A DNA stretch of 64,000 bases, from NCBI GenBank assembly GCA_026932235.1, contig JAIXKR010000134.1:1-64000 (forward strand), read 5' to 3'. The stretch is from Burkholderiales bacterium. GTDB taxonomy: Bacteria > Pseudomonadota > Gammaproteobacteria > Burkholderiales > Burkholderiaceae_C. The position numbers were made by a program, and so were the translations under genes. The number at the start of each line of letters is the position of its first letter. The stretch's first letter is position 1. The notes beneath the pieces are model-generated. The model made no database searches and was not told the origin of the DNA. It saw only the letters and a list, made by a program, of their open reading frames with translations. Shown piece by piece: positions 1 to 64,000 of the stretch.

Positions 1-70
1 TGCAGCTCAGCCTCGTCCGGGCTGTGGAGCTACACCACCAGCCGGGACACGACCCTCGGTTCATCGGCAT
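1..70 (-). CDS. Possible 5' end of an unidentified gene, cut by window start
   Basis: An ATG at 70-68 on the minus strand is preceded at the right distance by AGGAGGT, an almost perfect Shine-Dalgarno sequence. The frame then stays open to the window edge for 23 codons, starting MPMNRGSCPGWW. The piece is too short to recognise, and its codon use is not obviously typical of the neighbours. The leader upstream (71-128) carries inverted repeats of GGCTCA. The call rests on the ribosome binding site alone. Confidence 0.2.
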   Translation of the reverse strand, partial: MPMNRGSCPGWWCSSTARTRLSC

Positions 71-506
71 GGCTCACCTCCTGGGTTGATGAGCCGATCT
101 TCTTTGCCCGTAGGCTCATAGGATGAGCTACCTAAGGGTCGTTGCCAATCAGGTGCACGCAAGGACTTCGAAGACCGGCGTGACCGGTGGCATTCGAGTA
201 CGCGACCTGACGTTGGAACTGAACCGTGCGCAGCCAAGGACGGCCACGGTAGCACGTCGGCTCGAGCGCCTGCTGCATGGCGATGGGCAAGTTCCGGTCG
301 AACACGCTGTTCGCGTTAACGAATCCCCGGCCGGCGCGACAGTGCGTCATCAACGCAGCGCCATGCTGGATATTGCGTCATGCAGGCCTTCCCTGTGCTC
401 CTACAATCGACAGCTCCAGCCTGCGCGCTTGCCGGGCTGTCGGGCGCCTTTCCTGCCGCCTTCTGCGCAATCGGCGATCAACAGGACCTCCAATGAAGAC
501 GCGGTC
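1..506. other. Unassigned left-edge region
   Basis: No convincing complete gene is visible in the first half kilobase. The plus frame that is open from position 123 into the GntR gene has no family resemblance before about position 507. Short minus-strand frames (61-255, 132-353) are also unrecognisable. The stretch contains several copies of GGCTCA/TGAGCC at 71-76, 89-95, 113-119 and 123-128, which can pair into small stem-loops. It could be an intergenic leader, or a decayed fragment of a gene or mobile element that begins outside the window. Confidence 0.4.
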
Positions 507-1196
507 GTGGAACAAGCAGTCATCAAGTCCAGGCGGATCCTGAAGAGTCAGAGCCTCGCTTCGAAGCTGACGGAAGACCTGCGCAAGCGGATCATCAACG
601 GCGAGTTTTCCGTCGGAACGATGCTGCGGCAGGAGCAGATCGCCCAGGAGTACGGCGTGTCCAGGATGCCGGTGCGCGAAGCGCTGCATCAGCTCGACGC
701 CGAAGGACTTGTCGTCAGCCAGGCGAACCGGGGGGCGCTCGTGACCGAGCTCTCGCTCAGCGAGATCAACGAGATCCTTGACCTGCGCCTGATGCTCGAG
801 CCCGACCTGCTGGCGCGCGCGATTCCCAACATGACCGCGGAGACGATCGCCAAGTCGCAGGCGATCCAGCACCAACTCGATGGCGCCTACGAAACCGGCG
901 ACATCGGCCACTGGGGGAAACTGAACGCCGAGTTCCACCTCAGCCTGTACGAACCGTCCGGCCGTTCCGTGACGCTCGCCTTCATCCACCGCATCAGCGT
1001 GCAGGTCGACCGCTATATGCGCCTGCACATGGCGCTGACCGACTCCATGCTGGATGGCGCGGCGGACCACCACCGCCTGCTGGCGCTGAGCATCGGGGGC
1101 AAGGTGCGGGAAGCCAAGGCGCTGCTGGTCGAGCACATCCGGTGCACGAAGGCGCAACTGGCGCTGATCCTGTCGGCGCGCATGCCGCAGGAATGA
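507..1196 (+). CDS. GntR-family transcriptional regulator, FCD (FadR/VanR) type
   Basis: A 229-residue DNA-binding regulator. The N-terminal winged helix-turn-helix spans roughly residues 10-75 and includes LTEDLRKRIINGEF and the recognition segment VSRMPVREALHQLDAEGLV. A helical FCD effector domain fills the rest. In it, the spaced DLRLMLEP, NAEFHLSLY and DHHRLLALS segments supply the acidic and histidine residues that in this family often bind a metal and a carboxylate ligand. The GTG at 507 gives the usual family length. The frame is open upstream to 123 without recognisable sequence, so an earlier start is less likely. It converges on dctP and lies beside a TRAP, DapA and aldehyde dehydrogenase locus. 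It probably represses that locus through the palindrome at 4326-4342. That last step is inference. Confidence 0.88.
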   Translation: MEQAVIKSRRILKSQSLASKLTEDLRKRIINGEFSVGTMLRQEQIAQEYGVSRMPVREALHQLDAEGLVVSQANRGALVTELSLSEINEILDLRLMLEPDLLARAIPNMTAETIAKSQAIQHQLDGAYETGDIGHWGKLNAEFHLSLYEPSGRSVTLAFIHRISVQVDRYMRLHMALTDSMLDGAADHHRLLALSIGGKVREAKALLVEHIRCTKAQLALILSARMPQE

Positions 1197-1201
1197 ACGA
1201 A

Positions 1202-1224
1202 GCGGCCGGCCGGGCCGCGTCTTT
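1202..1224 (+). terminator. Hairpin after the GntR gene
   Basis: GCGGCC (1202-1207) and GGCCGC (1213-1218) form a GC-rich stem with a 5-base loop, followed by GTCTTT. It sits six bases after the GntR stop codon. This is typical of a weak intrinsic terminator in a GC-rich genome. Confidence 0.5.
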
Positions 1225-1239
1225 CCCGACCAGCCTGCA

Positions 1240-1266
1240 CCGCAGGCAGGCCGCCTGCGGCTTCTT
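1240..1266. terminator. Perfect 8-bp hairpin between convergent genes
   Basis: CCGCAGGC (1240-1247) pairs perfectly with GCCTGCGG (1253-1260) around a 5-base loop, followed on the plus strand by CTTCTT. It lies between the convergent GntR and dctP genes. It could end transcripts from either side, although the minus-strand side lacks a T-rich tail. Confidence 0.5.
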
Positions 1267-1271
1267 CGCGC

Positions 1272-2267
1272 CTACTTCTTGCTCGCGGCGGTGATCTTCT
1301 CATACCAGGGCCGGGTCTGCGGCATGCTGTTCAGCAGACTGGCATGCACACTTTCCCTGGTGGCATGGAACGAAGCCAGGTCGGGCTCGATGACCTCGAT
1401 GCCGCGATTCTTGATGATTTGCAGGCTTTCCGTGTAGGCCTTCTTGTAGTGCACCTCGGCAGCGCCGATCGCGGCGGCGGTCGCGTCGCGGATGATCTGC
1501 TTCTGCTCCGCCGTCAGGCGGTCATAGCGTGCAGGCGACATCAGGATCATCGCCGGCATGTACATGACCCTGGCCATCGTGTAGGTCTTGGAGACCTCGA
1601 TGAACTTGTCCTGGACGAAGACGTCGGGCGAATTCTCCGCCGCGTCGACCGCACCGTTCTGCAACGCCGTGTACAGCTCGGCGTAGGCCATCGGCGTCGG
1701 CTGCGCGCCCAGCGCCTCGTAGGTCTTGACGAAACCCTGGCCCTGGATCACGCGGATCTTCAGGCCGTTCATGTCGGACGCCTTGGTGATCCGCTTGCCG
1801 TTGGTGAAGATGTTGCGTTCGATGGCCGAGATGAACCCGAGGCCGAGGATGTTGGACTTGCTCAGCAGGCCCAGCATCTCCTGGCCGATCGGGCCCTGCA
1901 TCACGCTGTTCGCATGGTCCAGGTCGTTGAACAGGTAGGGGAACGAGTACACCGAGAAATCCCGGGCCGTGTTCTCGACCGGGCCGCCGCCTGTGATGAC
2001 CAGGTCCTGCGTGCCCGTGCGCACGGCCTGGATCATCTTGACCTCGCCGCCGAGCTGGCCGGCCGGGAACAGATTGATCTTCATCGTGCCCTTGCTGCGT
2101 GCCTCGACGGTGTCGGCGAAGGTCTTGGCGGCGGCGTGGTAGTGGCTTTCCAGGGTCAGGACGTGGCCGAGGGACAGTTCGATGGGCTTTTGCGCGTGCG
2201 CGGAGATGCCGACTGACAGCAGCGAAAGCGCCAGTCCGGCGGAGACGAACAAGGATGAGCTCTTCAT
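1272..2267 (-). CDS. dctP: TRAP transporter periplasmic solute-binding protein (DctP family)
   Basis: A 331-residue periplasmic receptor that delivers an organic acid to the TRAP permease. The ATG at 2267 is chosen because AGGA lies six bases upstream and it opens directly into a signal peptide (MKSSSLFVSAGLALSLLSVG..AHA, cut before QKPIELS). The mature protein has the DctP features. These are LGHVLTLESHYHAAAKTFAD near the N-terminus, an LFPAGQLGGE segment, and the RVIQGQGFVKTYEALGAQPTPMAYAELYTALQNGAVDAAENS region, whose conserved arginine normally contacts the substrate carboxylate. It is the last gene of a dctQ-dctM-dctP operon. The substrate is unknown. The adjacent DapA-type lyase and aldehyde dehydrogenase suggest a sugar acid or similar hydroxy/oxo acid. 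Confidence 0.9.
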   Translation of the reverse strand: MKSSSLFVSAGLALSLLSVGISAHAQKPIELSLGHVLTLESHYHAAAKTFADTVEARSKGTMKINLFPAGQLGGEVKMIQAVRTGTQDLVITGGGPVENTARDFSVYSFPYLFNDLDHANSVMQGPIGQEMLGLLSKSNILGLGFISAIERNIFTNGKRITKASDMNGLKIRVIQGQGFVKTYEALGAQPTPMAYAELYTALQNGAVDAAENSPDVFVQDKFIEVSKTYTMARVMYMPAMILMSPARYDRLTAEQKQIIRDATAAAIGAAEVHYKKAYTESLQIIKNRGIEVIEPDLASFHATRESVHASLLNSMPQTRPWYEKITAASKK

Positions 2268-2311
2268 ATCCATTCCTGGTGGTGGGTTGCGGGGCACGAA
2301 CTCGTGACGAT

Positions 2312-3577
2312 TCACAGCAGCGCGAGAGACAGCGCTGGAACGAAGGTGATGATCAGCGTGTCGACGATGAGCACGAACAAGAAGACCAGCAGCGGCCGGG
2401 TCATCGCGTCCATCGAGACGCCGGTGACCTGGCTAGCGATGTTGAGGTTGATGGCCACCGGCGGCGTGACCATGCCGATGGCGACGTTGACGATGAAGAT
2501 CATGCCGAAATGGATGGGATCGATGCCGTAGGACGCGGCGATCGGGCCCAGGATGGGCGCCAGGATCAGGATCGTGGCCAGGGCCTCCATGAAGGTGCCG
2601 ACGACGAACAGCAGCACGTTGACCATCAGCAGGAACATCACCGGGCCGCTGGCGACTTCCGCGATCAGGTGGCCGAAGTACTGCGGCAACTGGTTGATCG
2701 TGAGCGCGAAGCCGAACAGCGCGGCGAACCCCACGATCAGCATGACCATGCCCGTCATGACGGCCGATTCGCAGAAGATCTGCACGAACTCGCGCAGCCG
2801 CACTTCCTTGTAGATCAGCACACCGACGACGAAGCCGTAGACCACGGCGACGACCGACGCTTCCGTGGCGGTGAACACCCCCGTGTAGATGCCGCCCAGG
2901 ATGATCACGGGCATCATCAGCGCCAGCAGCGAATCGGCCGTGGCGCGCACCAGGTTGCGCAGCCACGTCCCGAAGGGCACGCGCTCGACGTGGTCGAAAT
3001 CCTTGACGCGCGCGTAGACGCACACGGCAACCACCAGCGACAGGCCGATGAACAGGCCCGGCAGGATGCCGGCGATGAACAGGCTGCCGATCGACACGTT
3101 GGCGACCAGGCCGTAGATCACCATCGGCAGCGACGGCGGAATGATGGCGCCGAGCTCGCCGCCCACGGCCACCAGTGCGGCGCCCGTGGGCTTGGGGTAG
3201 CCCTTGTTCTCCATCGCCGGCACCATGGTGCCGGCCACCGCGGCCGTCGTGGCCGACGAGGACCCCGACATCGTCGAGAAGAACATGCAGGTCAGGACCG
3301 AGGCGGCGCCCATGCCGCCGCGCAGCCAACCCACCAGCGCGGTGGCCAGCGCGATGAGCCGGCGCGAGATGCCGCCCGCCTTCATCAGGTTGCCCGCCAG
3401 GACATAGAACGGCACGGCCAGCAGGGCGAAGGAGTCCAGGGCCTCGAACACGTTCTGGGGCACCGCGATGAAGTCGGTGCCCTGCTGGTGCAGCAGGACC
3501 AGCGAGCAAATGCCCATCACCGCGAAGATGGGCACTGCCGCGGTCAGCAGGAAGACCATCGTCGAGAAGGTCAGCAC
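2312..3577 (-). CDS. dctM: TRAP transporter large permease subunit (DctM family)
   Basis: A 421-residue inner-membrane protein, the usual DctM length. It has a dozen or so hydrophobic segments and forms the sodium-driven transport channel with DctQ. Family signatures include the PFYVLAGNLMKAGGISRRL region near residue 55 and a second-half repeat with ILAPILGPIAASYGIDPIHFGMIFIVN, ending in a helix ALSLALL. It starts with GTG at 3577, preceded by GGAG. The gene sits 60 bases after dctQ and 44 bases before dctP, so the three are one transcription unit. Confidence 0.92.
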   Translation of the reverse strand: MLTFSTMVFLLTAAVPIFAVMGICSLVLLHQQGTDFIAVPQNVFEALDSFALLAVPFYVLAGNLMKAGGISRRLIALATALVGWLRGGMGAASVLTCMFFSTMSGSSSATTAAVAGTMVPAMENKGYPKPTGAALVAVGGELGAIIPPSLPMVIYGLVANVSIGSLFIAGILPGLFIGLSLVVAVCVYARVKDFDHVERVPFGTWLRNLVRATADSLLALMMPVIILGGIYTGVFTATEASVVAVVYGFVVGVLIYKEVRLREFVQIFCESAVMTGMVMLIVGFAALFGFALTINQLPQYFGHLIAEVASGPVMFLLMVNVLLFVVGTFMEALATILILAPILGPIAASYGIDPIHFGMIFIVNVAIGMVTPPVAINLNIASQVTGVSMDAMTRPLLVFLFVLIVDTLIITFVPALSLALL

Positions 3578-3637
3578 CGTTCACGCTCCAGGTCGGGGTG
3601 CGGCGGGGTCATGGCCACGTCCTTTGCTGTATGCCGC

Positions 3638-4213
3638 TCACCCGACGGCCACGGCCTGCGGTCGGTTACCGTGGCGCATCCGTCTGTGGCCTTCCATCGC
3701 CCTGGCGACGATGTTGATCAGCGCGATCGCGCCGCCGACGGGCATGGACAGGTAGACATAGACCATCGGCAGGTTCATCACCGTGGAGCGCTCCATGAAC
3801 CCGAACTCCATCCAGCGGATGCCGATGTAGATCAGGAAGACGAAGAACGACAGCGTGACCAGGTAGGCAAAGAGCTTGACGCGCCAGCCGTTCCTCGACG
3901 ACAGCGAGGTGACCAGCGTGTCCATCGCGATCAGGTCGCCGGACCGGGCTGCTGCCGCGGCACCCAGGAAGATGCACCAGATCATCAGGTAGCGGGCCAG
4001 TTCCTCGGTCCAGGGCACCGAAACGACCAGGCCCATCTTGGGCAGGACGAAGCGGACCAGGATCTGCAGGAACACGATGACGACCATCGTGAACAGCATC
4101 AGCCCGACGAACCAGCGCAGCAGCAGGTTGAGCCTGTCCACCCAGGCGTGAAGCCTGCCAGCACCTTGCGTGGCCGGAGCGGCTATCGGATCGGAGGTTT
4201 GCTCATCGTGCAT
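3638..4213 (-). CDS. dctQ: TRAP transporter small permease subunit (DctQ family)
   Basis: A 191-residue inner-membrane protein with four predicted membrane helices. Between helices 1 and 2 is the family motif, here VSVPWTEELARYLMIWCIFLGAAAA. It assembles with DctM. An ATG at 4243 would add ten residues. The ATG at 4213 is preferred because a GGCAGGT-type ribosome binding site precedes it. It is the first gene of the operon. Its promoter appears to be the TTGGAT/TATACT pair in the shared divergent region near 4314-4342. Confidence 0.9.
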   Translation of the reverse strand: MHDEQTSDPIAAPATQGAGRLHAWVDRLNLLLRWFVGLMLFTMVVIVFLQILVRFVLPKMGLVVSVPWTEELARYLMIWCIFLGAAAAARSGDLIAMDTLVTSLSSRNGWRVKLFAYLVTLSFFVFLIYIGIRWMEFGFMERSTVMNLPMVYVYLSMPVGGAIALINIVARAMEGHRRMRHGNRPQAVAVG

Positions 4214-4289
4214 GAAGACCTGCCTTTCGGCGGCTGGCGGCACCTGGCCCGCGGGCTGTCATCCGTGGAAACACTAGGCCTGGATCTCG

Positions 4290-4342
4290 TTGACCCCCTG
4301 GTGGGTTTTAATTAGTATAGGTCGATTGGATCCTGGATCCAA
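4290..4342. promoter_or_regulatory. Divergent promoters overlapping a 17-bp palindromic operator
   Basis: Plus strand: TTGACC (4290-4295), 17 bases, TAGTAT (4313-4318), reading toward the DapA-family gene. Minus strand: TTGGAT (4342-4337), 17 bases, TATACT (4319-4314), reading toward dctQ. The two -10 boxes overlap. TTGGATCC-T-GGATCCAA (4326-4342) is a perfect inverted repeat covering the minus-strand -35 and the start region of the plus promoter. Dimeric FCD-type GntR regulators bind short AT-flanked palindromes of this kind. One bound dimer could therefore shut both operons. The nearby GntR gene is the obvious candidate. Confidence 0.7.
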
Positions 4343-4529
4343 CCATTTTTACCCAGGGTTTTCCCGTCGCCCATGTGGCCGTCAACAGCCTGTTCCGGCC
4401 GCGTCATGGCACGGCCTGCACCGGAGGTTCCTGCATGCGTTTCCCATCGTCGCGGGCCCTAGCCCGTCACGGCCGGTCGCGCTTCTCCCATTCCAACCTC
4501 ATTTCCGAGATCGAGCGAGGCACCACCCC

Positions 4530-5405
4530 ATGAGTCAACTGAAAGGCATTTGCGCAGCGCTGAGCACCCCGATGAGCGACGGCGGCAGCCGCGTCGACCT
4601 GGACGGGCTGAAGAAGCACCTGGACATCATGATCGAGGCCGGCGTGCACATCGTGGCGGTGTGCGGAGGGACCGGTGAATTCCCCTTCCTGACCACTGAG
4701 GAGAAGCGGGCCATCGCCGAAACGGCCGCCCGGCACATCGACGGCCGGGTCAAGCTGATCGTGCAGACCTCGGCGATTCGCACCGAGGATGCGATCGAGG
4801 CCTCCCTGCATGCGCAGGGCGTGGGCGCCGATGCCCTGCTCATCTTGCCGCCGTACTTCGAGGGCCCGGGCGAGGAAGGGGTCTTCGGCCACTACGAGCG
4901 TATCGCCGCGAAAGTGGACACGCCGTTCATGGTCTACAACATCCCGGTGCATTCCGGCTTCGACATCACGCCCGAATTCTTCAAGCGCCTGCAGCAGATC
5001 GACAACGTCCGGTACATCAAGGACACCAGCGGCAGCTTCGTGCGCGTGCAGCAGTTGATCATGGCCGGTGCGCCGGTCTTCAACGGCGCGGACCCGTTCG
5101 CCTTCGACGCCCTGGCCACCGGCGCGCTGGGCTGCTTCTGGGGTGCCGTCAATGCGATGCCCAGGGAAGCCGTGCAGCTCTACCGGCTGGTCACCGAGGA
5201 CAAGCTGGCCGAGGCGCGCGATCTGTGGAAACGCATGCTGCCCGCCAACCTGTTCTTCTGGACGCATGCCTACAACGCTGCCGTCAAGGCCGCGACGGCG
5301 CTGCGCGTGAATCCCGCCGTCGGCCCATGCCGCCTGCCGGTGCCGCCGCTTTCCGCCGAGGAGACCGCCGCGCTCAAGCAGGCCCTGGCGCCGCTGGACC
5401 GATGA
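4530..5405 (+). CDS. DapA-family class I lyase/aldolase (dihydrodipicolinate synthase/N-acetylneuraminate lyase superfamily)
   Basis: A 291-residue TIM-barrel enzyme that forms a Schiff base with a 2-oxo acid. Visible motifs are GGTGEFPFL (residues 46-54, carboxylate-binding loop), the catalytic tyrosine Y136 in VYNIP and the Schiff-base lysine K164 in YIKDTSG. ATG 4530 is chosen for the GAGCGAGG upstream and the normal family length. The frame continues upstream to 4290 but without homology. The context of TRAP uptake, an aldehyde dehydrogenase 19 bases downstream and a GntR regulator argues for a catabolic aldolase or dehydratase (keto-deoxy sugar acid or hydroxyproline type) rather than lysine biosynthesis. 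The exact substrate is unresolved. Confidence 0.85.
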   Translation: MSQLKGICAALSTPMSDGGSRVDLDGLKKHLDIMIEAGVHIVAVCGGTGEFPFLTTEEKRAIAETAARHIDGRVKLIVQTSAIRTEDAIEASLHAQGVGADALLILPPYFEGPGEEGVFGHYERIAAKVDTPFMVYNIPVHSGFDITPEFFKRLQQIDNVRYIKDTSGSFVRVQQLIMAGAPVFNGADPFAFDALATGALGCFWGAVNAMPREAVQLYRLVTEDKLAEARDLWKRMLPANLFFWTHAYNAAVKAATALRVNPAVGPCRLPVPPLSAEETAALKQALAPLDR

Positions 5406-5424
5406 GCCTGCCCGGAGCCTCCCG

Positions 5425-6906
5425 ATGAAGAAGACCCAACAGGACGTGTTCGCGCTTGCCCGGGCGGGCGCGCTGCATGCGCGCAACCTGATCGACGGCC
5501 ACGGCCCTGCCGCCGAGCGGCTGGAGTCCCGCACGCCGGTCGACGATTCGCTGATCGGGCATGTCGATTCGTCGTCGGAAGGGGACGTGGACGCTGCCGT
5601 CCGGCTGGCGCGCCGCAGCTTCGAATGCGGGGAGTGGTCGGCCTTGGCGCCGGCGCAGCGCAAGCGCGTACTGCTGCGCTGGTGCGAGCTGATCGGCGAG
5701 CATGCCGAGGAGCTGGCGGCGCTGGACTGCATCGACGCCGGCAAGCCGATCACCGAATGCCTGAACACGGACATACCCGCCACGCTGGAGACCTTCACCT
5801 GGTATGCCGAGGCGGCGGACAAGTGTTTCGGACGCATCTCGCCCACCGGGCCGGAAGCCCTCGGCCTGATCGTCAAGGAACCGATCGGCGTCGTCGGTGC
5901 GGTGCTGCCGTGGAACTTCCCGGCCCAGATGTACGCTTGGAAGGTCGCGCCCGCGTTGGCGGCCGGCAATTCGGTGGTGGTCAAGCCGGCCGAACTGACC
6001 TCGATGAGCGCCTGCCGGCTGACCGAGCTCGCCCATGAGGCCGGCGTGCCGCGCGGCGCGCTGGTGCTGGTCAACGGCCTGGGGGAGATCGCCGGCAGGG
6101 CGCTGGGCCTGCACCCGGATGTCGACGTCGTTTCGTTCACCGGGTCGACCGAAGTCGGCCGCTACTTCCTGAAGTACTCCGCCGACAGCAACCTGAAGGA
6201 AATCGTCCTGGAATGCGGCGGCAAGAGCCCGCAGGTGGTGTTCGAGGACGCCGACCTGGACGGCGCCATCGACGGAATACTGGCGGCCGCGTTCTGGAAC
6301 ATGAGCGAGAACTGCAGCTGCGGTTCCCGCCTGATCGTGCACGCCAGCCTGAAGGACCGCCTGCTGGAGAAGCTCGTCGCCGGTCTCGCGGCCTGGAAGG
6401 TCGGCCTGCCCACCGATCCCGAGACGCGCATCGGCCCGATGGTCGAGCGCATCCATTTCGACAAGGTCAAGGCCTTTCTGGACGACACGATCGCGGCCGG
6501 GGCCAGGCTGGTCCATGGCGGGCGGGTCCTGGCGACGCTGGGCAGCGGCTGGTACATCGAGCCCACGATCTTCGACGACGTCACGCCCGAGATGCGGGTG
6601 TTCCGCGAGGAAGTCTTCGGCCCCATCCTCGCCGTGACCTCCTTCACGACCGAAGAAGAAGCGGTGCGCCTGGCCAACGACACCGACTACGGTCTCGCGT
6701 CGTCGATCTACACGCAGGACCTGCGCCGCGCGCAGCGCGTGGCGGCGCGCATCCAAGCCGGTACGGTATCGGTCAACGGCTTCTCCGAAGGTGACATCAC
6801 GGCACCCTTCGGCGGCTACAAGACCTCCGGATTCGGTGGTCGCGACAAAGGCTTCGAGGCGCTCGACCAGTACACGCGCACCAAGGTCGTCTGGTACATG
6901 AACTAG
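5425..6906 (+). CDS. NAD(P)-dependent aldehyde dehydrogenase, PuuC-like
   Basis: A 493-residue ALDH-superfamily enzyme oxidising an aldehyde to a carboxylate. It has the cofactor loop PWNFP (residues 162-166), FTGSTEVG (238-245), the general base E263 in ECGGKSPQ and the nucleophile C297 in SENCSCGSR. The ENCS context is closer to gamma-glutamyl-aminobutyraldehyde dehydrogenases (PuuC) than to betaine aldehyde dehydrogenases. It lies 19 bases after the DapA-family gene and probably oxidises that enzyme's aldehyde product, for example a semialdehyde. The specific substrate cannot be read from the sequence. Confidence 0.9.
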   Translation: MKKTQQDVFALARAGALHARNLIDGHGPAAERLESRTPVDDSLIGHVDSSSEGDVDAAVRLARRSFECGEWSALAPAQRKRVLLRWCELIGEHAEELAALDCIDAGKPITECLNTDIPATLETFTWYAEAADKCFGRISPTGPEALGLIVKEPIGVVGAVLPWNFPAQMYAWKVAPALAAGNSVVVKPAELTSMSACRLTELAHEAGVPRGALVLVNGLGEIAGRALGLHPDVDVVSFTGSTEVGRYFLKYSADSNLKEIVLECGGKSPQVVFEDADLDGAIDGILAAAFWNMSENCSCGSRLIVHASLKDRLLEKLVAGLAAWKVGLPTDPETRIGPMVERIHFDKVKAFLDDTIAAGARLVHGGRVLATLGSGWYIEPTIFDDVTPEMRVFREEVFGPILAVTSFTTEEEAVRLANDTDYGLASSIYTQDLRRAQRVAARIQAGTVSVNGFSEGDITAPFGGYKTSGFGGRDKGFEALDQYTRTKVVWYMN

Positions 6907-7605
6907 TCGCACCGGCCGCCGGCACCGGCGCCCACGGGCCGAAGGGAAGTCGCCGCCATGGTCGCGAGAGACCGACGAACCCGATGAACGCGCCCGCGAA
7001 CGACATTCGACGGCCCAGTTGTCCAGCCCCGCGCGGAGAACTGTTCAAGCCATGCGTCGAATGCCGGCGTTGGTCTGCTCGGGTGTGAGTGGCGCCGGAA
7101 AGAAGCGCATGCCCCCCCGGATCGACATTCATGGCCACGAAGGGCGCTCGGGCGATGGCTTTGCCAGACACGAAACGCGAGATGTGGGGTGTCGAGTTCG
7201 AGCAGTGGAGTTGCTGCGTCAGCTTGTGAGACTCAGCACGGAAGCTTGCGTGTGGCGAGCGCCTTCCACTGAAGAGCGGTTGCCGGCCGGGCCGGCACCG
7301 GTTGTGCTCCGGGCGCCCTGGATGCGCTTGCCGCCTCCCCACTCCTGGGGGGCCGGCTCGTCCCGGCCTGGTGGATCAGGCATCGGCTCGGCACCCGGCG
7401 CGCCTCCCCGGTGCCGGGAGAACTCCTTTTGCAGTAAGTACTTATCATTCAACCTCGGGCCGCGCGCGGCGGCCGCGGCCTGCCGGGCGCCCGTCGGTGA
7501 TCCGGAGCTACCCCGATCAGAGACCACTGGTACTGTAGGTATAGTCCACTGGTTTACGTGACGAGGCCGCGGGCGCTCACGAGGCACCCGCCCCGGACAA
7601 CGAGC
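6907..7605. other. Long intergenic region before the tonB operon
   Basis: About 700 bases without a recognisable gene. Open frames here are short and resemble nothing known. Near its right end it contains a 10-bp palindrome TAAGTACTTA (7435-7444) in a locally AT-rich patch, and a repeated CCACTGGT motif (7524-7553). It presumably holds the tonB promoter and its control sites. Confidence 0.55.
7524..7553 (+). promoter_or_regulatory. Direct repeat CCACTGGT x2 around a -10-like TATAGT
   Basis: CCACTGGT occurs at 7524-7531 and again at 7546-7553, 22 bases apart, about two helical turns. TATAGT (7540-7545) lies between them as a plausible -10 element about 60 bases before the tonB start. No good -35 is visible at 17 bases, which would fit an activated promoter. 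Which regulator binds is unknown. Confidence 0.35.
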
Positions 7606-8358
7606 ATGCGCCCGGCTCACACCGCCCCTGCGCAGCCGGAGGAACGACGCATCGTGGATTTCGCCCAGCAACAACGCCAACCCGGCAAGCACGTCGTGGG
7701 CATCGGCATCGTGATCGCGATGCACCTGCTGCTCGGCTGGGCGCTGGTCACGGGCCTGGCCCAGCGCATGGTCGAGGTGATCCGGGCGCCGATCGAGACC
7801 AAGATCATCGAGGAGGTGAAACCTCCGCCCCCACCTCCGCCCGAGAACCTGCCGCCGCCGCCGAAGTTCGCGCCGCCGCCGCCGTCCTTCGTGCCGCCGC
7901 CGGAGATACACGTGAACCCGCCGCCGACCCCGGCGCCGGTGATCACGACGACCACCGTCGCGCCGCCACCGGCGCCCGTGACGATCGCGCCGCCGCCGCC
8001 ACCGGCACCTCCCCCGCCGGCACCGCCAGCGCCCCCGCCGCCGCCGCCGCGTGTGGCCGCGCGCCCGGCCATTGCCAACGTGCAGGCCTGCGCGCCCACC
8101 GGCGACGACTACCCTGCCGCAGCCAGACGCGCCGAAGCCACCGGCACGACCAAGGTACGCTTCAACGTCGGCCCCGACGGCAAGCTCGCCGGCGCGCCCG
8201 AAGTCGTGCGCAGTTCGGGCCCCACGCGCGAGCACAAGATGCTCGACCGCATGGCCGTCTCCAAGCTCGGCGAGTGCCGCTTCACTGCCGGGCGCGACGA
8301 GCAGGGCAGGCCCGTCGGCGGATCGTTCGAGGTCGACTACGTCTGGAAGCTCGAATAG
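7606..8358 (+). CDS. tonB: TonB energy transducer
   Basis: A 250-residue envelope protein that carries proton-motive energy from ExbB/ExbD to outer-membrane receptors. One N-terminal membrane helix is visible (VVGIGIVIAMHLLLGWALV, about residues 30-48). A long proline-rich stretch of about 100 residues, made of PPPPPP and PPP-rich units, spans the periplasm. A C-terminal TonB domain carries YPAAARRAEATGTTKVRFNVGPDG and ends VDYVWKLE. The ATG at 7606 is preferred over 7558 because it leaves the normal short cytoplasmic tail; neither has a strong ribosome binding site. It is the first gene of tonB-exbB-exbD-exbD. Confidence 0.9.
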   Translation: MRPAHTAPAQPEERRIVDFAQQQRQPGKHVVGIGIVIAMHLLLGWALVTGLAQRMVEVIRAPIETKIIEEVKPPPPPPPENLPPPPKFAPPPPSFVPPPEIHVNPPPTPAPVITTTTVAPPPAPVTIAPPPPPAPPPPAPPAPPPPPPRVAARPAIANVQACAPTGDDYPAAARRAEATGTTKVRFNVGPDGKLAGAPEVVRSSGPTREHKMLDRMAVSKLGECRFTAGRDEQGRPVGGSFEVDYVWKLE

Positions 8359-8448
8359 CTTCGCGCGCCACTTCCGCTCTGCCCCATCGTCCCATTCACA
8401 GCGCCGCCGCCTCCCAGCTTCCAGCCGCGCCGTTCTCACGGAGTCAAC

Positions 8449-9309
8449 ATGTTCCCGTCCCACGCTCTTCGCGCCTCGCTCGGGGCCGCCCTGATCGCCG
8501 CCGCGGCCTTGCTCGGCAGCACCGGCCCGACCCCCGCTCTGGCGCAGGCTGCCTCGGAACCCGCCGCCGCGGAGCCGGCACCCGCGCCCGCACCGGAGCC
8601 CGTCGCAGCGCCTGCCGCAGACCCGGCGACCAACGCGGTGTCCGAGGAAGCGGTCGACAACCCCTACGGCCTGAAGGCGCTGTGGAACCAGGGCGACTGG
8701 GTCGCGCGCGGCACGCTGCTCATCATGCTCATCATGTCGATGGGGAGCTGGTACATCATCTTCACCAAGGTCTTCGAACAGCGCAGCATGCTCAAGAGCG
8801 CCGCCGCCGGCGCCGACGCCTTCTGGAAGGCCAGCTCCGTCAAGGCCGGCCTCTCGGCGCTGCAGGACGGCTCGGCCTTTCACTACATCGCGCAGGCCGG
8901 CATCAAGGCCAACGACCATCACGAAGGCACGATGGTCGAGAGCATCGACAAGCACACCTGGATCGCGATGAGCATCGACCGCGCCGCGGGCAGCGTGCAG
9001 AGCCGCCTCTCCGACGGCATGGCCTTCCTGGCCACGGTCGGCTCGACGGCGCCCTTCGTCGGCCTCTTCGGCACCGTCTGGGGGATCTACAACGCGCTCG
9101 TGAAGATCGGCATCAGCGGCCAGGCCTCGATCGACAAGGTCGCCGGCCCGGTGGGCGAGGCGCTCATCATGACGGCCATCGGCCTGGCCGTCGCGGTGCC
9201 CGCGGTGATGGGCTACAACTGGCTCATCCGCCGCAACAAGGCCGTGATGGACCGCGTCAAGTCCTTCGCCGGCGACCTGCACAACGTGCTGATCGCGGGC
9301 AAGCGCTGA
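8449..9309 (+). CDS. exbB: ExbB proton-channel protein (MotA/TolQ/ExbB family)
   Basis: A 286-residue inner-membrane protein. It has an N-terminal cleavable-looking signal (to about LAQA) followed by an Ala/Pro-rich linker, as in the long ExbB forms. Three membrane helices follow: near WVARGTLLIMLIMSMGSWYIIF, around FLATVGSTAPFVGLFGTVWGIY, and around EALIMTAIGLAVAVPAVMGYNWL. The TAPFVGLFGTVWGI and TAIGLAVAVPA segments are family hallmarks of the ion-conducting core. GGAG precedes the ATG. It lies between tonB and two exbD genes and is presumably co-transcribed with them. Confidence 0.93.
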   Translation: MFPSHALRASLGAALIAAAALLGSTGPTPALAQAASEPAAAEPAPAPAPEPVAAPAADPATNAVSEEAVDNPYGLKALWNQGDWVARGTLLIMLIMSMGSWYIIFTKVFEQRSMLKSAAAGADAFWKASSVKAGLSALQDGSAFHYIAQAGIKANDHHEGTMVESIDKHTWIAMSIDRAAGSVQSRLSDGMAFLATVGSTAPFVGLFGTVWGIYNALVKIGISGQASIDKVAGPVGEALIMTAIGLAVAVPAVMGYNWLIRRNKAVMDRVKSFAGDLHNVLIAGKR

Positions 9310-9343
9310 ACGCCCACCCTCCTCCGCACGGGGAGCACGCAAG

Positions 9344-9793
9344 ATGGCCATGAACGTGGGCTCGCCCGACGCGGGCGACGGCGACGAGCAGCTCAACAAC
9401 ACCATCAACACCACGCCGCTGGTGGACGTGATGCTGGTGCTGCTGATCATCTTCCTGATCACCGTGCCGGTGGTCACGCAGACGATCCAGCTCGAGCTGC
9501 CGCGCGAGCGCAACGTCCCGACGCAGACCAGGCCCGAGAACATCGTGATCGCCGTCAACCGCGACGGCGAGGTCTTCTGGGGCATGGAGCGCATCGCCGA
9601 CCAGGAAACGCTGGTCGACCGGTTGAAGATCGAGGCGGTGAAGGAGCCGCAGCCCGAGGTGCACATCCGCGGCGACAACGAGGTGCGCTACGAATCCGTT
9701 GGCCGCGTCGTCGTCGCCTGCCAGCGCGCGGGCATCTTCAAGGTCGGCTTCATCACCGAGCCGCCGGCAGGCGTCGCCGCACGTCTGGACTGA
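9344..9793 (+). CDS. exbD: ExbD biopolymer transport protein (first copy)
   Basis: A 149-residue protein with one N-terminal membrane helix and a periplasmic domain. The signature NTTPLVDVMLVLLIIFLITVP includes the essential aspartate in the helix (VDVMLVL). It works with ExbB as the proton-driven stator of TonB. It starts 34 bases after exbB. It is followed by a second, clearly different exbD, so the complex may contain two ExbD types. Confidence 0.93.
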   Translation: MAMNVGSPDAGDGDEQLNNTINTTPLVDVMLVLLIIFLITVPVVTQTIQLELPRERNVPTQTRPENIVIAVNRDGEVFWGMERIADQETLVDRLKIEAVKEPQPEVHIRGDNEVRYESVGRVVVACQRAGIFKVGFITEPPAGVAARLD

Positions 9794-9809
9794 AGGGGGA
9801 CCCGCAGCC

Positions 9810-10238
9810 ATGGCCATGAATGTCGGCTCCGCCGAGGGTGACGACGACGTGATGGTGGACATCAACACCACGCCGCTGATCGACGTGATGCTGGTGCTGC
9901 TCATCATGTTCATCATCACCATCCCGATCCAGACGCACGCGGTGAAGATGAACATGCCCGTGCCCAACAACGCCGCGCCGCCGCCGGTGCCGCCGGAGAT
10001 CATCCGCATCGACCTCGACTTCGACGGCACCATCGGCTGGAACGGCGAGATCATCCCCGACCGCGCCACGCTCGAGAACCGCCTGCGCGCCGTCGCCGCC
10101 CAGCCCGACCAGCCCGAGGTGCACCTGCGCCCGAACAAGCTCGTGACCTACAAGTACGTGGCGATGGTCATGGCCTCGGCGCAGCGCCTGGGCGTGACCA
10201 AGATCGGCATCGTCGGGAACGAACAATTCATCGACTGA
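9810..10238 (+). CDS. exbD: ExbD biopolymer transport protein (second copy)
   Basis: A 142-residue ExbD paralogue with the same start (MAMNVGS) and the conserved NTTPLIDVMLVLLIMFIITIP helix, including its aspartate. Beyond the helix it diverges from the first copy. The ATG at 9810 follows GGGGGAC and gives the family length. The frame is open upstream to 9699 inside the first exbD. The common MAMNVGS start points to a local gene duplication. Confidence 0.93.
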   Translation: MAMNVGSAEGDDDVMVDINTTPLIDVMLVLLIMFIITIPIQTHAVKMNMPVPNNAAPPPVPPEIIRIDLDFDGTIGWNGEIIPDRATLENRLRAVAAQPDQPEVHLRPNKLVTYKYVAMVMASAQRLGVTKIGIVGNEQFID

Positions 10239-10258
10239 TCCCACGCTCCGTCCCCAGC

Positions 10259-10293
10259 TCGGGGATCGGCCTGCGCGGGCAGCCGATCCCCGA
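10259..10293 (+). terminator. 12-bp perfect stem-loop between exbD and the TPR gene
   Basis: Positions 10259-10270 (TCGGGGATCGGC) pair perfectly with 10282-10293 around an 11-base loop. No T-run follows. It lies 20 bases after the second exbD stop and ends 33 bases before the TPR gene. It could terminate part of the transcript or protect the 3' end of the tonB-exbBDD message. Confidence 0.55.
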
Positions 10294-10326
10294 TCTGCAT
10301 TCGAGCCGCACCGAGGAACCGACCCG

Positions 10327-11538
10327 ATGAGCATGCTGCGCGCCTTCACCCTTTCCCTCCTCGCCGCCGCCCTCATGACCACCGGCGCGCACGCGCAGGG
10401 GCTGCGTGCCGAGGTCGGCCGGCCGCTGCAGCAGGCCGGCGACCTGCTCAAGGCCGGCAAGGCCAAGGAGGCTCTGGCCAAGGTGCGTGAGGCCGATGCG
10501 GTGGCGGGCAAGACGCCCGCCGAACAGCTCACCATCGACCGCATGAAGGCCGCCGCCGCGCAGCGCGCGGGCGACGCGCGCACGGCCATCGCCGCGCTCG
10601 AGGCGGTCGCCGGCAAGGTCGGCGGCAGCGAACTGGGCAGCATCGCCGAGCAGATCGCCTCGGCCTACGCGCAGCAGCGCAACAACGCCAAGGCCACGGA
10701 GTGGATGAACAAGGCCATCGCCGCGGGCAACCAGGGCGCGACGATCAAGCAACTGCAGGCCTATCTGCTGGGGGCCAGCGGCGACTACTCGGCGATCGCC
10801 CGCGATGCCGCTGCCGCCGTCGGTGCGGCCGAGCAGGCCGGCCGTCGCCCCGACGAGGGCGACCTGTTGCGCCTGGCCGATGCGCAGCAACGTCTCGGAA
10901 ACCACGCCGGCTACAGCGCCACGCTGGAGAAGCTGCTCTTCAACTACCCGAAGAAGGACTACTGGAACGCGCACCTGGCGCGCCTGCCGCGCAAGCCGGG
11001 TTTTGCCGACCGCTTCGCGCTCGACGTGATGCGCCTGCGCCTGGCCAGCGGCACGCTCAGCAGGACCGAGGACTTCATGGAGATGGCGCAACTGGCACTT
11101 CAGGCGGGACTTCCGGCCGAAGGCCTGCGCATCGTCGATCAGGGCTACAAGGCCGGCGTCCTCGGCAGCGGCGCCGAGGCCGCGCGCCACCAGCGGCTGA
11201 AGGACCTCGCGGCCAGACAGGAGGCCGAACAGAAGGCAGCGCTCGCGGCCCAGGCAGCCCAGGCGGCGGGCGAGAAGACGGGCGACGAACTCGTCAAGGT
11301 CGGCTATGCCTACGTCACGCAAGGCGAGGTCGCGAAAGGACTGGCACTGATCGAGCAGGGCATCGCCAAGGGCGGCCTGAAGCGGCCCGAGGACGCGCGC
11401 CTGCGCCTGGGGATGGCGCAACTGCAGTCGCCCGCGACCAAGGCGAAGGCGAGCGCGACGCTGCGCTCCGTCAAGGGCAGCGACGGCGTCGCCGACATCG
11501 CGCGGTTGTGGCTCATCGCCGGGCGGGACGCGGGATGA
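10327..11538 (+). CDS. Secreted tetratricopeptide-type repeat protein of unknown function
   Basis: A 403-residue alanine-rich protein with a clear signal peptide (ending GAHAQ, about residues 1-22). Amphipathic helical repeats follow. Examples are AGDLLKAGKAKEALAKVREADAV, QIASAYAQQRNNAKATEWMNKAI and YAYVTQGEVAKGLALIEQGIAKGG, the pattern of TPR units. GAGGAA precedes the ATG. No catalytic motif is visible. Its position right behind tonB-exbB-exbD-exbD suggests a periplasmic partner of that system, but this is inference. Its stop codon overlaps the ATG of the following MBL-fold gene. Confidence 0.8.
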   Translation: MSMLRAFTLSLLAAALMTTGAHAQGLRAEVGRPLQQAGDLLKAGKAKEALAKVREADAVAGKTPAEQLTIDRMKAAAAQRAGDARTAIAALEAVAGKVGGSELGSIAEQIASAYAQQRNNAKATEWMNKAIAAGNQGATIKQLQAYLLGASGDYSAIARDAAAAVGAAEQAGRRPDEGDLLRLADAQQRLGNHAGYSATLEKLLFNYPKKDYWNAHLARLPRKPGFADRFALDVMRLRLASGTLSRTEDFMEMAQLALQAGLPAEGLRIVDQGYKAGVLGSGAEAARHQRLKDLAARQEAEQKAALAAQAAQAAGEKTGDELVKVGYAYVTQGEVAKGLALIEQGIAKGGLKRPEDARLRLGMAQLQSPATKAKASATLRSVKGSDGVADIARLWLIAGRDAG

Positions 11539-12491
11539 AGCCCTGGCTGCAAGACCTCGGCGGCGGCGTCCACGCCATCGACACCGCCTTCGTGCGCGAC
11601 GCCTTCGATGCCGCCTACCTGCTCGTGCGCCGTGGCCGTGCCGCCTACGTCGACACCGGCACACGCTTCGCGTTGCCGCGACTGCTCGGTGCGCTGGACG
11701 AACTCGGCCTGTCCCGCGACGCGGTCGAGTGGGTGATCCCGACGCACGTGCACCTGGACCACGCCGGCGCCGTCGGCGCGCTCGTCGCCGAGTTGCCGCA
11801 GGCGCGCGTTCTCGTGCACCCGCGCGGCGCGCGCCACATGATCGACCCGAGCGCGTTGTGGCAAGGCGCGCTGGCGGTCTACGGCGCCGAGGAGATGGCG
11901 CGCAGCTACGGCGAGCTGACGCCGGTGGCGGCCGAGCGTGTCGTGAGTTCGAGCGACGGCATGCAGCTGGAGCTCGGCGGCAGCACGCTGCGCCTGATCG
12001 ACACTCCCGGCCATGCCAGGCACCACCATTGCATCTGGGACGAGGACACGCGCGGCTGGTTCAGCGGCGACACCTTCGGCATCAGCTTCGACGAGTTCAC
12101 GACGGCACGAGGGCGCTGGATCTTCCCGACGACGACACCGGTGCAGTTCGAGCCCGAGGCGCTGCGCGCCTCGATCGGGCGCATGCTCGCGGCCGCGCCG
12201 GCGTGCATGTATCTCACGCACTTCGGCCGCGTCCACGAGGTCGAGCGCCTGAGCGTGCTCCTGCTCGGCCTGCTCGATCGCATCGTCACCCTCGGTGAAT
12301 CGCTGCGCGGCGAAACCGATCGCATGCCCAGGCTGCGCGAGGGCCTGCGCACGATCTTCCTCGAGAGCCTTGCCGCGCACGGCTGCACGCTGTCGGCCGA
12401 GCAGGTGGTCCGGCTGCTGGAAGTCGACCTGGAGTTGAATGCCCAGGGAATCCAGGCCTGGCTCGATCGCGACCAGCGCGCGCGCGGCTGA
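11535..12491 (+). CDS. MBL-fold metallo-hydrolase
   Basis: A 318-residue beta-lactamase-fold hydrolase. The two-metal motif THVHLDHAG lies near residues 73-81. Further metal ligands are in TPGHARHH (near 161) and SGDTFG (near 178), with a late histidine in LTHFGR. It has a C-terminal helical extension of about 80 residues. It begins with ATG overlapping the preceding TGA (ATGA), so translation is probably coupled to the TPR protein. Family members include lactonases, thioesterases and glyoxalase-like enzymes. Nothing here fixes the substrate. No signal peptide is visible, so it is likely cytoplasmic. Confidence 0.82.
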   Translation: MKPWLQDLGGGVHAIDTAFVRDAFDAAYLLVRRGRAAYVDTGTRFALPRLLGALDELGLSRDAVEWVIPTHVHLDHAGAVGALVAELPQARVLVHPRGARHMIDPSALWQGALAVYGAEEMARSYGELTPVAAERVVSSSDGMQLELGGSTLRLIDTPGHARHHHCIWDEDTRGWFSGDTFGISFDEFTTARGRWIFPTTTPVQFEPEALRASIGRMLAAAPACMYLTHFGRVHEVERLSVLLLGLLDRIVTLGESLRGETDRMPRLREGLRTIFLESLAAHGCTLSAEQVVRLLEVDLELNAQGIQAWLDRDQRARG

Positions 12492-12517
12492 AGCGCGCTC
12501 GGGCTGCGCCCCCTTCT

Positions 12518-15500
12518 TCAGTCCCGGTCGGCCGGCATCGCCGCGCCCAACCGCGCGCCGCCCCGGCCCTGGCCGGACGGTTTCGGCGCCGGCGCCGCAT
12601 CGCGCACGAGGTAGCTGTAGAGCACCGGCACGACGACCAGGGTGAGCAGCGTCGAGGTGAGGATGCCGCCGATGATCGCACGGCCCATCGGCGCCTGCAG
12701 TTCGCCGCCGTCGTTGAAGGCCAGAGCCAGCGGCAGCATGCCGAAGACCATGGCCGCGGTCGTCATGACGATGGGGCGCATGCGCGTCTGCCCGGCCTGC
12801 AGCAGCGCCTCCTTGACGCTTGCGCCGGCCCGGCGCGCCTGGTTGGCGAAGTCCACCAGCAGGATCGCGTTCTTCGTCACCAGCCCCATCAGCATCACGA
12901 GGCCGATCATGCTGAAGACGTTGAGCGTGCTGCGCCAGAGCAGCAGCGCCAGCATCACGCCGATCAGCGCCAGCGGCAGGCTGGCCATGATGGCGATCGG
13001 CTGCAGGAAGCTGCCGAACTGGCTGGCCAGCACGATGTAGATGAAGATCACCGCCAGCGCCATCGCCGAGAGCAGGCCGCCGAAGGCCTCGGCCTGCTCC
13101 TGCATCTGGCCGCCGACGTCGAAGCTGTAGCCCGGCGGCAGCGTCGTCTCCTCGATGAGCTTCTGCACGTCGGCGCCGACGTCGCCCGCGCTGCGGTCCT
13201 TGACGCCTGCGAACACCGCCTCTCTTCGCTGCAGGTTCTGGCGCCGGATGATCTCGGGGTTGAAGACGGGGACGATGTCGGCCACGCTGTCCAGCGCGAT
13301 CGGCGTGCCGTCCTTGGCGAAGGCCACCGGCAGGTCGCGCAGTTGCGCAAGCTGCTGGCGCTGCGCCTGGTTCAGGCGCAGCACCACCTCGACCTGCGTG
13401 CCGTCGGGCGTCGTCCAGTAGGTCGCGACCTCGCCGTTGACGTAGGCGCGCAGGCTGGAGGCCAGCTGCGGCGCGGTCAGGCCGAGCTCGCGCACGGCCG
13501 AGTCCTTCAGGCGCACGGCGTAGGCGGGCAGGCCGTCCTTGACCGAGCTCTCGACGTCGACCGCGCCCGGGATCTTCTTCACCTTCTCGGCGAAGTCCTT
13601 GCTGAGCTGCGCCAGCACGTCCGGGTCGCTGCCCAGCAGTGCGACGTAGATCGGCCGCTCGAAGCCCAGCGCCGCGTCGGTGCCCGGGATGTGCGCGATC
13701 GCCTCGCGGATCGCGTCCTCGACCTGCTTCTGGCTGCGGCTGCGCTCCTTGCGCGGCTTCAGCACGATGTTGAGCCAGGCGAGGTTGCGCTGGCCGGCGC
13801 CGCCGATCCAGGTCGACACCGTCTTCACCTCGGGCATGGCGAGGACGGCGTCCTCCACCTGCTGCACCTTGGCACTGGTGCGCTCGAGGCTTGCCCCCAC
13901 CGGCAGCCGCAGCTGCAGTTGCGTGAAGCCCTGGTCGGCCTGCGGCACGAACTCGCTTCCGACCAGCGGCGCCAGCGCCAGCGCCGCCACGAAGCTGAAG
14001 CCCGCAAGCGCTATCGCGAGGCCTCGCGGCGTGATCGTGGCGCGGCGCCATTGCCTGGGCGCGGCCTTGTCGCGTACGCCGCCCGCGCCGAACGGACGCG
14101 CGAAGGCCGGCAGCCACAGGCGCCAGCGCCGCCCGCTGAAGACCCAGCCCAGCGTGCGCGCGTAGACCTCGTGCAGACGCTGCATGCCGCTCTCGACGGC
14201 ACGGATCGCGTGCCCGATTCCGGGCAGCGTCTGCAGGCGGGACGAGGGCGGGTCCTTCCAGACGCTGGAGAGCATGGGGTCGAGCGTGAAGCTCACGAAC
14301 AGGCTCACCAGCACCGCCACCACGACGGTGACGCCGAAGGGGTAGAAGAACTTGCCGATGATGCCGCCCATGAAGGCCACCGGCGCGAACACGGCGACGA
14401 TGGCGAAGGTGGTGGCCATTACCGCCAGGCCGATCTCGTCGGTGCCCTCGCGCGCGGCGGTGAAGTGGTCCTTGCCGAGCGCGACGTGGCGCACGATGTT
14501 CTCGCGCACGACGATGGCGTCGTCGATCAGGAGGCCGATGCACAGCGACAGCGCCATCATCGTCATGAAGTTCAGCGTGAAGCCGAAGGCGTAGACGGCG
14601 ATGAAGCTGCTGATGACGGCGATCGGCAGCGTCAGCCCGGTGATGATGGTGCTGCGCCAGCTGTGCAGGAAGAGGAAGACGATGGCCACCGTCAGCAGCC
14701 CGCCCTCGATCAGCGTGCCCAGCAGCCCGTCCAGCGAGCCGCGCACCCAGTCGCTGGTGGCGAAGATGAGGCGCAGCTCGACGTCGGGCGGCAGTTGCCG
14801 GCGCACCTCGTCCATCGCCTTCTGGATCGCCTGCCCGGCGGCGACGATGTTGGCGTCCTGCTGCTTGAAGATGTTGAAGACGATCGCGCGCTGGCCGTTC
14901 ACGCGCGCCAGCGAGTCGGGCTCCTTCTCGCGCTCGACCAGGGTACCGAGGTCGGCCAGCGTGAGCGCCAGGCCCGCGCGCCGCGCGACGACGATGCGCT
15001 CCAGCTCGCGCGGATCGCGCACGCGCCCCTCGACGCGCAGCAGCGCATCGCGCACCGGGTCGGAGAGCAGGCCCACCGGCTGGTCGGCATTGGCTGCGGC
15101 AAGCGCGGTCGCGATCTCGGCCGGCGTCACGCCGTAGGCGCGCAGGCGCTGCGGGTCGAGGTCGATGCGCACCTCGCGCAGCGTGAGGCCGTTGATCTCC
15201 ACCCGCGCCACGCCGGCCACGCGCTGCAGCCGCTTGCCCACCAGCTCGTCGCCGAGCACCGAGAGCTCGCGCGCGCTGCGCGTCTTCGACAGCAGCGCGG
15301 CGTTGACCACCGGCTGCCCGTTGTCGGCGTTGAAGCGCTGGATCATCGGCGCCTTGGCCTCGCGCGGGAAGCGGCTCTGCACCGCGGCGACGCGGTCGCG
15401 CACGTCCTGCATGGCGCGGCCCATGTCGGTGGCCAGATCGAACTCGACGCCGGCCTGCGCCAGGCCCTCGAGCGAGCGCGAGGTGATGCGCTTGACGCCG

Positions 15501-15724
15501 GCCACGCTGTTCACCGATTCCTCGAGCGGCCTGACGATCTCGCGCTCCACCGCCTCGGGGCTCGCGCCCGGGTAGGAGACCTCGATCCACGCCATCGGGA
15601 AGCTGATGTCGGGCATCTGCTCGACGCCCAGGCGCGCGAACGAGAACAGGCCCAGCACGCACAGCGCCACCATCACCATGGCGGCGAAGACGGGGTTGTT
15701 GATCGAGACGCGGGTGATCCACAT
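12518..15724 (-). CDS. RND-family efflux transporter permease (HAE1/AcrB-like)
   Basis: A 1068-residue inner-membrane pump, the normal length. It begins [21 protein letters not shown], typical of the proton-driven hydrophobe/amphiphile branch. Two repeats of one helix, a large periplasmic domain and five helices are visible. The second-half helix bundle includes [19 protein letters not shown], carrying the paired aspartates (DD) of the proton relay. It starts 27 bases after the adaptor gene. No outer-membrane factor gene is adjacent, so it probably borrows a TolC-like channel encoded elsewhere. Its substrate (drug, solvent or metabolite) cannot be inferred. Confidence 0.93.
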
Positions 15725-15751
15725 GCACGTGGCTCGCTGCGGCTGCGTGCG

Positions 15752-16975
15752 CTACTCGCGCCGCGGCGTCATCTCGGGCTCCGCATCCGGCCCGGCGTGC
15801 GGCCCGCCGCCTGCGGCCACCGCGGGCGGCGCCGAGGCCGCGCCGCTCGCGAGCCGTGCGGCTGCGCCCTCGCGCAGGTTGTCGAAGCGCGCCGCCAGCA
15901 CGTGGCTGTCCGCGTGCACGCCCTCGACGATCTCCACGCGCGCTGCGGCCTCGTCCCGCCGGCCCAGCTTCACCGCGCGGCGCGCAAGGTGCCCGTCCTC
16001 GATCAGCCAGACGTGATCCTCCCCACCGCTGCTGCCGAGGGCGGAGAGCGGGAGCGTCAGCCGCTCGGTGTCGTCTGCCAACTCGACCCGCGCCACCGCG
16101 TACTGGCCGGCGCGCAGGCGCTCGTCCGGGTTGGGAAGCTCGATGGTGACGCCGATGGAACGCGTTCCCGGCTCGGCCGCCGGCGCGATGCGCGCGATGC
16201 GCCCGGCCACCGCCTGCGCCATGCCTTCGACCGCGACTTGCACCGCCATGCCCGCGGCGAGCCGGCCGACCTCGTGCGTGCCCACGAGTCCTGCGAGCTC
16301 GAGCCGTGCCAGGTCGACAATGGTCAGCACCTGTTGTTCGGGCGCCAGCTTCTCGCCGGGAACCACGTGGCGCCTGGCGACGATGCCCGCGATCGGCGCC
16401 AGCAGCGTCGCCTCGCGCAGGCCGATGCGCGCGGTGTCCGCCGCGGCCTGCGCCGCGCGCAGCGCCGCGCGCGCAGTATCGACCGCGGCGCGCGAGTTCT
16501 CGAGCGCGATCGGGCTGATGAACCGCTGTGCCGCCAGGCCTTCGTTGGAGGCCAGCGTGCGTTCAGCCTGCGCCAGCGCCGTGCGTGCGCTCTCCACGCC
16601 GGCGCTGCGCTCGGCCAGCCGGCTCGTCTGCTCGGCGAGGTCGATGCGCCCGAGCACCTGGCCCGCGCGCACGCGGCTGCCTTCGCCCACCGCCAGGGTC
16701 AACAGCGTGCCGCTCGCCTTGGCGCGCACGATCGCCGTTTGCGGCGCCACCAGCGGCCCCGAGAACTCGAGGCGCACGGGCAGGCGCGTGCGCAGCGGCT
16801 GAACGACCTCCGCCGCGGTGAACTCGAGCGGCCGCCTGGCGGAAGCGTCGGCTGTCGCGGTCGCATCCGCACCCAGGCGGGGCAGCAGCTTGCCGCCGAC
16901 CAGCGCGCCGCCGGCAGCGGCAACGACCGCCAGCACCAGCGCGCCCGACCACCACTTCTTCTTCATCGCGAGCAT
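15752..16975 (-). CDS. RND efflux periplasmic adaptor (membrane fusion protein)
   Basis: A 407-residue adaptor with an N-terminal membrane anchor (WWSGALVLAVVAAAGGALVGG). A lipoyl-type half motif follows (RAKASGTLLTLAVGEGSRVRAGQVLGRIDL), then an alpha-helical hairpin rich in Ala/Arg/Glu (about residues 110-175). The second lipoyl half (LLAPIAGIVARRHVVPGEKL) and beta-barrel segments complete the fold. It bridges the downstream RND pump to an outer-membrane channel. ATG at 16975 or 16966 are both possible. The Gly/Pro-rich tail of about 30 residues (GAASAPPAVAAGGGPHAGPD) is disordered-looking. Confidence 0.9.
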   Translation of the reverse strand: MLAMKKKWWSGALVLAVVAAAGGALVGGKLLPRLGADATATADASARRPLEFTAAEVVQPLRTRLPVRLEFSGPLVAPQTAIVRAKASGTLLTLAVGEGSRVRAGQVLGRIDLAEQTSRLAERSAGVESARTALAQAERTLASNEGLAAQRFISPIALENSRAAVDTARAALRAAQAAADTARIGLREATLLAPIAGIVARRHVVPGEKLAPEQQVLTIVDLARLELAGLVGTHEVGRLAAGMAVQVAVEGMAQAVAGRIARIAPAAEPGTRSIGVTIELPNPDERLRAGQYAVARVELADDTERLTLPLSALGSSGGEDHVWLIEDGHLARRAVKLGRRDEAAARVEIVEGVHADSHVLAARFDNLREGAAARLASGAASAPPAVAAGGGPHAGPDAEPEMTPRRE

Positions 16976-17110
16976 CCGTGCCGGGTCCCCGATGGGCCCG
17001 GTGCGGCGCGCAGTTTAGGGTTTGGACATCGTTTGCGCTCGCAGGCGCACCGGATCTTGCGACGAACTGCAGCGGTGGCCGACGAACGAGCGCCCGGGCG
17101 GCGCGGCCGG

Positions 17111-19921
17111 CTATGCCGGGCTGTCCACGGAGGCCGCCTCGAGCCAGCACTCCAGGGACTGCGCCTTCATCGGGCGGCCGAAGAGCCAGCCCTGGCCGCG
17201 GTCGCAGGCGAGATCGGTCATCAACGCGGCCTGATCCTCGGTCTCGATGCCTTCGGCGACCGTCGTCATTCCCAGCGCGCGCGCCACGCGCACCGTCGCG
17301 GAGACGAGCACGCGGTGGTATTCGACGTCGCGGGCGTGGGCGACGAAGGTGCGGTCGATCTTCACCGTATCCACCGGCAGCTGGTGCAGACAGGCCAGCG
17401 ACGAGTAGCCGATGCCGAAGTCATCCAGCGCCAGCCGCACCCCGGCGGTCTTCAGCGCACGCAGCGTCGCCTGCACCCGCAGGTCCTGCGCGGCGAAGCT
17501 CTCCGTGACCTCCAGCTGCAACTGCTCCGGACGCATGCCGTTGGCGCGCAGGATCGCCTGCACCTCGGGGACCAGCCCCGGCGCCTCGAGCTGCGCGCGC
17601 GAGAGGTTCACCGCCAGCAGCGTCGGCGCGCGCTCGCCCCAGCGTTCGCGCCACTGCACGAAGCTCGCGCAGGCCTTTGCCAGCACCTGCGCGCCCAGGG
17701 TATCGATGAGACCGCATTCCTCGGCCAGCGCGATGAACTCCAGCGGCGGCACGTCGCCACGCTCGGGATGGCGCCAGCGCGCGAGGGCCTCGACGCCGAC
17801 GAGACGGCGCGTCCCGAGGTCGATCAAGGGCTGGTAGACGACCTCGATGGCGTTCTGCGCGAGCGCCTCGCGCAACGCGCCCTCGAGCTCCACCGCCAGG
17901 CGCAGGCGCTCGTGCATCGAGGCATCGAAGACCGTCCAGCGCCCTCGGCCCGCCCGCTTGGCTTCGTACATCGCGGTGTCGCAGTCGCGCAGCACCGTTC
18001 CGGCATCCTCGCCGGCCTGTTCGGCGGTGACGATGCCGATGCTCACGCTGACATGCACCGGATGCGCGCCGACGCGGTAGGGGCGGGACAAGGCATGCAG
18101 CAGCCGATCGGCCACCGCGCAGGCCTCGTCGCGGTGACGTATGCCCTCCAGCACGACGACGAACTCGTCGCCTCCCGTGCGTGCCGCGGTGCGCAGCTGC
18201 GAATCCACGCGCGCCACGGCATCGCCCGGACGCAGCGTCTCCTCCATGCGCGCCGCCACCTGGCGCAGCAGCTCGTCACCGGCGGCGTGCCCGAGCGTGT
18301 CGTTCACCTGCTTGAAGCGATCGACGTCCATGAACAGAACCGCGAAGCCGTAGCCCGGATTGCGGCGCCGGTGGTCGATCGCGCGCTGCACGCGCTCGAG
18401 CACCACGCTGCGATTGGGCAACAGGGTCAAGGGATCGCGCCGCGCCGCGTCCTGCAGCTGCTCCGTCAGGCGCCGGCGCTCGGTCACGTCGACGTAGAAG
18501 GCGACGGCGCCATCGGCCTGGCCCAGGGCATCGCGCAAGGGCTCGACGTCGACCATCAGCCAGCGCCTGCGGCCGTCGGCGGCGGCGATTCCGAGCAGCG
18601 TCCCACGCTCGCCACGGCGGCTGGCCAGGCAGCGCTGCAGGGGCTGCTCCGCTGCGGCCAGCGGCTGCATGTCCGCCTGCAGCACGTCCTCGCCGTGGAG
18701 GCTGTCGACCTCGTCTCCGGGCCGTATGCCCAACAGCGTCGCCGCTGCCGGGTTGACCTCGCGCACCTCGCCCTGCGGACCGTAGATCACCACCGCCGTC
18801 GGCATCGCCGCCAGCAGCGCCGCGCTGCGCCGCTGCTGCGTCACCTGCTCGGTGATCTCGGTCGCTGAGCCGATGAAGCCCGTGAGCTCCCCGCCCACGT
18901 TGAAGAGGGGCTCGACATCGACCGCGGCCCAGTACCGGCGGCCGTCCCGGGTCCGCTGCAGCAAGCAAACCTGCGCCGCAACGCCTTCGGCCATGGCCCG
19001 ATCGATCCGCTGCAGGGCCAGCGGATCGGTGTGCTCGCAGCCCAGCAGCTCGCCCGGACGCCGTCCCAGCGCCTGCTGCGACTCGTAGCCGCTGACGCGC
19101 GTGAAGGCCCGATTGACCCAGACGATGCGGCCTTCGGGATCCGTGACCAGGATCGGATGCGAGACGTGCTCGGCCGCCAGCGCCAGGCGCTCGTGCTCCG
19201 GCGCCTGCTGCGCCAGCCGGCGCGATTGCTCCCGCAGCGGGCGCCGCGGCGGCGTGAGGGCGAACAGCGCCAGCGCCAGCAAGACCAGCGTGATGCCGGT
19301 GTTCCAGCGCGCCGCTCGGGTCTGCTGCGCCAGCAGCGCATCGGCGCGTTCGCGCAGCATGGCCTGCACCGACGCGGCCTCGCGGCTCAGCGCCTCGCTG
19401 CGCTGCAGCAGCAACGCTGCGGCCGCGGCCGCCGCCTGCGGCCGGCCGGCGCCGGCATGACCCAGCAGCAGCGAACCGGCCTCGCCCAGTTGCCGGCGTG
19501 CCGCCTGCAGTTGCCGCCGCGCCTGCATGAGATGCGGCGGCTTGGCGTCCTCCACCCGCGGCAGCGACGCGGCCATCGCCTCCGCGCGTGCGGCGAGATC
19601 GTCTGCCGCGGCGAGGGCCTGCTCGAGTGAAGCGGCAGCCGGCGGCGCACCCGGCTGCCGGCTGTCATCCGGCTGCATCCACTCGGCAGCGAGAACGGCG
19701 ATCTGCTGCAGGCGCACCATGGCCTGCGCCGTGAGCGAGGCGGCGTCGGCCGCGCGCCCGCTTGCGTCGATGAGGCGCTGCGCCTGCAGGTGGTTCCAAC
19801 CGCTTCCGAGCGCGATCGCCAGCAGCGCCGCGCAGACGACGAACCGGGTGCGCAACCAGCCCGCCGCCGCTGACGACGGCGCCGGAACAGCGAGTGAGGG
19901 TGACGAAGATGCTGCGGCCAT
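17111..19921 (-). CDS. Membrane-bound PAS-PAS-GGDEF-EAL cyclic-di-GMP protein
   Basis: A 936-residue signalling protein that can make or degrade c-di-GMP. Two membrane helices (about residues 27-44 and 206-223) flank an Ala-rich periplasmic helical sensor domain. Two PAS domains follow (about 245-365 and 370-485). The GGDEF domain has intact TGGDEF at 582-587. The EAL domain has intact GVEAL, with EAL at 711-713, NLSRAQL and DDFGIGYSSL. Odd: the inhibitory-site motif RPGD (564-567) is followed by 15 residues before GGDEF instead of the usual five, an insertion of about ten (VDSQLRTAAR). ATG 19921 is preferred; a GTG at 19942 would add seven residues. The gene has its own region between two other minus-strand genes. 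Confidence 0.9.
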   Translation of the reverse strand: MAAASSSPSLAVPAPSSAAAGWLRTRFVVCAALLAIALGSGWNHLQAQRLIDASGRAADAASLTAQAMVRLQQIAVLAAEWMQPDDSRQPGAPPAAASLEQALAAADDLAARAEAMAASLPRVEDAKPPHLMQARRQLQAARRQLGEAGSLLLGHAGAGRPQAAAAAAALLLQRSEALSREAASVQAMLRERADALLAQQTRAARWNTGITLVLLALALFALTPPRRPLREQSRRLAQQAPEHERLALAAEHVSHPILVTDPEGRIVWVNRAFTRVSGYESQQALGRRPGELLGCEHTDPLALQRIDRAMAEGVAAQVCLLQRTRDGRRYWAAVDVEPLFNVGGELTGFIGSATEITEQVTQQRRSAALLAAMPTAVVIYGPQGEVREVNPAAATLLGIRPGDEVDSLHGEDVLQADMQPLAAAEQPLQRCLASRRGERGTLLGIAAADGRRRWLMVDVEPLRDALGQADGAVAFYVDVTERRRLTEQLQDAARRDPLTLLPNRSVVLERVQRAIDHRRRNPGYGFAVLFMDVDRFKQVNDTLGHAAGDELLRQVAARMEETLRPGDAVARVDSQLRTAARTGGDEFVVVLEGIRHRDEACAVADRLLHALSRPYRVGAHPVHVSVSIGIVTAEQAGEDAGTVLRDCDTAMYEAKRAGRGRWTVFDASMHERLRLAVELEGALREALAQNAIEVVYQPLIDLGTRRLVGVEALARWRHPERGDVPPLEFIALAEECGLIDTLGAQVLAKACASFVQWRERWGERAPTLLAVNLSRAQLEAPGLVPEVQAILRANGMRPEQLQLEVTESFAAQDLRVQATLRALKTAGVRLALDDFGIGYSSLACLHQLPVDTVKIDRTFVAHARDVEYHRVLVSATVRVARALGMTTVAEGIETEDQAALMTDLACDRGQGWLFGRPMKAQSLECWLEAASVDSPA

Positions 19922-20051
19922 GACGGGTCCGGCCCCGGACACGGGCCGCTGACCGGGCTATCGGCAAACAGCGACTCATCTGAAGCCGAAAACCCGCGGA
20001 TCGGCGCGACGAGCCGCCCGCGCATGCCGCGTGCATCACGCCACGGCGCAC

Positions 20052-21233
20052 TCAGGCATCGGCCGCCCGCGATCGACGCGCGCACCAGCAGCCGATCGCG
20101 GCCGCCGCTGCCCCGGCCCAGAACACCGCGACCAGGCCCAGCCGCATGCTGAGCCAGCCGCCGCCGACGCCGCCGAGGACGCCGGAGAGGCCGTAGCCGA
20201 GAACGGTGTAGAGCGCCTGACCGCGCCCGCGCAGCGGGCCCTGAAACCAGCGCGTGATGAGCGCGATGCAGGCGGCGTGGTGCGCGGCAAAGCTCAGCAG
20301 GTGCAGCGCCTGCGCCAGCATGAGCATCGACAGCGACGCTCCGAAGGCCGCCGTGAGCACCAGGCGCAGCACCGCCGCGGCCGCCGCCCACTGCAGCCAG
20401 GCGTGCGGCGTGAGGCGCCCGAAGACGCGGCCCTGCCACCAGAAGAAGGCGATCTCCAGCGCCACCGAAACCGCCCACAGCATGCCCACGGTCGACTTGC
20501 CGTGACCACGCTCGTCCAGGTAGAGCGAGAAAAAGGTGTAGACGCTGCTGTGCGCGAGCACGGTGAAGAACACCGAGGCGAAGAACCAGCGCACCGGGGA
20601 TTGGCGCAGTACCGTCAGCACCGCCGGCGCGCCGTCGCGGCTGCCCTGCGCCTGCGCATCGGCGGGCAGCCGCAGCGTCATCGCCAGCAGCGCGGCATAG
20701 GTGAGCGCGAGCGACCATGGGAAGAGGTCGATGCCACCGTGTTCGAAGAGCATCCCGAACGCCACCACGGCGACGATGAAGCCCATCGAACCCCAGACGC
20801 GCACGCGGCCGTAGCGGCCGGCGTCGAGCCCGCCGCCGTGCGAGAGGTGTTGCGCCAGCGAGGTCTCGGTCAGCGGAACGATGGCGCCGTTGGCCATGAA
20901 GAGCAGCACCATCACCCAGGCGACCGCGGTGTAGCCGCGCACCAGCAGGAAGGCGCCTGCCGCCAGCAGCGAGAGCGCGGCGGCCAGTTGCAGCAGGCGC
21001 ACGCGCGAGCGTCCGTGGTCGCCCAGCCAGCCCCAGCCGTAGGGGCCGAGCACGCGCGTCCAGGCCTGCAGCGAGGCCAGGCTGCCGATGGCCAGTGTCG
21101 AGAAGCCCAAGTCCTTGAACCACAAGGGCGCAAAGGGATTGAAGAGACCGATCGACGCGAAGTAGCAGAACCACAGCGCGCCGAAGGCGCCCAGCCTCGG
21201 CCCGGGTGCCGCGGCGGCAGGGGGAGGCTTCAC
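20052..21233 (-). CDS. Major facilitator superfamily transporter (HcaT/LacY-like)
   Basis: A 393-residue, 12-helix permease. The first helix pair has [30 protein letters not shown], and the loop 2-3 motif is [29 protein letters not shown] follows helix 4, a pattern shared with phenylpropionate/nucleoside-proton-symporter type MFS proteins. GTG 21233 is chosen because it overlaps the aroC stop (GTGA), a classic translational-coupling arrangement. The frame is open upstream to 21281. Substrate unknown. Linkage to aroC may be only operonic, but an aromatic-acid cargo is possible. Confidence 0.83.
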
Positions 21234-22330
21234 GGCCGCTGCGCGGCGATCGGCGGGATCGGCAAGCGCACGTCGGCACACTGGGCGCGCTGGCGCAGCA
21301 CATGGTCCATCACGACCAGCGCCAGCAGCGCCTCGGCCACCGGCGTGGCACGGATGCCCACGCAGGGATCGTGGCGGCCCAGGGTCTGCACGACGGTGGG
21401 ATTGCCTTCACGGTCGATCGAGGCCTTGGGCAGTCGGATCGAGCTCGTGGGCTTGACCGCCAGCCTCACGACCAGATCCTGCCCGCTGCTGATGCCGCCG
21501 AGCACGCCACCGGCGTGGTTGCTGGCGAAACCCTCGGGCGTCAACTCGTCGCCGTGGTAACTGCCGCTCTGCGCGACGACGCCGAAGCCGTCGCCGATCT
21601 CCACGCCCTTGACGGCGTTGAGCCCCATCATCGCCCAGGCGATGTCGGCGTCCAGCCGGTCGTACACCGGCTCGCCCAGGCCAACCGGCACACCCAGGGC
21701 GCGAACTTCGATGCGCGCGCCGCAGCTGTCACCCGAGCGGCGCAGCGCGTCCATGTGCGCCTCGAGCTCGGGAACGAGGCTCGCGTTGGCGGCGAAAAAG
21801 GGGTTGTGCGGGATGTGCTCCAGACCCTCGAAGGGGATCTCGATCCCGCCCAGGGCGCTCATCCAGCCGACGAAGCGGGTGCCGCAGCGCTCCAGCAGCC
21901 ACTTGCGCGCCACCGCGCCGGCCGCCACCGTCGGCGCCGTCAGCCGCGCCGAGGCTCGGCCCCCGCCGCGCGGGTCGCGCAGGCCGTACTTGCGCCAGTA
22001 GGTGTAGTCGGCGTGGCCGGGGCGGAAGGTGTCGAGCAGGTTGCCGTAGTCCTTGCTGCGCTGGTCGGTGTTGCGGATCAGCAGCGCGATCGGCGCGCCG
22101 GTGGTCTGCCCTTCGTAGACGCCGGAGAGGATCTCGACGGCGTCGGGCTCGTTGCGCTGCGTGACGTGACGGCTCGTTCCCGGGCGGCGCCGGTCCAGGT
22201 CATGCTGAATGTCGGCCTCGGTGAGTTCCAGCCCCGGCGGGCAGCCGTCGATGACGCAGCCGATCGCCGGGCCATGGCTCTCGCCGAAGTTGGTGACGCG
22301 GAAAATCTCGCCGAAGGTCGATCCGGACAT
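21230..22330 (-). CDS. aroC: Chorismate synthase
   Basis: A 366-residue enzyme of the shikimate pathway. It converts 5-enolpyruvylshikimate-3-phosphate to chorismate with reduced flavin. Signatures seen are [18 protein letters not shown] (first motif, including the catalytic histidine), [17 protein letters not shown], the GGGRASAR region with its arginines, and [27 protein letters not shown] near the C-terminus. The length is normal. ATG 22330 opens [20 protein letters not shown] as in orthologues. It lies between a CBS-domain gene (59 bases upstream) and a coupled MFS gene. Confidence 0.97.
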
Positions 22331-22389
22331 CGTGCGCGCGGAAATGGAGCAGCCGTGCAGTGTATGCCGCGCACTGCCGCGCTTGCGCC

Positions 22390-22851
22390 TCAGCTTGCAC
22401 GCTCGCGTTCGCTCTCGTCCTCGGGCCAGTCGCGGATGTAGGCCTTGAGCATGCGGTTCTCGAAGTCCTGCGCCTCGACCACCGTCTTGGCGACGTCGTA
22501 GAAGCTGATCACGCCCATCAGGTCGCGCTTGTCCATCACCGGCAGGTAGCGCGCGTGGCTCTCGAGCATCATGCGGCGCACCTCGTCCATCGCGGTGGTC
22601 GGCGCGCAAGTCATGGGCTGCCGGTCCATCACCGCCCCCACCGTCCCCTGGCCGCAGCTGCCGCCGTTGGCGGCGATCGCCTTGATGATCTCGCGGAAGG
22701 TCAGCATGCCGACGAGTTCGCCCTGTTCCATGACGACGAGCGAGCCGATGTCCAGTTCGGCCATCGTCCGCGCCGCGTCGGCCAGCGGCAGCTCCGGCCG
22801 CACCGTGTACAAGGTGTTGCCCTTCACGCGCAGGATGTCGGTGACTTTCAT
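22390..22851 (-). CDS. CBS-domain pair protein
   Basis: A 153-residue soluble protein consisting of two CBS domains: [37 protein letters not shown], then [49 protein letters not shown]. Such stand-alone pairs bind adenine nucleotides or S-adenosyl compounds and act as energy or metabolite sensors. GGAG sits six bases before ATG 22851. It is co-oriented with aroC and divergent from metY. Its target protein is unknown. Confidence 0.9.
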
Positions 22852-23008
22852 GACGCACTCCCGAGGAAAGACGAGGGATGTCGAAGGAGACCGAGGGAAG
22901 ACGCTTGCGGCCGGAGCGCCATGCCGGATGGGGCCCGCACGAGCGGCCCCGACTGCCGCGGACCAATATAGCCCACAATCCCGCGCCAGTCCTTGCAGGC
23001 AGACCCCC

Positions 23009-24319
23009 ATGGCCGGTTATTCCGATCCCGCGTTCGACACGCTGGCGCTGCACGCCGGCGCCGCGCCCGACCCCGCCACCGGCGCGCGTGCCGTGCCCCT
23101 GCACCTGAGCACGAGTTTCGTCTTCCAGGACAGCGAGCACGCCGCGAGCCTCTTCAACATGGAGCGCTCCGGCCACGTCTACAGCCGGCTCTCCAACCCG
23201 ACCAACGCGGTGCTCGAGGAACGCGTCGCGGCGCTGGAAGGCGGCGTCGGCGCGATCGCGGTGGCCAGCGGCCAGGCCGCGCTGCACCTGGCGATCGCCA
23301 CCCTGGCCGCCGCCGGCTCTCACATCGTCGCCAGCAGCGCGCTCTACGGCGGCAGCCAGAACCTGCTGGCCTACACGCTGCCGCGCTTCGGCATCGAGAC
23401 CAGCTTCGTCTCGCCGCTGGACATCGACGCCTGGCGCGCGGCGATCCGCCCGAACACGCGGCTCTTCTTCGGCGAGACGCTCGGCAACCCGGGGCTCGAG
23501 GTGCTCGACATCCCGCAGCTTGCCGCGATCGCGCACGAGCACGGCCTGCCGCTGCTCGTCGACTCGACCTTCACGACCCCCTGGCTGATGAAGCCCTTCG
23601 AGCACGGTGCCGATCTCCTCTTCCACTCGGCGACCAAGTTCCTCGGCGGCCACGGCACGGTGATCGGCGGCGTGCTGGTCGACGGCGGCAGCTTCGACTG
23701 GGCCGCGGCGCACGAGCGCTTCGGTCACTTCCCGGAGCTGGCCGCGCCCTACGACGGCTTTCACGGCATGGTCTTCAGCGACGAGAGCACCGTCGGCGCC
23801 TTCCTGCTGCGCGCGCGCCGCGAGGGGCTGCGCGACTTCGGCGCCTGCATGAGCCCGCACACCGCCTGGCTCATCCTGCAGGGCATCGAGACGCTGCCGC
23901 TGCGCATGGCGCGGCACGTCGGGAACACGCGCAAGCTGGTGCAGTTCCTCGCCGCGCATCCGAAGGTGTCGCGGGTGGGCCATCCGGAGCTCGAAAGCCA
24001 TCCGAGCCATGCGCTGGCGCAGGCGCTGCTGCCGCGCGGCTGCGGCAGCGTCTTCAGCTTCGAGCTCGACGGCAGCCGCGCGCAGGGGCGCGCCTTCATC
24101 GAGGCGCTCCAGCTCTTCAGCCACCTGGCCAACGTCGGCGACTGCAGGAGCCTCGTCATCCACCCGGCCAGCACCACGCACTCGCGCATGGACGACGCCG
24201 CCCTGGCCGCGGCCGGCGTCGGGCCCGGAACGATCCGGCTGAGCGTCGGGCTCGAGGACGCGGACGACCTGATCGCCGACCTCGAGCGCGCGTTCAAGGC
24301 GGCGGAGAAGGTCGCATGA
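23009..24319 (+). CDS. metY: O-acetylhomoserine aminocarboxypropyltransferase (sulfhydrylase)
   Basis: A 436-residue PLP enzyme of the Cys/Met metabolism family, making homocysteine from O-acetylhomoserine and sulfide. It has the N-terminal [26 protein letters not shown] block, YSRLSNPTN, the phosphate-binding [11 protein letters not shown] segment, SALYGG, and the PLP lysine in [11 protein letters not shown] (about residue 210). The length and start fit MetY better than the shorter MetZ or MetB. ATG 23009 is used because the frame upstream to 22571 lies over the divergent CBS gene. It is followed by an alpha/beta hydrolase whose ATG overlaps its stop. Confidence 0.93.
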
Positions 24320-25134
24320 AGAACTTCACCGTGCACGGGCGCCGCGCCGCCGTCTACACCGGCGGCAAGGACTTCGACCCCGCCCTGCCCTGCCTCGTCT
24401 TCGTGCACGGCGCCCTCAACGACCACAGCGTGTGGACGCTGCTCGCACGCTGGTTCGCGCACCATGGGCACGCGGTGCTCGCGCCCGACCTGCCCGGCCA
24501 CGGCCGCAGCGAAGGCCCGCCGCCGGGAAGCGTCGAGGCCGCCGCCGACTGGGTGCTCGCCCTGCTCGACGCCGCGGGCGTGCGGCAGGCGGCGATCGCC
24601 GGCCACAGCATGGGCAGCCTGATCGCGCTCGAGGCCGCCGCGCGTGCGCCCGAACGCATCACGCGGCTGGTGATGATCGGCAGCGCCTATCCGATGAAGG
24701 TCAGCCCGGCCTTGCTCGCCACCGCGCGCGAGCGCCCGCTGGCCGCGATCGAGATGGTGACCCGCTTCTCGACCAGCACCCTGGCCGCCAAGCCGAGCTA
24801 CCCCGGACCGGGAATGTGGCTGCACGGCAGCACGCGCGCGCTGATGCGGCGCACGCTGCAAGGCGGTGGCGGCATCGACGGCTGCAACCTCTTCGAACAC
24901 GACTTCCGCGTCTGCGACGCCTACGCCGGCGGCATGGAAGCCGCCGCCAAGCGGCTCTGTCCAGCCACCCTCGTCGTCGGCCGCGCCGACCAGATGACAC
25001 CGCCCAGGGCGACGAAGGAGCTGGCCACGGCCCTGAACGCGAGCATCGTCACGCTCGACGCCGGCCACAACCTGATGGCGGAGCAGCCGGAAGGGGTGCT
25101 GGCGGCGCTGCGGAAGGCATGCAGCGCGTCGTGA
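24316..25134 (+). CDS. Alpha/beta-fold hydrolase
   Basis: A 272-residue cytoplasmic hydrolase. It has the oxyanion segment [12 protein letters not shown] (about residues 34-45), [12 protein letters not shown], and the nucleophile elbow GHSMGS with the serine near residue 97. Acid and base candidates are in [10 protein letters not shown] and in [11 protein letters not shown]. It begins with ATGA overlapping the metY stop, so it is probably translationally coupled. A hydrolase in this position might act on an acyl ester such as an O-acyl amino acid or acyl-CoA, but the substrate is not established. Confidence 0.88.
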
Positions 25135-25156
25135 GCGGCGCGCAGGCATCCAAACG

Positions 25157-25981
25157 ATGGCAAGATCCCTCGGCATGAGCACCACGTCCGCATCCAGCGC
25201 CTACACCATTGGCGCGGAACAGGGCTTTCACGCCACCGAACTCACGCGCGGCCCCTGGGATCCGTCGCACCAGCACGCGGGGCCGCCGACGGCGTTGGTG
25301 TGCCGTGCGATCGAGCACGCCGCCGCAGCCCATGGTCTCGCTCACCTCGCGCGGCTGACAGGCAACCTGCTGCGGCCGGTGCCGCTCGGCGAGGTCCGAG
25401 TCGAAGTGCACGCGGACTACGTCGGCCGCAACGCCGCGCACTATTCGGCGCGCCTGCTGGACCAAGGCAAGGAACTCGCGCGCTTCACCGCGCTGGTCCA
25501 GCGCGAGGTGGAGGATCCGCTCCCGCCCGGAACCCCGGGCCACCCGCTGCCGATGGCCCCGCGCCCGCCGCAGAGCAGCGAAGCGGTCACGATGCCGTTT
25601 GCCGGCGCACGCGCGAGCTACGCCGACCTGGTGGAGAACCGCATCGCGTCCGGACGCTTCTTCGCCGGACCGGCGTGCGTCTGGTTCCGACTGCGCCACC
25701 CGCTCGTTGCCGGGGAGACGCCAAGCCCCTACCAGCGCGTGGCCGTGGCCGCGGACTCGGGCAACGGCATCAGCGCCGCGCTCGACTTCGCGACGCACAG
25801 CTTCGTCAACTGCGACCTCACGATCAACCTGCTGCGCCGGCCACGTGGCGAATGGGTCTGCCTGGACGCGCGCACCGCGCTCGGCGGCAACGGCTGCGGC
25901 CTGGCGCAGTCCGTGCTCTACGACGAAGCGGGACTCATCGGTCACGCCACGCAAAGCCTGGCGGTACGCAGCCGCCGCTGA
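25157..25981 (+). CDS. TesB-like acyl-CoA thioesterase family protein (double hotdog)
   Basis: A 274-residue protein with the layout of the TesB/YbgC-like double-hotdog family. The N-terminal half has GPWDPSHQHAGPPTALVCRAIEHA, LTGNLLRPVPLGEVRVEVHADYVGRN and ARFTALVQRE. The C-terminal half has ADSGNGISAALDFATHSFVNCDLTINLLRRPRGEWVCLDARTALGGNGCGLAQSVLYDEAGLIGHATQSLAV. The last segment is the classic product-release strand and the GxGxxxSxLxDxxG pattern. The ATG at 25175 is an alternative start. It follows the hydrolase by 22 bases. The acyl substrate is unknown. Confidence 0.82.
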   Translation: MARSLGMSTTSASSAYTIGAEQGFHATELTRGPWDPSHQHAGPPTALVCRAIEHAAAAHGLAHLARLTGNLLRPVPLGEVRVEVHADYVGRNAAHYSARLLDQGKELARFTALVQREVEDPLPPGTPGHPLPMAPRPPQSSEAVTMPFAGARASYADLVENRIASGRFFAGPACVWFRLRHPLVAGETPSPYQRVAVAADSGNGISAALDFATHSFVNCDLTINLLRRPRGEWVCLDARTALGGNGCGLAQSVLYDEAGLIGHATQSLAVRSRR

Positions 25982-25988
25982 AGCCGGC

Positions 25989-26012
25989 GCCGCCGGCGCA
26001 AACCCCGGCGGC
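25989..26012. terminator. Bidirectional hairpin between convergent genes
   Basis: GCCGCCGG (25989-25996) pairs perfectly with CCGGCGGC (26005-26012) around an 8-base loop. It lies in the 46-base gap between the thioesterase stop and the stop of the MscS-like gene on the other strand. No T-tract is present. Confidence 0.45.
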
Positions 26013-26027
26013 CGGAAGAGGACGAGA

Positions 26028-27488
26028 TCAGTCCTTGCGCAAGCGCGAGAACCAGTGCTCGAGCAGCCTGCCGGCAGGATCGCGCCCGCCCAGCCCGAAG
26101 GCCAGCGCCGCGGCGACGGCCACCGAGCCCAGCGTCAGCCCGAAGGCCATCTGCACGATCTCGTTGGCGATACCCATCGCGCGCAGTCCCATCGCGATCA
26201 CAAGGCCGAGGATCGCGAAGCGCGCCACGTTGGCCGGCAGCTTGCCCCCCGTGGGGCTTGCGCGCTGGATCGCCGCGGCCGCCACGCCCGAGAGCCAGAA
26301 GCCGATCACCAGGATGGCGCTGCCGAGCAGGATGTCGCCGCCGAAGGTGATGAAGGCGGTCACGACGTCGCGGACCTGGTCGAAGCCGAGTTGCGATGCC
26401 GCCTCGACGGTGGCGAAGAGCAGCGCGAAGAAGAGCACCAGCTTTCCCGCGAGGCGCGAAGGTCTCGTGCTGTCGGACAACGCATGCGTCAGACCGAGCT
26501 TGGCCGGCAGCGCATCGAAGCCCGCGCTCTCGAGAAGCCGCGCCAGCAGGTTGGCGGCGAAGCGCGCGACGTACCACGTCAGCAGCAGGATCACCGCGGC
26601 GCCCACGATGTGCGGAACCGCTGCCAGCACGCGGTCGAGCACCTGCATCGCCGGCCGCGAGATGGCCTCGATCTTCAGCGCGTCCAGCGCCGCGATCAGC
26701 GCCGGCACCAGCACCAGGATGAAGACCAGCGTCCCACCCAGGCGCGAGAGCCGCACCTGCGGATCCAGGCCGACGCTGGCATTGAGGCGGTCGCTTCCCG
26801 AAGCCTCCAGCAGATTGCTCACCAGCGCCCTCAGCACGCGCGCGACGATGTAGCCGGCCAAGGCGATCATCGCGGCGCCGAAGAGGTTGGGCACGTAGCC
26901 GAGCAGGTCGGACAGGAGTTCGCGCACCGGGTCGAGCACGCCCTCGAGCTTCATCGCGCCCAGGATCGCCGGCAGGAAAAACAGGATCACGAGCCAATAG
27001 AGCACGTTGCCCAGGCTGCGGCTGATCGGCGCCATGCCGGCCTGCTCCGACAGGCGCTCGTCGAGCGTCGTCTGCGCCGCGGCCTTGGTGGCCAAGGCGC
27101 GCAGGAGCGTGGCCAGCAGCCAAGCGACCAGCGCCAGCACCGCCCCCGCCAGGAGGTGCGGCAGGTAGCCGACGACGACATGCACCAGGCTCGCGAAGGG
27201 CTCGGAGAGCAGCGTCAGGTCGAGGGCGTTGAGCACGGCCACCAGCGTCGCCAGCAGCACCATCCAGAAGACGGCGGTCGCCAGCGAGTTCTCGAGTTCG
27301 ACCTCGACGCCGGCACTGCCGCGAACGCGCTCGTCCAGTCGCGCCATTCCGAGCAGGCGGCGCGTTGCCGCGCGCGCGATCACGGCCAGCAGCCAGCCGA
27401 TGCCCAGGATCGCCAGCGCGCCGAGCACCGCTGGAACGTGGTTGCCGAACGACTGCTGCAAGCTGCCGTAGAAGGTGTCGAGATTCAT
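26028..27488 (-). CDS. Mechanosensitive-channel-like membrane protein with repeated conserved TM helices (CmpX-like)
   Basis: A 486-residue membrane protein with about ten hydrophobic helices built from repeated units. Each unit has a short Pro-containing start and a Gly-rich helix, followed by a polar segment. Examples are YLPHLLAGAVLALVAWLLATLLRAL, YVPNLFGAAMIALAGYIVARVLRAL and VPHIVGAAVILLLTWYVARFAANLLARLLE. This is the pattern of the conserved TM-helix repeat found in CmpX-type mechanosensitive channel relatives. The usual MscS beta-domain is not evident. The C-terminus is short and basic (WFSRLRKD). A role in osmotic response is inferred only from the family. Confidence 0.78.
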   Translation of the reverse strand: MNLDTFYGSLQQSFGNHVPAVLGALAILGIGWLLAVIARAATRRLLGMARLDERVRGSAGVEVELENSLATAVFWMVLLATLVAVLNALDLTLLSEPFASLVHVVVGYLPHLLAGAVLALVAWLLATLLRALATKAAAQTTLDERLSEQAGMAPISRSLGNVLYWLVILFFLPAILGAMKLEGVLDPVRELLSDLLGYVPNLFGAAMIALAGYIVARVLRALVSNLLEASGSDRLNASVGLDPQVRLSRLGGTLVFILVLVPALIAALDALKIEAISRPAMQVLDRVLAAVPHIVGAAVILLLTWYVARFAANLLARLLESAGFDALPAKLGLTHALSDSTRPSRLAGKLVLFFALLFATVEAASQLGFDQVRDVVTAFITFGGDILLGSAILVIGFWLSGVAAAAIQRASPTGGKLPANVARFAILGLVIAMGLRAMGIANEIVQMAFGLTLGSVAVAAALAFGLGGRDPAGRLLEHWFSRLRKD

Positions 27489-27772
27489 GCGTTCTCCTCG
27501 CTGATCCGGTGTCCATCCCCCGGCCCGCGCGCGCCCACGCCGCGGGCTTGGTCCCTCGAGGCCGCGGGCGCCCGCATGGCTGCCGCTGCGGCCGATGGAC
27601 GCTCAGGGAGGGATCGAATCCGAATAGGGTTGGTCACGCAGCAGCATGGAGGGGTGTCCTCGCGGGTTCGTCGGGCGCTCCGCACGAGCCTGCCCGGCAA
27701 GCGCCGAGCGGACTTCCATCTCGGCCGGCACCGCGGGGGCGGCGCCCGGGTTTCCGACCGGCGCATCAGCAC

Positions 27773-27849
27773 TGGTCGGGGTGACACGATTCGAACGTGC
27801 GACCCACTGCTCCCAAAGCAGTTGCGCTACCAGGCTGCGCTACACCCCG
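27773..27849 (-). tRNA. tRNA-Pro (anticodon TGG)
   Basis: A complete 77-base cloverleaf on the minus strand, starting CGGGGTGTAGCGCAGCC and ending in an encoded CCA (27775-27773). The D-loop sequence, the anticodon stem CTGCT/AGCAG with loop TTTGGGA, and the GTTCGAATC T-arm are all present. The anticodon TGG is at 27815-27813 and reads proline codons. The acceptor stem CGGGGTG pairs with CACCCCG. Confidence 0.97.
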
Positions 27850-27877
27850 ACGGAAGGGCCGATTGTACGGGGGCAGG

Positions 27878-28438
27878 TCAAGAGGCCGGTGCAGCCCCCG
27901 GCACGACCTCCTCGACCGGGGGCACGCTGCGCCCAGGCGCCGGCAGTGCGAGCAGGCGGTGCACTTCCATGCACTGCCGGATGTGCTGCTCGCAGACGTA
28001 GCGCAGCGCCGAGTAGGTGAGCGCGGCCGAGACCGCCTGCCCGGCGACGGGAACGAACTTGGCGGCCTGCTGCGTCGTCAGCCGCACGCCTACCAGCTTG
28101 AGCATCCACATCACCAGTTCGCGCGTGACGACGCGTCCGATGAGCAGGCCGCCGCCGGCGCTGATGGCCTTGTAGACGACGAGACGACGGTCCGGCGCCA
28201 GGCGCTCGATCTGCTCGGTGCTGAGGCCGAACTCGCGGTTGATGCGCGGCAGCAGGTCGACGAGGATGCCGACGTCGGTGAGCCAATCCAGCCCCGGCAC
28301 GGGGACCGCGGCCACGCCCGCGGCGACCAGCGCGCGCCGCTTGACCATCGAGCGGCAGCGCGCGGCCACGGTCTGCGGATCCTCGCCGACGGGGGGCAAC
28401 ACTTCCCAGGACACGGTGGTGGCGGCAGCAGTCTTCAT
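27878..28438 (-). CDS. Conserved membrane-associated protein, possible DUF697/EcsC-like
   Basis: A 186-residue protein of unknown function. An amphipathic-to-hydrophobic block KRRALVAAGVAAVPVPGLDWLTDVGILVDLLPRINREFGLS (about residues 32-74) and a second hydrophobic segment (FVPVAGQAVSAALTYSALRYV, about 128-148) recall the paired Ala/Gly/Pro helices of DUF697 or EcsC family proteins. I cannot assign it firmly. It ends 29 bases before the tRNA-Pro 5' end on the same strand and lies 12 bases after rraA, so it may share the rraA transcript. Confidence 0.65.
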   Translation of the reverse strand: MKTAAATTVSWEVLPPVGEDPQTVAARCRSMVKRRALVAAGVAAVPVPGLDWLTDVGILVDLLPRINREFGLSTEQIERLAPDRRLVVYKAISAGGGLLIGRVVTRELVMWMLKLVGVRLTTQQAAKFVPVAGQAVSAALTYSALRYVCEQHIRQCMEVHRLLALPAPGRSVPPVEEVVPGAAPAS

Positions 28439-28450
28439 CGATCCCTCGGC

Positions 28451-28945
28451 TCAGGCCGGCGCGGCCATCACGACGATGCCATCCTCGTCGGCATACAGCC
28501 ATTCTGCCGGACGCACGATCACGCCCTGGATCGTCACCGTCACCTCGCTCTGGCCCTGCTTGCGCTTCTCGGTGGGCAGCGGCATCAACGCCAGGGCCCG
28601 GATGCCGACGTCGGCGGCGGCGAGCTCGGCGGCGTCGCGCACCGCGCCGTCGACGACAATGCCGGCCCAGCCGTTGCGCGCCGCGGCCGCGGCGAGGTTT
28701 CCGCCCACCAGAGCACGCCGCAGCGAGCCGCCACCGTCGACGACGAGCACGCGGCCCTGACCCGGGGTGTCGAGCGCGGCCTTCACGAGCGTGTTGTCCT
28801 CGTGGCACTTGACGGTGGCCACCGGGCCGGCGAAGCGCGCACGGCCGCCGAAGGAGCGAAAGACCGGCGGCAGCACGCGAAAGCCGCCATCGCTGTCGTT
28901 CTTGTGCGCGTCGCAGAGGTCACAGGTCGAGAAGTCTGGGTTCAT
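28451..28945 (-). CDS. rraA: RraA-family protein (4-hydroxy-4-methyl-2-oxoglutarate aldolase / RNase E inhibitor-like)
   Basis: A 164-residue RraA-fold protein starting MNPDFSTCDLCDAHKND. It has FGGRARFAGPVATVKCHEDNTLVKAAL, the VVDGGGSLRRALVGGNLAAAAARNGWAGIVVDGAVRD metal and substrate block, and VRPAEWLYADEDGIVV near the end. The GGN and R-D residues fit both the aldolase/oxaloacetate decarboxylase activity and the RNase E-inhibitor RraA. No neighbouring aromatic-degradation genes are present to decide between them. ATG 28945 gives the usual length. The frame is open to 29014 without homology. Confidence 0.9.
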   Translation of the reverse strand: MNPDFSTCDLCDAHKNDSDGGFRVLPPVFRSFGGRARFAGPVATVKCHEDNTLVKAALDTPGQGRVLVVDGGGSLRRALVGGNLAAAAARNGWAGIVVDGAVRDAAELAAADVGIRALALMPLPTEKRKQGQSEVTVTIQGVIVRPAEWLYADEDGIVVMAAPA

Positions 28946-29140
28946 GGTGTCGAAGCAGCTTGGGGCGTGGGCGCCGACGCGCAAGCACGATGTTGGCCTG
29001 GCGCCGCGGCGCAAAGACTATCCGGTTTCGCCGCCCTGGGGGCGCAGGCCGGCGGCACGCGCGCCGCCACGACGGCTGCAAGGCATCGTGCACGAGCGGC
29101 CTGCACGGGCTGCCTGCGCCCGCATAGCATCGTGCCCTTC

Positions 29141-30058
29141 ATGAACACGCTCGCACGCCCCATTTTCGGGGTTTCGATGCCGCCGCTCGTGCTGGCTGCG
29201 CTGCTTGCCACCTGGCTGATCTGGGGCAGCACCTACCTCGCGATCAAATGGGCCTTGCCGAGTTTTCCGCCCTTCTGGCAGATGGGTACGCGCTTTCTCG
29301 TCGCCGGCCTGCTGCTGGGCGCCTGGGCGCGCTGGCGCGGCGCACGCTGGCCGCAGCGCGCGGAGTGGATCAATGCCGGCCTGCTGGGCACGCTGATGCT
29401 GGGCGTGAGCTACGGGCTCACCGCGCAGGCCGAACTCAGCGTCAGCTCGGGCCTGGTGGTGGCCTTCATCGCCATCGGCCCGGCCTTGCAGGCGGCGATG
29501 GAACTGCCCTACGGCCTGCGCCCGACGCGCCGCGAGGCCGCGGGCATCGCGCTCGGACTGGTGGGCGTGCTCTGGCTGGCCGCCGGCCAGGGCTTCTCGG
29601 CCGCGCCCCAAGGGCTGCTGGCGGTGCTCGTCTCCTCGATCGCCTGGAAGCTCGGCAGCGTGTGGGCCAACCGAGGCCTGCCGCGCGCGCTCGGGGGACG
29701 CGCGCTGCAGCTGGCGCCCGGGGCGATGGGCTACGCCAGCCAGATGCTGCTCGGCGGCGTCGTGCTGATGCTGCTCTCGGCGCTGCTGGGCGAGCGTCCG
29801 GGCTGGCCACCGCAGTCGCGCGCGGCCTGGGCCTGGCTCTACCTCGTCGTCGCCGGCTCGCTGATCGGCTTCTCGGCCTTCATGCTGCTGCTGCAGCGCA
29901 CGCCCACCGCCGTGTCGGCCAGCTACGCCTACGTGAACCCGGTCATCGGCATGGTGTTGGGCACCACCCTGGGCGGCGAAGTCATCACGCGCGGTGAATG
30001 GCTGGCGGCGGCGCTGGTCACGGTCAGCGTCGTGCTCATGGTCGGCGGCCGGCGCTGA
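29141..30058 (+). CDS. EamA/DMT-family exporter (YedA-like)
   Basis: A 305-residue, ten-helix inner-membrane transporter formed from two five-helix EamA repeats. The first helix has WLIWGSTYLAIKWALPSFPPF, and the second repeat contains ARNG-like features ending in YAYVNPVIGMVLGTTLGGEVI, both typical of the YedA/RhaT-like drug/metabolite exporter class. The likely role is efflux of an amino acid or metabolite. ATG 29141 is used; ATG 29177 (MPPLVLAALL) is a possible later start. It converges with the TPP enzyme gene. Confidence 0.87.
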   Translation: MNTLARPIFGVSMPPLVLAALLATWLIWGSTYLAIKWALPSFPPFWQMGTRFLVAGLLLGAWARWRGARWPQRAEWINAGLLGTLMLGVSYGLTAQAELSVSSGLVVAFIAIGPALQAAMELPYGLRPTRREAAGIALGLVGVLWLAAGQGFSAAPQGLLAVLVSSIAWKLGSVWANRGLPRALGGRALQLAPGAMGYASQMLLGGVVLMLLSALLGERPGWPPQSRAAWAWLYLVVAGSLIGFSAFMLLLQRTPTAVSASYAYVNPVIGMVLGTTLGGEVITRGEWLAAALVTVSVVLMVGGRR

Positions 30059-30128
30059 GGCCGAGTCTGTCGCCTGTCGGGCGTGTCGCGTTCGCGCGGC
30101 CGCAAGCCCGGCGCCGATCGACCCGGGG

Positions 30129-31847
30129 CTACGCCTTTCCCGCCTGCGCGGCGTGGCGGATCGCCGTCAGCGTGCTGCGGCTGGAGATGATCTCGGCGGG
30201 ATGCTTCAGGTGCAGCAGCGTCGGGCGGTCGGCGGCGAGCGCGCGCGCGAAGGCGCCCTCGAAGTCCTCGGTGCGCTCGACCCGCTCGGCCTGCCAGCCG
30301 AAGGCGCGCGCCAGGGCCGCGAAGTCGGGGTTGACGAGCTCGGTGCCTATCGTGCGCGCCGGGAACTCGCGCTCCTGGTGCATGCGGATGGTGCCGTAGC
30401 TGCCGTTGTCGACGACGAGGCTGACGAGCCGGCCCGCGCCGCGCCCGGCGCCGAAGGCGCTTGCCGTGGCCATCTCCTGCGCCGTCATGAGGAAGTCGCC
30501 GTCGCCGGCCACGTGCACCACCGTGCGCGCGGGCTGCAGCAGCGCCGCCGCCACCGCCGCCGGCAGCCCATAGCCCATGGCGCCCGAGGTCGGCGCGAGT
30601 TGCGTGCGGCCGAAGTGCTGCCGCGCGCGATAGGGCACGAAGCGGTGCAGCCAGCCGGCGAAGTTGCCCGCGCCGTTGGCGTAGATGGCGTCCTCGGGCG
30701 CCAGGCGCGCCACGGTCTTCATCACCTGCGCCAGGTCCAGCGGCTGCACGGCGGGTGCCTCCCAACTGGCCCGGTAGTCGGCGTGCGCGGCTTGCGCCTC
30801 ACCCGCCCAGGGCAGCTTCTCCGGCGCCTGCAGCTCGGCCAGCGCCAGGGCGGCGTTGGCCATGCTTGCCTGCAGCAGCAGGTCCGCCGCGTAGACGCGG
30901 CCCAGCTCCTCGGCGCTGGCGTGCACGTGCACGAGGCGCTGCGCCGGCCGCGGCGCCTGCAGCAAGCTGTAGCCGCCGGTCGTCATCTCACCCAGGCGCG
31001 CGCCCAGGGCGAGCACGAGGTCGGCGGCGCGGATGCGCTCGGCCAGGCGCGGGTTGGGCGCGATGCCGACGTCGCCGGCGTAGTTCGGGTGGCGGTTGTC
31101 GAACAGGTCCTGAAAGCGAAAGGCGCAGCCCACCGGCAACTGCCAGCGCTCGACGAACTGCTGCAAGGCGCGGCAGGAGGCCGCCGTCCAGCCGCTGCCG
31201 CCGACGATCAAGAAGGGGCGGCGCGCCTGCAGCAGCAGGCGGCGCAGTTCGGCCAGCGCCGCCGGGTCCGGCCAGGCCTGCGCGGGCTCGACCCGCGGCA
31301 GCACGGGCGCGTCGGTGCGGCGGCTCAGCACGTCCTCGGGCAGCGCCAGCACCACCGGCCCCGGGCGCCCCTGCAGCGCCACGTGGAAGGCGCGCGCGAC
31401 GTACTCGGGCAGGCGCTCGACCTGTTGCACCTCGGCTGCCCACTTCGCCATGCCCAGCGTCCCCGGGCCGAAGAACTGGCGGTAGTCCAGCTCCTGGAAG
31501 GCCTCGCGATCGCGCTGCTCGCCGGCCACCTGACCGACGAGCAGCAGCATGGGCGTGCTGTCCTGCCAGGCCGTGTGCACGCCGATGCTGGCGTTGGTGG
31601 CGCCGGGCCCGCGCGTCACGAAGCACACGCCCGGGCGACCGCTGAGCTTGCCCTGTGCCTCGGCCATGAAGGCCGCCCCGCCCTCCTGGCGGCAGGCGAC
31701 GAAGCGGATGCGCTCGCGGTGCTCGTGAAAGCCGTCGAGCGCGGCGAGGTAGCTCTCGCCTGGCACGCCGAAGACGGTGTCGACGCCTTGCGCGACCAGC
31801 GCCTCGACGAGCGCGTGGCCGCCCAGGCGCGGGGATGGATGGGTCAT
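30129..31847 (-). CDS. Thiamine-pyrophosphate-dependent enzyme, acetolactate-synthase-like large subunit
   Basis: A 572-residue TPP enzyme with the three-domain layout. The N-terminal Pyr domain has the cofactor-activating glutamate E55 in CRQEGGAAFMAEAQGKLSG. A central domain follows (about residues 190-330). The C-terminal PP domain has the GDGDFLMTAQEMATA metal motif and downstream VDNGSYGTIRMHQ. The length matches IlvB-like proteins, but no small regulatory subunit is adjacent, so classic valine biosynthesis is less likely. Oxalyl-CoA decarboxylase, sulfoacetaldehyde acetyltransferase or benzoylformate decarboxylase-like activities are alternatives. ATG 31847 opens MTHPSPRLGGHALVEAL; upstream in-frame sequence is antisense to the next gene. 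It sits 95 bases behind an MFS gene, possibly in one operon. Confidence 0.87.
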   Translation of the reverse strand: MTHPSPRLGGHALVEALVAQGVDTVFGVPGESYLAALDGFHEHRERIRFVACRQEGGAAFMAEAQGKLSGRPGVCFVTRGPGATNASIGVHTAWQDSTPMLLLVGQVAGEQRDREAFQELDYRQFFGPGTLGMAKWAAEVQQVERLPEYVARAFHVALQGRPGPVVLALPEDVLSRRTDAPVLPRVEPAQAWPDPAALAELRRLLLQARRPFLIVGGSGWTAASCRALQQFVERWQLPVGCAFRFQDLFDNRHPNYAGDVGIAPNPRLAERIRAADLVLALGARLGEMTTGGYSLLQAPRPAQRLVHVHASAEELGRVYAADLLLQASMANAALALAELQAPEKLPWAGEAQAAHADYRASWEAPAVQPLDLAQVMKTVARLAPEDAIYANGAGNFAGWLHRFVPYRARQHFGRTQLAPTSGAMGYGLPAAVAAALLQPARTVVHVAGDGDFLMTAQEMATASAFGAGRGAGRLVSLVVDNGSYGTIRMHQEREFPARTIGTELVNPDFAALARAFGWQAERVERTEDFEGAFARALAADRPTLLHLKHPAEIISSRSTLTAIRHAAQAGKA

Positions 31848-31942
31848 GGAAGAAGCGGCGAAGTCGGCCTGCACCATTGTCGCCTCGGCTTGCGGCCGCG
31901 GACGCCCGTATGCAGGCCGGCGCCGTGTCCGTGGCCTGCGCT

Positions 31943-33169
31943 TCAGGCCGCCGCCGGCAGCGCGCCGGGGCGGGCGCTTCGCCGCACGTTGACGGCGGTG
32001 AGGATGAGCACCGCCAGCGAGGCCGCCATCGCCAGCCAGACGCCGCGGTAGTGGCCGCCGTCCATGAGCGCGCCGAAGAAGAGCGCCGCCAGCATCATGC
32101 CCACGTCCAGCCCGGAGTAGACGACGCCGTAGACGCGCCCGGTGGCCCCCGGCGGCGTGGCCTGCTTGACGAGCAGGTCGCGCGAAGGACCGGCGATGCC
32201 CGAGCCCAGGCCCATGACGGCAAAGAGCACGAGCACCGTCAGCGGCGACCAGTGCCCCAGCGCCATCAGCAGCGCCACCACCGCGGCCAACGCAAAGCCC
32301 GCCGCCGCCACGCGCACGCTGCGCTGGGCATCGCGCACCAGGTGCCCGCCCAGCACCATGCCCGCACCCGCAGCCACCATGTAGATCGACAGGCAGATCG
32401 CCACCTGCGCCACCGGCACGCCGTGCAGCTGTGCCGCCGCCGCCGGAGCGAAGGTCTGCACCCCGCCCAGCGCCAGCGAGAAGACGAGGAAGAAGGCAAA
32501 GCAGGACCAGACCGCGGGCAGGCGCAGGAAGGCGAAGTCGCTGCCCGCAGCGGCGTGCGCGGCGTGCCGCGGCGCCTGGCGCACCACGAGCCGTTCGCGC
32601 TGCAGCCACACCAGCAGCAGCACGGCGGCCACCAGCAGCGCCACCGCGCCCAGCGCGATGCGCCAGGAGCCGCTCACGGTGGTGATGCCGACCACGAACA
32701 CCGGCGCCAGCGCCCAGCCCAGGTTGCCCGAGATGCCGTGCGCGGCGTAGGCGTGGCCCAGGCGCGGCGAGCTCACGCGGCTGTTCATGATCGAGAAGTC
32801 GACCGGGTGGAACACGCAGTTGCCAAGGCCGGCAAGCGCCATGAAGACGAACATGCTCGCGTAGCTGGGGCTTGCCGCCAGCCCCGCGGCGGCCACGGCA
32901 AGCATCGCCAGCCCGCCCATGAGCACGCGCTCGGCGCCGAAGCGATCGACGACGAAGCCCGCCGCCGCCTGCCCGGCGCAGGAGAAGACGAAGAACACCG
33001 ACATGAGCAAGCCGAGCTCGGTGTTGCTGAGCGTGAAGGCCGCGGCCAGCCAGGGGAACAGCGGCGGCACGATGAGCTGGCAGAAGTGCGACATGCCGTG
33101 CGCGATGCTGACGACGCCGATCGTCGTCGCGTCCTCGCGCAGCGGAAGGGTTGCGGCAGCGGTGGTCAT
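31943..33169 (-). CDS. MFS transporter (fosmidomycin-resistance-like)
   Basis: A 408-residue permease with 12 helices. Features are SIAHGMSHFCQLIVPPLFPWL in helix 1, the RFGAERVLMGG loop motif and GLGNCVFHPVDFSIMNSRVSSPRLGHAYAAHGISGNLGWALAP. The last pattern, with FHP and HG-SGN, is characteristic of the Fsr-like MFS group. ATG 33169 is preferred over a far-upstream 33241 start, which would lie inside the divergent regulator. It is divergent from an AraC regulator across 71 bases. The cargo is unknown; the regulator resembles NimR, whose known partner exports 2-nitroimidazole. Confidence 0.85.
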   Translation of the reverse strand: MTTAAATLPLREDATTIGVVSIAHGMSHFCQLIVPPLFPWLAAAFTLSNTELGLLMSVFFVFSCAGQAAAGFVVDRFGAERVLMGGLAMLAVAAAGLAASPSYASMFVFMALAGLGNCVFHPVDFSIMNSRVSSPRLGHAYAAHGISGNLGWALAPVFVVGITTVSGSWRIALGAVALLVAAVLLLVWLQRERLVVRQAPRHAAHAAAGSDFAFLRLPAVWSCFAFFLVFSLALGGVQTFAPAAAAQLHGVPVAQVAICLSIYMVAAGAGMVLGGHLVRDAQRSVRVAAAGFALAAVVALLMALGHWSPLTVLVLFAVMGLGSGIAGPSRDLLVKQATPPGATGRVYGVVYSGLDVGMMLAALFFGALMDGGHYRGVWLAMAASLAVLILTAVNVRRSARPGALPAAA

Positions 33170-33215
33170 GGCCGCCACTGTAGGCGTGGTGTCGTCGGCA
33201 GGGTTACGATAGCCG

Positions 33216-33228
33216 GACAAGTTTTGTC
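33216..33228. promoter_or_regulatory. Palindrome in the MFS/AraC divergent region
   Basis: GACAA (33216-33220) and TTGTC (33224-33228) form a perfect inverted repeat with a GTT spacer. They lie 12 bases before the AraC start and 46 bases from the MFS start. This is a plausible binding site for the AraC regulator. Such sites are often short inverted or direct repeats in divergent regions. Confidence 0.4.
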
Positions 33229-33240
33229 GAGAACCAGCCA

Positions 33241-34071
33241 ATGCCCACGCGCACCCGCCATTGGCTGCCCGCCGACGGCGGCCAGCACGTGCCCACGCCC
33301 GAGCGTCCCCTGCGCGCCAAGCTGCGCGCCATGGCCGCGGCCAGCGGCGTGCGCGCGCATCGCCACCCCTGGGCGCAGATCGCGCTCTCGGCCACCGGCG
33401 TCATCCGCATGACCGCCGGCCACGGCACCTACCTGGTGCCGCCCTCGCGCGCGCTTTGGATCCCGCCCGATGTCGAGCACGCCGTCACCGTCGTCGAGGA
33501 CGCCGAGATCCACACGCTCTACGTCCACCCCGGCGCGCGCTTCCTGCAGACCGGCGCGGCCAAGGATTCGCCCTTTGCGCGCTGGCCCGAGTGCCGCGTG
33601 CTCGAGGTCTCGCCGCTGCTGCGCGAGCTGGTGCGCCATCTCGACACGCAGCCCGGCCGCGCCGCAGCCAGCGAACGCGAGGCGCGCCTGGCCGACCTCG
33701 TGCTGGACGAATTGCGGCGCGCCGCGCCCGTACCGCTGGGCCTGGCGCTGCCCGCCGACAAGCGGCTGCGCAGCCTGTGCCAGGCGATCGTGCACGAGCC
33801 GCTGCGCCATGCCACGCTCGAAGGCTGGGCGCACGAGGCCGGCGCCAGCCCGCGCACGCTGGCGCGGCTCTTCCGCCAGGAGCTCGGCACCACCTTCGGC
33901 CACTGGCGCCAGCAGGCGCGGCTGGCGCAGGCCCTCGCGTTGGCCGCCGAGAAGCGGCCGATGAAGCTCATCGCCGCCGAACTCGGCTACGCCAGCGCCA
34001 GCGCCTTCAGCGCCATGGTGCGCCGCACCCAGGGCACGACGCCGCGGCGCTTCCTGCACAGCCGGCCCTGA
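33241..34071 (+). CDS. AraC-family transcriptional regulator (NimR-like)
   Basis: A 276-residue regulator. The N-terminal cupin-like effector domain has [43 protein letters not shown] (about residues 40-82). The C-terminal double helix-turn-helix (about 180-270) carries [65 protein letters not shown]. The gene is divergent from an Fsr-like MFS gene. That arrangement and the sequence pattern match NimR/NimT-type regulator-exporter pairs, so it probably controls the exporter and perhaps the TPP enzyme behind it. Confidence 0.9.
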
Positions 34072-34153
34072 GGGAGGCCGGGTTGATGCGCGGCACTACC
34101 ATCCCCATCTGCCGACGCACGCCACGCCGCCCTTGACCGAGGACCACCCGCCC

Positions 34154-35266
34154 ATGACCGAGACGCTTTACGACTACACGCTCCAGGACGCCAGCGGCGG
34201 CAGCTGCACCCTGCAGGCCTGGGCCAAGGTGCCGCGCAGCCTCTCGGCCGGGGAGAAGGCAGCGCACAAGGCGCGCATCGCCGAGTTGCTGAAGGCGCAG
34301 AACGCCGTGCTGGTGGCGCACTACTACGTCGACGGCGACCTGCAGGACCTGGCGCTGGCCACCGGCGGCTGCGTCTCCGACTCGCTCGAGATGGCGCGCT
34401 TCGGGCGCGACCACGCGGCGACCACGCTGGTGGTGGCCGGCGTGCGCTTCATGGGCGAGACGGCGAAGATCCTCAGCCCCGAAAAGCGCGTGCTCATGCC
34501 TGATCTCGACGCCACCTGCTCGCTCGACCTGGGCTGCCCGATCGAGGAGTTCGCGCCCTTCTGCGACGCGCACCCCGACCGCCAGGTCGTCGTCTACGCC
34601 AACACCAGCGCCGCGGTGAAGGCGCGTGCCGACTGGATGGTGACCAGCTCCTGCGCCCTGCCCATCGTGCGCCACCTCATGCAGCAGGGGCAGAAGATCC
34701 TGTGGGCGCCCGACAAGCACCTGGGCCGCTACATCCAGGAGCAGACCGGCGCCGACATGCTGCTGTGGAACGGCGCCTGCATCGTGCACGACGAATTCAA
34801 GGGCCTGGAGCTGGAGCTGCTGCGCCAGCAGCACCCCGACGCGCCGGTGCTCGTGCACCCGGAGTCGCCCAAGGCCGTCGTCGACCAGGCGGACGTGGTG
34901 GGCAGCACCAGCCAGTTGCTGAGCGCCGTCGTCAAGGGCAACGCCGGCACCTACATCGTGGCCACCGACAAGGGCATCTTGCACCGCATGCGCCAGCTCG
35001 CGCCCGGCAAGCAGTTGATCGAGGCCCCCACCGCCGGCAACAGCGCCACCTGCAAGAGCTGCGCGCACTGCCCCTGGATGGCGATGAACGCGCTGCAGGG
35101 CGCGCTCGCCTGCCTGGAACGGGGCGTGGGCGAGATCCACGTCGCCGAACCCGTGCGCAGCCAGGCCCTGGGCTGCATCGACCGCATGCTCGACTTCGTC
35201 GCCCGCAACCCGGCCAGCCTGACCGCGCCGAGCGCGGGCCTGGTGAAGGACATCGGCGCGGCTTGA
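34154..35266 (+). CDS. nadA: Quinolinate synthase
   Basis: A 370-residue enzyme of de novo NAD synthesis. It condenses iminoaspartate with dihydroxyacetone phosphate using a [4Fe-4S] cluster. The cluster cysteines are C122 (DATCSL), C209 ([11 protein letters not shown]) and one of the CKSCAHC group (C300, C303, C306). [24 protein letters not shown] and [20 protein letters not shown] are family signatures. GAGGA precedes ATG 34154 by about ten bases. The substrate-supplying nadB lies 2.25 kb away on the opposite strand. Confidence 0.96.
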
Positions 35267-35306
35267 GGAGCCACGGCGTCGTCGGACGATCGACTCGCGC
35301 CGGCGA

Positions 35307-35362
35307 GTACGCGAACAGGCCCACAGCATGAGCGGACTACAATTGCGTACCCAAATGCGTAC
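35307..35362 (+). promoter_or_regulatory. Toxin-antitoxin promoter with TGCGTAC repeats
   Basis: A TACAAT -10 element (35338-35343) lies just upstream of two direct TGCGTAC repeats (35344-35350 and 35356-35362), 12 bases apart. An inverted copy of the core, GTACGC, is at 35307-35312. The antitoxin starts at 35375. Phd/YefM-type antitoxins autoregulate through repeats in this position, so this is probably the operator. Confidence 0.6.
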
Positions 35363-35374
35363 ACGGGGGACGCC

Positions 35375-35683
35375 ATGGACTATGTGACCGTCCGCGAACT
35401 GCGCGAGAAGTCGGGGCAGATCTGGCAGCGCGTGGAGGCCGGCGAGGAGTTCGTCGTCACCCGCAACGGCAAGCCCTTCGCGCTGCTGGTGCACACCGAG
35501 CCCAGCCAGGTCGAAGCCGCGCTGCGGGCCCATCGCGCCACACGCCTGGGCGCGGTGATCGCGCGCATGCAGGCCCACGCGCGCCAGACCGGAAGCGAGG
35601 GCTTGAGCGACGAGGCCATCCAGGCCGAGATCGACGCCGTACGCAGGACAGGCCGAGCACGCGCCAGGACCGCGGCACCCTGA
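35375..35683 (+). CDS. Antitoxin of the Phd/YefM family
   Basis: A 102-residue protein whose N-terminus MDYVTVRELREKSGQIWQRVEAGEEFVVTRNGKPFALLV is the Phd/YefM DNA-binding fold (first 40 residues). A charged, helical C-terminus (about 60-102) would wrap the toxin. GGGGGAC precedes the ATG. The PIN-domain toxin gene begins ten bases after its stop, giving the usual antitoxin-first order. Confidence 0.9.
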   Translation: MDYVTVRELREKSGQIWQRVEAGEEFVVTRNGKPFALLVHTEPSQVEAALRAHRATRLGAVIARMQAHARQTGSEGLSDEAIQAEIDAVRRTGRARARTAAP

Positions 35684-35693
35684 GTGTCCGCTC

Positions 35694-36092
35694 ATGCGCG
35701 CGGTGCTCGACACCAACATCCTCGTCTCCGGACTGCTGCGCGCGGACGGCCCGCCCGCCACCGTCGTACGCCAGCTCGCCACGCAGGAGATCCAGCCGGT
35801 GGTCTGTGCCGCGATCACGGCCGAGTACCGGGCGGTGCTTTCGCGTCGCAAGCTCCGACTGCGCGCCGCGGACGTCGCGGAGCTGTTGGCCCTGATCGAA
35901 GCGCAGGCGCTTTGGGTGGAACTTGCCCCGCACGAGAGGCCACCTGCCCTTCCCGACCTCGCCGACTGGCCCTTCATCGCCTGTGCTTTGGCAGCCGCAT
36001 GCCCCGTGATCACGGGCAACTTGCGCCACTTCCCGGCATCCCTGGGCGTGCGGACTCTCACGGCCCGGGCGTGGGTCGATGGCCAGCGGTGA
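35694..36092 (+). CDS. PIN-domain ribonuclease toxin
   Basis: A 132-residue PIN-fold nuclease. It starts MRAVLDTNILVSGLL with the first catalytic aspartate (D6) and N8. A mid-region acidic residue is in ITAEYRAVL, and a late aspartate is in LADWPFIACALAAACPVITGNLRHF, which replaces the more common DxxIlata form. This is the pattern of the PIN toxins paired with Phd-type antitoxins. It probably cleaves RNA when free of the antitoxin. Whether all acidic residues are competent is not certain. Confidence 0.85.
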   Translation: MRAVLDTNILVSGLLRADGPPATVVRQLATQEIQPVVCAAITAEYRAVLSRRKLRLRAADVAELLALIEAQALWVELAPHERPPALPDLADWPFIACALAAACPVITGNLRHFPASLGVRTLTARAWVDGQR

Positions 36093-36267
36093 ATCGGGAG
36101 CGAAGCGACCGACGGCACCTGCCGCCCAAGCCTGATCCTCGATGGCGGCGGCATGGCCCGTGCGGACCCCGCTCGGCCGCGATGTGCGCACGCGCGCCTC
36201 CCGCAGCGCGTGCTCGAGTGCCGTACTCTGCACAGTCGCGCGGGCTCTCGCGCCGCCAGAATGCCGC

Positions 36268-37122
36268 ATGGTCCTGTCCGTCGAAGAGGCCCCGCGCCGC
36301 TGCCCGCAGTGCGCCTTGCCGATGCTGCTGCTGCGCCTGCACACGCACGGTGGCAGCAAGGTGGAGGTCGACCACTGTGCCCAGTGCCGCCTGGTGTGGT
36401 TCGACACGCTGGAGTCGGTGCAGCTCTCGGGCCTGGGCTGGCTCGAGCTGCTGCGCGAGATGGGGCGTGCGGCAGGGCATGAGGTAGGGCACGAGGCAGG
36501 ACGCCCCGCGCCGCGGCCGTACAGGCTGTCCTGCCCGGTCTGCGCGCGGCCCTTGAAGAGCGTGCACAACCGCAGCCGCTGGGGGCGCTTTGCGATGCAG
36601 GAGTGCGCGCTCGGCCACGGTCATCTGCACAGCGACGCCGGACTGCTGGCCGAACGCGGGCTGGTGCGGCCGCTGCTGCCGCCCGAGCGCGCGTCCCTGC
36701 GTGCGCAGGCGCGGGTGCTGCACTGCCTGAGCTGCGGCGCCGCCGCGGATGGCCGGGGCGAGATCTGCGCCGCCTGCGCCACGCCGCTGCTGGTGGTCGA
36801 CCTGCCGCGCCTGGGCCACGCACTGCGACAGCGCGGCGCCGACGAGCAGCCGCTGCCGCCGGCCGAGGGCGTGCCGCTGCGCTGGCCCTGCCACGCCTGC
36901 GGCCAGACCCTGGACCCGACGCGCGCAAGCGCCTGCCCCCAGTGCGGCGCCGGGCTGCTGGCGCCGGAGCTCGCGGGTCTGGCGCCGCTGCTGAACGCGG
37001 CCGAACCCGAGCTGCGCGCCGCAGCCAACCATCCGCCGCGCGCCAGGCCCGTACGACCGGCACGGCGCACCTGGCGCGAGACGCAGCTGGCGCGGCTGTG
37101 GCGTTGGATGCGCTCGAACTGA
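36268..37122 (+). CDS. Multiple zinc-ribbon protein of unknown function
   Basis: A 284-residue protein. Its N-terminal block (C12xxC15, then DHCAQCRLVWFD with C37 and C40) is a zf-TFIIB-like zinc ribbon. Further CxxC pairs at 89/92, 153/156, 167/170, 208/211 and 223/226, with a CALGHGH stretch near 113, could fold into up to three more zinc sites. The C-terminus is Arg/Pro-rich and basic (RPVRPARRTWRETQLARLWRWMRSN), suggesting nucleic-acid or membrane contact. ATG 36268 is preferred; the frame is open to 36142. Not recognised as any named protein. Confidence 0.68.
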   Translation: MVLSVEEAPRRCPQCALPMLLLRLHTHGGSKVEVDHCAQCRLVWFDTLESVQLSGLGWLELLREMGRAAGHEVGHEAGRPAPRPYRLSCPVCARPLKSVHNRSRWGRFAMQECALGHGHLHSDAGLLAERGLVRPLLPPERASLRAQARVLHCLSCGAAADGRGEICAACATPLLVVDLPRLGHALRQRGADEQPLPPAEGVPLRWPCHACGQTLDPTRASACPQCGAGLLAPELAGLAPLLNAAEPELRAAANHPPRARPVRPARRTWRETQLARLWRWMRSN

Positions 37123-37208
37123 CGCGGCACGCCGGAACCGGCGCTCAAGCCCCGGCCGCTTGCAGCCGATAGAGGGAGCGACGCCAGCCCGCAACGGGGA
37201 TCCGAGCC

Positions 37209-37499
37209 ATGAACATCGACTTCACGTCGGTACGCAATTCCAACGAACGCGCGGTCTACGAAGCCGTGAACGCGAACGCGGCCGCGCATCCCGGGCTGGC
37301 GCACGACGCCGAACTGCTGGCCGACGTCGCCTGCGTGGCGCTCAACCGGCTGCAGCCGCGCTACATCCGCCACGCCGTCGACTTCGCCTTCTACCTCACC
37401 GAGAAGGAACGCCAGCAGACCGAGCGGCAGGTCGGCGAGGCGGTCGACTACGCCTTCGGCTTCGTGCAGGCGCGCGTGGCCATGCGCGCGCGCGGCTGA
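37209..37499 (+). CDS. ComFB-domain protein (late competence family)
   Basis: A 96-residue protein matching the ComFB domain in length and pattern. It begins MNIDFTSVRNSNERAVYEAV. ADVACVALNRLQPRYIRHAVDFAFYLTEKERQQTERQVGEAVDYAFGFVQAR is the conserved helical core. ComFB-domain proteins are small cytoplasmic dimers, some of which have been reported to bind cyclic dinucleotides. The gene converges with nadB. A link to the GGDEF-EAL protein elsewhere in this window is speculative. Confidence 0.82.
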   Translation: MNIDFTSVRNSNERAVYEAVNANAAAHPGLAHDAELLADVACVALNRLQPRYIRHAVDFAFYLTEKERQQTERQVGEAVDYAFGFVQARVAMRARG

Positions 37500-37518
37500 G
37501 GGCTGCTCTTCGCGCCGC

Positions 37519-39162
37519 TCAATCGTAGGGGCGGCTGTTGCTGCGCGGCGGCTGCGTGAGCACGGTCGGAAAACTCACCGGCAAGGCCTCGGGGTAGTCG
37601 CGGCTGAAATGCAGGCCCCGGCTTTCGTGCCGGCGCAGGGCCGAGCGCACGATGAGTTCGGCGCATTCGACGAGGTTGCGCAACTCGAGGAGGTCGCGCG
37701 TGACGCGGAAGTTGGCGTAGTAGTCGTCGATCTCGCTGCGCAGCAGCTCGATGCGGTGCAGCGCGCGCTCGAGGCGCTTGGTCGTGCGCACGATGCCGAC
37801 GTAGTTCCACATCAAGAGCCGAAGCTCGTCCCAGTTGTGGCTGATGACGACCTGCTCGTCGGCGTCCTCGACCTGGCTCTCGTCCCAGGGCGGCAGCGGC
37901 GGAAGCTCTTCCGGTGCTGCCGCGGCGATGCGGGCGGCGCAGGTGCGGCCCAGCACCACGCACTCGAGCAGCGAGTTGCTGGCCAGGCGGTTGGCGCCAT
38001 GCAGCCCCGTGTACGTGGCCTCGCCGACGGCGAAGAGGCCGGGCAGATCGGCCCGGCCCTCGAGATCCGTGACCACGCCGCCGCAGGTGTAGTGCGCCGC
38101 CGGAACGACCGGAATCGGCTCGCGCGTGATGTCGATGCCCAGCGCCAGGCAGCGCGCGTGGATGGTCGGGAAGTGCTCGACGAGAAAGGCTGCGCCGCGC
38201 TCGCGCACGATGGGCGTGGCGTCCAGCCAAACGTGGTCCAGGCCGTGCTTCTTCATCTCGAAGTCGATCGCGCGCGCGACGATGTCGCGCGGGGCGAGTT
38301 CCAGGCGCGCGTCGTGCGCCTCCATGAAGCGCTCGCCCGGGCCGCCGGGCGCGGGCAGGCGCAGTTGCGCGCCCTCCCCGCGCAGCGCCTCGGTGATGAG
38401 GAAGCTGCGTTCCTGCGGGTGGTAGAGGCAGGTCGGGTGGAACTGGATGAACTCCATGTTGCCGACGCGGCAACCGGCGCGCCAGGCCATGGCGATGCCG
38501 TCGCCGGTGGCGGTGTCGGGGTTGCTCGTGTAGCGGTAGACCTTGCCCACGCCGCCGCTGGCCAGCACGACGGCGGCAGCCGGCAGCGTCTCGACGCGCC
38601 CGGCGTCGATGTCCAGCGCGTAGATGCCGTAGCAGCGCGGCTGCTCCTGGCGCCTCAGGTGGCGCGAGGTGATGAGGTCCACCGCCATCCAGCGCTGGCG
38701 CAGCGTGATGTTGGGATGTGCGGTCGCGCGCGTGAGCAGCGCCTCGTGGATCGCGCGTCCGGTGGCGTCCGCCGCGTGCGCGATGCGGCGCACCGCATGC
38801 CCGCCTTCGCGCGTCAGGTGCAGGCCCAGCGGCCCCTGGGGGTCGGGAGAAAAGGGGACACCGTGACGCACCAGCCACGCGATGGCCTCGGCGCTGTGCT
38901 CGGCGATGAAGCGCGCCGTGTGCTCGTCGACCAGGCCGGCACCGGCCTCCTGCGTGTCGTGCACGTGGGATTCGATGCTGTCGTCGCTGCCCAGTACACC
39001 GACGATGCCCCCCTGCGCCCAGGCCGTGGCGCCTTCGCCCAGACCTCGCTTGGCAAGCACGACGACGCGGCGGCTCGCGGCCAACTCGAGCGCCACCGTC
39101 AGCCCCGCCAGGCCGGCACCGACCACGACCACCGCGGGAGCGCCTGTGAGATCAGTTGTCAT
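37519..39162 (-). CDS. nadB: L-aspartate oxidase
   Basis: A 547-residue FAD flavoprotein that oxidises aspartate to iminoaspartate for NadA. The N-terminal FAD motif VVVGAGLAGLTVALELA lies near residue 12. GEGATAWAQGGIVGVLGSDDSIESHVHDTQEAGAGLVDE and later HFPTIHARCLALGIDI, PAAHYTCGGVVTDLEGRADLPGLFAVGEATYTGLHGANRLASNSLLE are typical signatures. The length is normal. It converges with the ComFB gene and diverges from an unknown gene at 39283. Confidence 0.96.
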   Translation of the reverse strand: MTTDLTGAPAVVVVGAGLAGLTVALELAASRRVVVLAKRGLGEGATAWAQGGIVGVLGSDDSIESHVHDTQEAGAGLVDEHTARFIAEHSAEAIAWLVRHGVPFSPDPQGPLGLHLTREGGHAVRRIAHAADATGRAIHEALLTRATAHPNITLRQRWMAVDLITSRHLRRQEQPRCYGIYALDIDAGRVETLPAAAVVLASGGVGKVYRYTSNPDTATGDGIAMAWRAGCRVGNMEFIQFHPTCLYHPQERSFLITEALRGEGAQLRLPAPGGPGERFMEAHDARLELAPRDIVARAIDFEMKKHGLDHVWLDATPIVRERGAAFLVEHFPTIHARCLALGIDITREPIPVVPAAHYTCGGVVTDLEGRADLPGLFAVGEATYTGLHGANRLASNSLLECVVLGRTCAARIAAAAPEELPPLPPWDESQVEDADEQVVISHNWDELRLLMWNYVGIVRTTKRLERALHRIELLRSEIDDYYANFRVTRDLLELRNLVECAELIVRSALRRHESRGLHFSRDYPEALPVSFPTVLTQPPRSNSRPYD

Positions 39163-39282
39163 GCTCGCCTTGCTGTGAATTCATCACTCGTGGGTTGGAT
39201 CGATCGATAATCCGAGGGGCGCAAGGCCGCGATTTCGCGCCGGTTCTCCGCATCGAAGTCCTATGATGCCCGATCCGCGACC

Positions 39283-40443
39283 ATGGTCTACCCGCCTTCC
39301 AACACCCATCCCCCGAATCGTCGCGCGCGCGAAGAGGACCTCTCCGCGCCGGCGACCCAGGTCGTGCGCGACCGCGACGCCTACCTCGGCGAAGGCACCG
39401 ACGTCGGCCGCCGCCTCTCCGCGGACCAGGTCGAGCTCTTCGTCGGCGACGACGCCTCCAGCGGCCTGCAACGCGAACTGCAACGCGTGAAGCCCGCCTT
39501 CATCGTGCTGCACGATGTCGGCACCAGTTCCTCGCTGCGCCTGCTGCAGGCGATGGCGGGCGGGGAAGGCAAGCTCTGCCGGCTCGTCATCCGCCGGCAG
39601 GGCCAAGGGATCCCGCTGGCGACACTCCAGTTCATCGAACTTCCCGGCGCCGGGCGCTCGACCTTGCGCGTCTACAGCACCGATATCGACGCGGACTCGC
39701 ACGCCCGTCATGAGATCGCGGGCGTGCTGGCCTCGCTGGCCGCGCTGGCGGTGTTCGTTTTCGGCGACCTGCCGGCGCACGCGCTCTCATCGGCGATGCA
39801 GCCGCTGCTCGACGCGGCCGCGCTCCGGCGCTGGTCGACGCGCATGCTGCTGATGATCCCGCTCGGGTCGAGCGTGCCGGTCAACAGCTTCGCGCGCGAC
39901 TTCGGGCGCCACGGCCTGCAGGTGCACGTGACGCCGCGTGTGACCCATCCGGGCGACGCCTGGCGCTTCATCGGCAGCACCTGGAACCAACTCGAAGGGG
40001 CGGCAGCGCCCGAGGCCCCGCCTGCGGCGCCGAACACGGTCTCCGGCGAGCACGAGCCGACGCAACCGATGGGCTTGCCGCGGGAGCGCGCAGGCATCGA
40101 CTGGTTCGACTATGTGCAGCGCTGCGCCGCGGTCAAAGGCATGGTCGCCTGCTGCGCCTTCGATCGCAGCAGCGGCAAGCCGCTGGCGCACATCGGTGGC
40201 CTGCCTTCGGCGGAGATGATGCAGACGCTGGGCGAGCAGTGGCTCGGCACCGCCAGCAGCATCGGCGCCATGATGGGCACCGGCGCCCAGGTGCTGGAGG
40301 CGAGCATCAGCAGCCCCAGCCACCATCTGCTGCTGCACGTGCTGCCCTCGCATCCCGAAGTCGCCTTGCACGCGGTGCTCGATGCGGCCACCGGCGATCC
40401 CATTCTTGCGCGCCGCCAGTTGCAGCGGCTGGATCCAGGATAG
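39283..40443 (+). CDS. Hypothetical protein, possible two-domain sensor-like protein
   Basis: A 386-residue protein not recognised. The N-terminal half (about residues 1-200) includes a strand-helix layout with FIVLHDVGTSSSLRLLQAMAGGEGKLCRLVIRRQGQGIPLATLQFIELP. After a Pro/Ala linker (about 245-285) comes a C-terminal domain WFDYVQRCAAVKGMVACCAFDRSSGKPLAHIGG. Its order of one helix, strands and another helix is reminiscent of roadblock/LC7-like domains. No membrane segment or catalytic motif is seen. A TATGAT element (39262-39267) 15 bases before the ATG, with no ribosome binding site, hints at a very short leader or a later true start. Confidence 0.6.
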   Translation: MVYPPSNTHPPNRRAREEDLSAPATQVVRDRDAYLGEGTDVGRRLSADQVELFVGDDASSGLQRELQRVKPAFIVLHDVGTSSSLRLLQAMAGGEGKLCRLVIRRQGQGIPLATLQFIELPGAGRSTLRVYSTDIDADSHARHEIAGVLASLAALAVFVFGDLPAHALSSAMQPLLDAAALRRWSTRMLLMIPLGSSVPVNSFARDFGRHGLQVHVTPRVTHPGDAWRFIGSTWNQLEGAAAPEAPPAAPNTVSGEHEPTQPMGLPRERAGIDWFDYVQRCAAVKGMVACCAFDRSSGKPLAHIGGLPSAEMMQTLGEQWLGTASSIGAMMGTGAQVLEASISSPSHHLLLHVLPSHPEVALHAVLDAATGDPILARRQLQRLDPG

Positions 40444-40509
40444 GCGGCATCCGCATCGCTCTTCCGGCGCGCACTCCAGGCACGGCCACGGCCGCGCGAG
40501 CTCCGATCT

Positions 40510-41454
40510 TCAGGAACGGAACGACCGTTCCCGATCGGCCGCCTCCCGAGCACGCGCAGCGTGGTAGTCCCCGCTTCCGCGCGTGATCAGCTCGTCGCTC
40601 GCCAGCACGTCGCCGGGTTCGTATTCTGGGCCCGATCGCAGGCGCTCGTAGATCGGCGCGAAGTCGATGCGCGCCAGCTCCAGCAGTTCCTCAAGACCGT
40701 CGACGACGAAGTAGCTCTCCTGGAAGTCGTCGATGCGATAGCGCGTGCGCATGACGCGCTCGAGATCGAAGCGGATGCGGTTGGGCGACGCGCTCTCGAG
40801 CGCGAACACGCTCTCGGTAGCCGAGGAGGCGATGCCGGCACCGTAGATGCGCAGGCCCTCGCGCTGGCGCAGCAGCCCGAATTCCACCGTGTACCAGTAG
40901 ACACGTGCAAGCTGCGGCAACCGGCCCAGGCCTTGCGCACGCAGGCCCCCTTCGCCGTAGGCCTGGATGTAGTCGGCGATCGCCGGGTTCATCAGCATCG
41001 GCACATGGCCGAAGACGTCGTGAAAGACGTCGGGCTCCTCGAGATAGTCGAGTTCGCTCGGCTTGCGGATGAAGTGACCGGCCGGAAACCGCCGCCTGGC
41101 CAGATGCTCGAAGAAGACCTCGTCGGGCACCAGCCCGGGAACCGCGACCACCTGCCAGCCGGTGCGTTTCATCAGCAAGTCCGACAGGCGCCTGAAATCG
41201 GGGATGTGCTCGGCGTCGATCGCGAGCTCGCCCATGCCCTGCACGAATTCGTCGCAGGCGCGCCCCGGCAACAGCCGCGACTGGCGCTCGAAAAGCGTCT
41301 TCCAGACGCCGTGCTCGGCTGCCGTATAGCGTTCCCAACCCTGGTCGATGGTCCAGTCGGCGCGATCGGGGCGCCCGCGATCCCCCGCGGCCAGGCCATG
41401 CTTGTCGCTGGCCGTCGCGGCTTGCGGCGCTTGCCGCTGGAGATGCTTGCGCAT
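40510..41454 (-). CDS. phhA: Phenylalanine 4-monooxygenase (hydroxylase)
   Basis: A 314-residue iron- and pterin-dependent enzyme converting phenylalanine to tyrosine. The iron ligands are visible as H145 and H150 in EEPDVFHDVFGHVP and E191 in YTVEFGLL. FFEHLARRRFPAGHFIRKPSELDYL and GAGIASSATESVFALES are family segments. It is a single-domain bacterial form without the regulatory ACT domain. It begins four bases after phhB, which recycles the pterin cofactor, so the two form one unit. Confidence 0.96.
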   Translation of the reverse strand: MRKHLQRQAPQAATASDKHGLAAGDRGRPDRADWTIDQGWERYTAAEHGVWKTLFERQSRLLPGRACDEFVQGMGELAIDAEHIPDFRRLSDLLMKRTGWQVVAVPGLVPDEVFFEHLARRRFPAGHFIRKPSELDYLEEPDVFHDVFGHVPMLMNPAIADYIQAYGEGGLRAQGLGRLPQLARVYWYTVEFGLLRQREGLRIYGAGIASSATESVFALESASPNRIRFDLERVMRTRYRIDDFQESYFVVDGLEELLELARIDFAPIYERLRSGPEYEPGDVLASDELITRGSGDYHAARAREAADRERSFRS

Positions 41455-41458
41455 GACC

Positions 41459-41776
41459 TCAGCCTCCCGGCGTCGGCGCCACGAGCAAGGAGTGCAGGGA
41501 ATCGGCCACCTGCGCCAGCTCCAGGTCGAGGTTCGAGAGCCCGCCCAGGTCGTGCGTCGTCAGGGTGATGACGACGCGGTTGTAGACGTTGGACCATTCG
41601 GGGTGGTGGTTGCGCTTCTCCGCCTCGAGCGCGAGCTGCGTCATGAAGCCGAAGGCCTGCACGAAGTCGCGGAAGACGAACGTGCGCGTGATCGTGCCGC
41701 CGCGCGCGGCATCGTGGCGCCATTGCGGCAGCGCGGCCGCGAGCGTCTGCAGATCCGGTGCGTCCAGCTTCTTCAC
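41459..41776 (-). CDS. phhB: 4a-hydroxytetrahydrobiopterin dehydratase
   Basis: A 105-residue PCD/DCoH-fold enzyme that dehydrates the carbinolamine left by PhhA so the pterin can be reused. It has [45 protein letters not shown], including the paired histidines and the H-PEW motif. The GTG at 41776 is chosen because GAGGAG sits five bases upstream. ATG codons at 41815 and 41800 are in frame but lack such a site. It is followed by phhA. Confidence 0.93.
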
Positions 41777-41811
41777 GGCGACTCCTCGGGGCAGCTTCAT
41801 GCCCGTCGGCG

Positions 41812-42813
41812 TCATTGTGCCGAGCCGGTGGCGGCGCGGACGGCGATCGCTCTTGCCCTGGATTCCCGCAGGGTCGCCGATGGCGTCTGGCCGAAGAGGC
41901 GGCGATAGTCCCGCGCGAACTGCCCGAGGTGATTGAAGCCGCAGTCGATGGCGATCTCGGTGACGCGTGCCCCCGATCGCGCCGCCTCTTGCAGGCGCCG
42001 CCTCGCGCGGTTCAGGCGCATCAAGCGCAGGTAGGCCAAAGGCGCCAGCCCCGTGGCTTCGCGGAACGCGTACTGCAGGCTGCGGCGGCTGACGCCGAGC
42101 GCGCGGCACAGGCCGGCGACTGCGAGATCCGGATCATCGCCATCGAGCGCGATCTCGCAAGCCTTGCGCACGAGCTCGCGGCTGCGACACGGCTTCACGC
42201 CCTTGTCGCCGTGCGCCCCCGGGGCGGGACCCGCGGCAGCGAGTGCCTGCGTCACGAGCACGAGCGCCCGCTCGCGAATGCCGGCCTCGCCCAGGCGCGG
42301 CGCGGTCGGCACGAGCAGCAGTTGCAGCATCCGGCGCAGGCGCCGGTAGGCGGGCGGCGGCAGCGGCATCGAGGCACGCTCAGCCAGCGCCTGCGGCGAC
42401 AAGCCCGAGTCTGCCTCCCCGTGCTGTCGAAGCAGCTCGCGGCCGACGACGATGCCGAGGATGCCGAAGTCGCGCGGCGTTTGCAGCTCGAACTCCTGTC
42501 CGCCCGGGCGCAGCAGCACCGTGTGCTCGGGCACGGTGCGCGAATCGATGCGAAGCTCGCCGGTGAGCGCGCAGGGAACGCCCATCCAGACCGCATCGGG
42601 CCAGGCCGTGCACGACTGCCGCAACGCCTGGTTGGCCGACTCCTGGAAGATCTGCAGGCCGGGCAGGCGCAGCTCGGTGAGCCGGCCCTCGAAGCGCCCG
42701 GAGGAAAACTGGCTGTAGCGCTGCTCCCAGGCGCTGAGGTTGTGCGCGTGCTCGTCGGCGTCGTGCGCGACGCGCGTTCGGCGCAAGCCGCAGGACTCGT
42801 CGGAGTCGCGCAT
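41812..42813 (-). CDS. AraC-family transcriptional regulator, EutR-like C-terminus
   Basis: A 333-residue regulator with an N-terminal effector domain of about 200 residues. The C-terminal AraC domain (about 235-330) includes [40 protein letters not shown] and [29 protein letters not shown]. From memory, the SRR-LQ, APLA-LK/R-LRLN-RR and HLGQFA-DY-LF sequence closely follows EutR, the ethanolamine-operon activator. The gene lies 24 bases after a DeoR gene and 35 bases before phhB, all on one strand. It may control phhAB, or the amino-alcohol-like locus upstream, or both. Confidence 0.85.
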
Positions 42814-42837
42814 GGTCGGCGTCGGGCGGGCGGAGGC

Positions 42838-43602
42838 TCAGGCGAGGACCACCTCGCCGACGCTGGCCTTCAGGGCCTCGAAGCTCTCGACGGACTGCGC
42901 CTTGCGATCGCAGAAGAGCCGGTCGACGTCGCGCGCCGCGCAGTAGGTTTCGCGGCTCGAGGTTCCGAGTTTGCTGTGATCGGCCAGGATCCAGGTCTGG
43001 CGCGCGCCTTCGCACATGGCCCGTGCGATCGAGGCCTCGTCGCGCAGGAAGCTGGCCGCCCCTTCGCGCGCGTTGAAGGCCACCGGCGACAGCAGCGCGA
43101 CGTCGGCATGAAAGCGCCGCAACTGCAGGACGGTGGCAGCACCGGTGGTCGAGAAGAGTTCGCCGTTGAGCGTTCCGGTGAGGACGATGACCTGGTTCTC
43201 GCCGCCACGCACCGAGTCGACGAGGCACTGCGCGGCGCTGAGCGAATTGGTGATGAGCGTGATGCCGCCGAGGCGGGCGAGTTCGCGCGCAAGAATCGTC
43301 GTCGTGCTGCCGGCGTCCATGAAGACCGTGACCGGCGGCTGCAATGCCTGCGCCACCGCGCGCGCGATCGCCTTCTTGGCGGCGACGTGAATGGTGCTGC
43401 GCTTGTCCAGCGGCGGCTCGTCGCTGAGGTGGACGGCACCGCCATGCACGCGTTGCAACAGCCCCAGCGCCTCCAGCGCCAGGAAGTCGCGGCGCACCGT
43501 CTCGCGCGAGACACCCAGCTCCTGCATCGTCTCCTCGGTCGTCAGCTGGCCCTTGCGCTGCAGCAGCGTACGGATCCTCTGGTGACGCGCCTCGGACCAC
43601 AT
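42838..43602 (-). CDS. DeoR-family transcriptional regulator
   Basis: A 254-residue regulator. The N-terminal DeoR helix-turn-helix has RIRTLLQRKGQLTTEETMQELGVSRETVRRDFLALEALGLLQRVHGGAV (about residues 10-58). The C-terminal sugar-phosphate-binding DeoRC domain contains VFMDAGSTTTILARELARLGGITLITNS and LADHSKLGTSS. ATG 43602 is used. It starts just after the ABC permease stop at 43604, so the regulator is the last gene of the transporter operon. Members of this family usually sense phosphorylated metabolites, consistent with a phosphate-bearing cargo. Candidate sites lie at 47509-47540. Confidence 0.9.
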   Translation of the reverse strand: MWSEARHQRIRTLLQRKGQLTTEETMQELGVSRETVRRDFLALEALGLLQRVHGGAVHLSDEPPLDKRSTIHVAAKKAIARAVAQALQPPVTVFMDAGSTTTILARELARLGGITLITNSLSAAQCLVDSVRGGENQVIVLTGTLNGELFSTTGAATVLQLRRFHADVALLSPVAFNAREGAASFLRDEASIARAMCEGARQTWILADHSKLGTSSRETYCAARDVDRLFCDRKAQSVESFEALKASVGEVVLA

Positions 43603-43603
43603 C

Positions 43604-45301
43604 TCAGGCAAGGCCCTGGGCGAGGTTGGGGCGGAAGTAATGGACCAGACCGCGCATCGCCAGCATGGCGACGGATACGACCGCGATGATGATGGTCGAG
43701 AAGGCCGCGGCCTGGGAAACGAAGCCGTTCTCGTTCAGGTGCAGCACCGACACCGAGGCCACGTTGAGTTGCGGGGTGATGAGGAAGATCACCGCCGACA
43801 GCGTCACCATCGAGCGCATGAAGAGGAAGAAGAACACCGCCAGCACCGTGGGCGCGATGACGGGAAGGATGGCGTCGCCCATGACGTGGCGCACGCGCCC
43901 ACCCAGGCAGGCGGCGGCGTCCTCCAGGGCCTGGGGCACCATGCGCATGCCGGTCATCATCGTCAGGAAGCCCTGCGTGTGGTAGTGATAGAAGTTGCAC
44001 AGCGCGATCAGGATCGCGGTGCCGTACAGCCAGTGCAGCGGATAGGCCGGGTCGTTGAAGGCGAAGATGTAGGACAGGCCGAGCACCAGGCCCGGAACGC
44101 CCACGGGCAGCACGGCCAGCAGGTAGACGGCCTTGGCGATGCGGCCGTGGAGATTGCGCACCCCGTACGCGAGCATGAACAGCAGCACGACGCCGACGAC
44201 GGCTGCCGCGAGCGAGATGTAGAGCGTCGTCCAGATCGGCTGGTAGCCGCTCGAGATCTTGACCTTGAAGTTCGCCAGCGTGAGCGTCATGTTGTACGGC
44301 CAGAGCTTGATGAAGCTTGCCGCGACGACGACGACGACGACGGCGGCGATGGCGAACGCCGTCAGGTGCGCGATGAGACCGAGCCAGGTGTCACGCCAGC
44401 GCGCGCGCGACGGCTGCAGCGGGATGCGGTTCTCGGAGCCGCCGCCGAACTGCTTCTGCGAGGACACGCGCTCGATGTAGACCGAGACCAGCGCCGGCAG
44501 CAGCAGGATGATTCCCACCACCGACCCCATGCCGAAGTTCTGCTGCCCCGAGACCTGGTTGAAGATCTCGGTGGCGAGCACCTTGTAGTTGCCCGCGATC
44601 ACGGCCGCATTGCCGAAGTCGGTGATCGTGATCGTGAAGACGACGAAGGCCGCGCTCAACAAGCCGAACTTGCAGTTGGGCAGGGTGATGTGGAAGAACT
44701 GCTGGCGCGGTGTCGCCCCCATCACGGTCGCGGCGTCGTAGTAGCGCGCGTCGGCGTTGCGCAGCGCCGCCTGGATGATCATGATGGCCTGCGGCAGCGC
44801 GTAGAAGACGTTCGAGAACAGCAGCCCCCAGTAGCCATAGATGTCCTGCTCGATTCCCGTCCAGCGGAACACGAGGCCGTTGCGCCCGAGGAGGAACAGC
44901 AGCCCCAGTCCCTGCACCAGCGAGGGCGCGAGCATCGGCAGCAGCAGGCACAGGCGGATCCAGCCCTTGCCGGGTATGCGGCTGCGCTCCAGCGCGTAGG
45001 CCATCGGGAAACCCAGCAGCAGGCAGACCACCGTGGTGCTGACGCTGATGACGACGCTGTTGAGGCCTGCCGTGACCAGGCCCGGCGTGGACGGAATGGC
45101 GGCATAGTTGTCCAGCCCCATCGTGCCATCGAAGAGAACGAAGCTGTGCCAGAAGATCGTGAGCAGCGGGTAGCCGAAGAAGAGGATCAGCGCCAGCGTC
45201 GGCACGAAGACGCACACCCAGGTGAGCATCTGCTCCTGCGTGCGCGGCAGCGGCAGGCGCGGCGACCCTGGCCGCGACGGCAGAGCGTCGGTGGCGCTCA
45301 C
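43604..45301 (-). CDS. ABC transporter permease, two fused permease domains (2-aminoethylphosphonate/iron type)
   Basis: A 565-residue protein with two tandem permease units, each with the EAA-like loop that contacts the ATPase. These are DAATVMGATPRQQFFHITLPNCKFGL in the first half and DAAACLGGRVRHVMGDAILPVIAPTVLAVFF in the second. Such fused permeases occur in the class that includes putative 2-aminoethylphosphonate and ferric-iron importers. GTG 45301 is the start. It lies nine bases after the ATPase stop. It forms a complete importer with the ATPase and binding protein upstream. Confidence 0.9.
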   Translation of the reverse strand: MSATDALPSRPGSPRLPLPRTQEQMLTWVCVFVPTLALILFFGYPLLTIFWHSFVLFDGTMGLDNYAAIPSTPGLVTAGLNSVVISVSTTVVCLLLGFPMAYALERSRIPGKGWIRLCLLLPMLAPSLVQGLGLLFLLGRNGLVFRWTGIEQDIYGYWGLLFSNVFYALPQAIMIIQAALRNADARYYDAATVMGATPRQQFFHITLPNCKFGLLSAAFVVFTITITDFGNAAVIAGNYKVLATEIFNQVSGQQNFGMGSVVGIILLLPALVSVYIERVSSQKQFGGGSENRIPLQPSRARWRDTWLGLIAHLTAFAIAAVVVVVVAASFIKLWPYNMTLTLANFKVKISSGYQPIWTTLYISLAAAVVGVVLLFMLAYGVRNLHGRIAKAVYLLAVLPVGVPGLVLGLSYIFAFNDPAYPLHWLYGTAILIALCNFYHYHTQGFLTMMTGMRMVPQALEDAAACLGGRVRHVMGDAILPVIAPTVLAVFFFLFMRSMVTLSAVIFLITPQLNVASVSVLHLNENGFVSQAAAFSTIIIAVVSVAMLAMRGLVHYFRPNLAQGLA

Positions 45302-45310
45302 ATCCAGCTC

Positions 45311-46324
45311 CTAGGCCGCGACCCAGCAGCTCTGACGGGCGTCGATCACGGGCTGGATGCGCTCACCCTCGACGCTCGCGGCGGCCGCCGTCTGCTCGAC
45401 CACGAGTTCGCGCTTCCCCCAGTGCAGCCGCGCCCGGCACAGGTTGCCGAGGAAGGTCACCGCGCCGACGGTGGCCGCGCCGTCGGCGCGCGACTCGAGG
45501 CGGATGTTCTCGGGCCGCACGCAAAGCAGCCAGCGTGAGCCGTCGCCCGCGGGCGGCGGCGCCTCGCTCAGCGTCTGCGGCGAGAACTCGCGCAGCCAGT
45601 CCATCGGCAGCAGGTTGCTCAGGCCGATGAAGTCGGCGACGAAGGACGTCGCGGGCCGGTCGTAGAGGACCTGCGGCGAGCCCACCTGCTCGATGCTGCC
45701 GTTGTTCATGCACACGATGGTGTCGGCCAGCATCAAGGCCTCCTCCTGGTCGTGCGTGACCATGATGGTCGGAATCCTGAGCCGCCGCTGCACGTCGCGG
45801 ATCTCCTGGCGCATCTCGTTGCGCACGCGTGCATCCAGCGCCGAGAGCGGTTCGTCGAGCAGGATCAGGCGCGGGCTGACGGCGAGCGCGCGCGCCAGCG
45901 CGACGCGCTGCTGCTGTCCGCCCGAGAGCTGCCACGGAAAGCGCTCGGCCATGTCGGGGATGCGGATGAGCCGGAGAAGCTCATCGACGCGCGCGGCAAC
46001 GCGGTCCGCCGGCGTCTTGCGGATGCGCAGGCCGTAGCCGATGTTCTCGCGCACCGTCATGTTCGGGAACAGCGAGTACGACTGGAAGACGATGCCGAAG
46101 TTGCGCAGGCGCGGCGGCATGCGGCCGAGGTCCTGCCCGTCGAAGCTGAGGGTGCCGGCATCGGCCTGCAAAAGCCCCGCGATGATCCGCAGCAGCGTCG
46201 TCTTGCCGCAGCCGCTGGGGCCCAGCAGGCAGACGAAGTCGTGCGCCCCGACGCTCAGGTTGATGTCGTCGAGTGCCTTGTAGTCGCCGAATGACTTCCG
46301 TACGTGTGCGAGCTCCAGACTCAT
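45311..46324 (-). CDS. ABC transporter ATP-binding protein (2-aminoethylphosphonate/iron/polyamine type)
   Basis: A 337-residue ATPase. Walker A GPSGCGKTT is at residues 35-43. The signature LSGGQQQRVALARALA lies near 134, Walker B LILLDEPLSALDARV near 155, and the switch histidine in VTHDQEEALMLAD near 187. A C-terminal TOBE-like regulatory domain (about 250-337) is present, as in PotA/FbpC-like importers. It energises the fused permease encoded downstream. A strong hairpin lies between it and the binding-protein gene upstream. Confidence 0.93.
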   Translation of the reverse strand: MSLELAHVRKSFGDYKALDDINLSVGAHDFVCLLGPSGCGKTTLLRIIAGLLQADAGTLSFDGQDLGRMPPRLRNFGIVFQSYSLFPNMTVRENIGYGLRIRKTPADRVAARVDELLRLIRIPDMAERFPWQLSGGQQQRVALARALAVSPRLILLDEPLSALDARVRNEMRQEIRDVQRRLRIPTIMVTHDQEEALMLADTIVCMNNGSIEQVGSPQVLYDRPATSFVADFIGLSNLLPMDWLREFSPQTLSEAPPPAGDGSRWLLCVRPENIRLESRADGAATVGAVTFLGNLCRARLHWGKRELVVEQTAAAASVEGERIQPVIDARQSCWVAA

Positions 46325-46352
46325 GCAGTCTCCGGTGCGGCGCGGTGGATGA

Positions 46353-46377
46353 AGGGCGTCGCTTGGCGCGACGCCCT
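46353..46377 (-). terminator. 9-bp stem-loop between binding-protein and ATPase genes
   Basis: AGGGCGTCG (46353-46361) and CGACGCCCT (46369-46377) form a perfect stem with a 7-base loop in the 57-base gap. No T-run follows on the minus strand. Such stems often stabilise the upstream message or partly stop transcription, making binding protein in excess over the membrane parts. Confidence 0.5.
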
Positions 46378-46381
46378 GGAT

Positions 46382-47398
46382 TCAGCGTGCCGTGACCTGC
46401 TGCCAGGTCTTGAGCGTGGCGTCGCGTCCGGCCGCGGACTTCTCGAAGTCGATCGGGAACAGCACCTTGTCGACGTCGTTCGGCAGACCCGCCTTGAGCA
46501 GGCGATCGGCGGGCTTGATTCCCGGGATGGTGACGATCTCCTTGTACTTCCTGTAGAGCGCGGCGGCCTCGGATGAAAGCGTCCAGTCGAGGAAGCGCTT
46601 GGCGTCTTCCGGGTTCTTCGCGGTCTTCAGAATGCCCGAAGCCTCCAGCTCATAGCCCTCCCAGTCGGATGGGATCACCATCTTGACGGGAAAGCCTTCC
46701 TCGATCGACTGCATCGCCGGGAAGGCGAAGGAGGCGCCGATCGCGTACTCGCCGGTGCGCGCCATCTTGCACGGCTTGGAGCCGGAACTGGTGTACTGCG
46801 CGACGTTCTTGTTCATCGCCTTGATGAGGTCCCAGCCCTTGTCCTGGCCCAGGCCCTGGAGGATGGCCGCGATCTGCAGCCAGCCGGTGCCCGAGGCCGC
46901 GGGGTTGGGCATCACCACCTCGCCCTTGTAGACCGGCTTGGTGAGGTCTTCCCAACTCGCCGGCATGGGCAGGTTGCGGGCCTTGAGGCGGTCGGCGTTG
47001 ACGCAGAAGGCGGCCATGTAGCCGGTGGCGGCGAACCAGGTGCCGTCCTTGCTGCGGTACTTGGGCGAGAGCTCGCCCGCGGCCTTGGGCTCCCACTTCG
47101 TCAGCGCGCCGTGGATGCGCGGATCGAGCATGTTGGTGACTGCGAAGCCCCAGACGACGTCGGTCCGCGGGTTGTTCATCTCGGCCAGCAGCCGTGCGGC
47201 CATGTCGCCGGTGGAAAGCCGCAGGACGTGGAAATCCACATCCGGCATGGCCTTCTTCGCCGCGGCCATGTATTCGCTGACCTCGTCGTCCTCGAGCGCC
47301 GTGTAGATGGTCAGCGATTTGGCATGCGCCACCTGGAACAGGCCGACACCGGCAAGTACCAGTGCTGCCGCCAAAGCCTTCTGGATCGGACGTTTCAT
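46382..47398 (-). CDS. ABC transporter periplasmic binding protein (2-aminoethylphosphonate/iron class)
   Basis: A 338-residue receptor with a signal peptide MKRPIQKALAAALVLAGV..AHA (cut before KSLTIYTALED). The LTIYTALEDDEVSEYM start, DVVWGFAVTNMLDPR, and GEVVMPNPAASGTGWLQIAAILQGLGQDKGWDLI are typical of the PhnS-like, Fe-binding-protein class. The usual iron-binding tyrosine pair is not evident, so an organic ligand is more likely. It is the first gene of an operon with ATPase, fused permease and DeoR regulator. The ligand is not proven; 2-aminoethylphosphonate or an isostere such as phosphoethanolamine is a reasonable guess. Confidence 0.87.
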   Translation of the reverse strand: MKRPIQKALAAALVLAGVGLFQVAHAKSLTIYTALEDDEVSEYMAAAKKAMPDVDFHVLRLSTGDMAARLLAEMNNPRTDVVWGFAVTNMLDPRIHGALTKWEPKAAGELSPKYRSKDGTWFAATGYMAAFCVNADRLKARNLPMPASWEDLTKPVYKGEVVMPNPAASGTGWLQIAAILQGLGQDKGWDLIKAMNKNVAQYTSSGSKPCKMARTGEYAIGASFAFPAMQSIEEGFPVKMVIPSDWEGYELEASGILKTAKNPEDAKRFLDWTLSSEAAALYRKYKEIVTIPGIKPADRLLKAGLPNDVDKVLFPIDFEKSAAGRDATLKTWQQVTAR

Positions 47399-47508
47399 GC
47401 TTGTCTCCTGCTGTGGGTGGAAGAGCCCGTCTGCTGCCGGCCGGGCGCCCTGCACGCGCGCCGAGGCCGCTGCAGCCACGCCGCGCGAACCTGCTGCGCG
47501 ACGCCGTG

Positions 47509-47556
47509 TTTGTGATTTTGTGGAGATTTGCAAATTTGTGCAAGACTGTCCAGAAT
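47509..47556. promoter_or_regulatory. Divergent control region with TTTGTG repeats and palindrome
   Basis: Three direct TTTGTG repeats (47509-47514, 47517-47522, 47535-47540) and a perfect palindrome ATTTGCAAAT (47526-47535) lie between the binding-protein gene and the phosphatase gene. For the phosphatase, TTGCAA (47528-47533), 17 bases and CAGAAT (47551-47556) give a weak sigma-70-like promoter. The region is markedly AT-richer than its surroundings. The DeoR regulator is the likely binder. Confidence 0.5.
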
Positions 47557-47586
47557 CGCATCGATCCCCGCGTCCAGGAGAGAACC

Positions 47587-48381
47587 ATGCCCGCAGCAGT
47601 CGTCGCGCCGCCTTGGACGGACGAGGTGCTCGACTTCGCACAAGACCTGATGGGACAGGCGCGCTCGATCGCACTGCGCTGGTTCCGACATCGCCCGACG
47701 GTCGAAACGAAGGCCGATGCCAGCCCCGTCACCGTCGCCGATCGCGAGGTCGAGCAGTTCCTGCGCGCCGCGATCCGCGACCGCTATCCCGAGCACGGCC
47801 TGCTCGGGGAGGAATTCGGCACGCGCAACGCCGATGCCGAGGTGCTGTGGTGCATCGATCCCATCGACGGCACGCGCAGCTTCGTCTCCGGCAGTCCCCT
47901 GTGGGGCTGCCTGCTGGCGGTGCTGCACCGCGGCCGGCCCCTGCTCGGCCTCGTCGAAGTGCCGTGCACGCGCGAGCGCTGGGTCGGCATCGCCGGGCGC
48001 GGCGCCTGGCTCAATGGCGAGCGCTGCCGCACGCGGACCGTGCAGCGTCTCGAGGACGCGATCCTCTACGCCACCTCGCCCGACCTCTTCAGCGAAGAGG
48101 ACCGGCGCGGTTTCGAGCGCCTCAGCGCCGGCGTCCAGATGCGTCGCTTCGGCGGCGACTGCTACACCTACGCCCTGCTGGCCAGCGGCATGATCGACGT
48201 CGTCGCCGAGTGCAATCTCCAGCCCTACGACTACATGGCCCTGGTGCCCGTGGTGCACGAGGCCGGCGGCGTGATGACCGACTGGGAGGGCCGGGCGCTC
48301 GACACCTCCTCCGATGGCCGCGTCGTCGCCGCCGCCAACCACACCCTTCATCGCCTGGCGCTGCAGCAGTTGGCCGCATGA
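47587..48381 (+). CDS. Inositol-monophosphatase-family phosphatase (HisN/histidinol-phosphatase-like)
   Basis: A 264-residue Mg-dependent phosphatase. Metal motifs are GEEFG (E75 and E76 region) and DPIDGTRSF (D91, D94, G95, T96), with GGDCYTYALLASGMIDVVAECNLQPYDYMALVPVVHEAGG near the end supplying the third aspartate. This pattern matches HisN-type histidinol phosphatases within the family. AGGAG precedes the ATG. It is divergent from the ABC importer and convergent with an alcohol dehydrogenase. In this context it may remove phosphate from the imported compound rather than act in histidine synthesis. That is inference. Confidence 0.88.
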   Translation: MPAAVVAPPWTDEVLDFAQDLMGQARSIALRWFRHRPTVETKADASPVTVADREVEQFLRAAIRDRYPEHGLLGEEFGTRNADAEVLWCIDPIDGTRSFVSGSPLWGCLLAVLHRGRPLLGLVEVPCTRERWVGIAGRGAWLNGERCRTRTVQRLEDAILYATSPDLFSEEDRRGFERLSAGVQMRRFGGDCYTYALLASGMIDVVAECNLQPYDYMALVPVVHEAGGVMTDWEGRALDTSSDGRVVAAANHTLHRLALQQLAA

Positions 48382-48416
48382 CGCCAGGGCGCGCTGGCGC
48401 GGTGGCGCGGCCGTCG

Positions 48417-49583
48417 TCAGAGCGTACCGGCCAGCGCGTGCTGCAACAGCGTGTCGTACTGCTGCGCGCTCAAGGGTATCGGGTTGGTCGCGGCCGAGCC
48501 GTCCTGCACCGCCATGGCCCCGACGCGCCCGACGGCGTCGGACGGGATGCCGATCTCGGCGAGCGTGTGCGGCAGGCCGACCGCCTCGCGCAGCGCGAGC
48601 ACCCAATCGAGCACGGCGGCGAAGCCCGGATCGGGCAAACCCAGGTAGCGCGCGAGCAGTTCCGACTTTCCGCCGATCGCCGCTTCGTTGGCCTTCAGCA
48701 CGTAAGGCATGAGAATCGCGATCAGCGTGCCGTGGTGCTGGTCGTAGAGCGCCCCCAGCGGATGCGCCAGCGCATGCATCGCGCCCAGGCCCTTCTGGAA
48801 AGCGGTCGCCCCCATGCTGGACGCAACCAGCATCTGGCCTCGCGCCTCGAGATCGCGGCCGTCTCGCACCGCGCGCACGAGATGCGCGTGCACGAGGCGG
48901 CAAGCCTCCATCGCGATGCCCATCGCCATCGGGTGATAGACGGGCGAGCACAGGGCCTCGAGGTTGTGCGAGAGCGCATCGACACCGGTCGCCGCGGTCA
49001 GGCGCGGCGGCAGGTCCAGCGTCAGTTCCGGGTCCAGGATCACGATCGCGGGCAGCATGCGCGCATGGAAGATGATGCGCTTGACCTGCGCGGCCTCATC
49101 GACGATGACGGAGGCGCGGCCGACTTCGGAGCCGGTGCCCGCAGTGGTCGGCACGGCGACGACGGGCGCCATGCCGCGCACATCGACGCGCGAATGGTTG
49201 TCGCCGACGTCCTCGAAGTCCCACAGCGGGCGCGACTGCCCGGTCATCAGCGCGATGGCCTTGCCGGCATCCAGCGCCGATCCACCACCCAGGGCGATCA
49301 CGCCATCATGGCCGCCGGCGTGGAACGCAGCGACACCGTCCTCCACGTTGCGGCCGCTGGGGTTGCCCTTGACCTGCGCGAACAGGCCGCACGGCACGCC
49401 GGCGTCCTTGCAGACCTGCAGTGCGCCGGTCACGATCGGAAGAGCGGCGATCCCGGGGTCGGTCACCAGCAGCGGCCGACTCATGCCCAGCGCACGGCAG
49501 TGCTCGGGCAGTTCGCGCACGCGTCCGGCGCCGAACTTGACGGAGGTCGGATAGTTCCAGTTCGCAGCGGTCATCGCAGTCAT
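48417..49583 (-). CDS. Iron-containing (group III) alcohol dehydrogenase
   Basis: A 388-residue Fe-dependent dehydrogenase. The NAD-binding GGGSALDAGKA segment (residues 99-109) is present, as are VPTTAGTGSE (144-153) and the metal ligands D202 and H206 in GVDALSHNLEA plus H270 and H284 in GAMHALAHPLGALYDQHHG. It oxidises alcohol to aldehyde or the reverse. It is the last gene of a GS-like, ALDH, ADH operon; the gap to the ALDH gene is 12 bases. Next to a gamma-glutamylating enzyme it could oxidise the hydroxyl group of a gamma-glutamyl amino alcohol. Confidence 0.92.
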   Translation of the reverse strand: MTAMTAANWNYPTSVKFGAGRVRELPEHCRALGMSRPLLVTDPGIAALPIVTGALQVCKDAGVPCGLFAQVKGNPSGRNVEDGVAAFHAGGHDGVIALGGGSALDAGKAIALMTGQSRPLWDFEDVGDNHSRVDVRGMAPVVAVPTTAGTGSEVGRASVIVDEAAQVKRIIFHARMLPAIVILDPELTLDLPPRLTAATGVDALSHNLEALCSPVYHPMAMGIAMEACRLVHAHLVRAVRDGRDLEARGQMLVASSMGATAFQKGLGAMHALAHPLGALYDQHHGTLIAILMPYVLKANEAAIGGKSELLARYLGLPDPGFAAVLDWVLALREAVGLPHTLAEIGIPSDAVGRVGAMAVQDGSAATNPIPLSAQQYDTLLQHALAGTL

Positions 49584-49595
49584 GGCGACGGGTTC

Positions 49596-50990
49596 CTAGG
49601 GCAGGCGGAAGTGGTAGGACTTGGCGCGGGTCAGCGCCTGGTAGCCGAGGATGGACAGCGAGATGCCGTGCCCGGTGTTCTTCACCCCCGTCCAGGCCAG
49701 CGCCGGATCGAGGTAGTCGCAGCGGTTCATGAAGACGGTGCCGGTCTGCAGCTCGCGCCCGAGGCGCCGTGCCGCCTGCACGTCGCGCGTGAAGAGCGCC
49801 GCCGTGAGGCCATAGCGGCTGTCGTTCATCAGCGCCAACGCCTGTTCATCGGAATCGACGGGCATGACGCCCACGACGGGCCCGAAGCACTCCTCGTTCA
49901 TGACCGGCATGGCGTGGCTGACCTCGGTGAGGAGGCTGGGCGCCAGGTAGGGCGTTCCCTCCCGCGCCTCGGGGAAGCGGCGCAGGTCCACCAGGTTGCG
50001 CGCTCCCGCAGCGACCGAGGCGGCGACGATCCGGCGCACCTCGTCGGCCGCACGCGCGCGCACCACCGGACCGAGGCTGGTCTGCGGATCGAGCGGGTTG
50101 CCCAGGCGGTACTGCTCGGTGAGCGCCACGGCCCGGTCGACGAATTCCTTGTAGATCGGGCGATCGACGTAAATCCGCTGGATGCCGCAGCACGACTGCC
50201 CGGCGTTGAAGAAGGCCCCGTCGACCAGCGACTCCACCGCATGGGCGAGGTCGGCGTCGGCGCGCACGTAGGCCGGGTCGTTGCCGCCAAGCTCCAGCCC
50301 GCGACCGATGAAGCGACCCGCGGCCGCGTGTTCGACCGCTGCACCGCCGCGAACCGAGCCCGTGAACGCCACGTGGTCGATCTCCGGCGAGCGGATCAAG
50401 CCCTCGATCGTCTCGTGCGAGGCGTGAATGAACTGGAACAGGCCCGGCGGCAGGCCGGCCGCGGAGAAGGCGCCGACGAGTTCCTCCGCGCAAAGCGGCG
50501 TCTGCTCGGAATGCTTGAGGATGACCGCGTTGCCGGCGGCCAGTGCCGGAACGATGCTGTTCACGGCCGTGAGCAGCGGGTAGTTCCAGGGCGCGATCGT
50601 GAGTACCGTGCCGACCGGCTCGCGCTCGATGGCGCGCTCGAAGCCCGGCTTCTCGGGCACACCGATGGCCTGCAGGGCCTCGGGTGCGATCGCCAGCATG
50701 TGGCGGCCGCGCTCGGCGAAGCCCTTGAGTTCGCCCGGGGACTGGCTGATCGGCCGGCCCATCTGGCGCGTGATGTCGCGGGCGAAGGTCTCGCCGCGCT
50801 GGACCACCACATCGATCGCGGCGCCGAGGATCCGCACGCGCTCCTCCAGCGCGCGGCGCGCCCATGCGCGTTGCGCCTCCCGCGCCGTGCGCGCCAGGCG
50901 CTGCGCATCGGCCGCGCTGGCGTGTGGCCGGCGGACGATGACCCGAGCATCGATCGGGCTGATGGTGACGAGTTCGTTCATGGATTGCAT
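49596..50990 (-). CDS. NAD(P)-dependent aldehyde dehydrogenase
   Basis: A 464-residue ALDH. Cofactor loop APWNYPLL (residues 133-140), FTGSVRGG (209-216), the base E233 in LELGGNDPAYV and the nucleophile C267 in NAGQSCCG are present. The C-terminal LDPALAWTGVKNTGHGISLSILGYQALTRAKSYHF pattern is typical of the succinate-semialdehyde/lactaldehyde-like branch. It is placed between the GS-like ligase (57 bases) and the Fe-ADH (12 bases). This order suggests it takes the aldehyde from the ADH to an acid. ATG 50981 is an alternative start. Confidence 0.92.
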   Translation of the reverse strand: MQSMNELVTISPIDARVIVRRPHASAADAQRLARTAREAQRAWARRALEERVRILGAAIDVVVQRGETFARDITRQMGRPISQSPGELKGFAERGRHMLAIAPEALQAIGVPEKPGFERAIEREPVGTVLTIAPWNYPLLTAVNSIVPALAAGNAVILKHSEQTPLCAEELVGAFSAAGLPPGLFQFIHASHETIEGLIRSPEIDHVAFTGSVRGGAAVEHAAAGRFIGRGLELGGNDPAYVRADADLAHAVESLVDGAFFNAGQSCCGIQRIYVDRPIYKEFVDRAVALTEQYRLGNPLDPQTSLGPVVRARAADEVRRIVAASVAAGARNLVDLRRFPEAREGTPYLAPSLLTEVSHAMPVMNEECFGPVVGVMPVDSDEQALALMNDSRYGLTAALFTRDVQAARRLGRELQTGTVFMNRCDYLDPALAWTGVKNTGHGISLSILGYQALTRAKSYHFRLP

Positions 50991-51047
50991 CCTCGGCCGG
51001 CAGGCGCAGCGCGGCTGCCCAAGCGCGCAGAGTGGGTCATCGCGGCC

Positions 51048-52424
51048 TCACATGCGCTCGAAGCAGCGGAAGCGCTCCCAGTCGGTGACAGCCGCCTCGA
51101 AGGCGTCGATCTCCACCTGAGCCATGTTGAGGTAGTGGTCGATGACCTCCCCGCCGAAGGCCTCGCGTGCCATCGCGGAATCGCGCAGCAGCGCCTGGGC
51201 TTCGTACATGTTGCGCGGCACGCGCGGCTTGTCGGACGCATAGGCGTTGCCCGGAAATGCGTCCTCGAGCTCGAGACCGCGATCGATTCCGTGCAGGCCC
51301 GCGGCGATCATCGCCGCGATCGCGAGGTAGGGGTTGGCGTCCCCACCCGGAACGCGGTTCTCCACGCGCAGCGACGCGCCGTGGCCGACGACACGCAGGG
51401 CACAGGTGCGGTTGTCGCGGCCCCAGGCCACCGCGGTGGGCGCGAAGCTGCCCTTGGCAAAGCGCTTGTAGGAGTTGATGTTGGGGGCGAAGAAGAGCGT
51501 CGACTCCCGCATGCAAGCCAGTTGCCCGGCGAGGAAGCGACGAAACAGCACTGAAGTGCCCCCCGGCCCGTCACCGGCAAAGACGGCGCCGCCGTCGGCG
51601 TCGCGCAGGCTGAGGTGGATGTGGCACGAACTGCCTTCGCGTTCGTTGAACTTGGGCATGAAGGTGAGCGCATAGCCCTCCTGCGCGGCGATCTCCTTGG
51701 CACCGTTCTTGTAGATCGCGTGCTCGTCCGCGGCACGCAGCGCCGGCCCGTAGCTGAAGTTGATCTCGTGCTGCCCGAAATTGCACTCGCCCTTGGAGTT
51801 CTCGAGCACCAGCCCGGCGCCGACCATGCTGTTGCGGATGCGCGCCAGCAGCGGCTCCAGGCGCCCCGTGTCCAGCAGCGCGTAGTCGACGTTGTATAGG
51901 GTCGCCGGCTCGAGGTCGCGATAGGCCTTGTGCCAGGCCTGCTCGTAGGTGTCGCGGAAGACGATGAACTCGAGCTCGGTGGCGGCGTAGGGCAGCAGGC
52001 CGCGTTCGGCCAGGCGTGCGATCTGGCGACGCAGGACCTGGCGCGGCGCGACGTTCACCGGCGATCCATCGCTGCTCTCGAGGTCGCACATCACCAGGGC
52101 CGTACCTTGCAGCCACGGAATGCGTCGCAGCGTGGCCAGGTCGGGCGCGAAGACGAAGTCGCCGTAGCCGCGCTCCCACGAGGTGAGCGCGTAGCCGCCC
52201 ACCGTGTTCATCTCGATGTCGACCGCGAGCTGGTAGCTGCAGCCCTCGGCCTTGTGCGCGAGCACGGTTTCCAGGAAGAAGCTTGCCGCGAGCCGCTTGC
52301 CCTGCAGGCGCCCCTGCATGTCCGTCATCGCGATCACCACCGTGTGGATGGCGCCCGAGGCGACTTCGGCCCTCAGCTGGGCCAGGGTCAACGGGCCCTC
52401 CGTGTGCTGCGCCTGTCCGTGCAT
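51048..52424 (-). CDS. Glutamine-synthetase-like gamma-glutamyl ligase (PuuA/GlnA4 type)
   Basis: A 458-residue GS-fold ligase that joins glutamate to an amine using ATP. Metal-site glutamates are in YAATELEFIVF (E150, E152) and KGECNFGQHEINF (E213, E220). HIHLSL holds H268 and H270, and RVENRVPGGDANPYLA carries the late Arg/Glu. Length, the absence of the GlnA adenylylation tail and the distance from any nitrogen-regulation genes favour a PuuA/GlnA4-like gamma-glutamyl-polyamine or gamma-glutamyl-ethanolamide synthetase over true glutamine synthetase. It is the first gene of an operon with ALDH and Fe-ADH. GlnA4 acts on ethanolamine in Streptomyces. Confidence 0.88.
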   Translation of the reverse strand: MHGQAQHTEGPLTLAQLRAEVASGAIHTVVIAMTDMQGRLQGKRLAASFFLETVLAHKAEGCSYQLAVDIEMNTVGGYALTSWERGYGDFVFAPDLATLRRIPWLQGTALVMCDLESSDGSPVNVAPRQVLRRQIARLAERGLLPYAATELEFIVFRDTYEQAWHKAYRDLEPATLYNVDYALLDTGRLEPLLARIRNSMVGAGLVLENSKGECNFGQHEINFSYGPALRAADEHAIYKNGAKEIAAQEGYALTFMPKFNEREGSSCHIHLSLRDADGGAVFAGDGPGGTSVLFRRFLAGQLACMRESTLFFAPNINSYKRFAKGSFAPTAVAWGRDNRTCALRVVGHGASLRVENRVPGGDANPYLAIAAMIAAGLHGIDRGLELEDAFPGNAYASDKPRVPRNMYEAQALLRDSAMAREAFGGEVIDHYLNMAQVEIDAFEAAVTDWERFRCFERM

Positions 52425-52500
52425 GTGCGTGGTCTCCGTTCCTCTCGAGCATGCCGGCGGGGCAGCGGAGCCAGATCCGCAGCGCCCGGTGCCGGGTTTC

Positions 52501-52521
52501 GGCTGCGATGATGTCGCAGCC
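52501..52521. terminator. Perfect 8-bp hairpin between ccmI and the ligase gene
   Basis: GGCTGCGA (52501-52508) and TCGCAGCC (52514-52521) pair perfectly around the 5-base loop TGATG. It lies 59 bases after the ccmI stop on the minus strand and 77 bases before the ligase start. It has no T-tract. It may end the ccm transcript or be part of the ligase operon's leader. Confidence 0.45.
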
Positions 52522-52579
52522 GCGGCCGCGCGCCTATCGAAAAATGGCAGGTCATGGGCTCGACCAGAGCCCGCGCCGA

Positions 52580-53803
52580 TCAGCGGATCTTGTCGATCGT
52601 CAGCGTCGCGCTGCCGGCAGGCGACATCGGCGCGCCCTGCCCTTCCAGGTCGCCGGGCTCGGGGTTGGCACTTCCCGAGCGCGAGATGCGCGCACCGACG
52701 ACGACGCGCTCGAAGCCGGAGAGCCGGAACTGGGGCGCCATCGCCATCGCGTCATCCAGCGTCACCGCCACGGGCCACTGCGTCCCCGGGCCGACGACCT
52801 GGCGCGCGATGGCCAGGGGGATGCGCGGCCCTTCGGCCGCACGCGCGAAGACGAACAAGGTGTCGCCTTCGCGCAGCTTGTCCGCCAGTGTCGGCGCCAG
52901 CAGCACGCGCACAGCCAGTCGCGCCGCCGCACCGGTCCCCGCCGCGGACGGCGCGGCGGCCGCTGCCGGCGCCGGCGGCAGGCCGGCCGCTGCGCGCGCC
53001 TGGTGCAGGCCGTCCTGGAGGCCGCTCCGGTACGGGCTGTCCGGCGGCGCCACGCGCAGCGCGCGTTCGAAGTATTCAGCCGCCGCCTTGGGCTCGCGGC
53101 GCAGCAGCGCTGCGGTCGCCGCGAGCGCGAGCGCCTTCAGGTTCTCGGGGTCGGCCTGCAGCGCCTGCGCGATCAGCTTCTCCGGCTCGCCCAGCAGCAC
53201 CTGCCCCTGCGCCATCGCGGTGGCATCCGCGAGGTCGGCCAGCAGCTGCGCGTCACCCGGCTGGCGCTGCAAGGCCTGCGCGAAGGCGTCGCGCGCGGCG
53301 TCGAAGCGCTCCATCGCCATGTAGGAGCGGCCGAGCAGCAACCAGCCCTCGGGGTCGCTCGGGTCGGCCTTCATGCGTTCGGCCAGGCGCTCGACCATCG
53401 CGTCGACGTCCTGGGGACCGAAATGCGATGGCGCCCGCGCCAAGCTCGGGTCCAGCCCTTCGCGGTTGCCCAGCGTTGCGTAGACCGCCACGGCGATCAC
53501 CGGAACGGCGAGCAGCAGGAGCGTGGCGCCGCGCAGGCTGCGGCCGCCTGCGGCCGATGCCGTCGGCGCCGCCTCGGCGAGGACGCGCCGCTCGAGTTCC
53601 GCGCGCGAGGCCTCGAAGGTCGGCGCGTCGATCGTGCCGGCGTCGCGCTCGGCACGCAGCTCCGCCAGTTGCACGCGCAGGATGCGAACGTTGCTCGCCG
53701 CCTCGTCGACCCCCGGCGTGATGTCGGCGCGACGCAGCGCCAGCCAGAGAATGACCAGGACGACGGTCGTGAGCGCGGCGGCGACGAGGACGAAGGTGCT
53801 CAT
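52580..53803 (-). CDS. ccmI: Cytochrome c maturation protein CcmI
   Basis: A 407-residue membrane-bound apocytochrome chaperone. The first helix is MSTFVLVAAALTTVVLVILWLAL, and a second membrane segment lies near residue 92 (LRGATLLLLAVPVIAVAVYATL). A short cytoplasmic leucine-zipper-like stretch lies between them. A periplasmic TPR domain follows (GWLLLGRSYMAMERFDAARDAFAQALQRQPGDAQLLADLADA). The C-terminal domain of about 140 residues is the usual CcmI extension. Its ATG overlaps the ccmH stop (ATGA). It is the last gene of ccmABCDEFGHI. Confidence 0.93.
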   Translation of the reverse strand: MSTFVLVAAALTTVVLVILWLALRRADITPGVDEAASNVRILRVQLAELRAERDAGTIDAPTFEASRAELERRVLAEAAPTASAAGGRSLRGATLLLLAVPVIAVAVYATLGNREGLDPSLARAPSHFGPQDVDAMVERLAERMKADPSDPEGWLLLGRSYMAMERFDAARDAFAQALQRQPGDAQLLADLADATAMAQGQVLLGEPEKLIAQALQADPENLKALALAATAALLRREPKAAAEYFERALRVAPPDSPYRSGLQDGLHQARAAAGLPPAPAAAAAPSAAGTGAAARLAVRVLLAPTLADKLREGDTLFVFARAAEGPRIPLAIARQVVGPGTQWPVAVTLDDAMAMAPQFRLSGFERVVVGARISRSGSANPEPGDLEGQGAPMSPAGSATLTIDKIR

Positions 53804-54348
53804 GAGCGGCGCTCCGCCGAAGCCTTTCCTCCGGTCTTCGCCTTCGCGCCTCCTCCCGGGCCCGTGGCCGCGCCGGCCGGGACATCCGCCTCGCTCGCCT
53901 CGCCCAGCAGCACGCGCGCGCGCTCGAGTTCGGCATCGGCGAGCGGCGTCGCCGACGCCTCATGGCCGCGTGAGCGCAGCAGGCGGACGAGCCAGCCGAT
54001 CATCGCGAGCAGCAGGATGAAAGGCCCGGCCCACAGCAGCCAGGTCGTCGGCCGCACCGGCGGCGTGTAGAGCACGAAGTCGCCGTAGCGGTCGACCATG
54101 TATTGCTTGATCTGCGCCTCGCTTCGGCCTTCCTTCAACTGCGCGCGGATCTGGTCGCGCAAGTCGTTGGCGAGGTCCGCGCGCGACGCGGCGATGGTCT
54201 CGTTCTGGCAGACGAGGCAGCGCAGATGTTCGGCGATCGCGAGCACCTGCGCCTCGAGCGCCGGGTCGTCGGCCAGCGGGCGCGCCTGCTGCGCGAGCGA
54301 AGTGCCGGCGGCCAGCGCCAGCACCAGAGCCGCGGCCGCGCTACGCAT
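53800..54348 (-). CDS. ccmH: Cytochrome c maturation protein CcmH
   Basis: A 182-residue thiol-redox protein that reduces apocytochrome cysteines and joins the heme ligation complex. It has a signal peptide (to about LAQQ), the LRCLVCQN redox motif (about residues 43-50), DLRDQIRAQLKEGRSEAQIKQYMVDRYGDFVLYTPP, and a C-terminal helix WLLWAGPFILLLAMIGWLV. A Gly/Lys-rich tail of about 30 residues follows. It overlaps ccmG by eight bases and ccmI by four. Confidence 0.95.
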   Translation of the reverse strand: MRSAAAALVLALAAGTSLAQQARPLADDPALEAQVLAIAEHLRCLVCQNETIAASRADLANDLRDQIRAQLKEGRSEAQIKQYMVDRYGDFVLYTPPVRPTTWLLWAGPFILLLAMIGWLVRLLRSRGHEASATPLADAELERARVLLGEASEADVPAGAATGPGGGAKAKTGGKASAERRS

Positions 54349-54862
54349 CGAGCTTCTTCAGCAGCGGCAGCAGCACCTCCTGCAGCGCCTGCGGCGTGAT
54401 CGGGCCGATCTGCTTGTAGCGGATGACGCCGTCCTTGTCGATGACGTAGGACTCCGGCACGCCGTAGACGCCGTAGTCCAGGCCGACCTTGCCCTCGCGA
54501 TCGACCAGCACCATCGCATAGGAGTTGCCGTTGCGGGCCAGCCAGCGCGTGGCGTCCTCGCGCTTGTCCTTGTAGTTGATGCCGACCACCGTGACCGAGC
54601 GCGAGAGCTCGGTCACCAGCGGATGCTCGGCGAGGCAGGGAACGCACCACGAAGCGAAGAAGTTCGCCACCCAGACCTTGCCCTTCATCTGAGCCACGCC
54701 GTGCTGCAGGCTCGGGTCCTCGAGCCGCGGCAGGCTGAACTCGGGCGCGCGCTTGTTCACCAGCGGCGAAGGCACCTCGCGCGGGTTGCGCTGCAGTCCG
54801 ACGGCAAGAAACCCCGCCAGCACCAGGAACAGGACGAGAGGGACGAGATAGCGCAACTTCAT
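54341..54862 (-). CDS. ccmG: Thiol:disulfide interchange protein CcmG (DsbE)
   Basis: A 173-residue membrane-anchored thioredoxin-fold protein that reduces apocytochrome c. It has an N-terminal anchor (YLVPLVLFLVLAGFLAVGL), the FSLPRLEDP segment, the active-site WCVPC (near residue 73) and the VYGVPESYVIDKDG cis-proline loop. It lies 43 bases after ccmF and overlaps ccmH. Confidence 0.96.
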   Translation of the reverse strand: MKLRYLVPLVLFLVLAGFLAVGLQRNPREVPSPLVNKRAPEFSLPRLEDPSLQHGVAQMKGKVWVANFFASWCVPCLAEHPLVTELSRSVTVVGINYKDKREDATRWLARNGNSYAMVLVDREGKVGLDYGVYGVPESYVIDKDGVIRYKQIGPITPQALQEVLLPLLKKLDA

Positions 54863-54905
54863 GGGCTTGGCGTCGATTCGGTGTCGATGCGGCGTCGATG
54901 CGAAC

Positions 54906-56885
54906 TCAACCGGGCATCAAGCCTGCGGGAAGCTCGATCGCCGCGCTGCGGCGCAACCGGTAACGGCGATCGGCCACCGCCAGCATCGCGCCCAGCGCCA
55001 TCAGCACGCAACCCGCCCAGATCCAGTTGACGAAGGGCTTGACGTAGAGACGCACGATCCAGGTGCGGCCATCGTCGATCGATTCGCCGAGCGAAACGTA
55101 GAGGTCGCGCGTGATGCTGCGCGAGATCGCGGCCTCGGTCATCGGCATGCGGCTGGCACGGTAGACGCGCTTCTCCGGCAGCAGTGTGGCAACCTCGCGC
55201 CCGTCCTTGGTGACGAGGAAGCGCGCGACGAAGGCGTCGTAGTTCGGACCCTTCACCGGAGTGAGGCCTTGAAGCTTGAAGTCGTAGCCACCCATGCTCG
55301 CGCTGCTGCCGACTTCCATGCGCAGGTCCTGCTCGGTCTCGTAGCCGCCCACCAGCGTCACGCCGACGACGAACACGCCGACGCCGGCATGCGCCAGCAG
55401 CATGCCGTACCAGGCGCCGGTCTGCCCACGCAGGCGCTGCCCCCAGGCGCCAAGCGGCCAGCCCTTGACGCGCTCGTAGAGCGGGATCGCGGTCGTCGTC
55501 AGCACCCAGGCCGCCATCAGCATGCCGAATCCGACCAAGGGCGTGAAGTGCCCCAGCGCCAGCGGCGCCAGCACCGCGACGACCAGGCTCACGGCCGCGG
55601 CCCAGCGCAACTGCACCGCGAGTTCGGGCAGTCGTGCATGCTTCCACTTCGCGATCGGGCCGACACCCATGAGGAAGATCGCCGGGGCGATGATGGGAAC
55701 GAAGACCGCCTCGAAATAGGGTTCGCCGACGGAGATCTTGCCCAGGTTCAGCGCGTCCAGCAGCATCGGATAGAGCGTCCCCAGCAGCACGGCCGCGGTG
55801 GCCACCACCAGCAGCACGTTGTTGGCCAGCAGCATGCCCTCGCGCGAAACGGGGTCGAAGCTCCCGCCCAGCCCGACCTTCGGTCCGCGCCAGGCAAACA
55901 GCACGAGCGAACTGCCGATCACCACGACCAGGAAGCCGAGGATGAAGACGCCGCGCGTCGGGTCGCTGGCGAAGGCGTGAACCGAGGACAGCACGCCCGA
56001 GCGCACGAGGAAGGTGCCCAGCAGCGAGAGCGAGAACGCGAGGATCGCCAGCAGCGCCGTCCACATCTTGAAGCCACCGCGCTTTTCCGTCACCGCCAGC
56101 GAGTGGATCAGCGCCGTGCCGACGAGCCAGGGCATGAAGGACGCGTTCTCGACCGGATCCCAGAACCACCAGCCGCCCCAGCCGAGCTCGTAGTAGGCCC
56201 AGGCGCTGCCCAACGCGATGCCCAGGGTCAGGAACATCCAGGCCGTCGTCGTCCAGGGCCGCGACCAGCGCGCCCAGGTGGCGTCCAGGCGCCCGGCCAG
56301 CAGTGCCGCGATCGCGAACGCGAAGCTGACCGAGAAGCCGACGTAGCCCATGTAGAGCAAGGGCGGGTGAAAAGCCATGCCCGGATCCTGCAGCAACGGG
56401 TTCAGGTCGCTGCCCTGCTCGGCCGCCGGCAGCAGGCGCTCGAAGGGGTTGGAGGTGAAGAGGATGAAGAGCATGAAGCCGATGCTGATCAGCCCCATGA
56501 TGCCCAGGATGCGCGCGCGCAGCAGCGCCGGCAGGCCGCGCGAGAACAGTGCCACCGCCACCGTCCAGCCTGCGAGCACGAACAGCCACAGCAGGATCGA
56601 GCCCTCGTGCCCGCCCCAGACGGCGGCGATGCGGTAGGGCAGCGGCAGGTCGGAGTTCGAGTTCTGCGCGACGTAGAGCACCGAGAAGTCGTTGCCGACG
56701 AAGGCCGCGGTCAGGCAGCCGTAGGCCAGCGCGACGAGCAGGAAATGCAGGATCGCCGCCGGGCGCGCCAGCCCCATCCAGCGCCGGTCGCCACGCACGC
56801 TGCCGACCAGCGGCACCAAGACCTGTGCCAGCGTGACGACCGCCAGCGCCAGCGCGAGCGCGAAATGCCCGAGTTCGGGGATCAT
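54906..56885 (-). CDS. ccmF: Heme lyase subunit CcmF
   Basis: A 659-residue polytopic membrane protein that performs stereospecific heme attachment with CcmH and CcmI. It begins [16 protein letters not shown]. It carries the WWD heme-handling motif [18 protein letters not shown] and the paired periplasmic histidines typical of CcmF. It starts with an ATGA overlap of the ccmE stop. Confidence 0.97.
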
Positions 56886-57349
56886 GGCTGCGGCTTCATG
56901 GTTCCGGCGAGCGAGGACATCTCGCCGTGCTGCGCGCGCTCGATCGCCTCGGCGGCCTCGGGCGGCATGTAGTTCTCGTCGTGCTTGGCGAGCACCTGCT
57001 CGGCGTGGAAGACGCCGTCCGCACCGAGCCGCCCTTGCGCCACCACGCCCTTGCCTTCCTGGAACAGGTCCGGGAGGATGCCCTTGTAGGTCACCGCCAC
57101 CGTCTTCGCCGTGTCGGTGACGACGAAGTGCACCGTGAGGCCGTCGGCGCCGCGCTTCAGGCTGCCTTCCTCGACCATGCCGCCGACACGAAAGGGCCGG
57201 TCACGCGGCGCCTCGTCGGCGGCGATCTGCGACGGACTGAAGAAGAACACCAGGTTGCTCTGGAAGGCGTTGAGCACCAGCGCGGCGACGATTCCCAGCG
57301 CCGCCAGGCCCCCGCCGATGATCGCTGCTCGCTTGCCTCTGGGTGTCAT
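56882..57349 (-). CDS. ccmE: Heme chaperone CcmE
   Basis: A 155-residue periplasmic heme carrier with an N-terminal anchor ([19 protein letters not shown]). [28 protein letters not shown] and the heme-binding histidine in [13 protein letters not shown] (about residue 129) are visible. ATG 57349 is the start that overlaps ccmD. The much longer open frame to 57541 is antisense to nothing useful and is excluded. Confidence 0.96.
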
Positions 57350-57498
57350 CCTTCGTCCTCCAGCCGTCTTCGACGCCCGCGCAGCGCCAGGAGTTCCAAC
57401 AGCAGCGCCAGTGCCGTGACACCGAACGCACCCCAGACGTAGAGGCCGTAGCCTCCCATCGCGAGAAAGTCGGCAACGCTCGACCAGTATGGCGTCAT
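57346..57498 (-). CDS. ccmD: Heme exporter protein CcmD
   Basis: A 50-residue single-helix membrane protein ([43 protein letters not shown]) that helps CcmE release from CcmABC. The typical short, hydrophobic form with a basic tail is present. Its ATG overlaps the ccmC stop and its stop overlaps the ccmE start. It is too small for most gene callers but its position is diagnostic. Confidence 0.93.
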
Positions 57499-58244
57499 GG
57501 TAGCGCCCCGGCCGGATGCAGGTCGCGCAGCCAGGCAGCACCCCGCTCGCGCTCGCGGATGATCAGGCGCACGCGGGCAAACACCACCGCGAAGGCGTAG
57601 GCCCACAGCGCCAGCGTCATCACCAGCATGCCCTGCAGCATGATCGCGGCCATCGTCGGCGCCTTGGTCAGGCTCACCGAGGCCCCCTGGTGCAGCGTGT
57701 TCCACCATTGCACCGAGAAGTAGATGATGGGCACGTTGACGACGCCGACGATCGCCAGCACGGCGCTGGCGCGGTCGGCGCGGCGCTCGTCGTCGATGGC
57801 CGCGCGCAGCGACAGGTAGCCGATGTAGAGGAAGAGCAGGATCAGCTCGCTCGTCAGCCGCGCGTCCCACACCCACCAGGTGCCCCAGGTCGGCTTGCCC
57901 CAGAGGGCGCCCGTCCACAGCGAGAGGAAGGTCATCAGCGCTCCGGTCGGCGCGATCGCCTGCGCCAGCATCGCCGCCAGGCGCGCGTTGAAGATGAGCC
58001 CGATCGCCGCCCAGAAGGCCATCGCCACGTACAGCACCATCGACATCCACGACGCCGGCACGTGGACGAAGATGATGCGGTAGCTGTCGCGCTGCTGGAA
58101 GTCCGTCGGCGCGACGACGAGTCCGATCCACAGTCCCCACAGGGCCAGCACCACCGCCGCCGCCGCGCACCAGGGCACCAGCTTTCCGGCCAGACCATAG
58201 AAGCGGGCCGGCGCCGCGTAATAGAACCAATTGATGCGGGTCAT
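57495..58244 (-). CDS. ccmC: Heme exporter permease CcmC
   Basis: A 249-residue, six-helix membrane protein that loads heme onto CcmE. The WWD motif [21 protein letters not shown] and paired periplasmic histidines (VHVPASW near residue 60, and [11 protein letters not shown] near 180) are present. It starts 34 bases after ccmB. Confidence 0.97.
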
Positions 58245-58278
58245 GGATGGCCCCGGATTCTGCCCGAAGCCGGGCGCC

Positions 58279-58941
58279 TCAATCGAGGCTGATGCGCAGG
58301 CCCGCCGCCGCTGCCCAAGGGGCGAGGAACATCGCGGCGACGAGCATCGCGCCCAGCAGCGAGAAGTGCCCGCCCGTGTCCATTCCGCCCGCGGCCGCCT
58401 CCACCGCGCCGGCGCCGAAGATCAGCGCCGGCGTCACCAGCGGCAACACCAGCAGGGACAACAGCACCGCCGCGCCGCGCACGCCCACCGTGAGCGCGGC
58501 GCCGATCGCGCCGACCAGGCTGAGCACCGGCGTGCCCAGCAGCAGCGTCAGCACCAGGATGCCGATCGACCCGCCATCCAGCCCGTACTGCAGCGCCAGC
58601 ACCGGAGCCACCAGCGTCAGCAGCAGGCCGTTGGCGAGCCAGTGCGCGCCGACCTTGGCGAGCACGAGCAGCGGCAGCGGCGTCGGCGAGAGCAGCATCT
58701 GCTCGAGCGTGCCGTCGGCGGCATCGTCGGCGAAGAGGCGAGGCATCGACAGCATCGAGGCCAGCAGCGCCGCCACCCAGACCACGCCAGGCCCGAGCCG
58801 GCGCAGCCAGGCCGGATCGGCGCCCAGCGCGAGCGGAAAGAGGCTGGCGACGATGACGAAGAAGATCGCCGCGGCCAGCGTGTCGGCGCGCCGACGCTGC
58901 GCCAGGCGCAGGTCGCGCAGGAACACGGCCAGCGCCGTCAC
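58279..58941 (-). CDS. ccmB: Heme exporter permease CcmB
   Basis: A 220-residue membrane subunit of the CcmAB ABC complex. It starts MTALAVFLRDLRLAQRRRADTLAAAIFFVIVASLFPLALG and has the RLFADDAADGTLEQMLLSPTPLPLLVLAK loop that meets CcmA. The GTG at 58941 overlaps the ccmA stop as GTGA, the usual coupling. The frame upstream to 59097 lies inside ccmA. Confidence 0.95.
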   Translation of the reverse strand: MTALAVFLRDLRLAQRRRADTLAAAIFFVIVASLFPLALGADPAWLRRLGPGVVWVAALLASMLSMPRLFADDAADGTLEQMLLSPTPLPLLVLAKVGAHWLANGLLLTLVAPVLALQYGLDGGSIGILVLTLLLGTPVLSLVGAIGAALTVGVRGAAVLLSLLVLPLVTPALIFGAGAVEAAAGGMDTGGHFSLLGAMLVAAMFLAPWAAAAGLRISLD

Positions 58942-59552
58942 AGCCTCACCATCACGGCCTCGACCGCGTCCAGCGGCAAGGGCTGGTGGCTGGTGAGGGC
59001 GACGATGCCGCCGCCCTGCAGATGCGCGCGCAGCAGCCCGGCAAGCCAATCCACGGCATCCACGTCGAGCGCATTGAAAGGCTCGTCGAGCACCCACAGG
59101 CGTTGCTCCTGCGCCAGCGCCAGGCGTGCCAGCGCCACGCGCCGCCGTTGCCCGGCGGAGAGCACGCGCGCGGGCAGGCGCTCGCAGCCGGCGAGCCCGG
59201 CCGCGGCCAGCGCCCGGTCGGCCGCGCCGGCCTCGCAGCGAACACCGCCCAGCGCGAGCAGGGACAGCAGGTTCTCGCGCGCGCTGAGGTCGTCCTTGAG
59301 TGCTGCGGCGTGGCCGAGGTAGACGAGCTCGCGATGAAAGGCGTCGCGGTCGGCCGTGATCGGGCGCCCCCTCCAGCTCACGCGGCCGGCGCTGGGCAGC
59401 GTGAGCCCGACCAGCATGCGCAGCAGCGTCGTCTTGCCCGCGCCGTTGGCTCCGAGCACGCGCAGCAGGCTCCCCGGCGCTGCGCTCAGGTCCAGGCGGC
59501 TGAACAACACACGCCGTCCGCGGCGGGCTTCGAGGTCGTGGGTGGCGAGCAC
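58938..59552 (-). CDS. ccmA: Heme exporter ATP-binding protein CcmA
   Basis: A 204-residue ABC ATPase. Walker A GANGAGKTTLLRMLVGL is near residue 36. The signature LSAGQRRRVALARL is near 133, Walker B LWVLDEPFNALD near 154, and the switch region SHQPLP near the C-terminus. The GTG at 59552 is taken because it gives the usual family length; GTG 59561 and an ATG at 59654 are alternatives. It is the first gene of the ccm operon. Confidence 0.94.
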   Translation of the reverse strand: MLATHDLEARRGRRVLFSRLDLSAAPGSLLRVLGANGAGKTTLLRMLVGLTLPSAGRVSWRGRPITADRDAFHRELVYLGHAAALKDDLSARENLLSLLALGGVRCEAGAADRALAAAGLAGCERLPARVLSAGQRRRVALARLALAQEQRLWVLDEPFNALDVDAVDWLAGLLRAHLQGGGIVALTSHQPLPLDAVEAVMVRL

Positions 59553-59594
59553 GGCGCGCACTCTAACGCGGACTTCGCGCACCGCCGCGCCCGC

Positions 59595-59608
59595 TTGATC
59601 TGCTGCAA
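59595..59608. promoter_or_regulatory. Candidate FNR/Anr-type site between ccmA and the AraC-like gene
   Basis: TTGAT-CTGC-TGCAA matches the FNR/Anr consensus TTGAT-N4-ATCAA at eight of ten positions. It lies 43 bases upstream of the ccmA start and 81 upstream of the AraC-like gene. Control by an oxygen-sensing regulator would suit cytochrome maturation. The second half-site is imperfect. Confidence 0.35.
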
Positions 59609-59688
59609 GACATACCCTGAAGATCGATCGTTCAATGCACGTAACAGTCTGCAAGCCCGCCAGGCTGGTGCAAGCGGAGAAGGTTCGG

Positions 59689-60695
59689 ATGTCTCACGTC
59701 CCCCACTGCAGCTTGGCCACTTGCACCCCGAAGGCATCGCCGTGCGGGGTCGAGGGTCCGGGTTCGATCGGCTGGCAGTTCGACACCGAGGCGATCGGTG
59801 TGGCGGACCGGCCCGACTACTGGAGCCAGGCGATTGCGCAGGCGCTGCACGTGGACGTCAGCGTCGAGCCGCTCGTCGACACCCCTTTTGGCATCCGCAT
59901 GGCGCTGCAGGACTGGGGGTGTCTGCGCCTGCTGCACGTGCAGGGCAGCGCGCACCGCTCGCGGCGCCGCGGCCCCGGGCGCGCCGACGAATTGGCCCTG
60001 GTGCTGCAGTTCGACGGCGTCTGCGAGATCGGCGGCCGCGGCCGGCGCGCCACACTGGGGCCCGGCGACGTGGCCATCATGGCACCCGACTTCGAGTGCG
60101 TGCACGCGCCGCGGGGAACTACAGCCATGCGCTCCTGGATTTCGGCCTCGAGCAGGCGCAGGAACTGCTGCCGCAGTGGAAGAACCAGGTCGGCCATACC
60201 TTCTCGGCACAGCACCCGGCGTCTGCCGCGCTGCGCGGCCTGGCGCGCTGGATGCTGGACCACGGCCCTCGCCTGCCCGAGGATGCCCGCGCCGGCTTCG
60301 CTTCCTCGCTGCTGGCGCTGATCCCTGGCCTCGCCCAGGCCGATGCCGCGCCCGGGCCGAGCCCGGCAAGCCCGGCGCGGGCGCCGATGGCGCGCGCGCA
60401 GCGTCGGCGCGTGGAGGACTTCGTGCGCGAGAACCTGGCCGACACCGCGCTCGACGTGCCGATGATCGCGCGCGAACTGGGGCTCTCGGTGCGCTACGTG
60501 CACAAGCTCTTTGCCGGCGGTCCCGGCGTCATGCAGTGGGTGCTGGAGCAGCGCCTGCAGGCCTGCCATGACGAACTCGGCCGCCGCGGCACGCGCTCGG
60601 TTTCCTCGATCGCCTATGGCTGGGGCTTTGCCAGCCCCTCGCACTTCAGCCGCGCCTTCCGCCGCCGCTTCGGCATCAGCCCGAGTCAGGTCTGA
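59689..60695 (+). pseudogene. AraC-family regulator interrupted by a one-base frameshift
   Basis: The first part (about 140 residues, from ATG 59689 with GGAGAAGG five bases upstream) has an AraC-type effector domain: WQFDTEAIGVADRPDYWSQAIAQALHVDVSVEP and LGPGDVAIMAPDFECVHAPRG. The reading frame then has to change by one base at the GGGG run 60113-60116. The second part continues as GNYSHALLDFGLEQAQELLPQW and a complete C-terminal double helix-turn-helix (RVEDFVRENLADTALDVPMIARELGLSVRYVHKLF..SIAYGWGFASPSHFSRAFRRRFG). A fifth G would restore one frame of about 336 residues. It is either a real inactivating mutation, a phase-variable tract or a sequencing error. Confidence 0.82.
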
Positions 60696-60865
60696 AGCGC
60701 GGGGGGGCGGTGCGCCGGGCGCCGCGCGGGATGCAAGGGGTTTCCCGTGTCGCGCAGTGCACGCGCAGTCCACTCGCTGTGCACGCCGGGGCCAGCACCG
60801 CGATGGCACTTGACTAGGCTCAGGGCCACTGCTGGAGCCGGCGTCAACCGGAGTCGAGGAGCAAG

Positions 60866-61825
60866 ATGGTGGGCAATGCACTCGGACGTATGCGTGCACG
60901 CGGAATCTCCGCACTGTGGGCGCTCGCAGCCCTGCTGGCGACAGCGGCCACTCCGGCCGTGGCGCAGCAGGCCACGTACATCGGCGAGAAGGCCTGCCTG
61001 GGCTGCCACAGTCAGGAGAACCGGCACTTCAACGACTCGCTGCACGCCAAGCTCTTCCGGCTAAACCCCCGCAACGCGCTCGAGGGGCGCGTCTGCGAGG
61101 CCTGCCACGGCCCCGGTTCGCTGCACGCCAAGGACAACGAGAAGAAGGAGCTGATCATCGGCTTCACACGCGGCTGGGGAACGCCGGTGTCGACGCAGAA
61201 CGACAGCTGCATGGCCTGCCACCAGGGCGGCAACCGGCTGCACTGGCCGGGCTCGACGCACGCCGGCAATCAGCTCGCCTGCGCGGATTGCCACAACCCG
61301 ATGGAGCGCGTCTCGCTGACGAGCTCGCTCGTCAAGCCGACGATCAACGAGACCTGCCAGAACTGCCACCGCCAGCAGCGCGTCGAGTTCAACAAGCGCT
61401 CGCACATGCCGCTGCCCGAGGGCAAGATGAGCTGCGTCGACTGCCACAACCCGCACGGGAGCACGACCAAGCCGCTGCTCAAGGCCGAGAGCGTGAACAT
61501 GCTGTGCACCAGCTGCCACGCCGAGAAGCGCGGCCCGATGCTGTGGGAGCACGCGCCGGTGCGCGAGAGCTGCATGAATTGCCATCAGCCGCACGGCTCC
61601 AACCACGAGAAGCTGCTCGTCTCGGCGCGGCCGCAGCTCTGCCAGCAGTGCCACAGCCCGGCCATCGGGCATCCCGGGCAGTTCTACAACGCGAGCCAGA
61701 CGGCCGCCGCCGGCAGCCAGCTCGGTGGCGCGCCCAGTCCGCGCATCGTCGCCCGCAGCTGCCAGAACTGCCATTCGCAGATCCACGGCAGCAATCACCC
61801 GGCTGGCGCCCGCCTGCAGCGCTGA
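60866..61825 (+). CDS. Decaheme c-type cytochrome (MtrA/DmsE/PioA family)
   Basis: A 319-residue periplasmic cytochrome with a signal peptide (cut after about AVA, residue 33). It has exactly ten CxxCH heme motifs: CLGCH, CEACH, CMACH, CADCH, CQNCH, CVDCH, CTSCH, CMNCH, CQQCH and CQNCH. Length, spacing and heme count match MtrA/DmsE-type cytochromes. GAGGAGC is four bases before the ATG. The next gene, 21 bases on, encodes an MtrB/PioB-type barrel. The two together form the core of an outer-membrane electron conduit for metal reduction or Fe(II) oxidation. Maturation would need the ccm genes just upstream. Confidence 0.95.
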   Translation: MVGNALGRMRARGISALWALAALLATAATPAVAQQATYIGEKACLGCHSQENRHFNDSLHAKLFRLNPRNALEGRVCEACHGPGSLHAKDNEKKELIIGFTRGWGTPVSTQNDSCMACHQGGNRLHWPGSTHAGNQLACADCHNPMERVSLTSSLVKPTINETCQNCHRQQRVEFNKRSHMPLPEGKMSCVDCHNPHGSTTKPLLKAESVNMLCTSCHAEKRGPMLWEHAPVRESCMNCHQPHGSNHEKLLVSARPQLCQQCHSPAIGHPGQFYNASQTAAAGSQLGGAPSPRIVARSCQNCHSQIHGSNHPAGARLQR

Positions 61826-61846
61826 ACGGCACACGAGGAGGTACCG

Positions 61847-64000
61847 ATGCGACAAGCTCCAGTTGCATGTGCGGCCGCCCTGCGCGCGGCCCCTGCGCAG
61901 CGCCGCGCCGCCAACGCGCCGCGTCTGGCGCGTCTGCCCGCCCTCGTGGCCCTGCTGCTGGCCCAGGGCATGCTCGGTGCCGCCTGGGCCGATTCGGGCC
62001 TTGGCGCCGACACGATCCTCGCCAATACGCTGACGCCCTGGGGGAGGATGCCCTCGCTGCAGCGCGACGAGGACGGGCGTGGCGTGACCGAGCATTCGCG
62101 CACACCCACCGGCTTCCTTCATGGCGAGCCCTTCGTCAAGCCCGAATGGTCCAAGGGCAAGAGCGGCGACTGGCTCACGCGCGGCGGCCTGGAAGCCGGC
62201 GGCCTGCACATCAGCGGTGACCGCAAGGCCGCCAAGTTCGGGGAGTACCAATCGACCCGGCAGGGCCTCGTGCTCAGCAACGTCTGGCTCGAGGCCGAGC
62301 GCCCCGACGCGGCGCTCTTCTTCGACCTCAACGCCGGCGGCATCGGCCGCCACGACCAGTATCTGAGCGCCAGCGGCGGGCGCTACAACGCCTGGAAGAT
62401 CAGCGGCTTCTACAACGAGACCGATCACCTCTTCACCTCGCGCTACCGCAACCTCTGGAACGGCACCGGCAGCGGCCACCTGAGCCTGAACCCGCCGCTG
62501 GCGGCCGGGCCGGGCGCGCCGACCACCGGCGCGCAAATGGATCAGGCCATCGGCGACGCCGCGCTGGCCACGCCGTACAGCAGCCTGAGCGTGCTGCGGC
62601 AGAAGGGCGGGTTGCGCCTGGACATGAGGCTCGCCGAAGACCTGCGCGCCTTCGCCCTGCTGACTTCCGAGAAGCGCGAGGGTGCGCGCCCCTTCGGCAT
62701 GCTGATGGGGGCGTTCGGCGGCAACGGCCACCTGGACGTCCCCGAGTCGATCGACTACGACACGCACGAACTCATGGCCGGCATGCAGTGGCATCGCGGC
62801 CTCACGAGCGTCAACCTGCAGGCCTCGGCCTCCTTGTTCCGCAACAACATCGGCACGCTGACGGTCGAGAACCCGATGGTGATCACGCCGGCCAACGCGC
62901 TGACGCGCTATCCGGTGGGCGTGTTCGACCTCTACCCCGACAACGACGCCTACAACCTGAAGGCCGAGTTCGCGCACGCCATTCCGCAATGGTCGCGCGC
63001 GCGCATCACCGCGCTGCTGTCGGCCACGCGCATGCGCCAGAACGACGCCCTGATCCCGTCGACCACGTTTCCTGGCGTCGTCGTCAACGGCGTGGCGGGT
63101 GGCGCCTGGGACACGACGGCGTCGCTCAGCCGGCAGAGCGCCAATGCGCGCATCGACACGCAGCTTGCCGACCTCGGCCTGTCGCTCAGCCCGACCGACG
63201 CGCTCGACGTGAAGGCCAAGCTGCGCTACTACGACACCGACAACGACAGCGAATACTGGGCCTGCAATCCGCTCACCGGACAATGGGGGCGCCTGGTCAA
63301 CGACGGCAGCTTCTCCTCCTTCGCCGCGGCCAACGTGGCGACGGGCGTCAATCCGCCCGGCACCGCCGCCGATGCCTACAACCGCATGATGTGCGACCTC
63401 GACGCGGTGAAGGCGCTCGGCCTCGTTCCCGCCTCGGGCAGCGTGAACATCGGCAGCGTGCCCTACGCCTACAGGCAGACCCATGCCGGCGTTTCGGCCG
63501 ACTACCGGGCCGGCAAGGGACAGAACCTCAGCCTCGCCTACGAGCGCGAGACCTTCCGTCGCGAACACCGCGAGCGCGCCAAGACCTGGGAGGACCGCGT
63601 CAAGCTCGGCTACGTCAACCGCGCGCTGAGCGGCGGCACGCTGCGCCTGTCGCTCGAGCACGGACGCCGGCGCGGCAGCACCTACCTCTCGGACCCCTAC
63701 GAGGAGTTCTTCAGTGCGTCGATGGGGCCGCTGCCGACCGCGGCCGGCACCAACATGACGAGCTGGATCCACGTCAACGAGATGCACCGCAAGTTCGACC
63801 TCTCGGACCGCGATCAGACGGTGCTGAACCTGCGCTACAACCACGCGCTGCGCGACGACCTCGACCTGATGCTGAGCGCGCAGACCAAGGACCAGAAGTT
63901 CCCTTCGGCGCAGTACGGTCGCAGCGCCCGCCAGCGCCAGCACAGCGCGACGCTGGACCTCAACTGGCAACCGGGCGCGGAGACTTCGGTCTACGGCTAT
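61847..64000 (+). CDS. MtrB/PioB-family outer-membrane beta-barrel, partial
   Basis: At least 718 residues, cut by the window end. It starts at an ATG preceded by GAGGAGG. The long, basic N-region is followed by a signal core (RLPALVALLLAQGMLGAAWA, cut after about residue 48). The mature part shows alternating amphipathic strands typical of a large porin: GRYNAWKISGFYNETDHLFTSRYRNLW, HELMAGMQWHRGLTSVNLQASASLF, DALDVKAKLRYYDTDNDSEYW, LSLAYERETFRREHRERAKTWEDRVKLGYV. This follows MtrB/PioB patterns, which form a sheath around the decaheme cytochrome. The N-terminal CxxC of Shewanella MtrB is absent. The final strands, the C-terminal aromatic residue and any third partner such as MtrC/PioC lie beyond the window. 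Confidence 0.9.
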   Translation, partial: MRQAPVACAAALRAAPAQRRAANAPRLARLPALVALLLAQGMLGAAWADSGLGADTILANTLTPWGRMPSLQRDEDGRGVTEHSRTPTGFLHGEPFVKPEWSKGKSGDWLTRGGLEAGGLHISGDRKAAKFGEYQSTRQGLVLSNVWLEAERPDAALFFDLNAGGIGRHDQYLSASGGRYNAWKISGFYNETDHLFTSRYRNLWNGTGSGHLSLNPPLAAGPGAPTTGAQMDQAIGDAALATPYSSLSVLRQKGGLRLDMRLAEDLRAFALLTSEKREGARPFGMLMGAFGGNGHLDVPESIDYDTHELMAGMQWHRGLTSVNLQASASLFRNNIGTLTVENPMVITPANALTRYPVGVFDLYPDNDAYNLKAEFAHAIPQWSRARITALLSATRMRQNDALIPSTTFPGVVVNGVAGGAWDTTASLSRQSANARIDTQLADLGLSLSPTDALDVKAKLRYYDTDNDSEYWACNPLTGQWGRLVNDGSFSSFAAANVATGVNPPGTAADAYNRMMCDLDAVKALGLVPASGSVNIGSVPYAYRQTHAGVSADYRAGKGQNLSLAYERETFRREHRERAKTWEDRVKLGYVNRALSGGTLRLSLEHGRRRGSTYLSDPYEEFFSASMGPLPTAAGTNMTSWIHVNEMHRKFDLSDRDQTVLNLRYNHALRDDLDLMLSAQTKDQKFPSAQYGRSARQRQHSATLDLNWQPGAETSVYGY

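Follow-up and report, generated by a model that had tools for sequence, protein, structure and literature searches.

A candidate locus for phosphoethanolamine scavenging in a Burkholderiales bacterium

The locus at positions 41812-52424 of contig JAIXKR010000134.1 (GCA_026932235.1, Burkholderiales bacterium) very probably serves the scavenging of phosphoethanolamine, a common headgroup of membrane lipids, through import of the intact molecule, internal dephosphorylation and catabolism of the resulting ethanolamine by gamma-glutamylation. The locus was studied within a window of 64,000 nt, which is the whole stretch of DNA that was analysed. We infer the substrates and the order of the reactions as follows: an ABC importer would bind phosphoethanolamine and bring in the intact molecule; a HisN-family enzyme would split it in the cytoplasm into ethanolamine and phosphate; a GS-like ligase would convert ethanolamine to gamma-glutamylethanolamide; an iron-containing alcohol dehydrogenase (ADH) and an aldehyde dehydrogenase (ALDH) would oxidise the hydroxyl group of this compound to yield gamma-glutamylglycine; and an unlinked hydrolase would release glycine and glutamate. 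A first-pass annotation of this DNA had proposed the route up to the two oxidations and had suggested comparing the co-occurrence of its genes across genomes. This comparison supports the core of the proposal, with importer relatives adjoining three chemically different (phospho)ethanolamine enzyme sets, although neither the supposed rarity of the gene grouping nor the supposed novelty of the three-step tail could be upheld.

Gene calls and family searches together recovered every gene that had been named in the locus (importer, DeoR regulator, IMPase/HisN-type phosphatase, ligase, iron ADH, ALDH and EutR-like AraC regulator) at its assigned position. The importer operon lies on the minus strand and comprises the genes for a periplasmic binding protein, a putative phosphoethanolamine binder (about 46382-47398), a PhnT2-like ATPase (45311-46324), a fused PhnU2-like permease (43604-45301), a DeoR/GlpR-family regulator (42838-43611; Pfam DeoRC and HTH_DeoR) and, at the end of the operon and 24 bp past the DeoR gene, an EutR-like AraC-type regulator (41812-42813; Pfam HTH_18). 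The gene for the inositol-monophosphatase-family phosphatase, annotated as HisN (about 47587-48381), is on the plus strand, pointing away from the gene for the binding protein and towards the ADH gene. On the minus strand follow the ADH, a putative gamma-glutamylethanolamide dehydrogenase (48417-49583; Pfam Fe-ADH), the ALDH, a putative gamma-glutamylacetaldehyde dehydrogenase (49596-50990; Pfam Aldedh), and the GS-like gamma-glutamyl ligase, referred to here as the window type (51048-52424; Pfam Gln-synt_C). The flanking genes are unrelated: phenylalanine 4-hydroxylase at 40510-41454 on one side, and ccmI, ccmH and ccmF from 52580 on at the other. An Rfam search of 36000-58000 gave no matches, and a promoter scan of 46300-48500 returned no promoter and a single terminator-like site that did not rise above shuffled sequences.

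The tail formed by ligase, ADH and ALDH is an already described ethanolamine route via gamma-glutamylethanolamide; what is new here is the front end, namely the importer, the DeoR regulator and the phosphatase. The tail is known from the eto cluster of Phaeobacter (PMC10132767) and is proposed for Streptomyces, with GlnA4, and for Chromohalobacter (PMC6529630, where the Chromohalobacter work is cited). The window shares with this pathway the three genes and the proposed reaction order, but the Streptomyces pathway has a short-chain dehydrogenase in the ADH role, unlike the iron-containing ADH found here. The Phaeobacter cluster serves the uptake of free ethanolamine, EtoX binding ethanolamine and not phosphoethanolamine (PMC10132767); in the window, an importer and a phosphatase are placed ahead of the tail, and no hydrolase was found near it. 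The absence of a gamma-glutamyl hydrolase had been pointed out before, and our search for a gamma-glutamylglycine hydrolase of the FGase or M81 type matched neither within the window. One M81 gene is present on another contig of the same genome; at 35% identity to the clustered M81 of locus L047, it is too distant, and we rejected it as the missing hydrolase. The two Achromobacter genomes that were searched contain many M81 genes, with 5 matches in one and 12 in the other.

The clustered ligase, ADH and ALDH of the window are 47-52% identical to the set of a Roseovarius locus, L109. The window ligase, whose nearest solved chains are 11zs and 5dm3, is 47% identical to the eto-like ligase of L109, 69% to that of L049 and 85% to that of L051. 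Across the loci, two ligase types occur, which are 31-34% alike in most. ADH homologues beside importers are 69-76% identical to the window enzyme in Burkholderiales loci except L075 (41%) and 51-61% identical in alphaproteobacterial loci, and no ADH homologue was found in L049; for ALDH, the values are 62-76% in L049 and the Burkholderiales ligase loci except L075 (36%), and 52-59% in alphaproteobacterial loci. The pairing of both ligase types with ADH/ALDH 62-76% identical to those of the window (Burkholderiales, except L075) suggests that the two types lead to one product.

The first-pass annotation had classed the importer with those for 2-aminoethylphosphonate (AEP). PhnS2/T2/U2 were indeed the best family models, and the fused permease is common to both, but all three proteins scored below the curated NCBIfam cut-offs (binding protein, TIGR03261, 335.0 bits against 392.75; ATPase, TIGR03265, 409.9 against 457.7; permease, TIGR03262, 497.6 against 593.25) and are therefore AEP-class relatives rather than accepted members. 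The Pfam domain PF13343 of AepX and AepS (PMC8316502) is also present in the window binding protein. The four window-type binding proteins that were scored (window, L077, L081 and L109) reached 327-335 bits, while two AEP-type proteins, L030 and L031, exceeded the TIGR03261 cut-off, L030 adjoining PbfA. In the binding-protein tree, the window type forms its own clade, apart from these two true AEP-type proteins.

AEP and phosphoethanolamine are near isosteres, and the cargo might be AEP or its hydroxy derivative, with the ethanolamine genes adjacent by chance. The acidic residues E36 and E252 of the window protein, which are common to both AEP-type proteins, fit this alternative, as do PhnW-like matches below the cut-off in several genomes (the highest, at 310 bits, in an Achromobacter). 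We nevertheless consider it quite unlikely, given the scores and the separate clade described above. PhnW exceeded its cut-off in just 2 of 51 window-type genomes, against both of the AEP-type controls, in the genome profile search. In the source genome, which is 81% complete, the best PhnW match was 87.9 bits against a cut-off of 400.8, PhnW not being the sole AEP route. The locus had been noted to lack phnW, phnX and phnY, and we recognised no phosphonate gene nearby. Moreover, cleavage of a C-P bond is not expected of a phosphatase, of EutBC or of a phospho-lyase.

The binding protein retains the phosphate clamp known from binders of sugar phosphates and pyridoxal phosphate. Its closest solved chains by sequence are AfuA, 8x1a (VcA0625) and P5PA, and its predicted structure (pLDDT 90.1; helices starting at 63 and 170) is nearest in fold to binders of G6P, F6P and PLP. 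The phosphate-binding residues of AfuA and P5PA correspond to T63, S169, G170, T171, S205 and G206 in the window, and this clamp is conserved in all 81 aligned rows, with T171 in 79 of them. The AfuA clamp (Ser37, Ser148-Gly149-Thr150 and Gly185) is thus kept, with Thr in place of Ser37, as in P5PA. The AfuABC and P5PA importers share fold and clamp with the window protein and import an intact phosphomonoester, as we propose here. Cargo of the AfuABC kind, that is, hexose phosphates, is suggested by the closeness of AfuA and VcA0625 in both sequence and fold; it is, however, extremely unlikely, as only one of the three sugar determinants of AfuA is retained (His205, Asp206 and Glu229 correspond to F226, P227 and E250). 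All 81 rows have F or Y at position 226, and the residues seen at position 227 are A, T, P and V. The H-D motif is carried by the genome's other copy of the protein, at C142 (L035). AfuA, 8x1a and P5PA have a glycine at the position of E252, which together with E36 is predicted to contact the ammonium group of the ligand. The loci of the binding-protein search described below were selected by the peptide patterns YTALE[DE][DE]E and [MI]AAA[KS]KAM, so that the conservation of residues 32-39, including E36, is partly by construction; E36 also occurs in L030 and L031, whose detection did not depend on the patterns, and T63, S169-T171, S205-G206, F226, E250 and E252 lie outside the patterns.

A search of named genomes that used only the binding protein as query gave 152 relatives, of which the best 80 were retained. 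In these, the importer recurs with the same neighbours: the phosphatase in 71 of the 80 loci, DeoR in 72, the gamma-glutamyl ligase in 29 and EutBC in 11. Pfam scans confirmed EutB in three of three and EutC in two of two Eut proteins scanned from such loci. In Corticibacter (L081), a single locus among the 80, a homologue of ethanolamine-phosphate phospho-lyase (6tor, 5g4i) adjoins the same type of importer in the place of the phosphatase, its gene divergent from that for the binding protein; among solved proteins, this class-III PLP enzyme matched the human ethanolamine-phosphate phospho-lyase best (1.1e-108), followed by a bacterial phospholyase at 1.3e-100 and then by a match at 4.9e-53; with the PbfA model it reached 200 bits, short of the required 525. 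The phospho-lyase is absent from the window and acts by direct elimination, whereas hydrolysis and glutamylation are proposed for the window. A phospho-lyase-type match in L046, at 26% identity and some 8 kb away from the importer, was not counted. In L109, importer and phosphatase adjoin an eto-like cluster (FGase-family hydrolase, TRAP DctM, ligase, ALDH and ADH) with the make-up described for the Phaeobacter cluster (PMC10132767). The occurrence of one importer beside unrelated enzymes that share (phospho)ethanolamine as substrate points to phosphoethanolamine as the cargo.

The importer and phosphatase could instead be an independent unit for another phosphomonoester that happens to lie beside an ordinary ethanolamine operon. 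The importer unit and the ethanolamine unit of the window are transcribed in separate directions; both modules are present in genome G014, on different contigs; and 39 of the 80 best loci have no local route. Of the latter genomes, 38 were examined and 36 had a route elsewhere, the two others (L093 and L107) having none of the searched ethanolamine routes anywhere in the genome. EutB had no match in the source genome, at 81% completeness. In the alphaproteobacterial family of L114 (149 genomes), the eto-type ligase is present in 92 genomes and in four of the five with a window-type binding protein, and the lack of ligase-importer enrichment there is due to the ligase being common. Against independence, 22 loci have HisN and ligase matches on the same strand at a distance of 36-115 bp, and three Azospirillum loci have HisN and EutB matches on the same strand at 70-73 bp (between alignment ends), although 16 of these 25 loci are from Achromobacter and not independent. 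The downstream route switched at least five times along the binding-protein tree, and simple arithmetic for genomes of 4-8 Mb gives a chance neighbour within 10 kb in far below 1% of loci, compared with 11 of 80 for EutBC. Two unconnected units are thus very unlikely.

The window phosphatase passes the HisN model TIGR02067 (281.8 bits against 275.15), as does that of L059, the only relative scanned. In the source genome, incomplete at 81%, neither a HisB-type domain nor a second HisN-type gene with more than 32% identity was found, and the window enzyme may therefore serve histidine synthesis. That it is a plain histidinol-phosphatase unconnected to the pathway is unlikely in view of its linkage to the importer in 71 of the 80 loci and its proximity to, and shared direction with, ligase or EutB in the 25 loci above. 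Histidinol phosphate is a substituted phosphoethanolamine, and one active site could suit both substrates. HisN was not found in nine of the 80 best loci (L049, L051, L077, L080, L081, L084, L086, L087 and L094). The genomes of L077, L080, L084, L086, L087 and L094 have a 43-46% homologue elsewhere; those of L051 and L081 have 32% at most, and that of L049 has no match. L049 and L051 are the nearest relatives of the window on the binding-protein tree; in the L049 sequence, 0.9 kb precedes the binding protein, and the L051 sequence stops with the permease.

Regarding regulation, we infer the ligands of both regulators from their context. DeoR is probably a substrate-sensing repressor that acts on the divergent promoter of importer and phosphatase, and the EutR-like AraC protein is probably ethanolamine-responsive. 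The latter scored 194.9 bits with the NCBIfam EutR model NF007522, below the cut-off of 319, and its homologues (38-42%) were present in only three of the best 80 loci, L046-L048. A repeat-rich stretch at 47507-47544, in the intergenic region that separates the divergent genes for binding protein and phosphatase, is a possible operator, to which no strand was assigned; several relatives have similar repeats ahead of the binding-protein gene. The repeat chain has four units in the window, and three or four units were present in 10 of 81 upstream regions compared with 0 of 1620 shuffles, the units having been chosen post hoc from the sequences and the shuffles preserving single-base content only; the other 71 regions had fewer than three. 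The repeat was not seen upstream of the window ligase. As evidence for an operator, this test is only suggestive.

Taken together, it is probable that a dedicated clade of importers for intact phosphoethanolamine, filed as AEP importers, operates with a phosphatase filed as histidinol-phosphatase and a substrate-sensing DeoR protein, and feeds exchangeable back ends (two types of gamma-glutamyl ligase, EutBC or a phospho-lyase) across Alpha-, Beta- and Gammaproteobacteria. Since phosphatidylethanolamine ranks among the main phospholipids of bacteria (PMC6529630), carbon, nitrogen and phosphorus should be widely available in the form of phosphoethanolamine. The 2023 Phaeobacter study leaves uptake of the intact headgroup to be determined (PMC10132767). 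Our literature search, which covered papers mostly by title and the opening of the abstract and had preprints and most subscription papers outside its scope, found among the papers listed no earlier report of a bacterial phosphoethanolamine importer. Candidate genes for phosphoethanolamine import can now be named in culturable genera, including Azospirillum, Acidovorax, Bradyrhizobium and Roseovarius. If our proposal is true, then some genes annotated as 'aminoethylphosphonate transporter' or 'histidinol-phosphatase' are misnamed, and such misnaming would alter metagenome estimates of phosphonate use.

Gene calls and family searches recovered all nine genes that the first-pass annotation had placed in the window. 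The importer operon lies on the minus strand in the order binding protein, ATPase, fused permease, DeoR and AraC regulators (intergenic gaps of ~57, 9, -8 and 24 bp), and the gene for HisN, an inositol-monophosphatase-family phosphatase, begins on the plus strand at a distance of ~190 bp; importer and HisN thus have a divergent promoter region in common. Convergent with HisN is a second minus-strand operon of ligase, aldehyde dehydrogenase (ALDH) and alcohol dehydrogenase (ADH), separated by 57 and 12 bp. A possible operator is present in the importer/HisN region and none was seen before the window ligase; the two operons may therefore respond to different signals. The solved chains closest to the ligase are 11zs and 5dm3, the latter presumably a Chromohalobacter protein. 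The scanned neighbours (nadB, phenylalanine 4-hydroxylase and ccm genes) are unrelated to the locus, and no link to it was seen for a TRAP large permease (24% to the DctM of locus L109) and a PuuC-like aldehyde dehydrogenase near the contig start (2312-3574 and 5425-6903). The window covers 64.0 of the 68.1 kb of its contig, in a genome of 3.86 Mb that is 81% complete and 5.8% contaminated.

The comparison across genomes that the first-pass annotation had proposed showed that importer, HisN, DeoR and ligase recur together. One scan of 84,980 species genomes, queried only with an alignment of two binding-protein sequences, supplied the loci: the best 80 of 152 relatives were kept, and the remaining window genes and extra neighbours were then mapped onto them by homology; HisN was present in 71 of these 80, DeoR in 72 and a gamma-glutamyl ligase in 29. 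Three ligases are of the window type (L049, L051 and L109); the other 26 belong to a second type, 31-35% identical to the window ligase. Sixteen ligase loci are from Achromobacter and are not independent; the others come from three Alcaligenaceae (one Allopusillimonas), Paralcaligenes, Pandoraea, Rhodoferax, Rubrivivax and SZAS assemblies, a Rhizobiales and a Hyphomonadaceae assembly, two Ferrovibrio assemblies and Roseovarius. Measured between alignment ends, the HisN match is separated from a ligase match on the same strand by 36-115 bp in 22 loci; the gene ends of L059 give HisN, 60 bp, ligase, 19 bp, ALDH, 27 bp, ADH. L075 (Rhodoferax) stands apart: identity to the window enzymes is only 36% for ALDH and 41% for ADH. 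In L039 (G060:C176), a ligase-ALDH-ADH module adjoins a different ABC transporter (ATPase 46% and permease 21% to the window's). The importer locus L048 contains a TRAP large permease (1145-2461) 65% identical to that of a Roseovarius eto-like cluster, and genes for taking up free ethanolamine and phosphoethanolamine may thus be clustered there.

EutB and EutC occur in another 11 of the 80 loci (Azospirillum, Acidovorax, Bradyrhizobium, Azoarcus and a Moraxellaceae assembly), with Pfam scans confirming EutB in all three and EutC in both proteins scanned; in three loci, HisN and EutB matches on the same strand are separated by 70-73 bp (between alignment ends). Among the 39 loci without a local route, the genomes of 38 (all but L101) were searched: an eto-type ligase is encoded elsewhere in 25 and a second-type ligase in six more, sharing at least 59% identity with the L109 and L059 enzymes, respectively; five more have EutB and gave no match at 1e-60 in either ligase search; none of the three was found in the genomes of L093 and L107. 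The control for this co-occurrence is mixed. In the window's class, 19 of 229 genomes gave a ligase match at 1e-60; in the L114 family, 92 of 149 genomes carry an eto-type ligase anyway, so its presence in four of the five genomes whose binding protein is of the window type (at least 53% to L114) proves nothing.

Nine of the 80 loci lack a detectable HisN. Six of these genomes (L077, L080, L084, L086, L087 and L094) have a homologue elsewhere (43-46%); a contig end lies close to the importer in L049 and L051, whose genomes gave no match and only a 32% match, respectively. L049, in which neither HisN nor ADH was seen, has an ORF (7500-8051) that begins immediately beyond ALDH on the opposite strand and looks by eye like a HAD-type phosphatase. 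In the ninth, L081 of Corticibacter populi (best HisN-type match in the genome only 32%), a homologue of ethanolamine-phosphate phospho-lyase (8385-9818) is found nearby instead, divergent from the importer; it scores 200 bits on the model of PbfA, a phosphonate enzyme of the same class (PMC8154272), against a cut-off of 525. This one locus offers the most pointed clue that phosphoethanolamine rather than ethanolamine would be imported. The window HisN passes the histidinol-phosphatase model and may serve both histidine synthesis and the proposed phosphoethanolamine pathway.

By sequence, the closest solved relatives of the binding protein are AfuA, 8x1a and P5PA. Its model (mean pLDDT 90.1, 28-row alignment) finds as nearest folds, in order, VcA0625 and AfuA (with G6P, with F6P and empty), P5PA, 4r6y (a putative 2-aminoethylphosphonate (AEP)-binding protein) and iron binders. 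The phosphate-holding residues described for AfuA and P5PA (PMC4546632, PMC8427247), mapped by hand from a printed alignment, correspond to T63, S169-G170-T171 and S205-G206, all invariant in 81 of 81 rows except T171 (79 of 81). AfuA His205 and Asp206 are replaced by F226 and P227 (Glu229 corresponds to E250; mapped by hand), and AfuA, 8x1a and P5PA have glycine where the window protein has E252. E252 and E36, the latter within the peptide pattern used to select loci, are glutamate in all 28 rows, two AEP-type proteins included, and we propose them as putative ammonium contacts.

Three kinds of binding protein are separable: AfuA-like with an H-D motif (L032-L035), AEP-like (L030 and L031) and window-like. 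In a quick tree supported by SH-aLRT only, the window-like rows group together (97) and the AEP-like pair separately (99); at least five changes of downstream route are needed among the 42 rows with a local route. That the importer carries AEP, as its family name says, is very improbable: four window-like proteins scored 327-335 bits on the PhnS2 model against a cut-off of 392.75, whereas L030, which adjoins PbfA, and L031 reached 529 and 496; PhnW exceeded its cut-off in two of 51 window-type genomes (G239 and G268) versus both AEP-type controls, with matches of 207-310 bits, below cut-off, in four window-type genomes (G421, G422, G245 and G265). The window genome has a second, AfuA-like binding protein with the H-D motif (G000:C142:42922-43821; L010, L035) and its own permease and ATPase. 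AfuA-like proteins also lie near a 31-34% HisN/IMPase homologue in L033 and L034, and the pairing of importer and IMPase-family phosphatase may therefore be general for phosphomonoesters.

The ligase-ADH-ALDH tail is a known route. The Phaeobacter pathway described in PMC10132767 has in common with the window an ethanolamine gamma-glutamylase and two dehydrogenases, but also includes a gamma-glutamylglycine amidohydrolase and a TRAP transporter; its proteins were in larger amounts on phosphoethanolamine. The same source cites a closely related pathway in Chromohalobacter and Agrobacterium, and the same steps were proposed around GlnA4 of Streptomyces (PMC6529630). The first-pass annotation had noted a missing gamma-glutamyl hydrolase; of the two types searched for, FGase and M81, the window has no match. 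Elsewhere, an M81/MlrC-family metallopeptidase gene adjoins ADH in the ligase module (L046 ~7600-9050, L047:7596-9053, L053:3304-4758, L048 and L052) and L109 has an FGase-family protein, which makes these candidate gamma-glutamylglycine hydrolases of the respective genomes.

In Phaeobacter, the extracellular phosphatase PhoX contributes to headgroup cleavage, and EtoX binds ethanolamine and not phosphoethanolamine; growth on phosphoethanolamine is retained in mutants lacking PhoX or PhoB, and the authors left open whether the intact headgroup is imported (PMC10132767). MED193_11439, annotated GlpR, is up on phosphoethanolamine (Tables 1 and 2 there), with a locus number near those of a P-stress-induced PotA/PotD-type transporter (11419, 11424), possibly another headgroup importer. 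In the part of the literature available to our search, we found no report of a bacterial phosphoethanolamine importer. Most likely, the importer would take up intact phosphoethanolamine, the phosphate would be removed inside the cell and ethanolamine would then follow the glutamylation pathway already described. The front end represents a variant form within an established transporter family, for which we propose a new substrate and exchangeable back ends.
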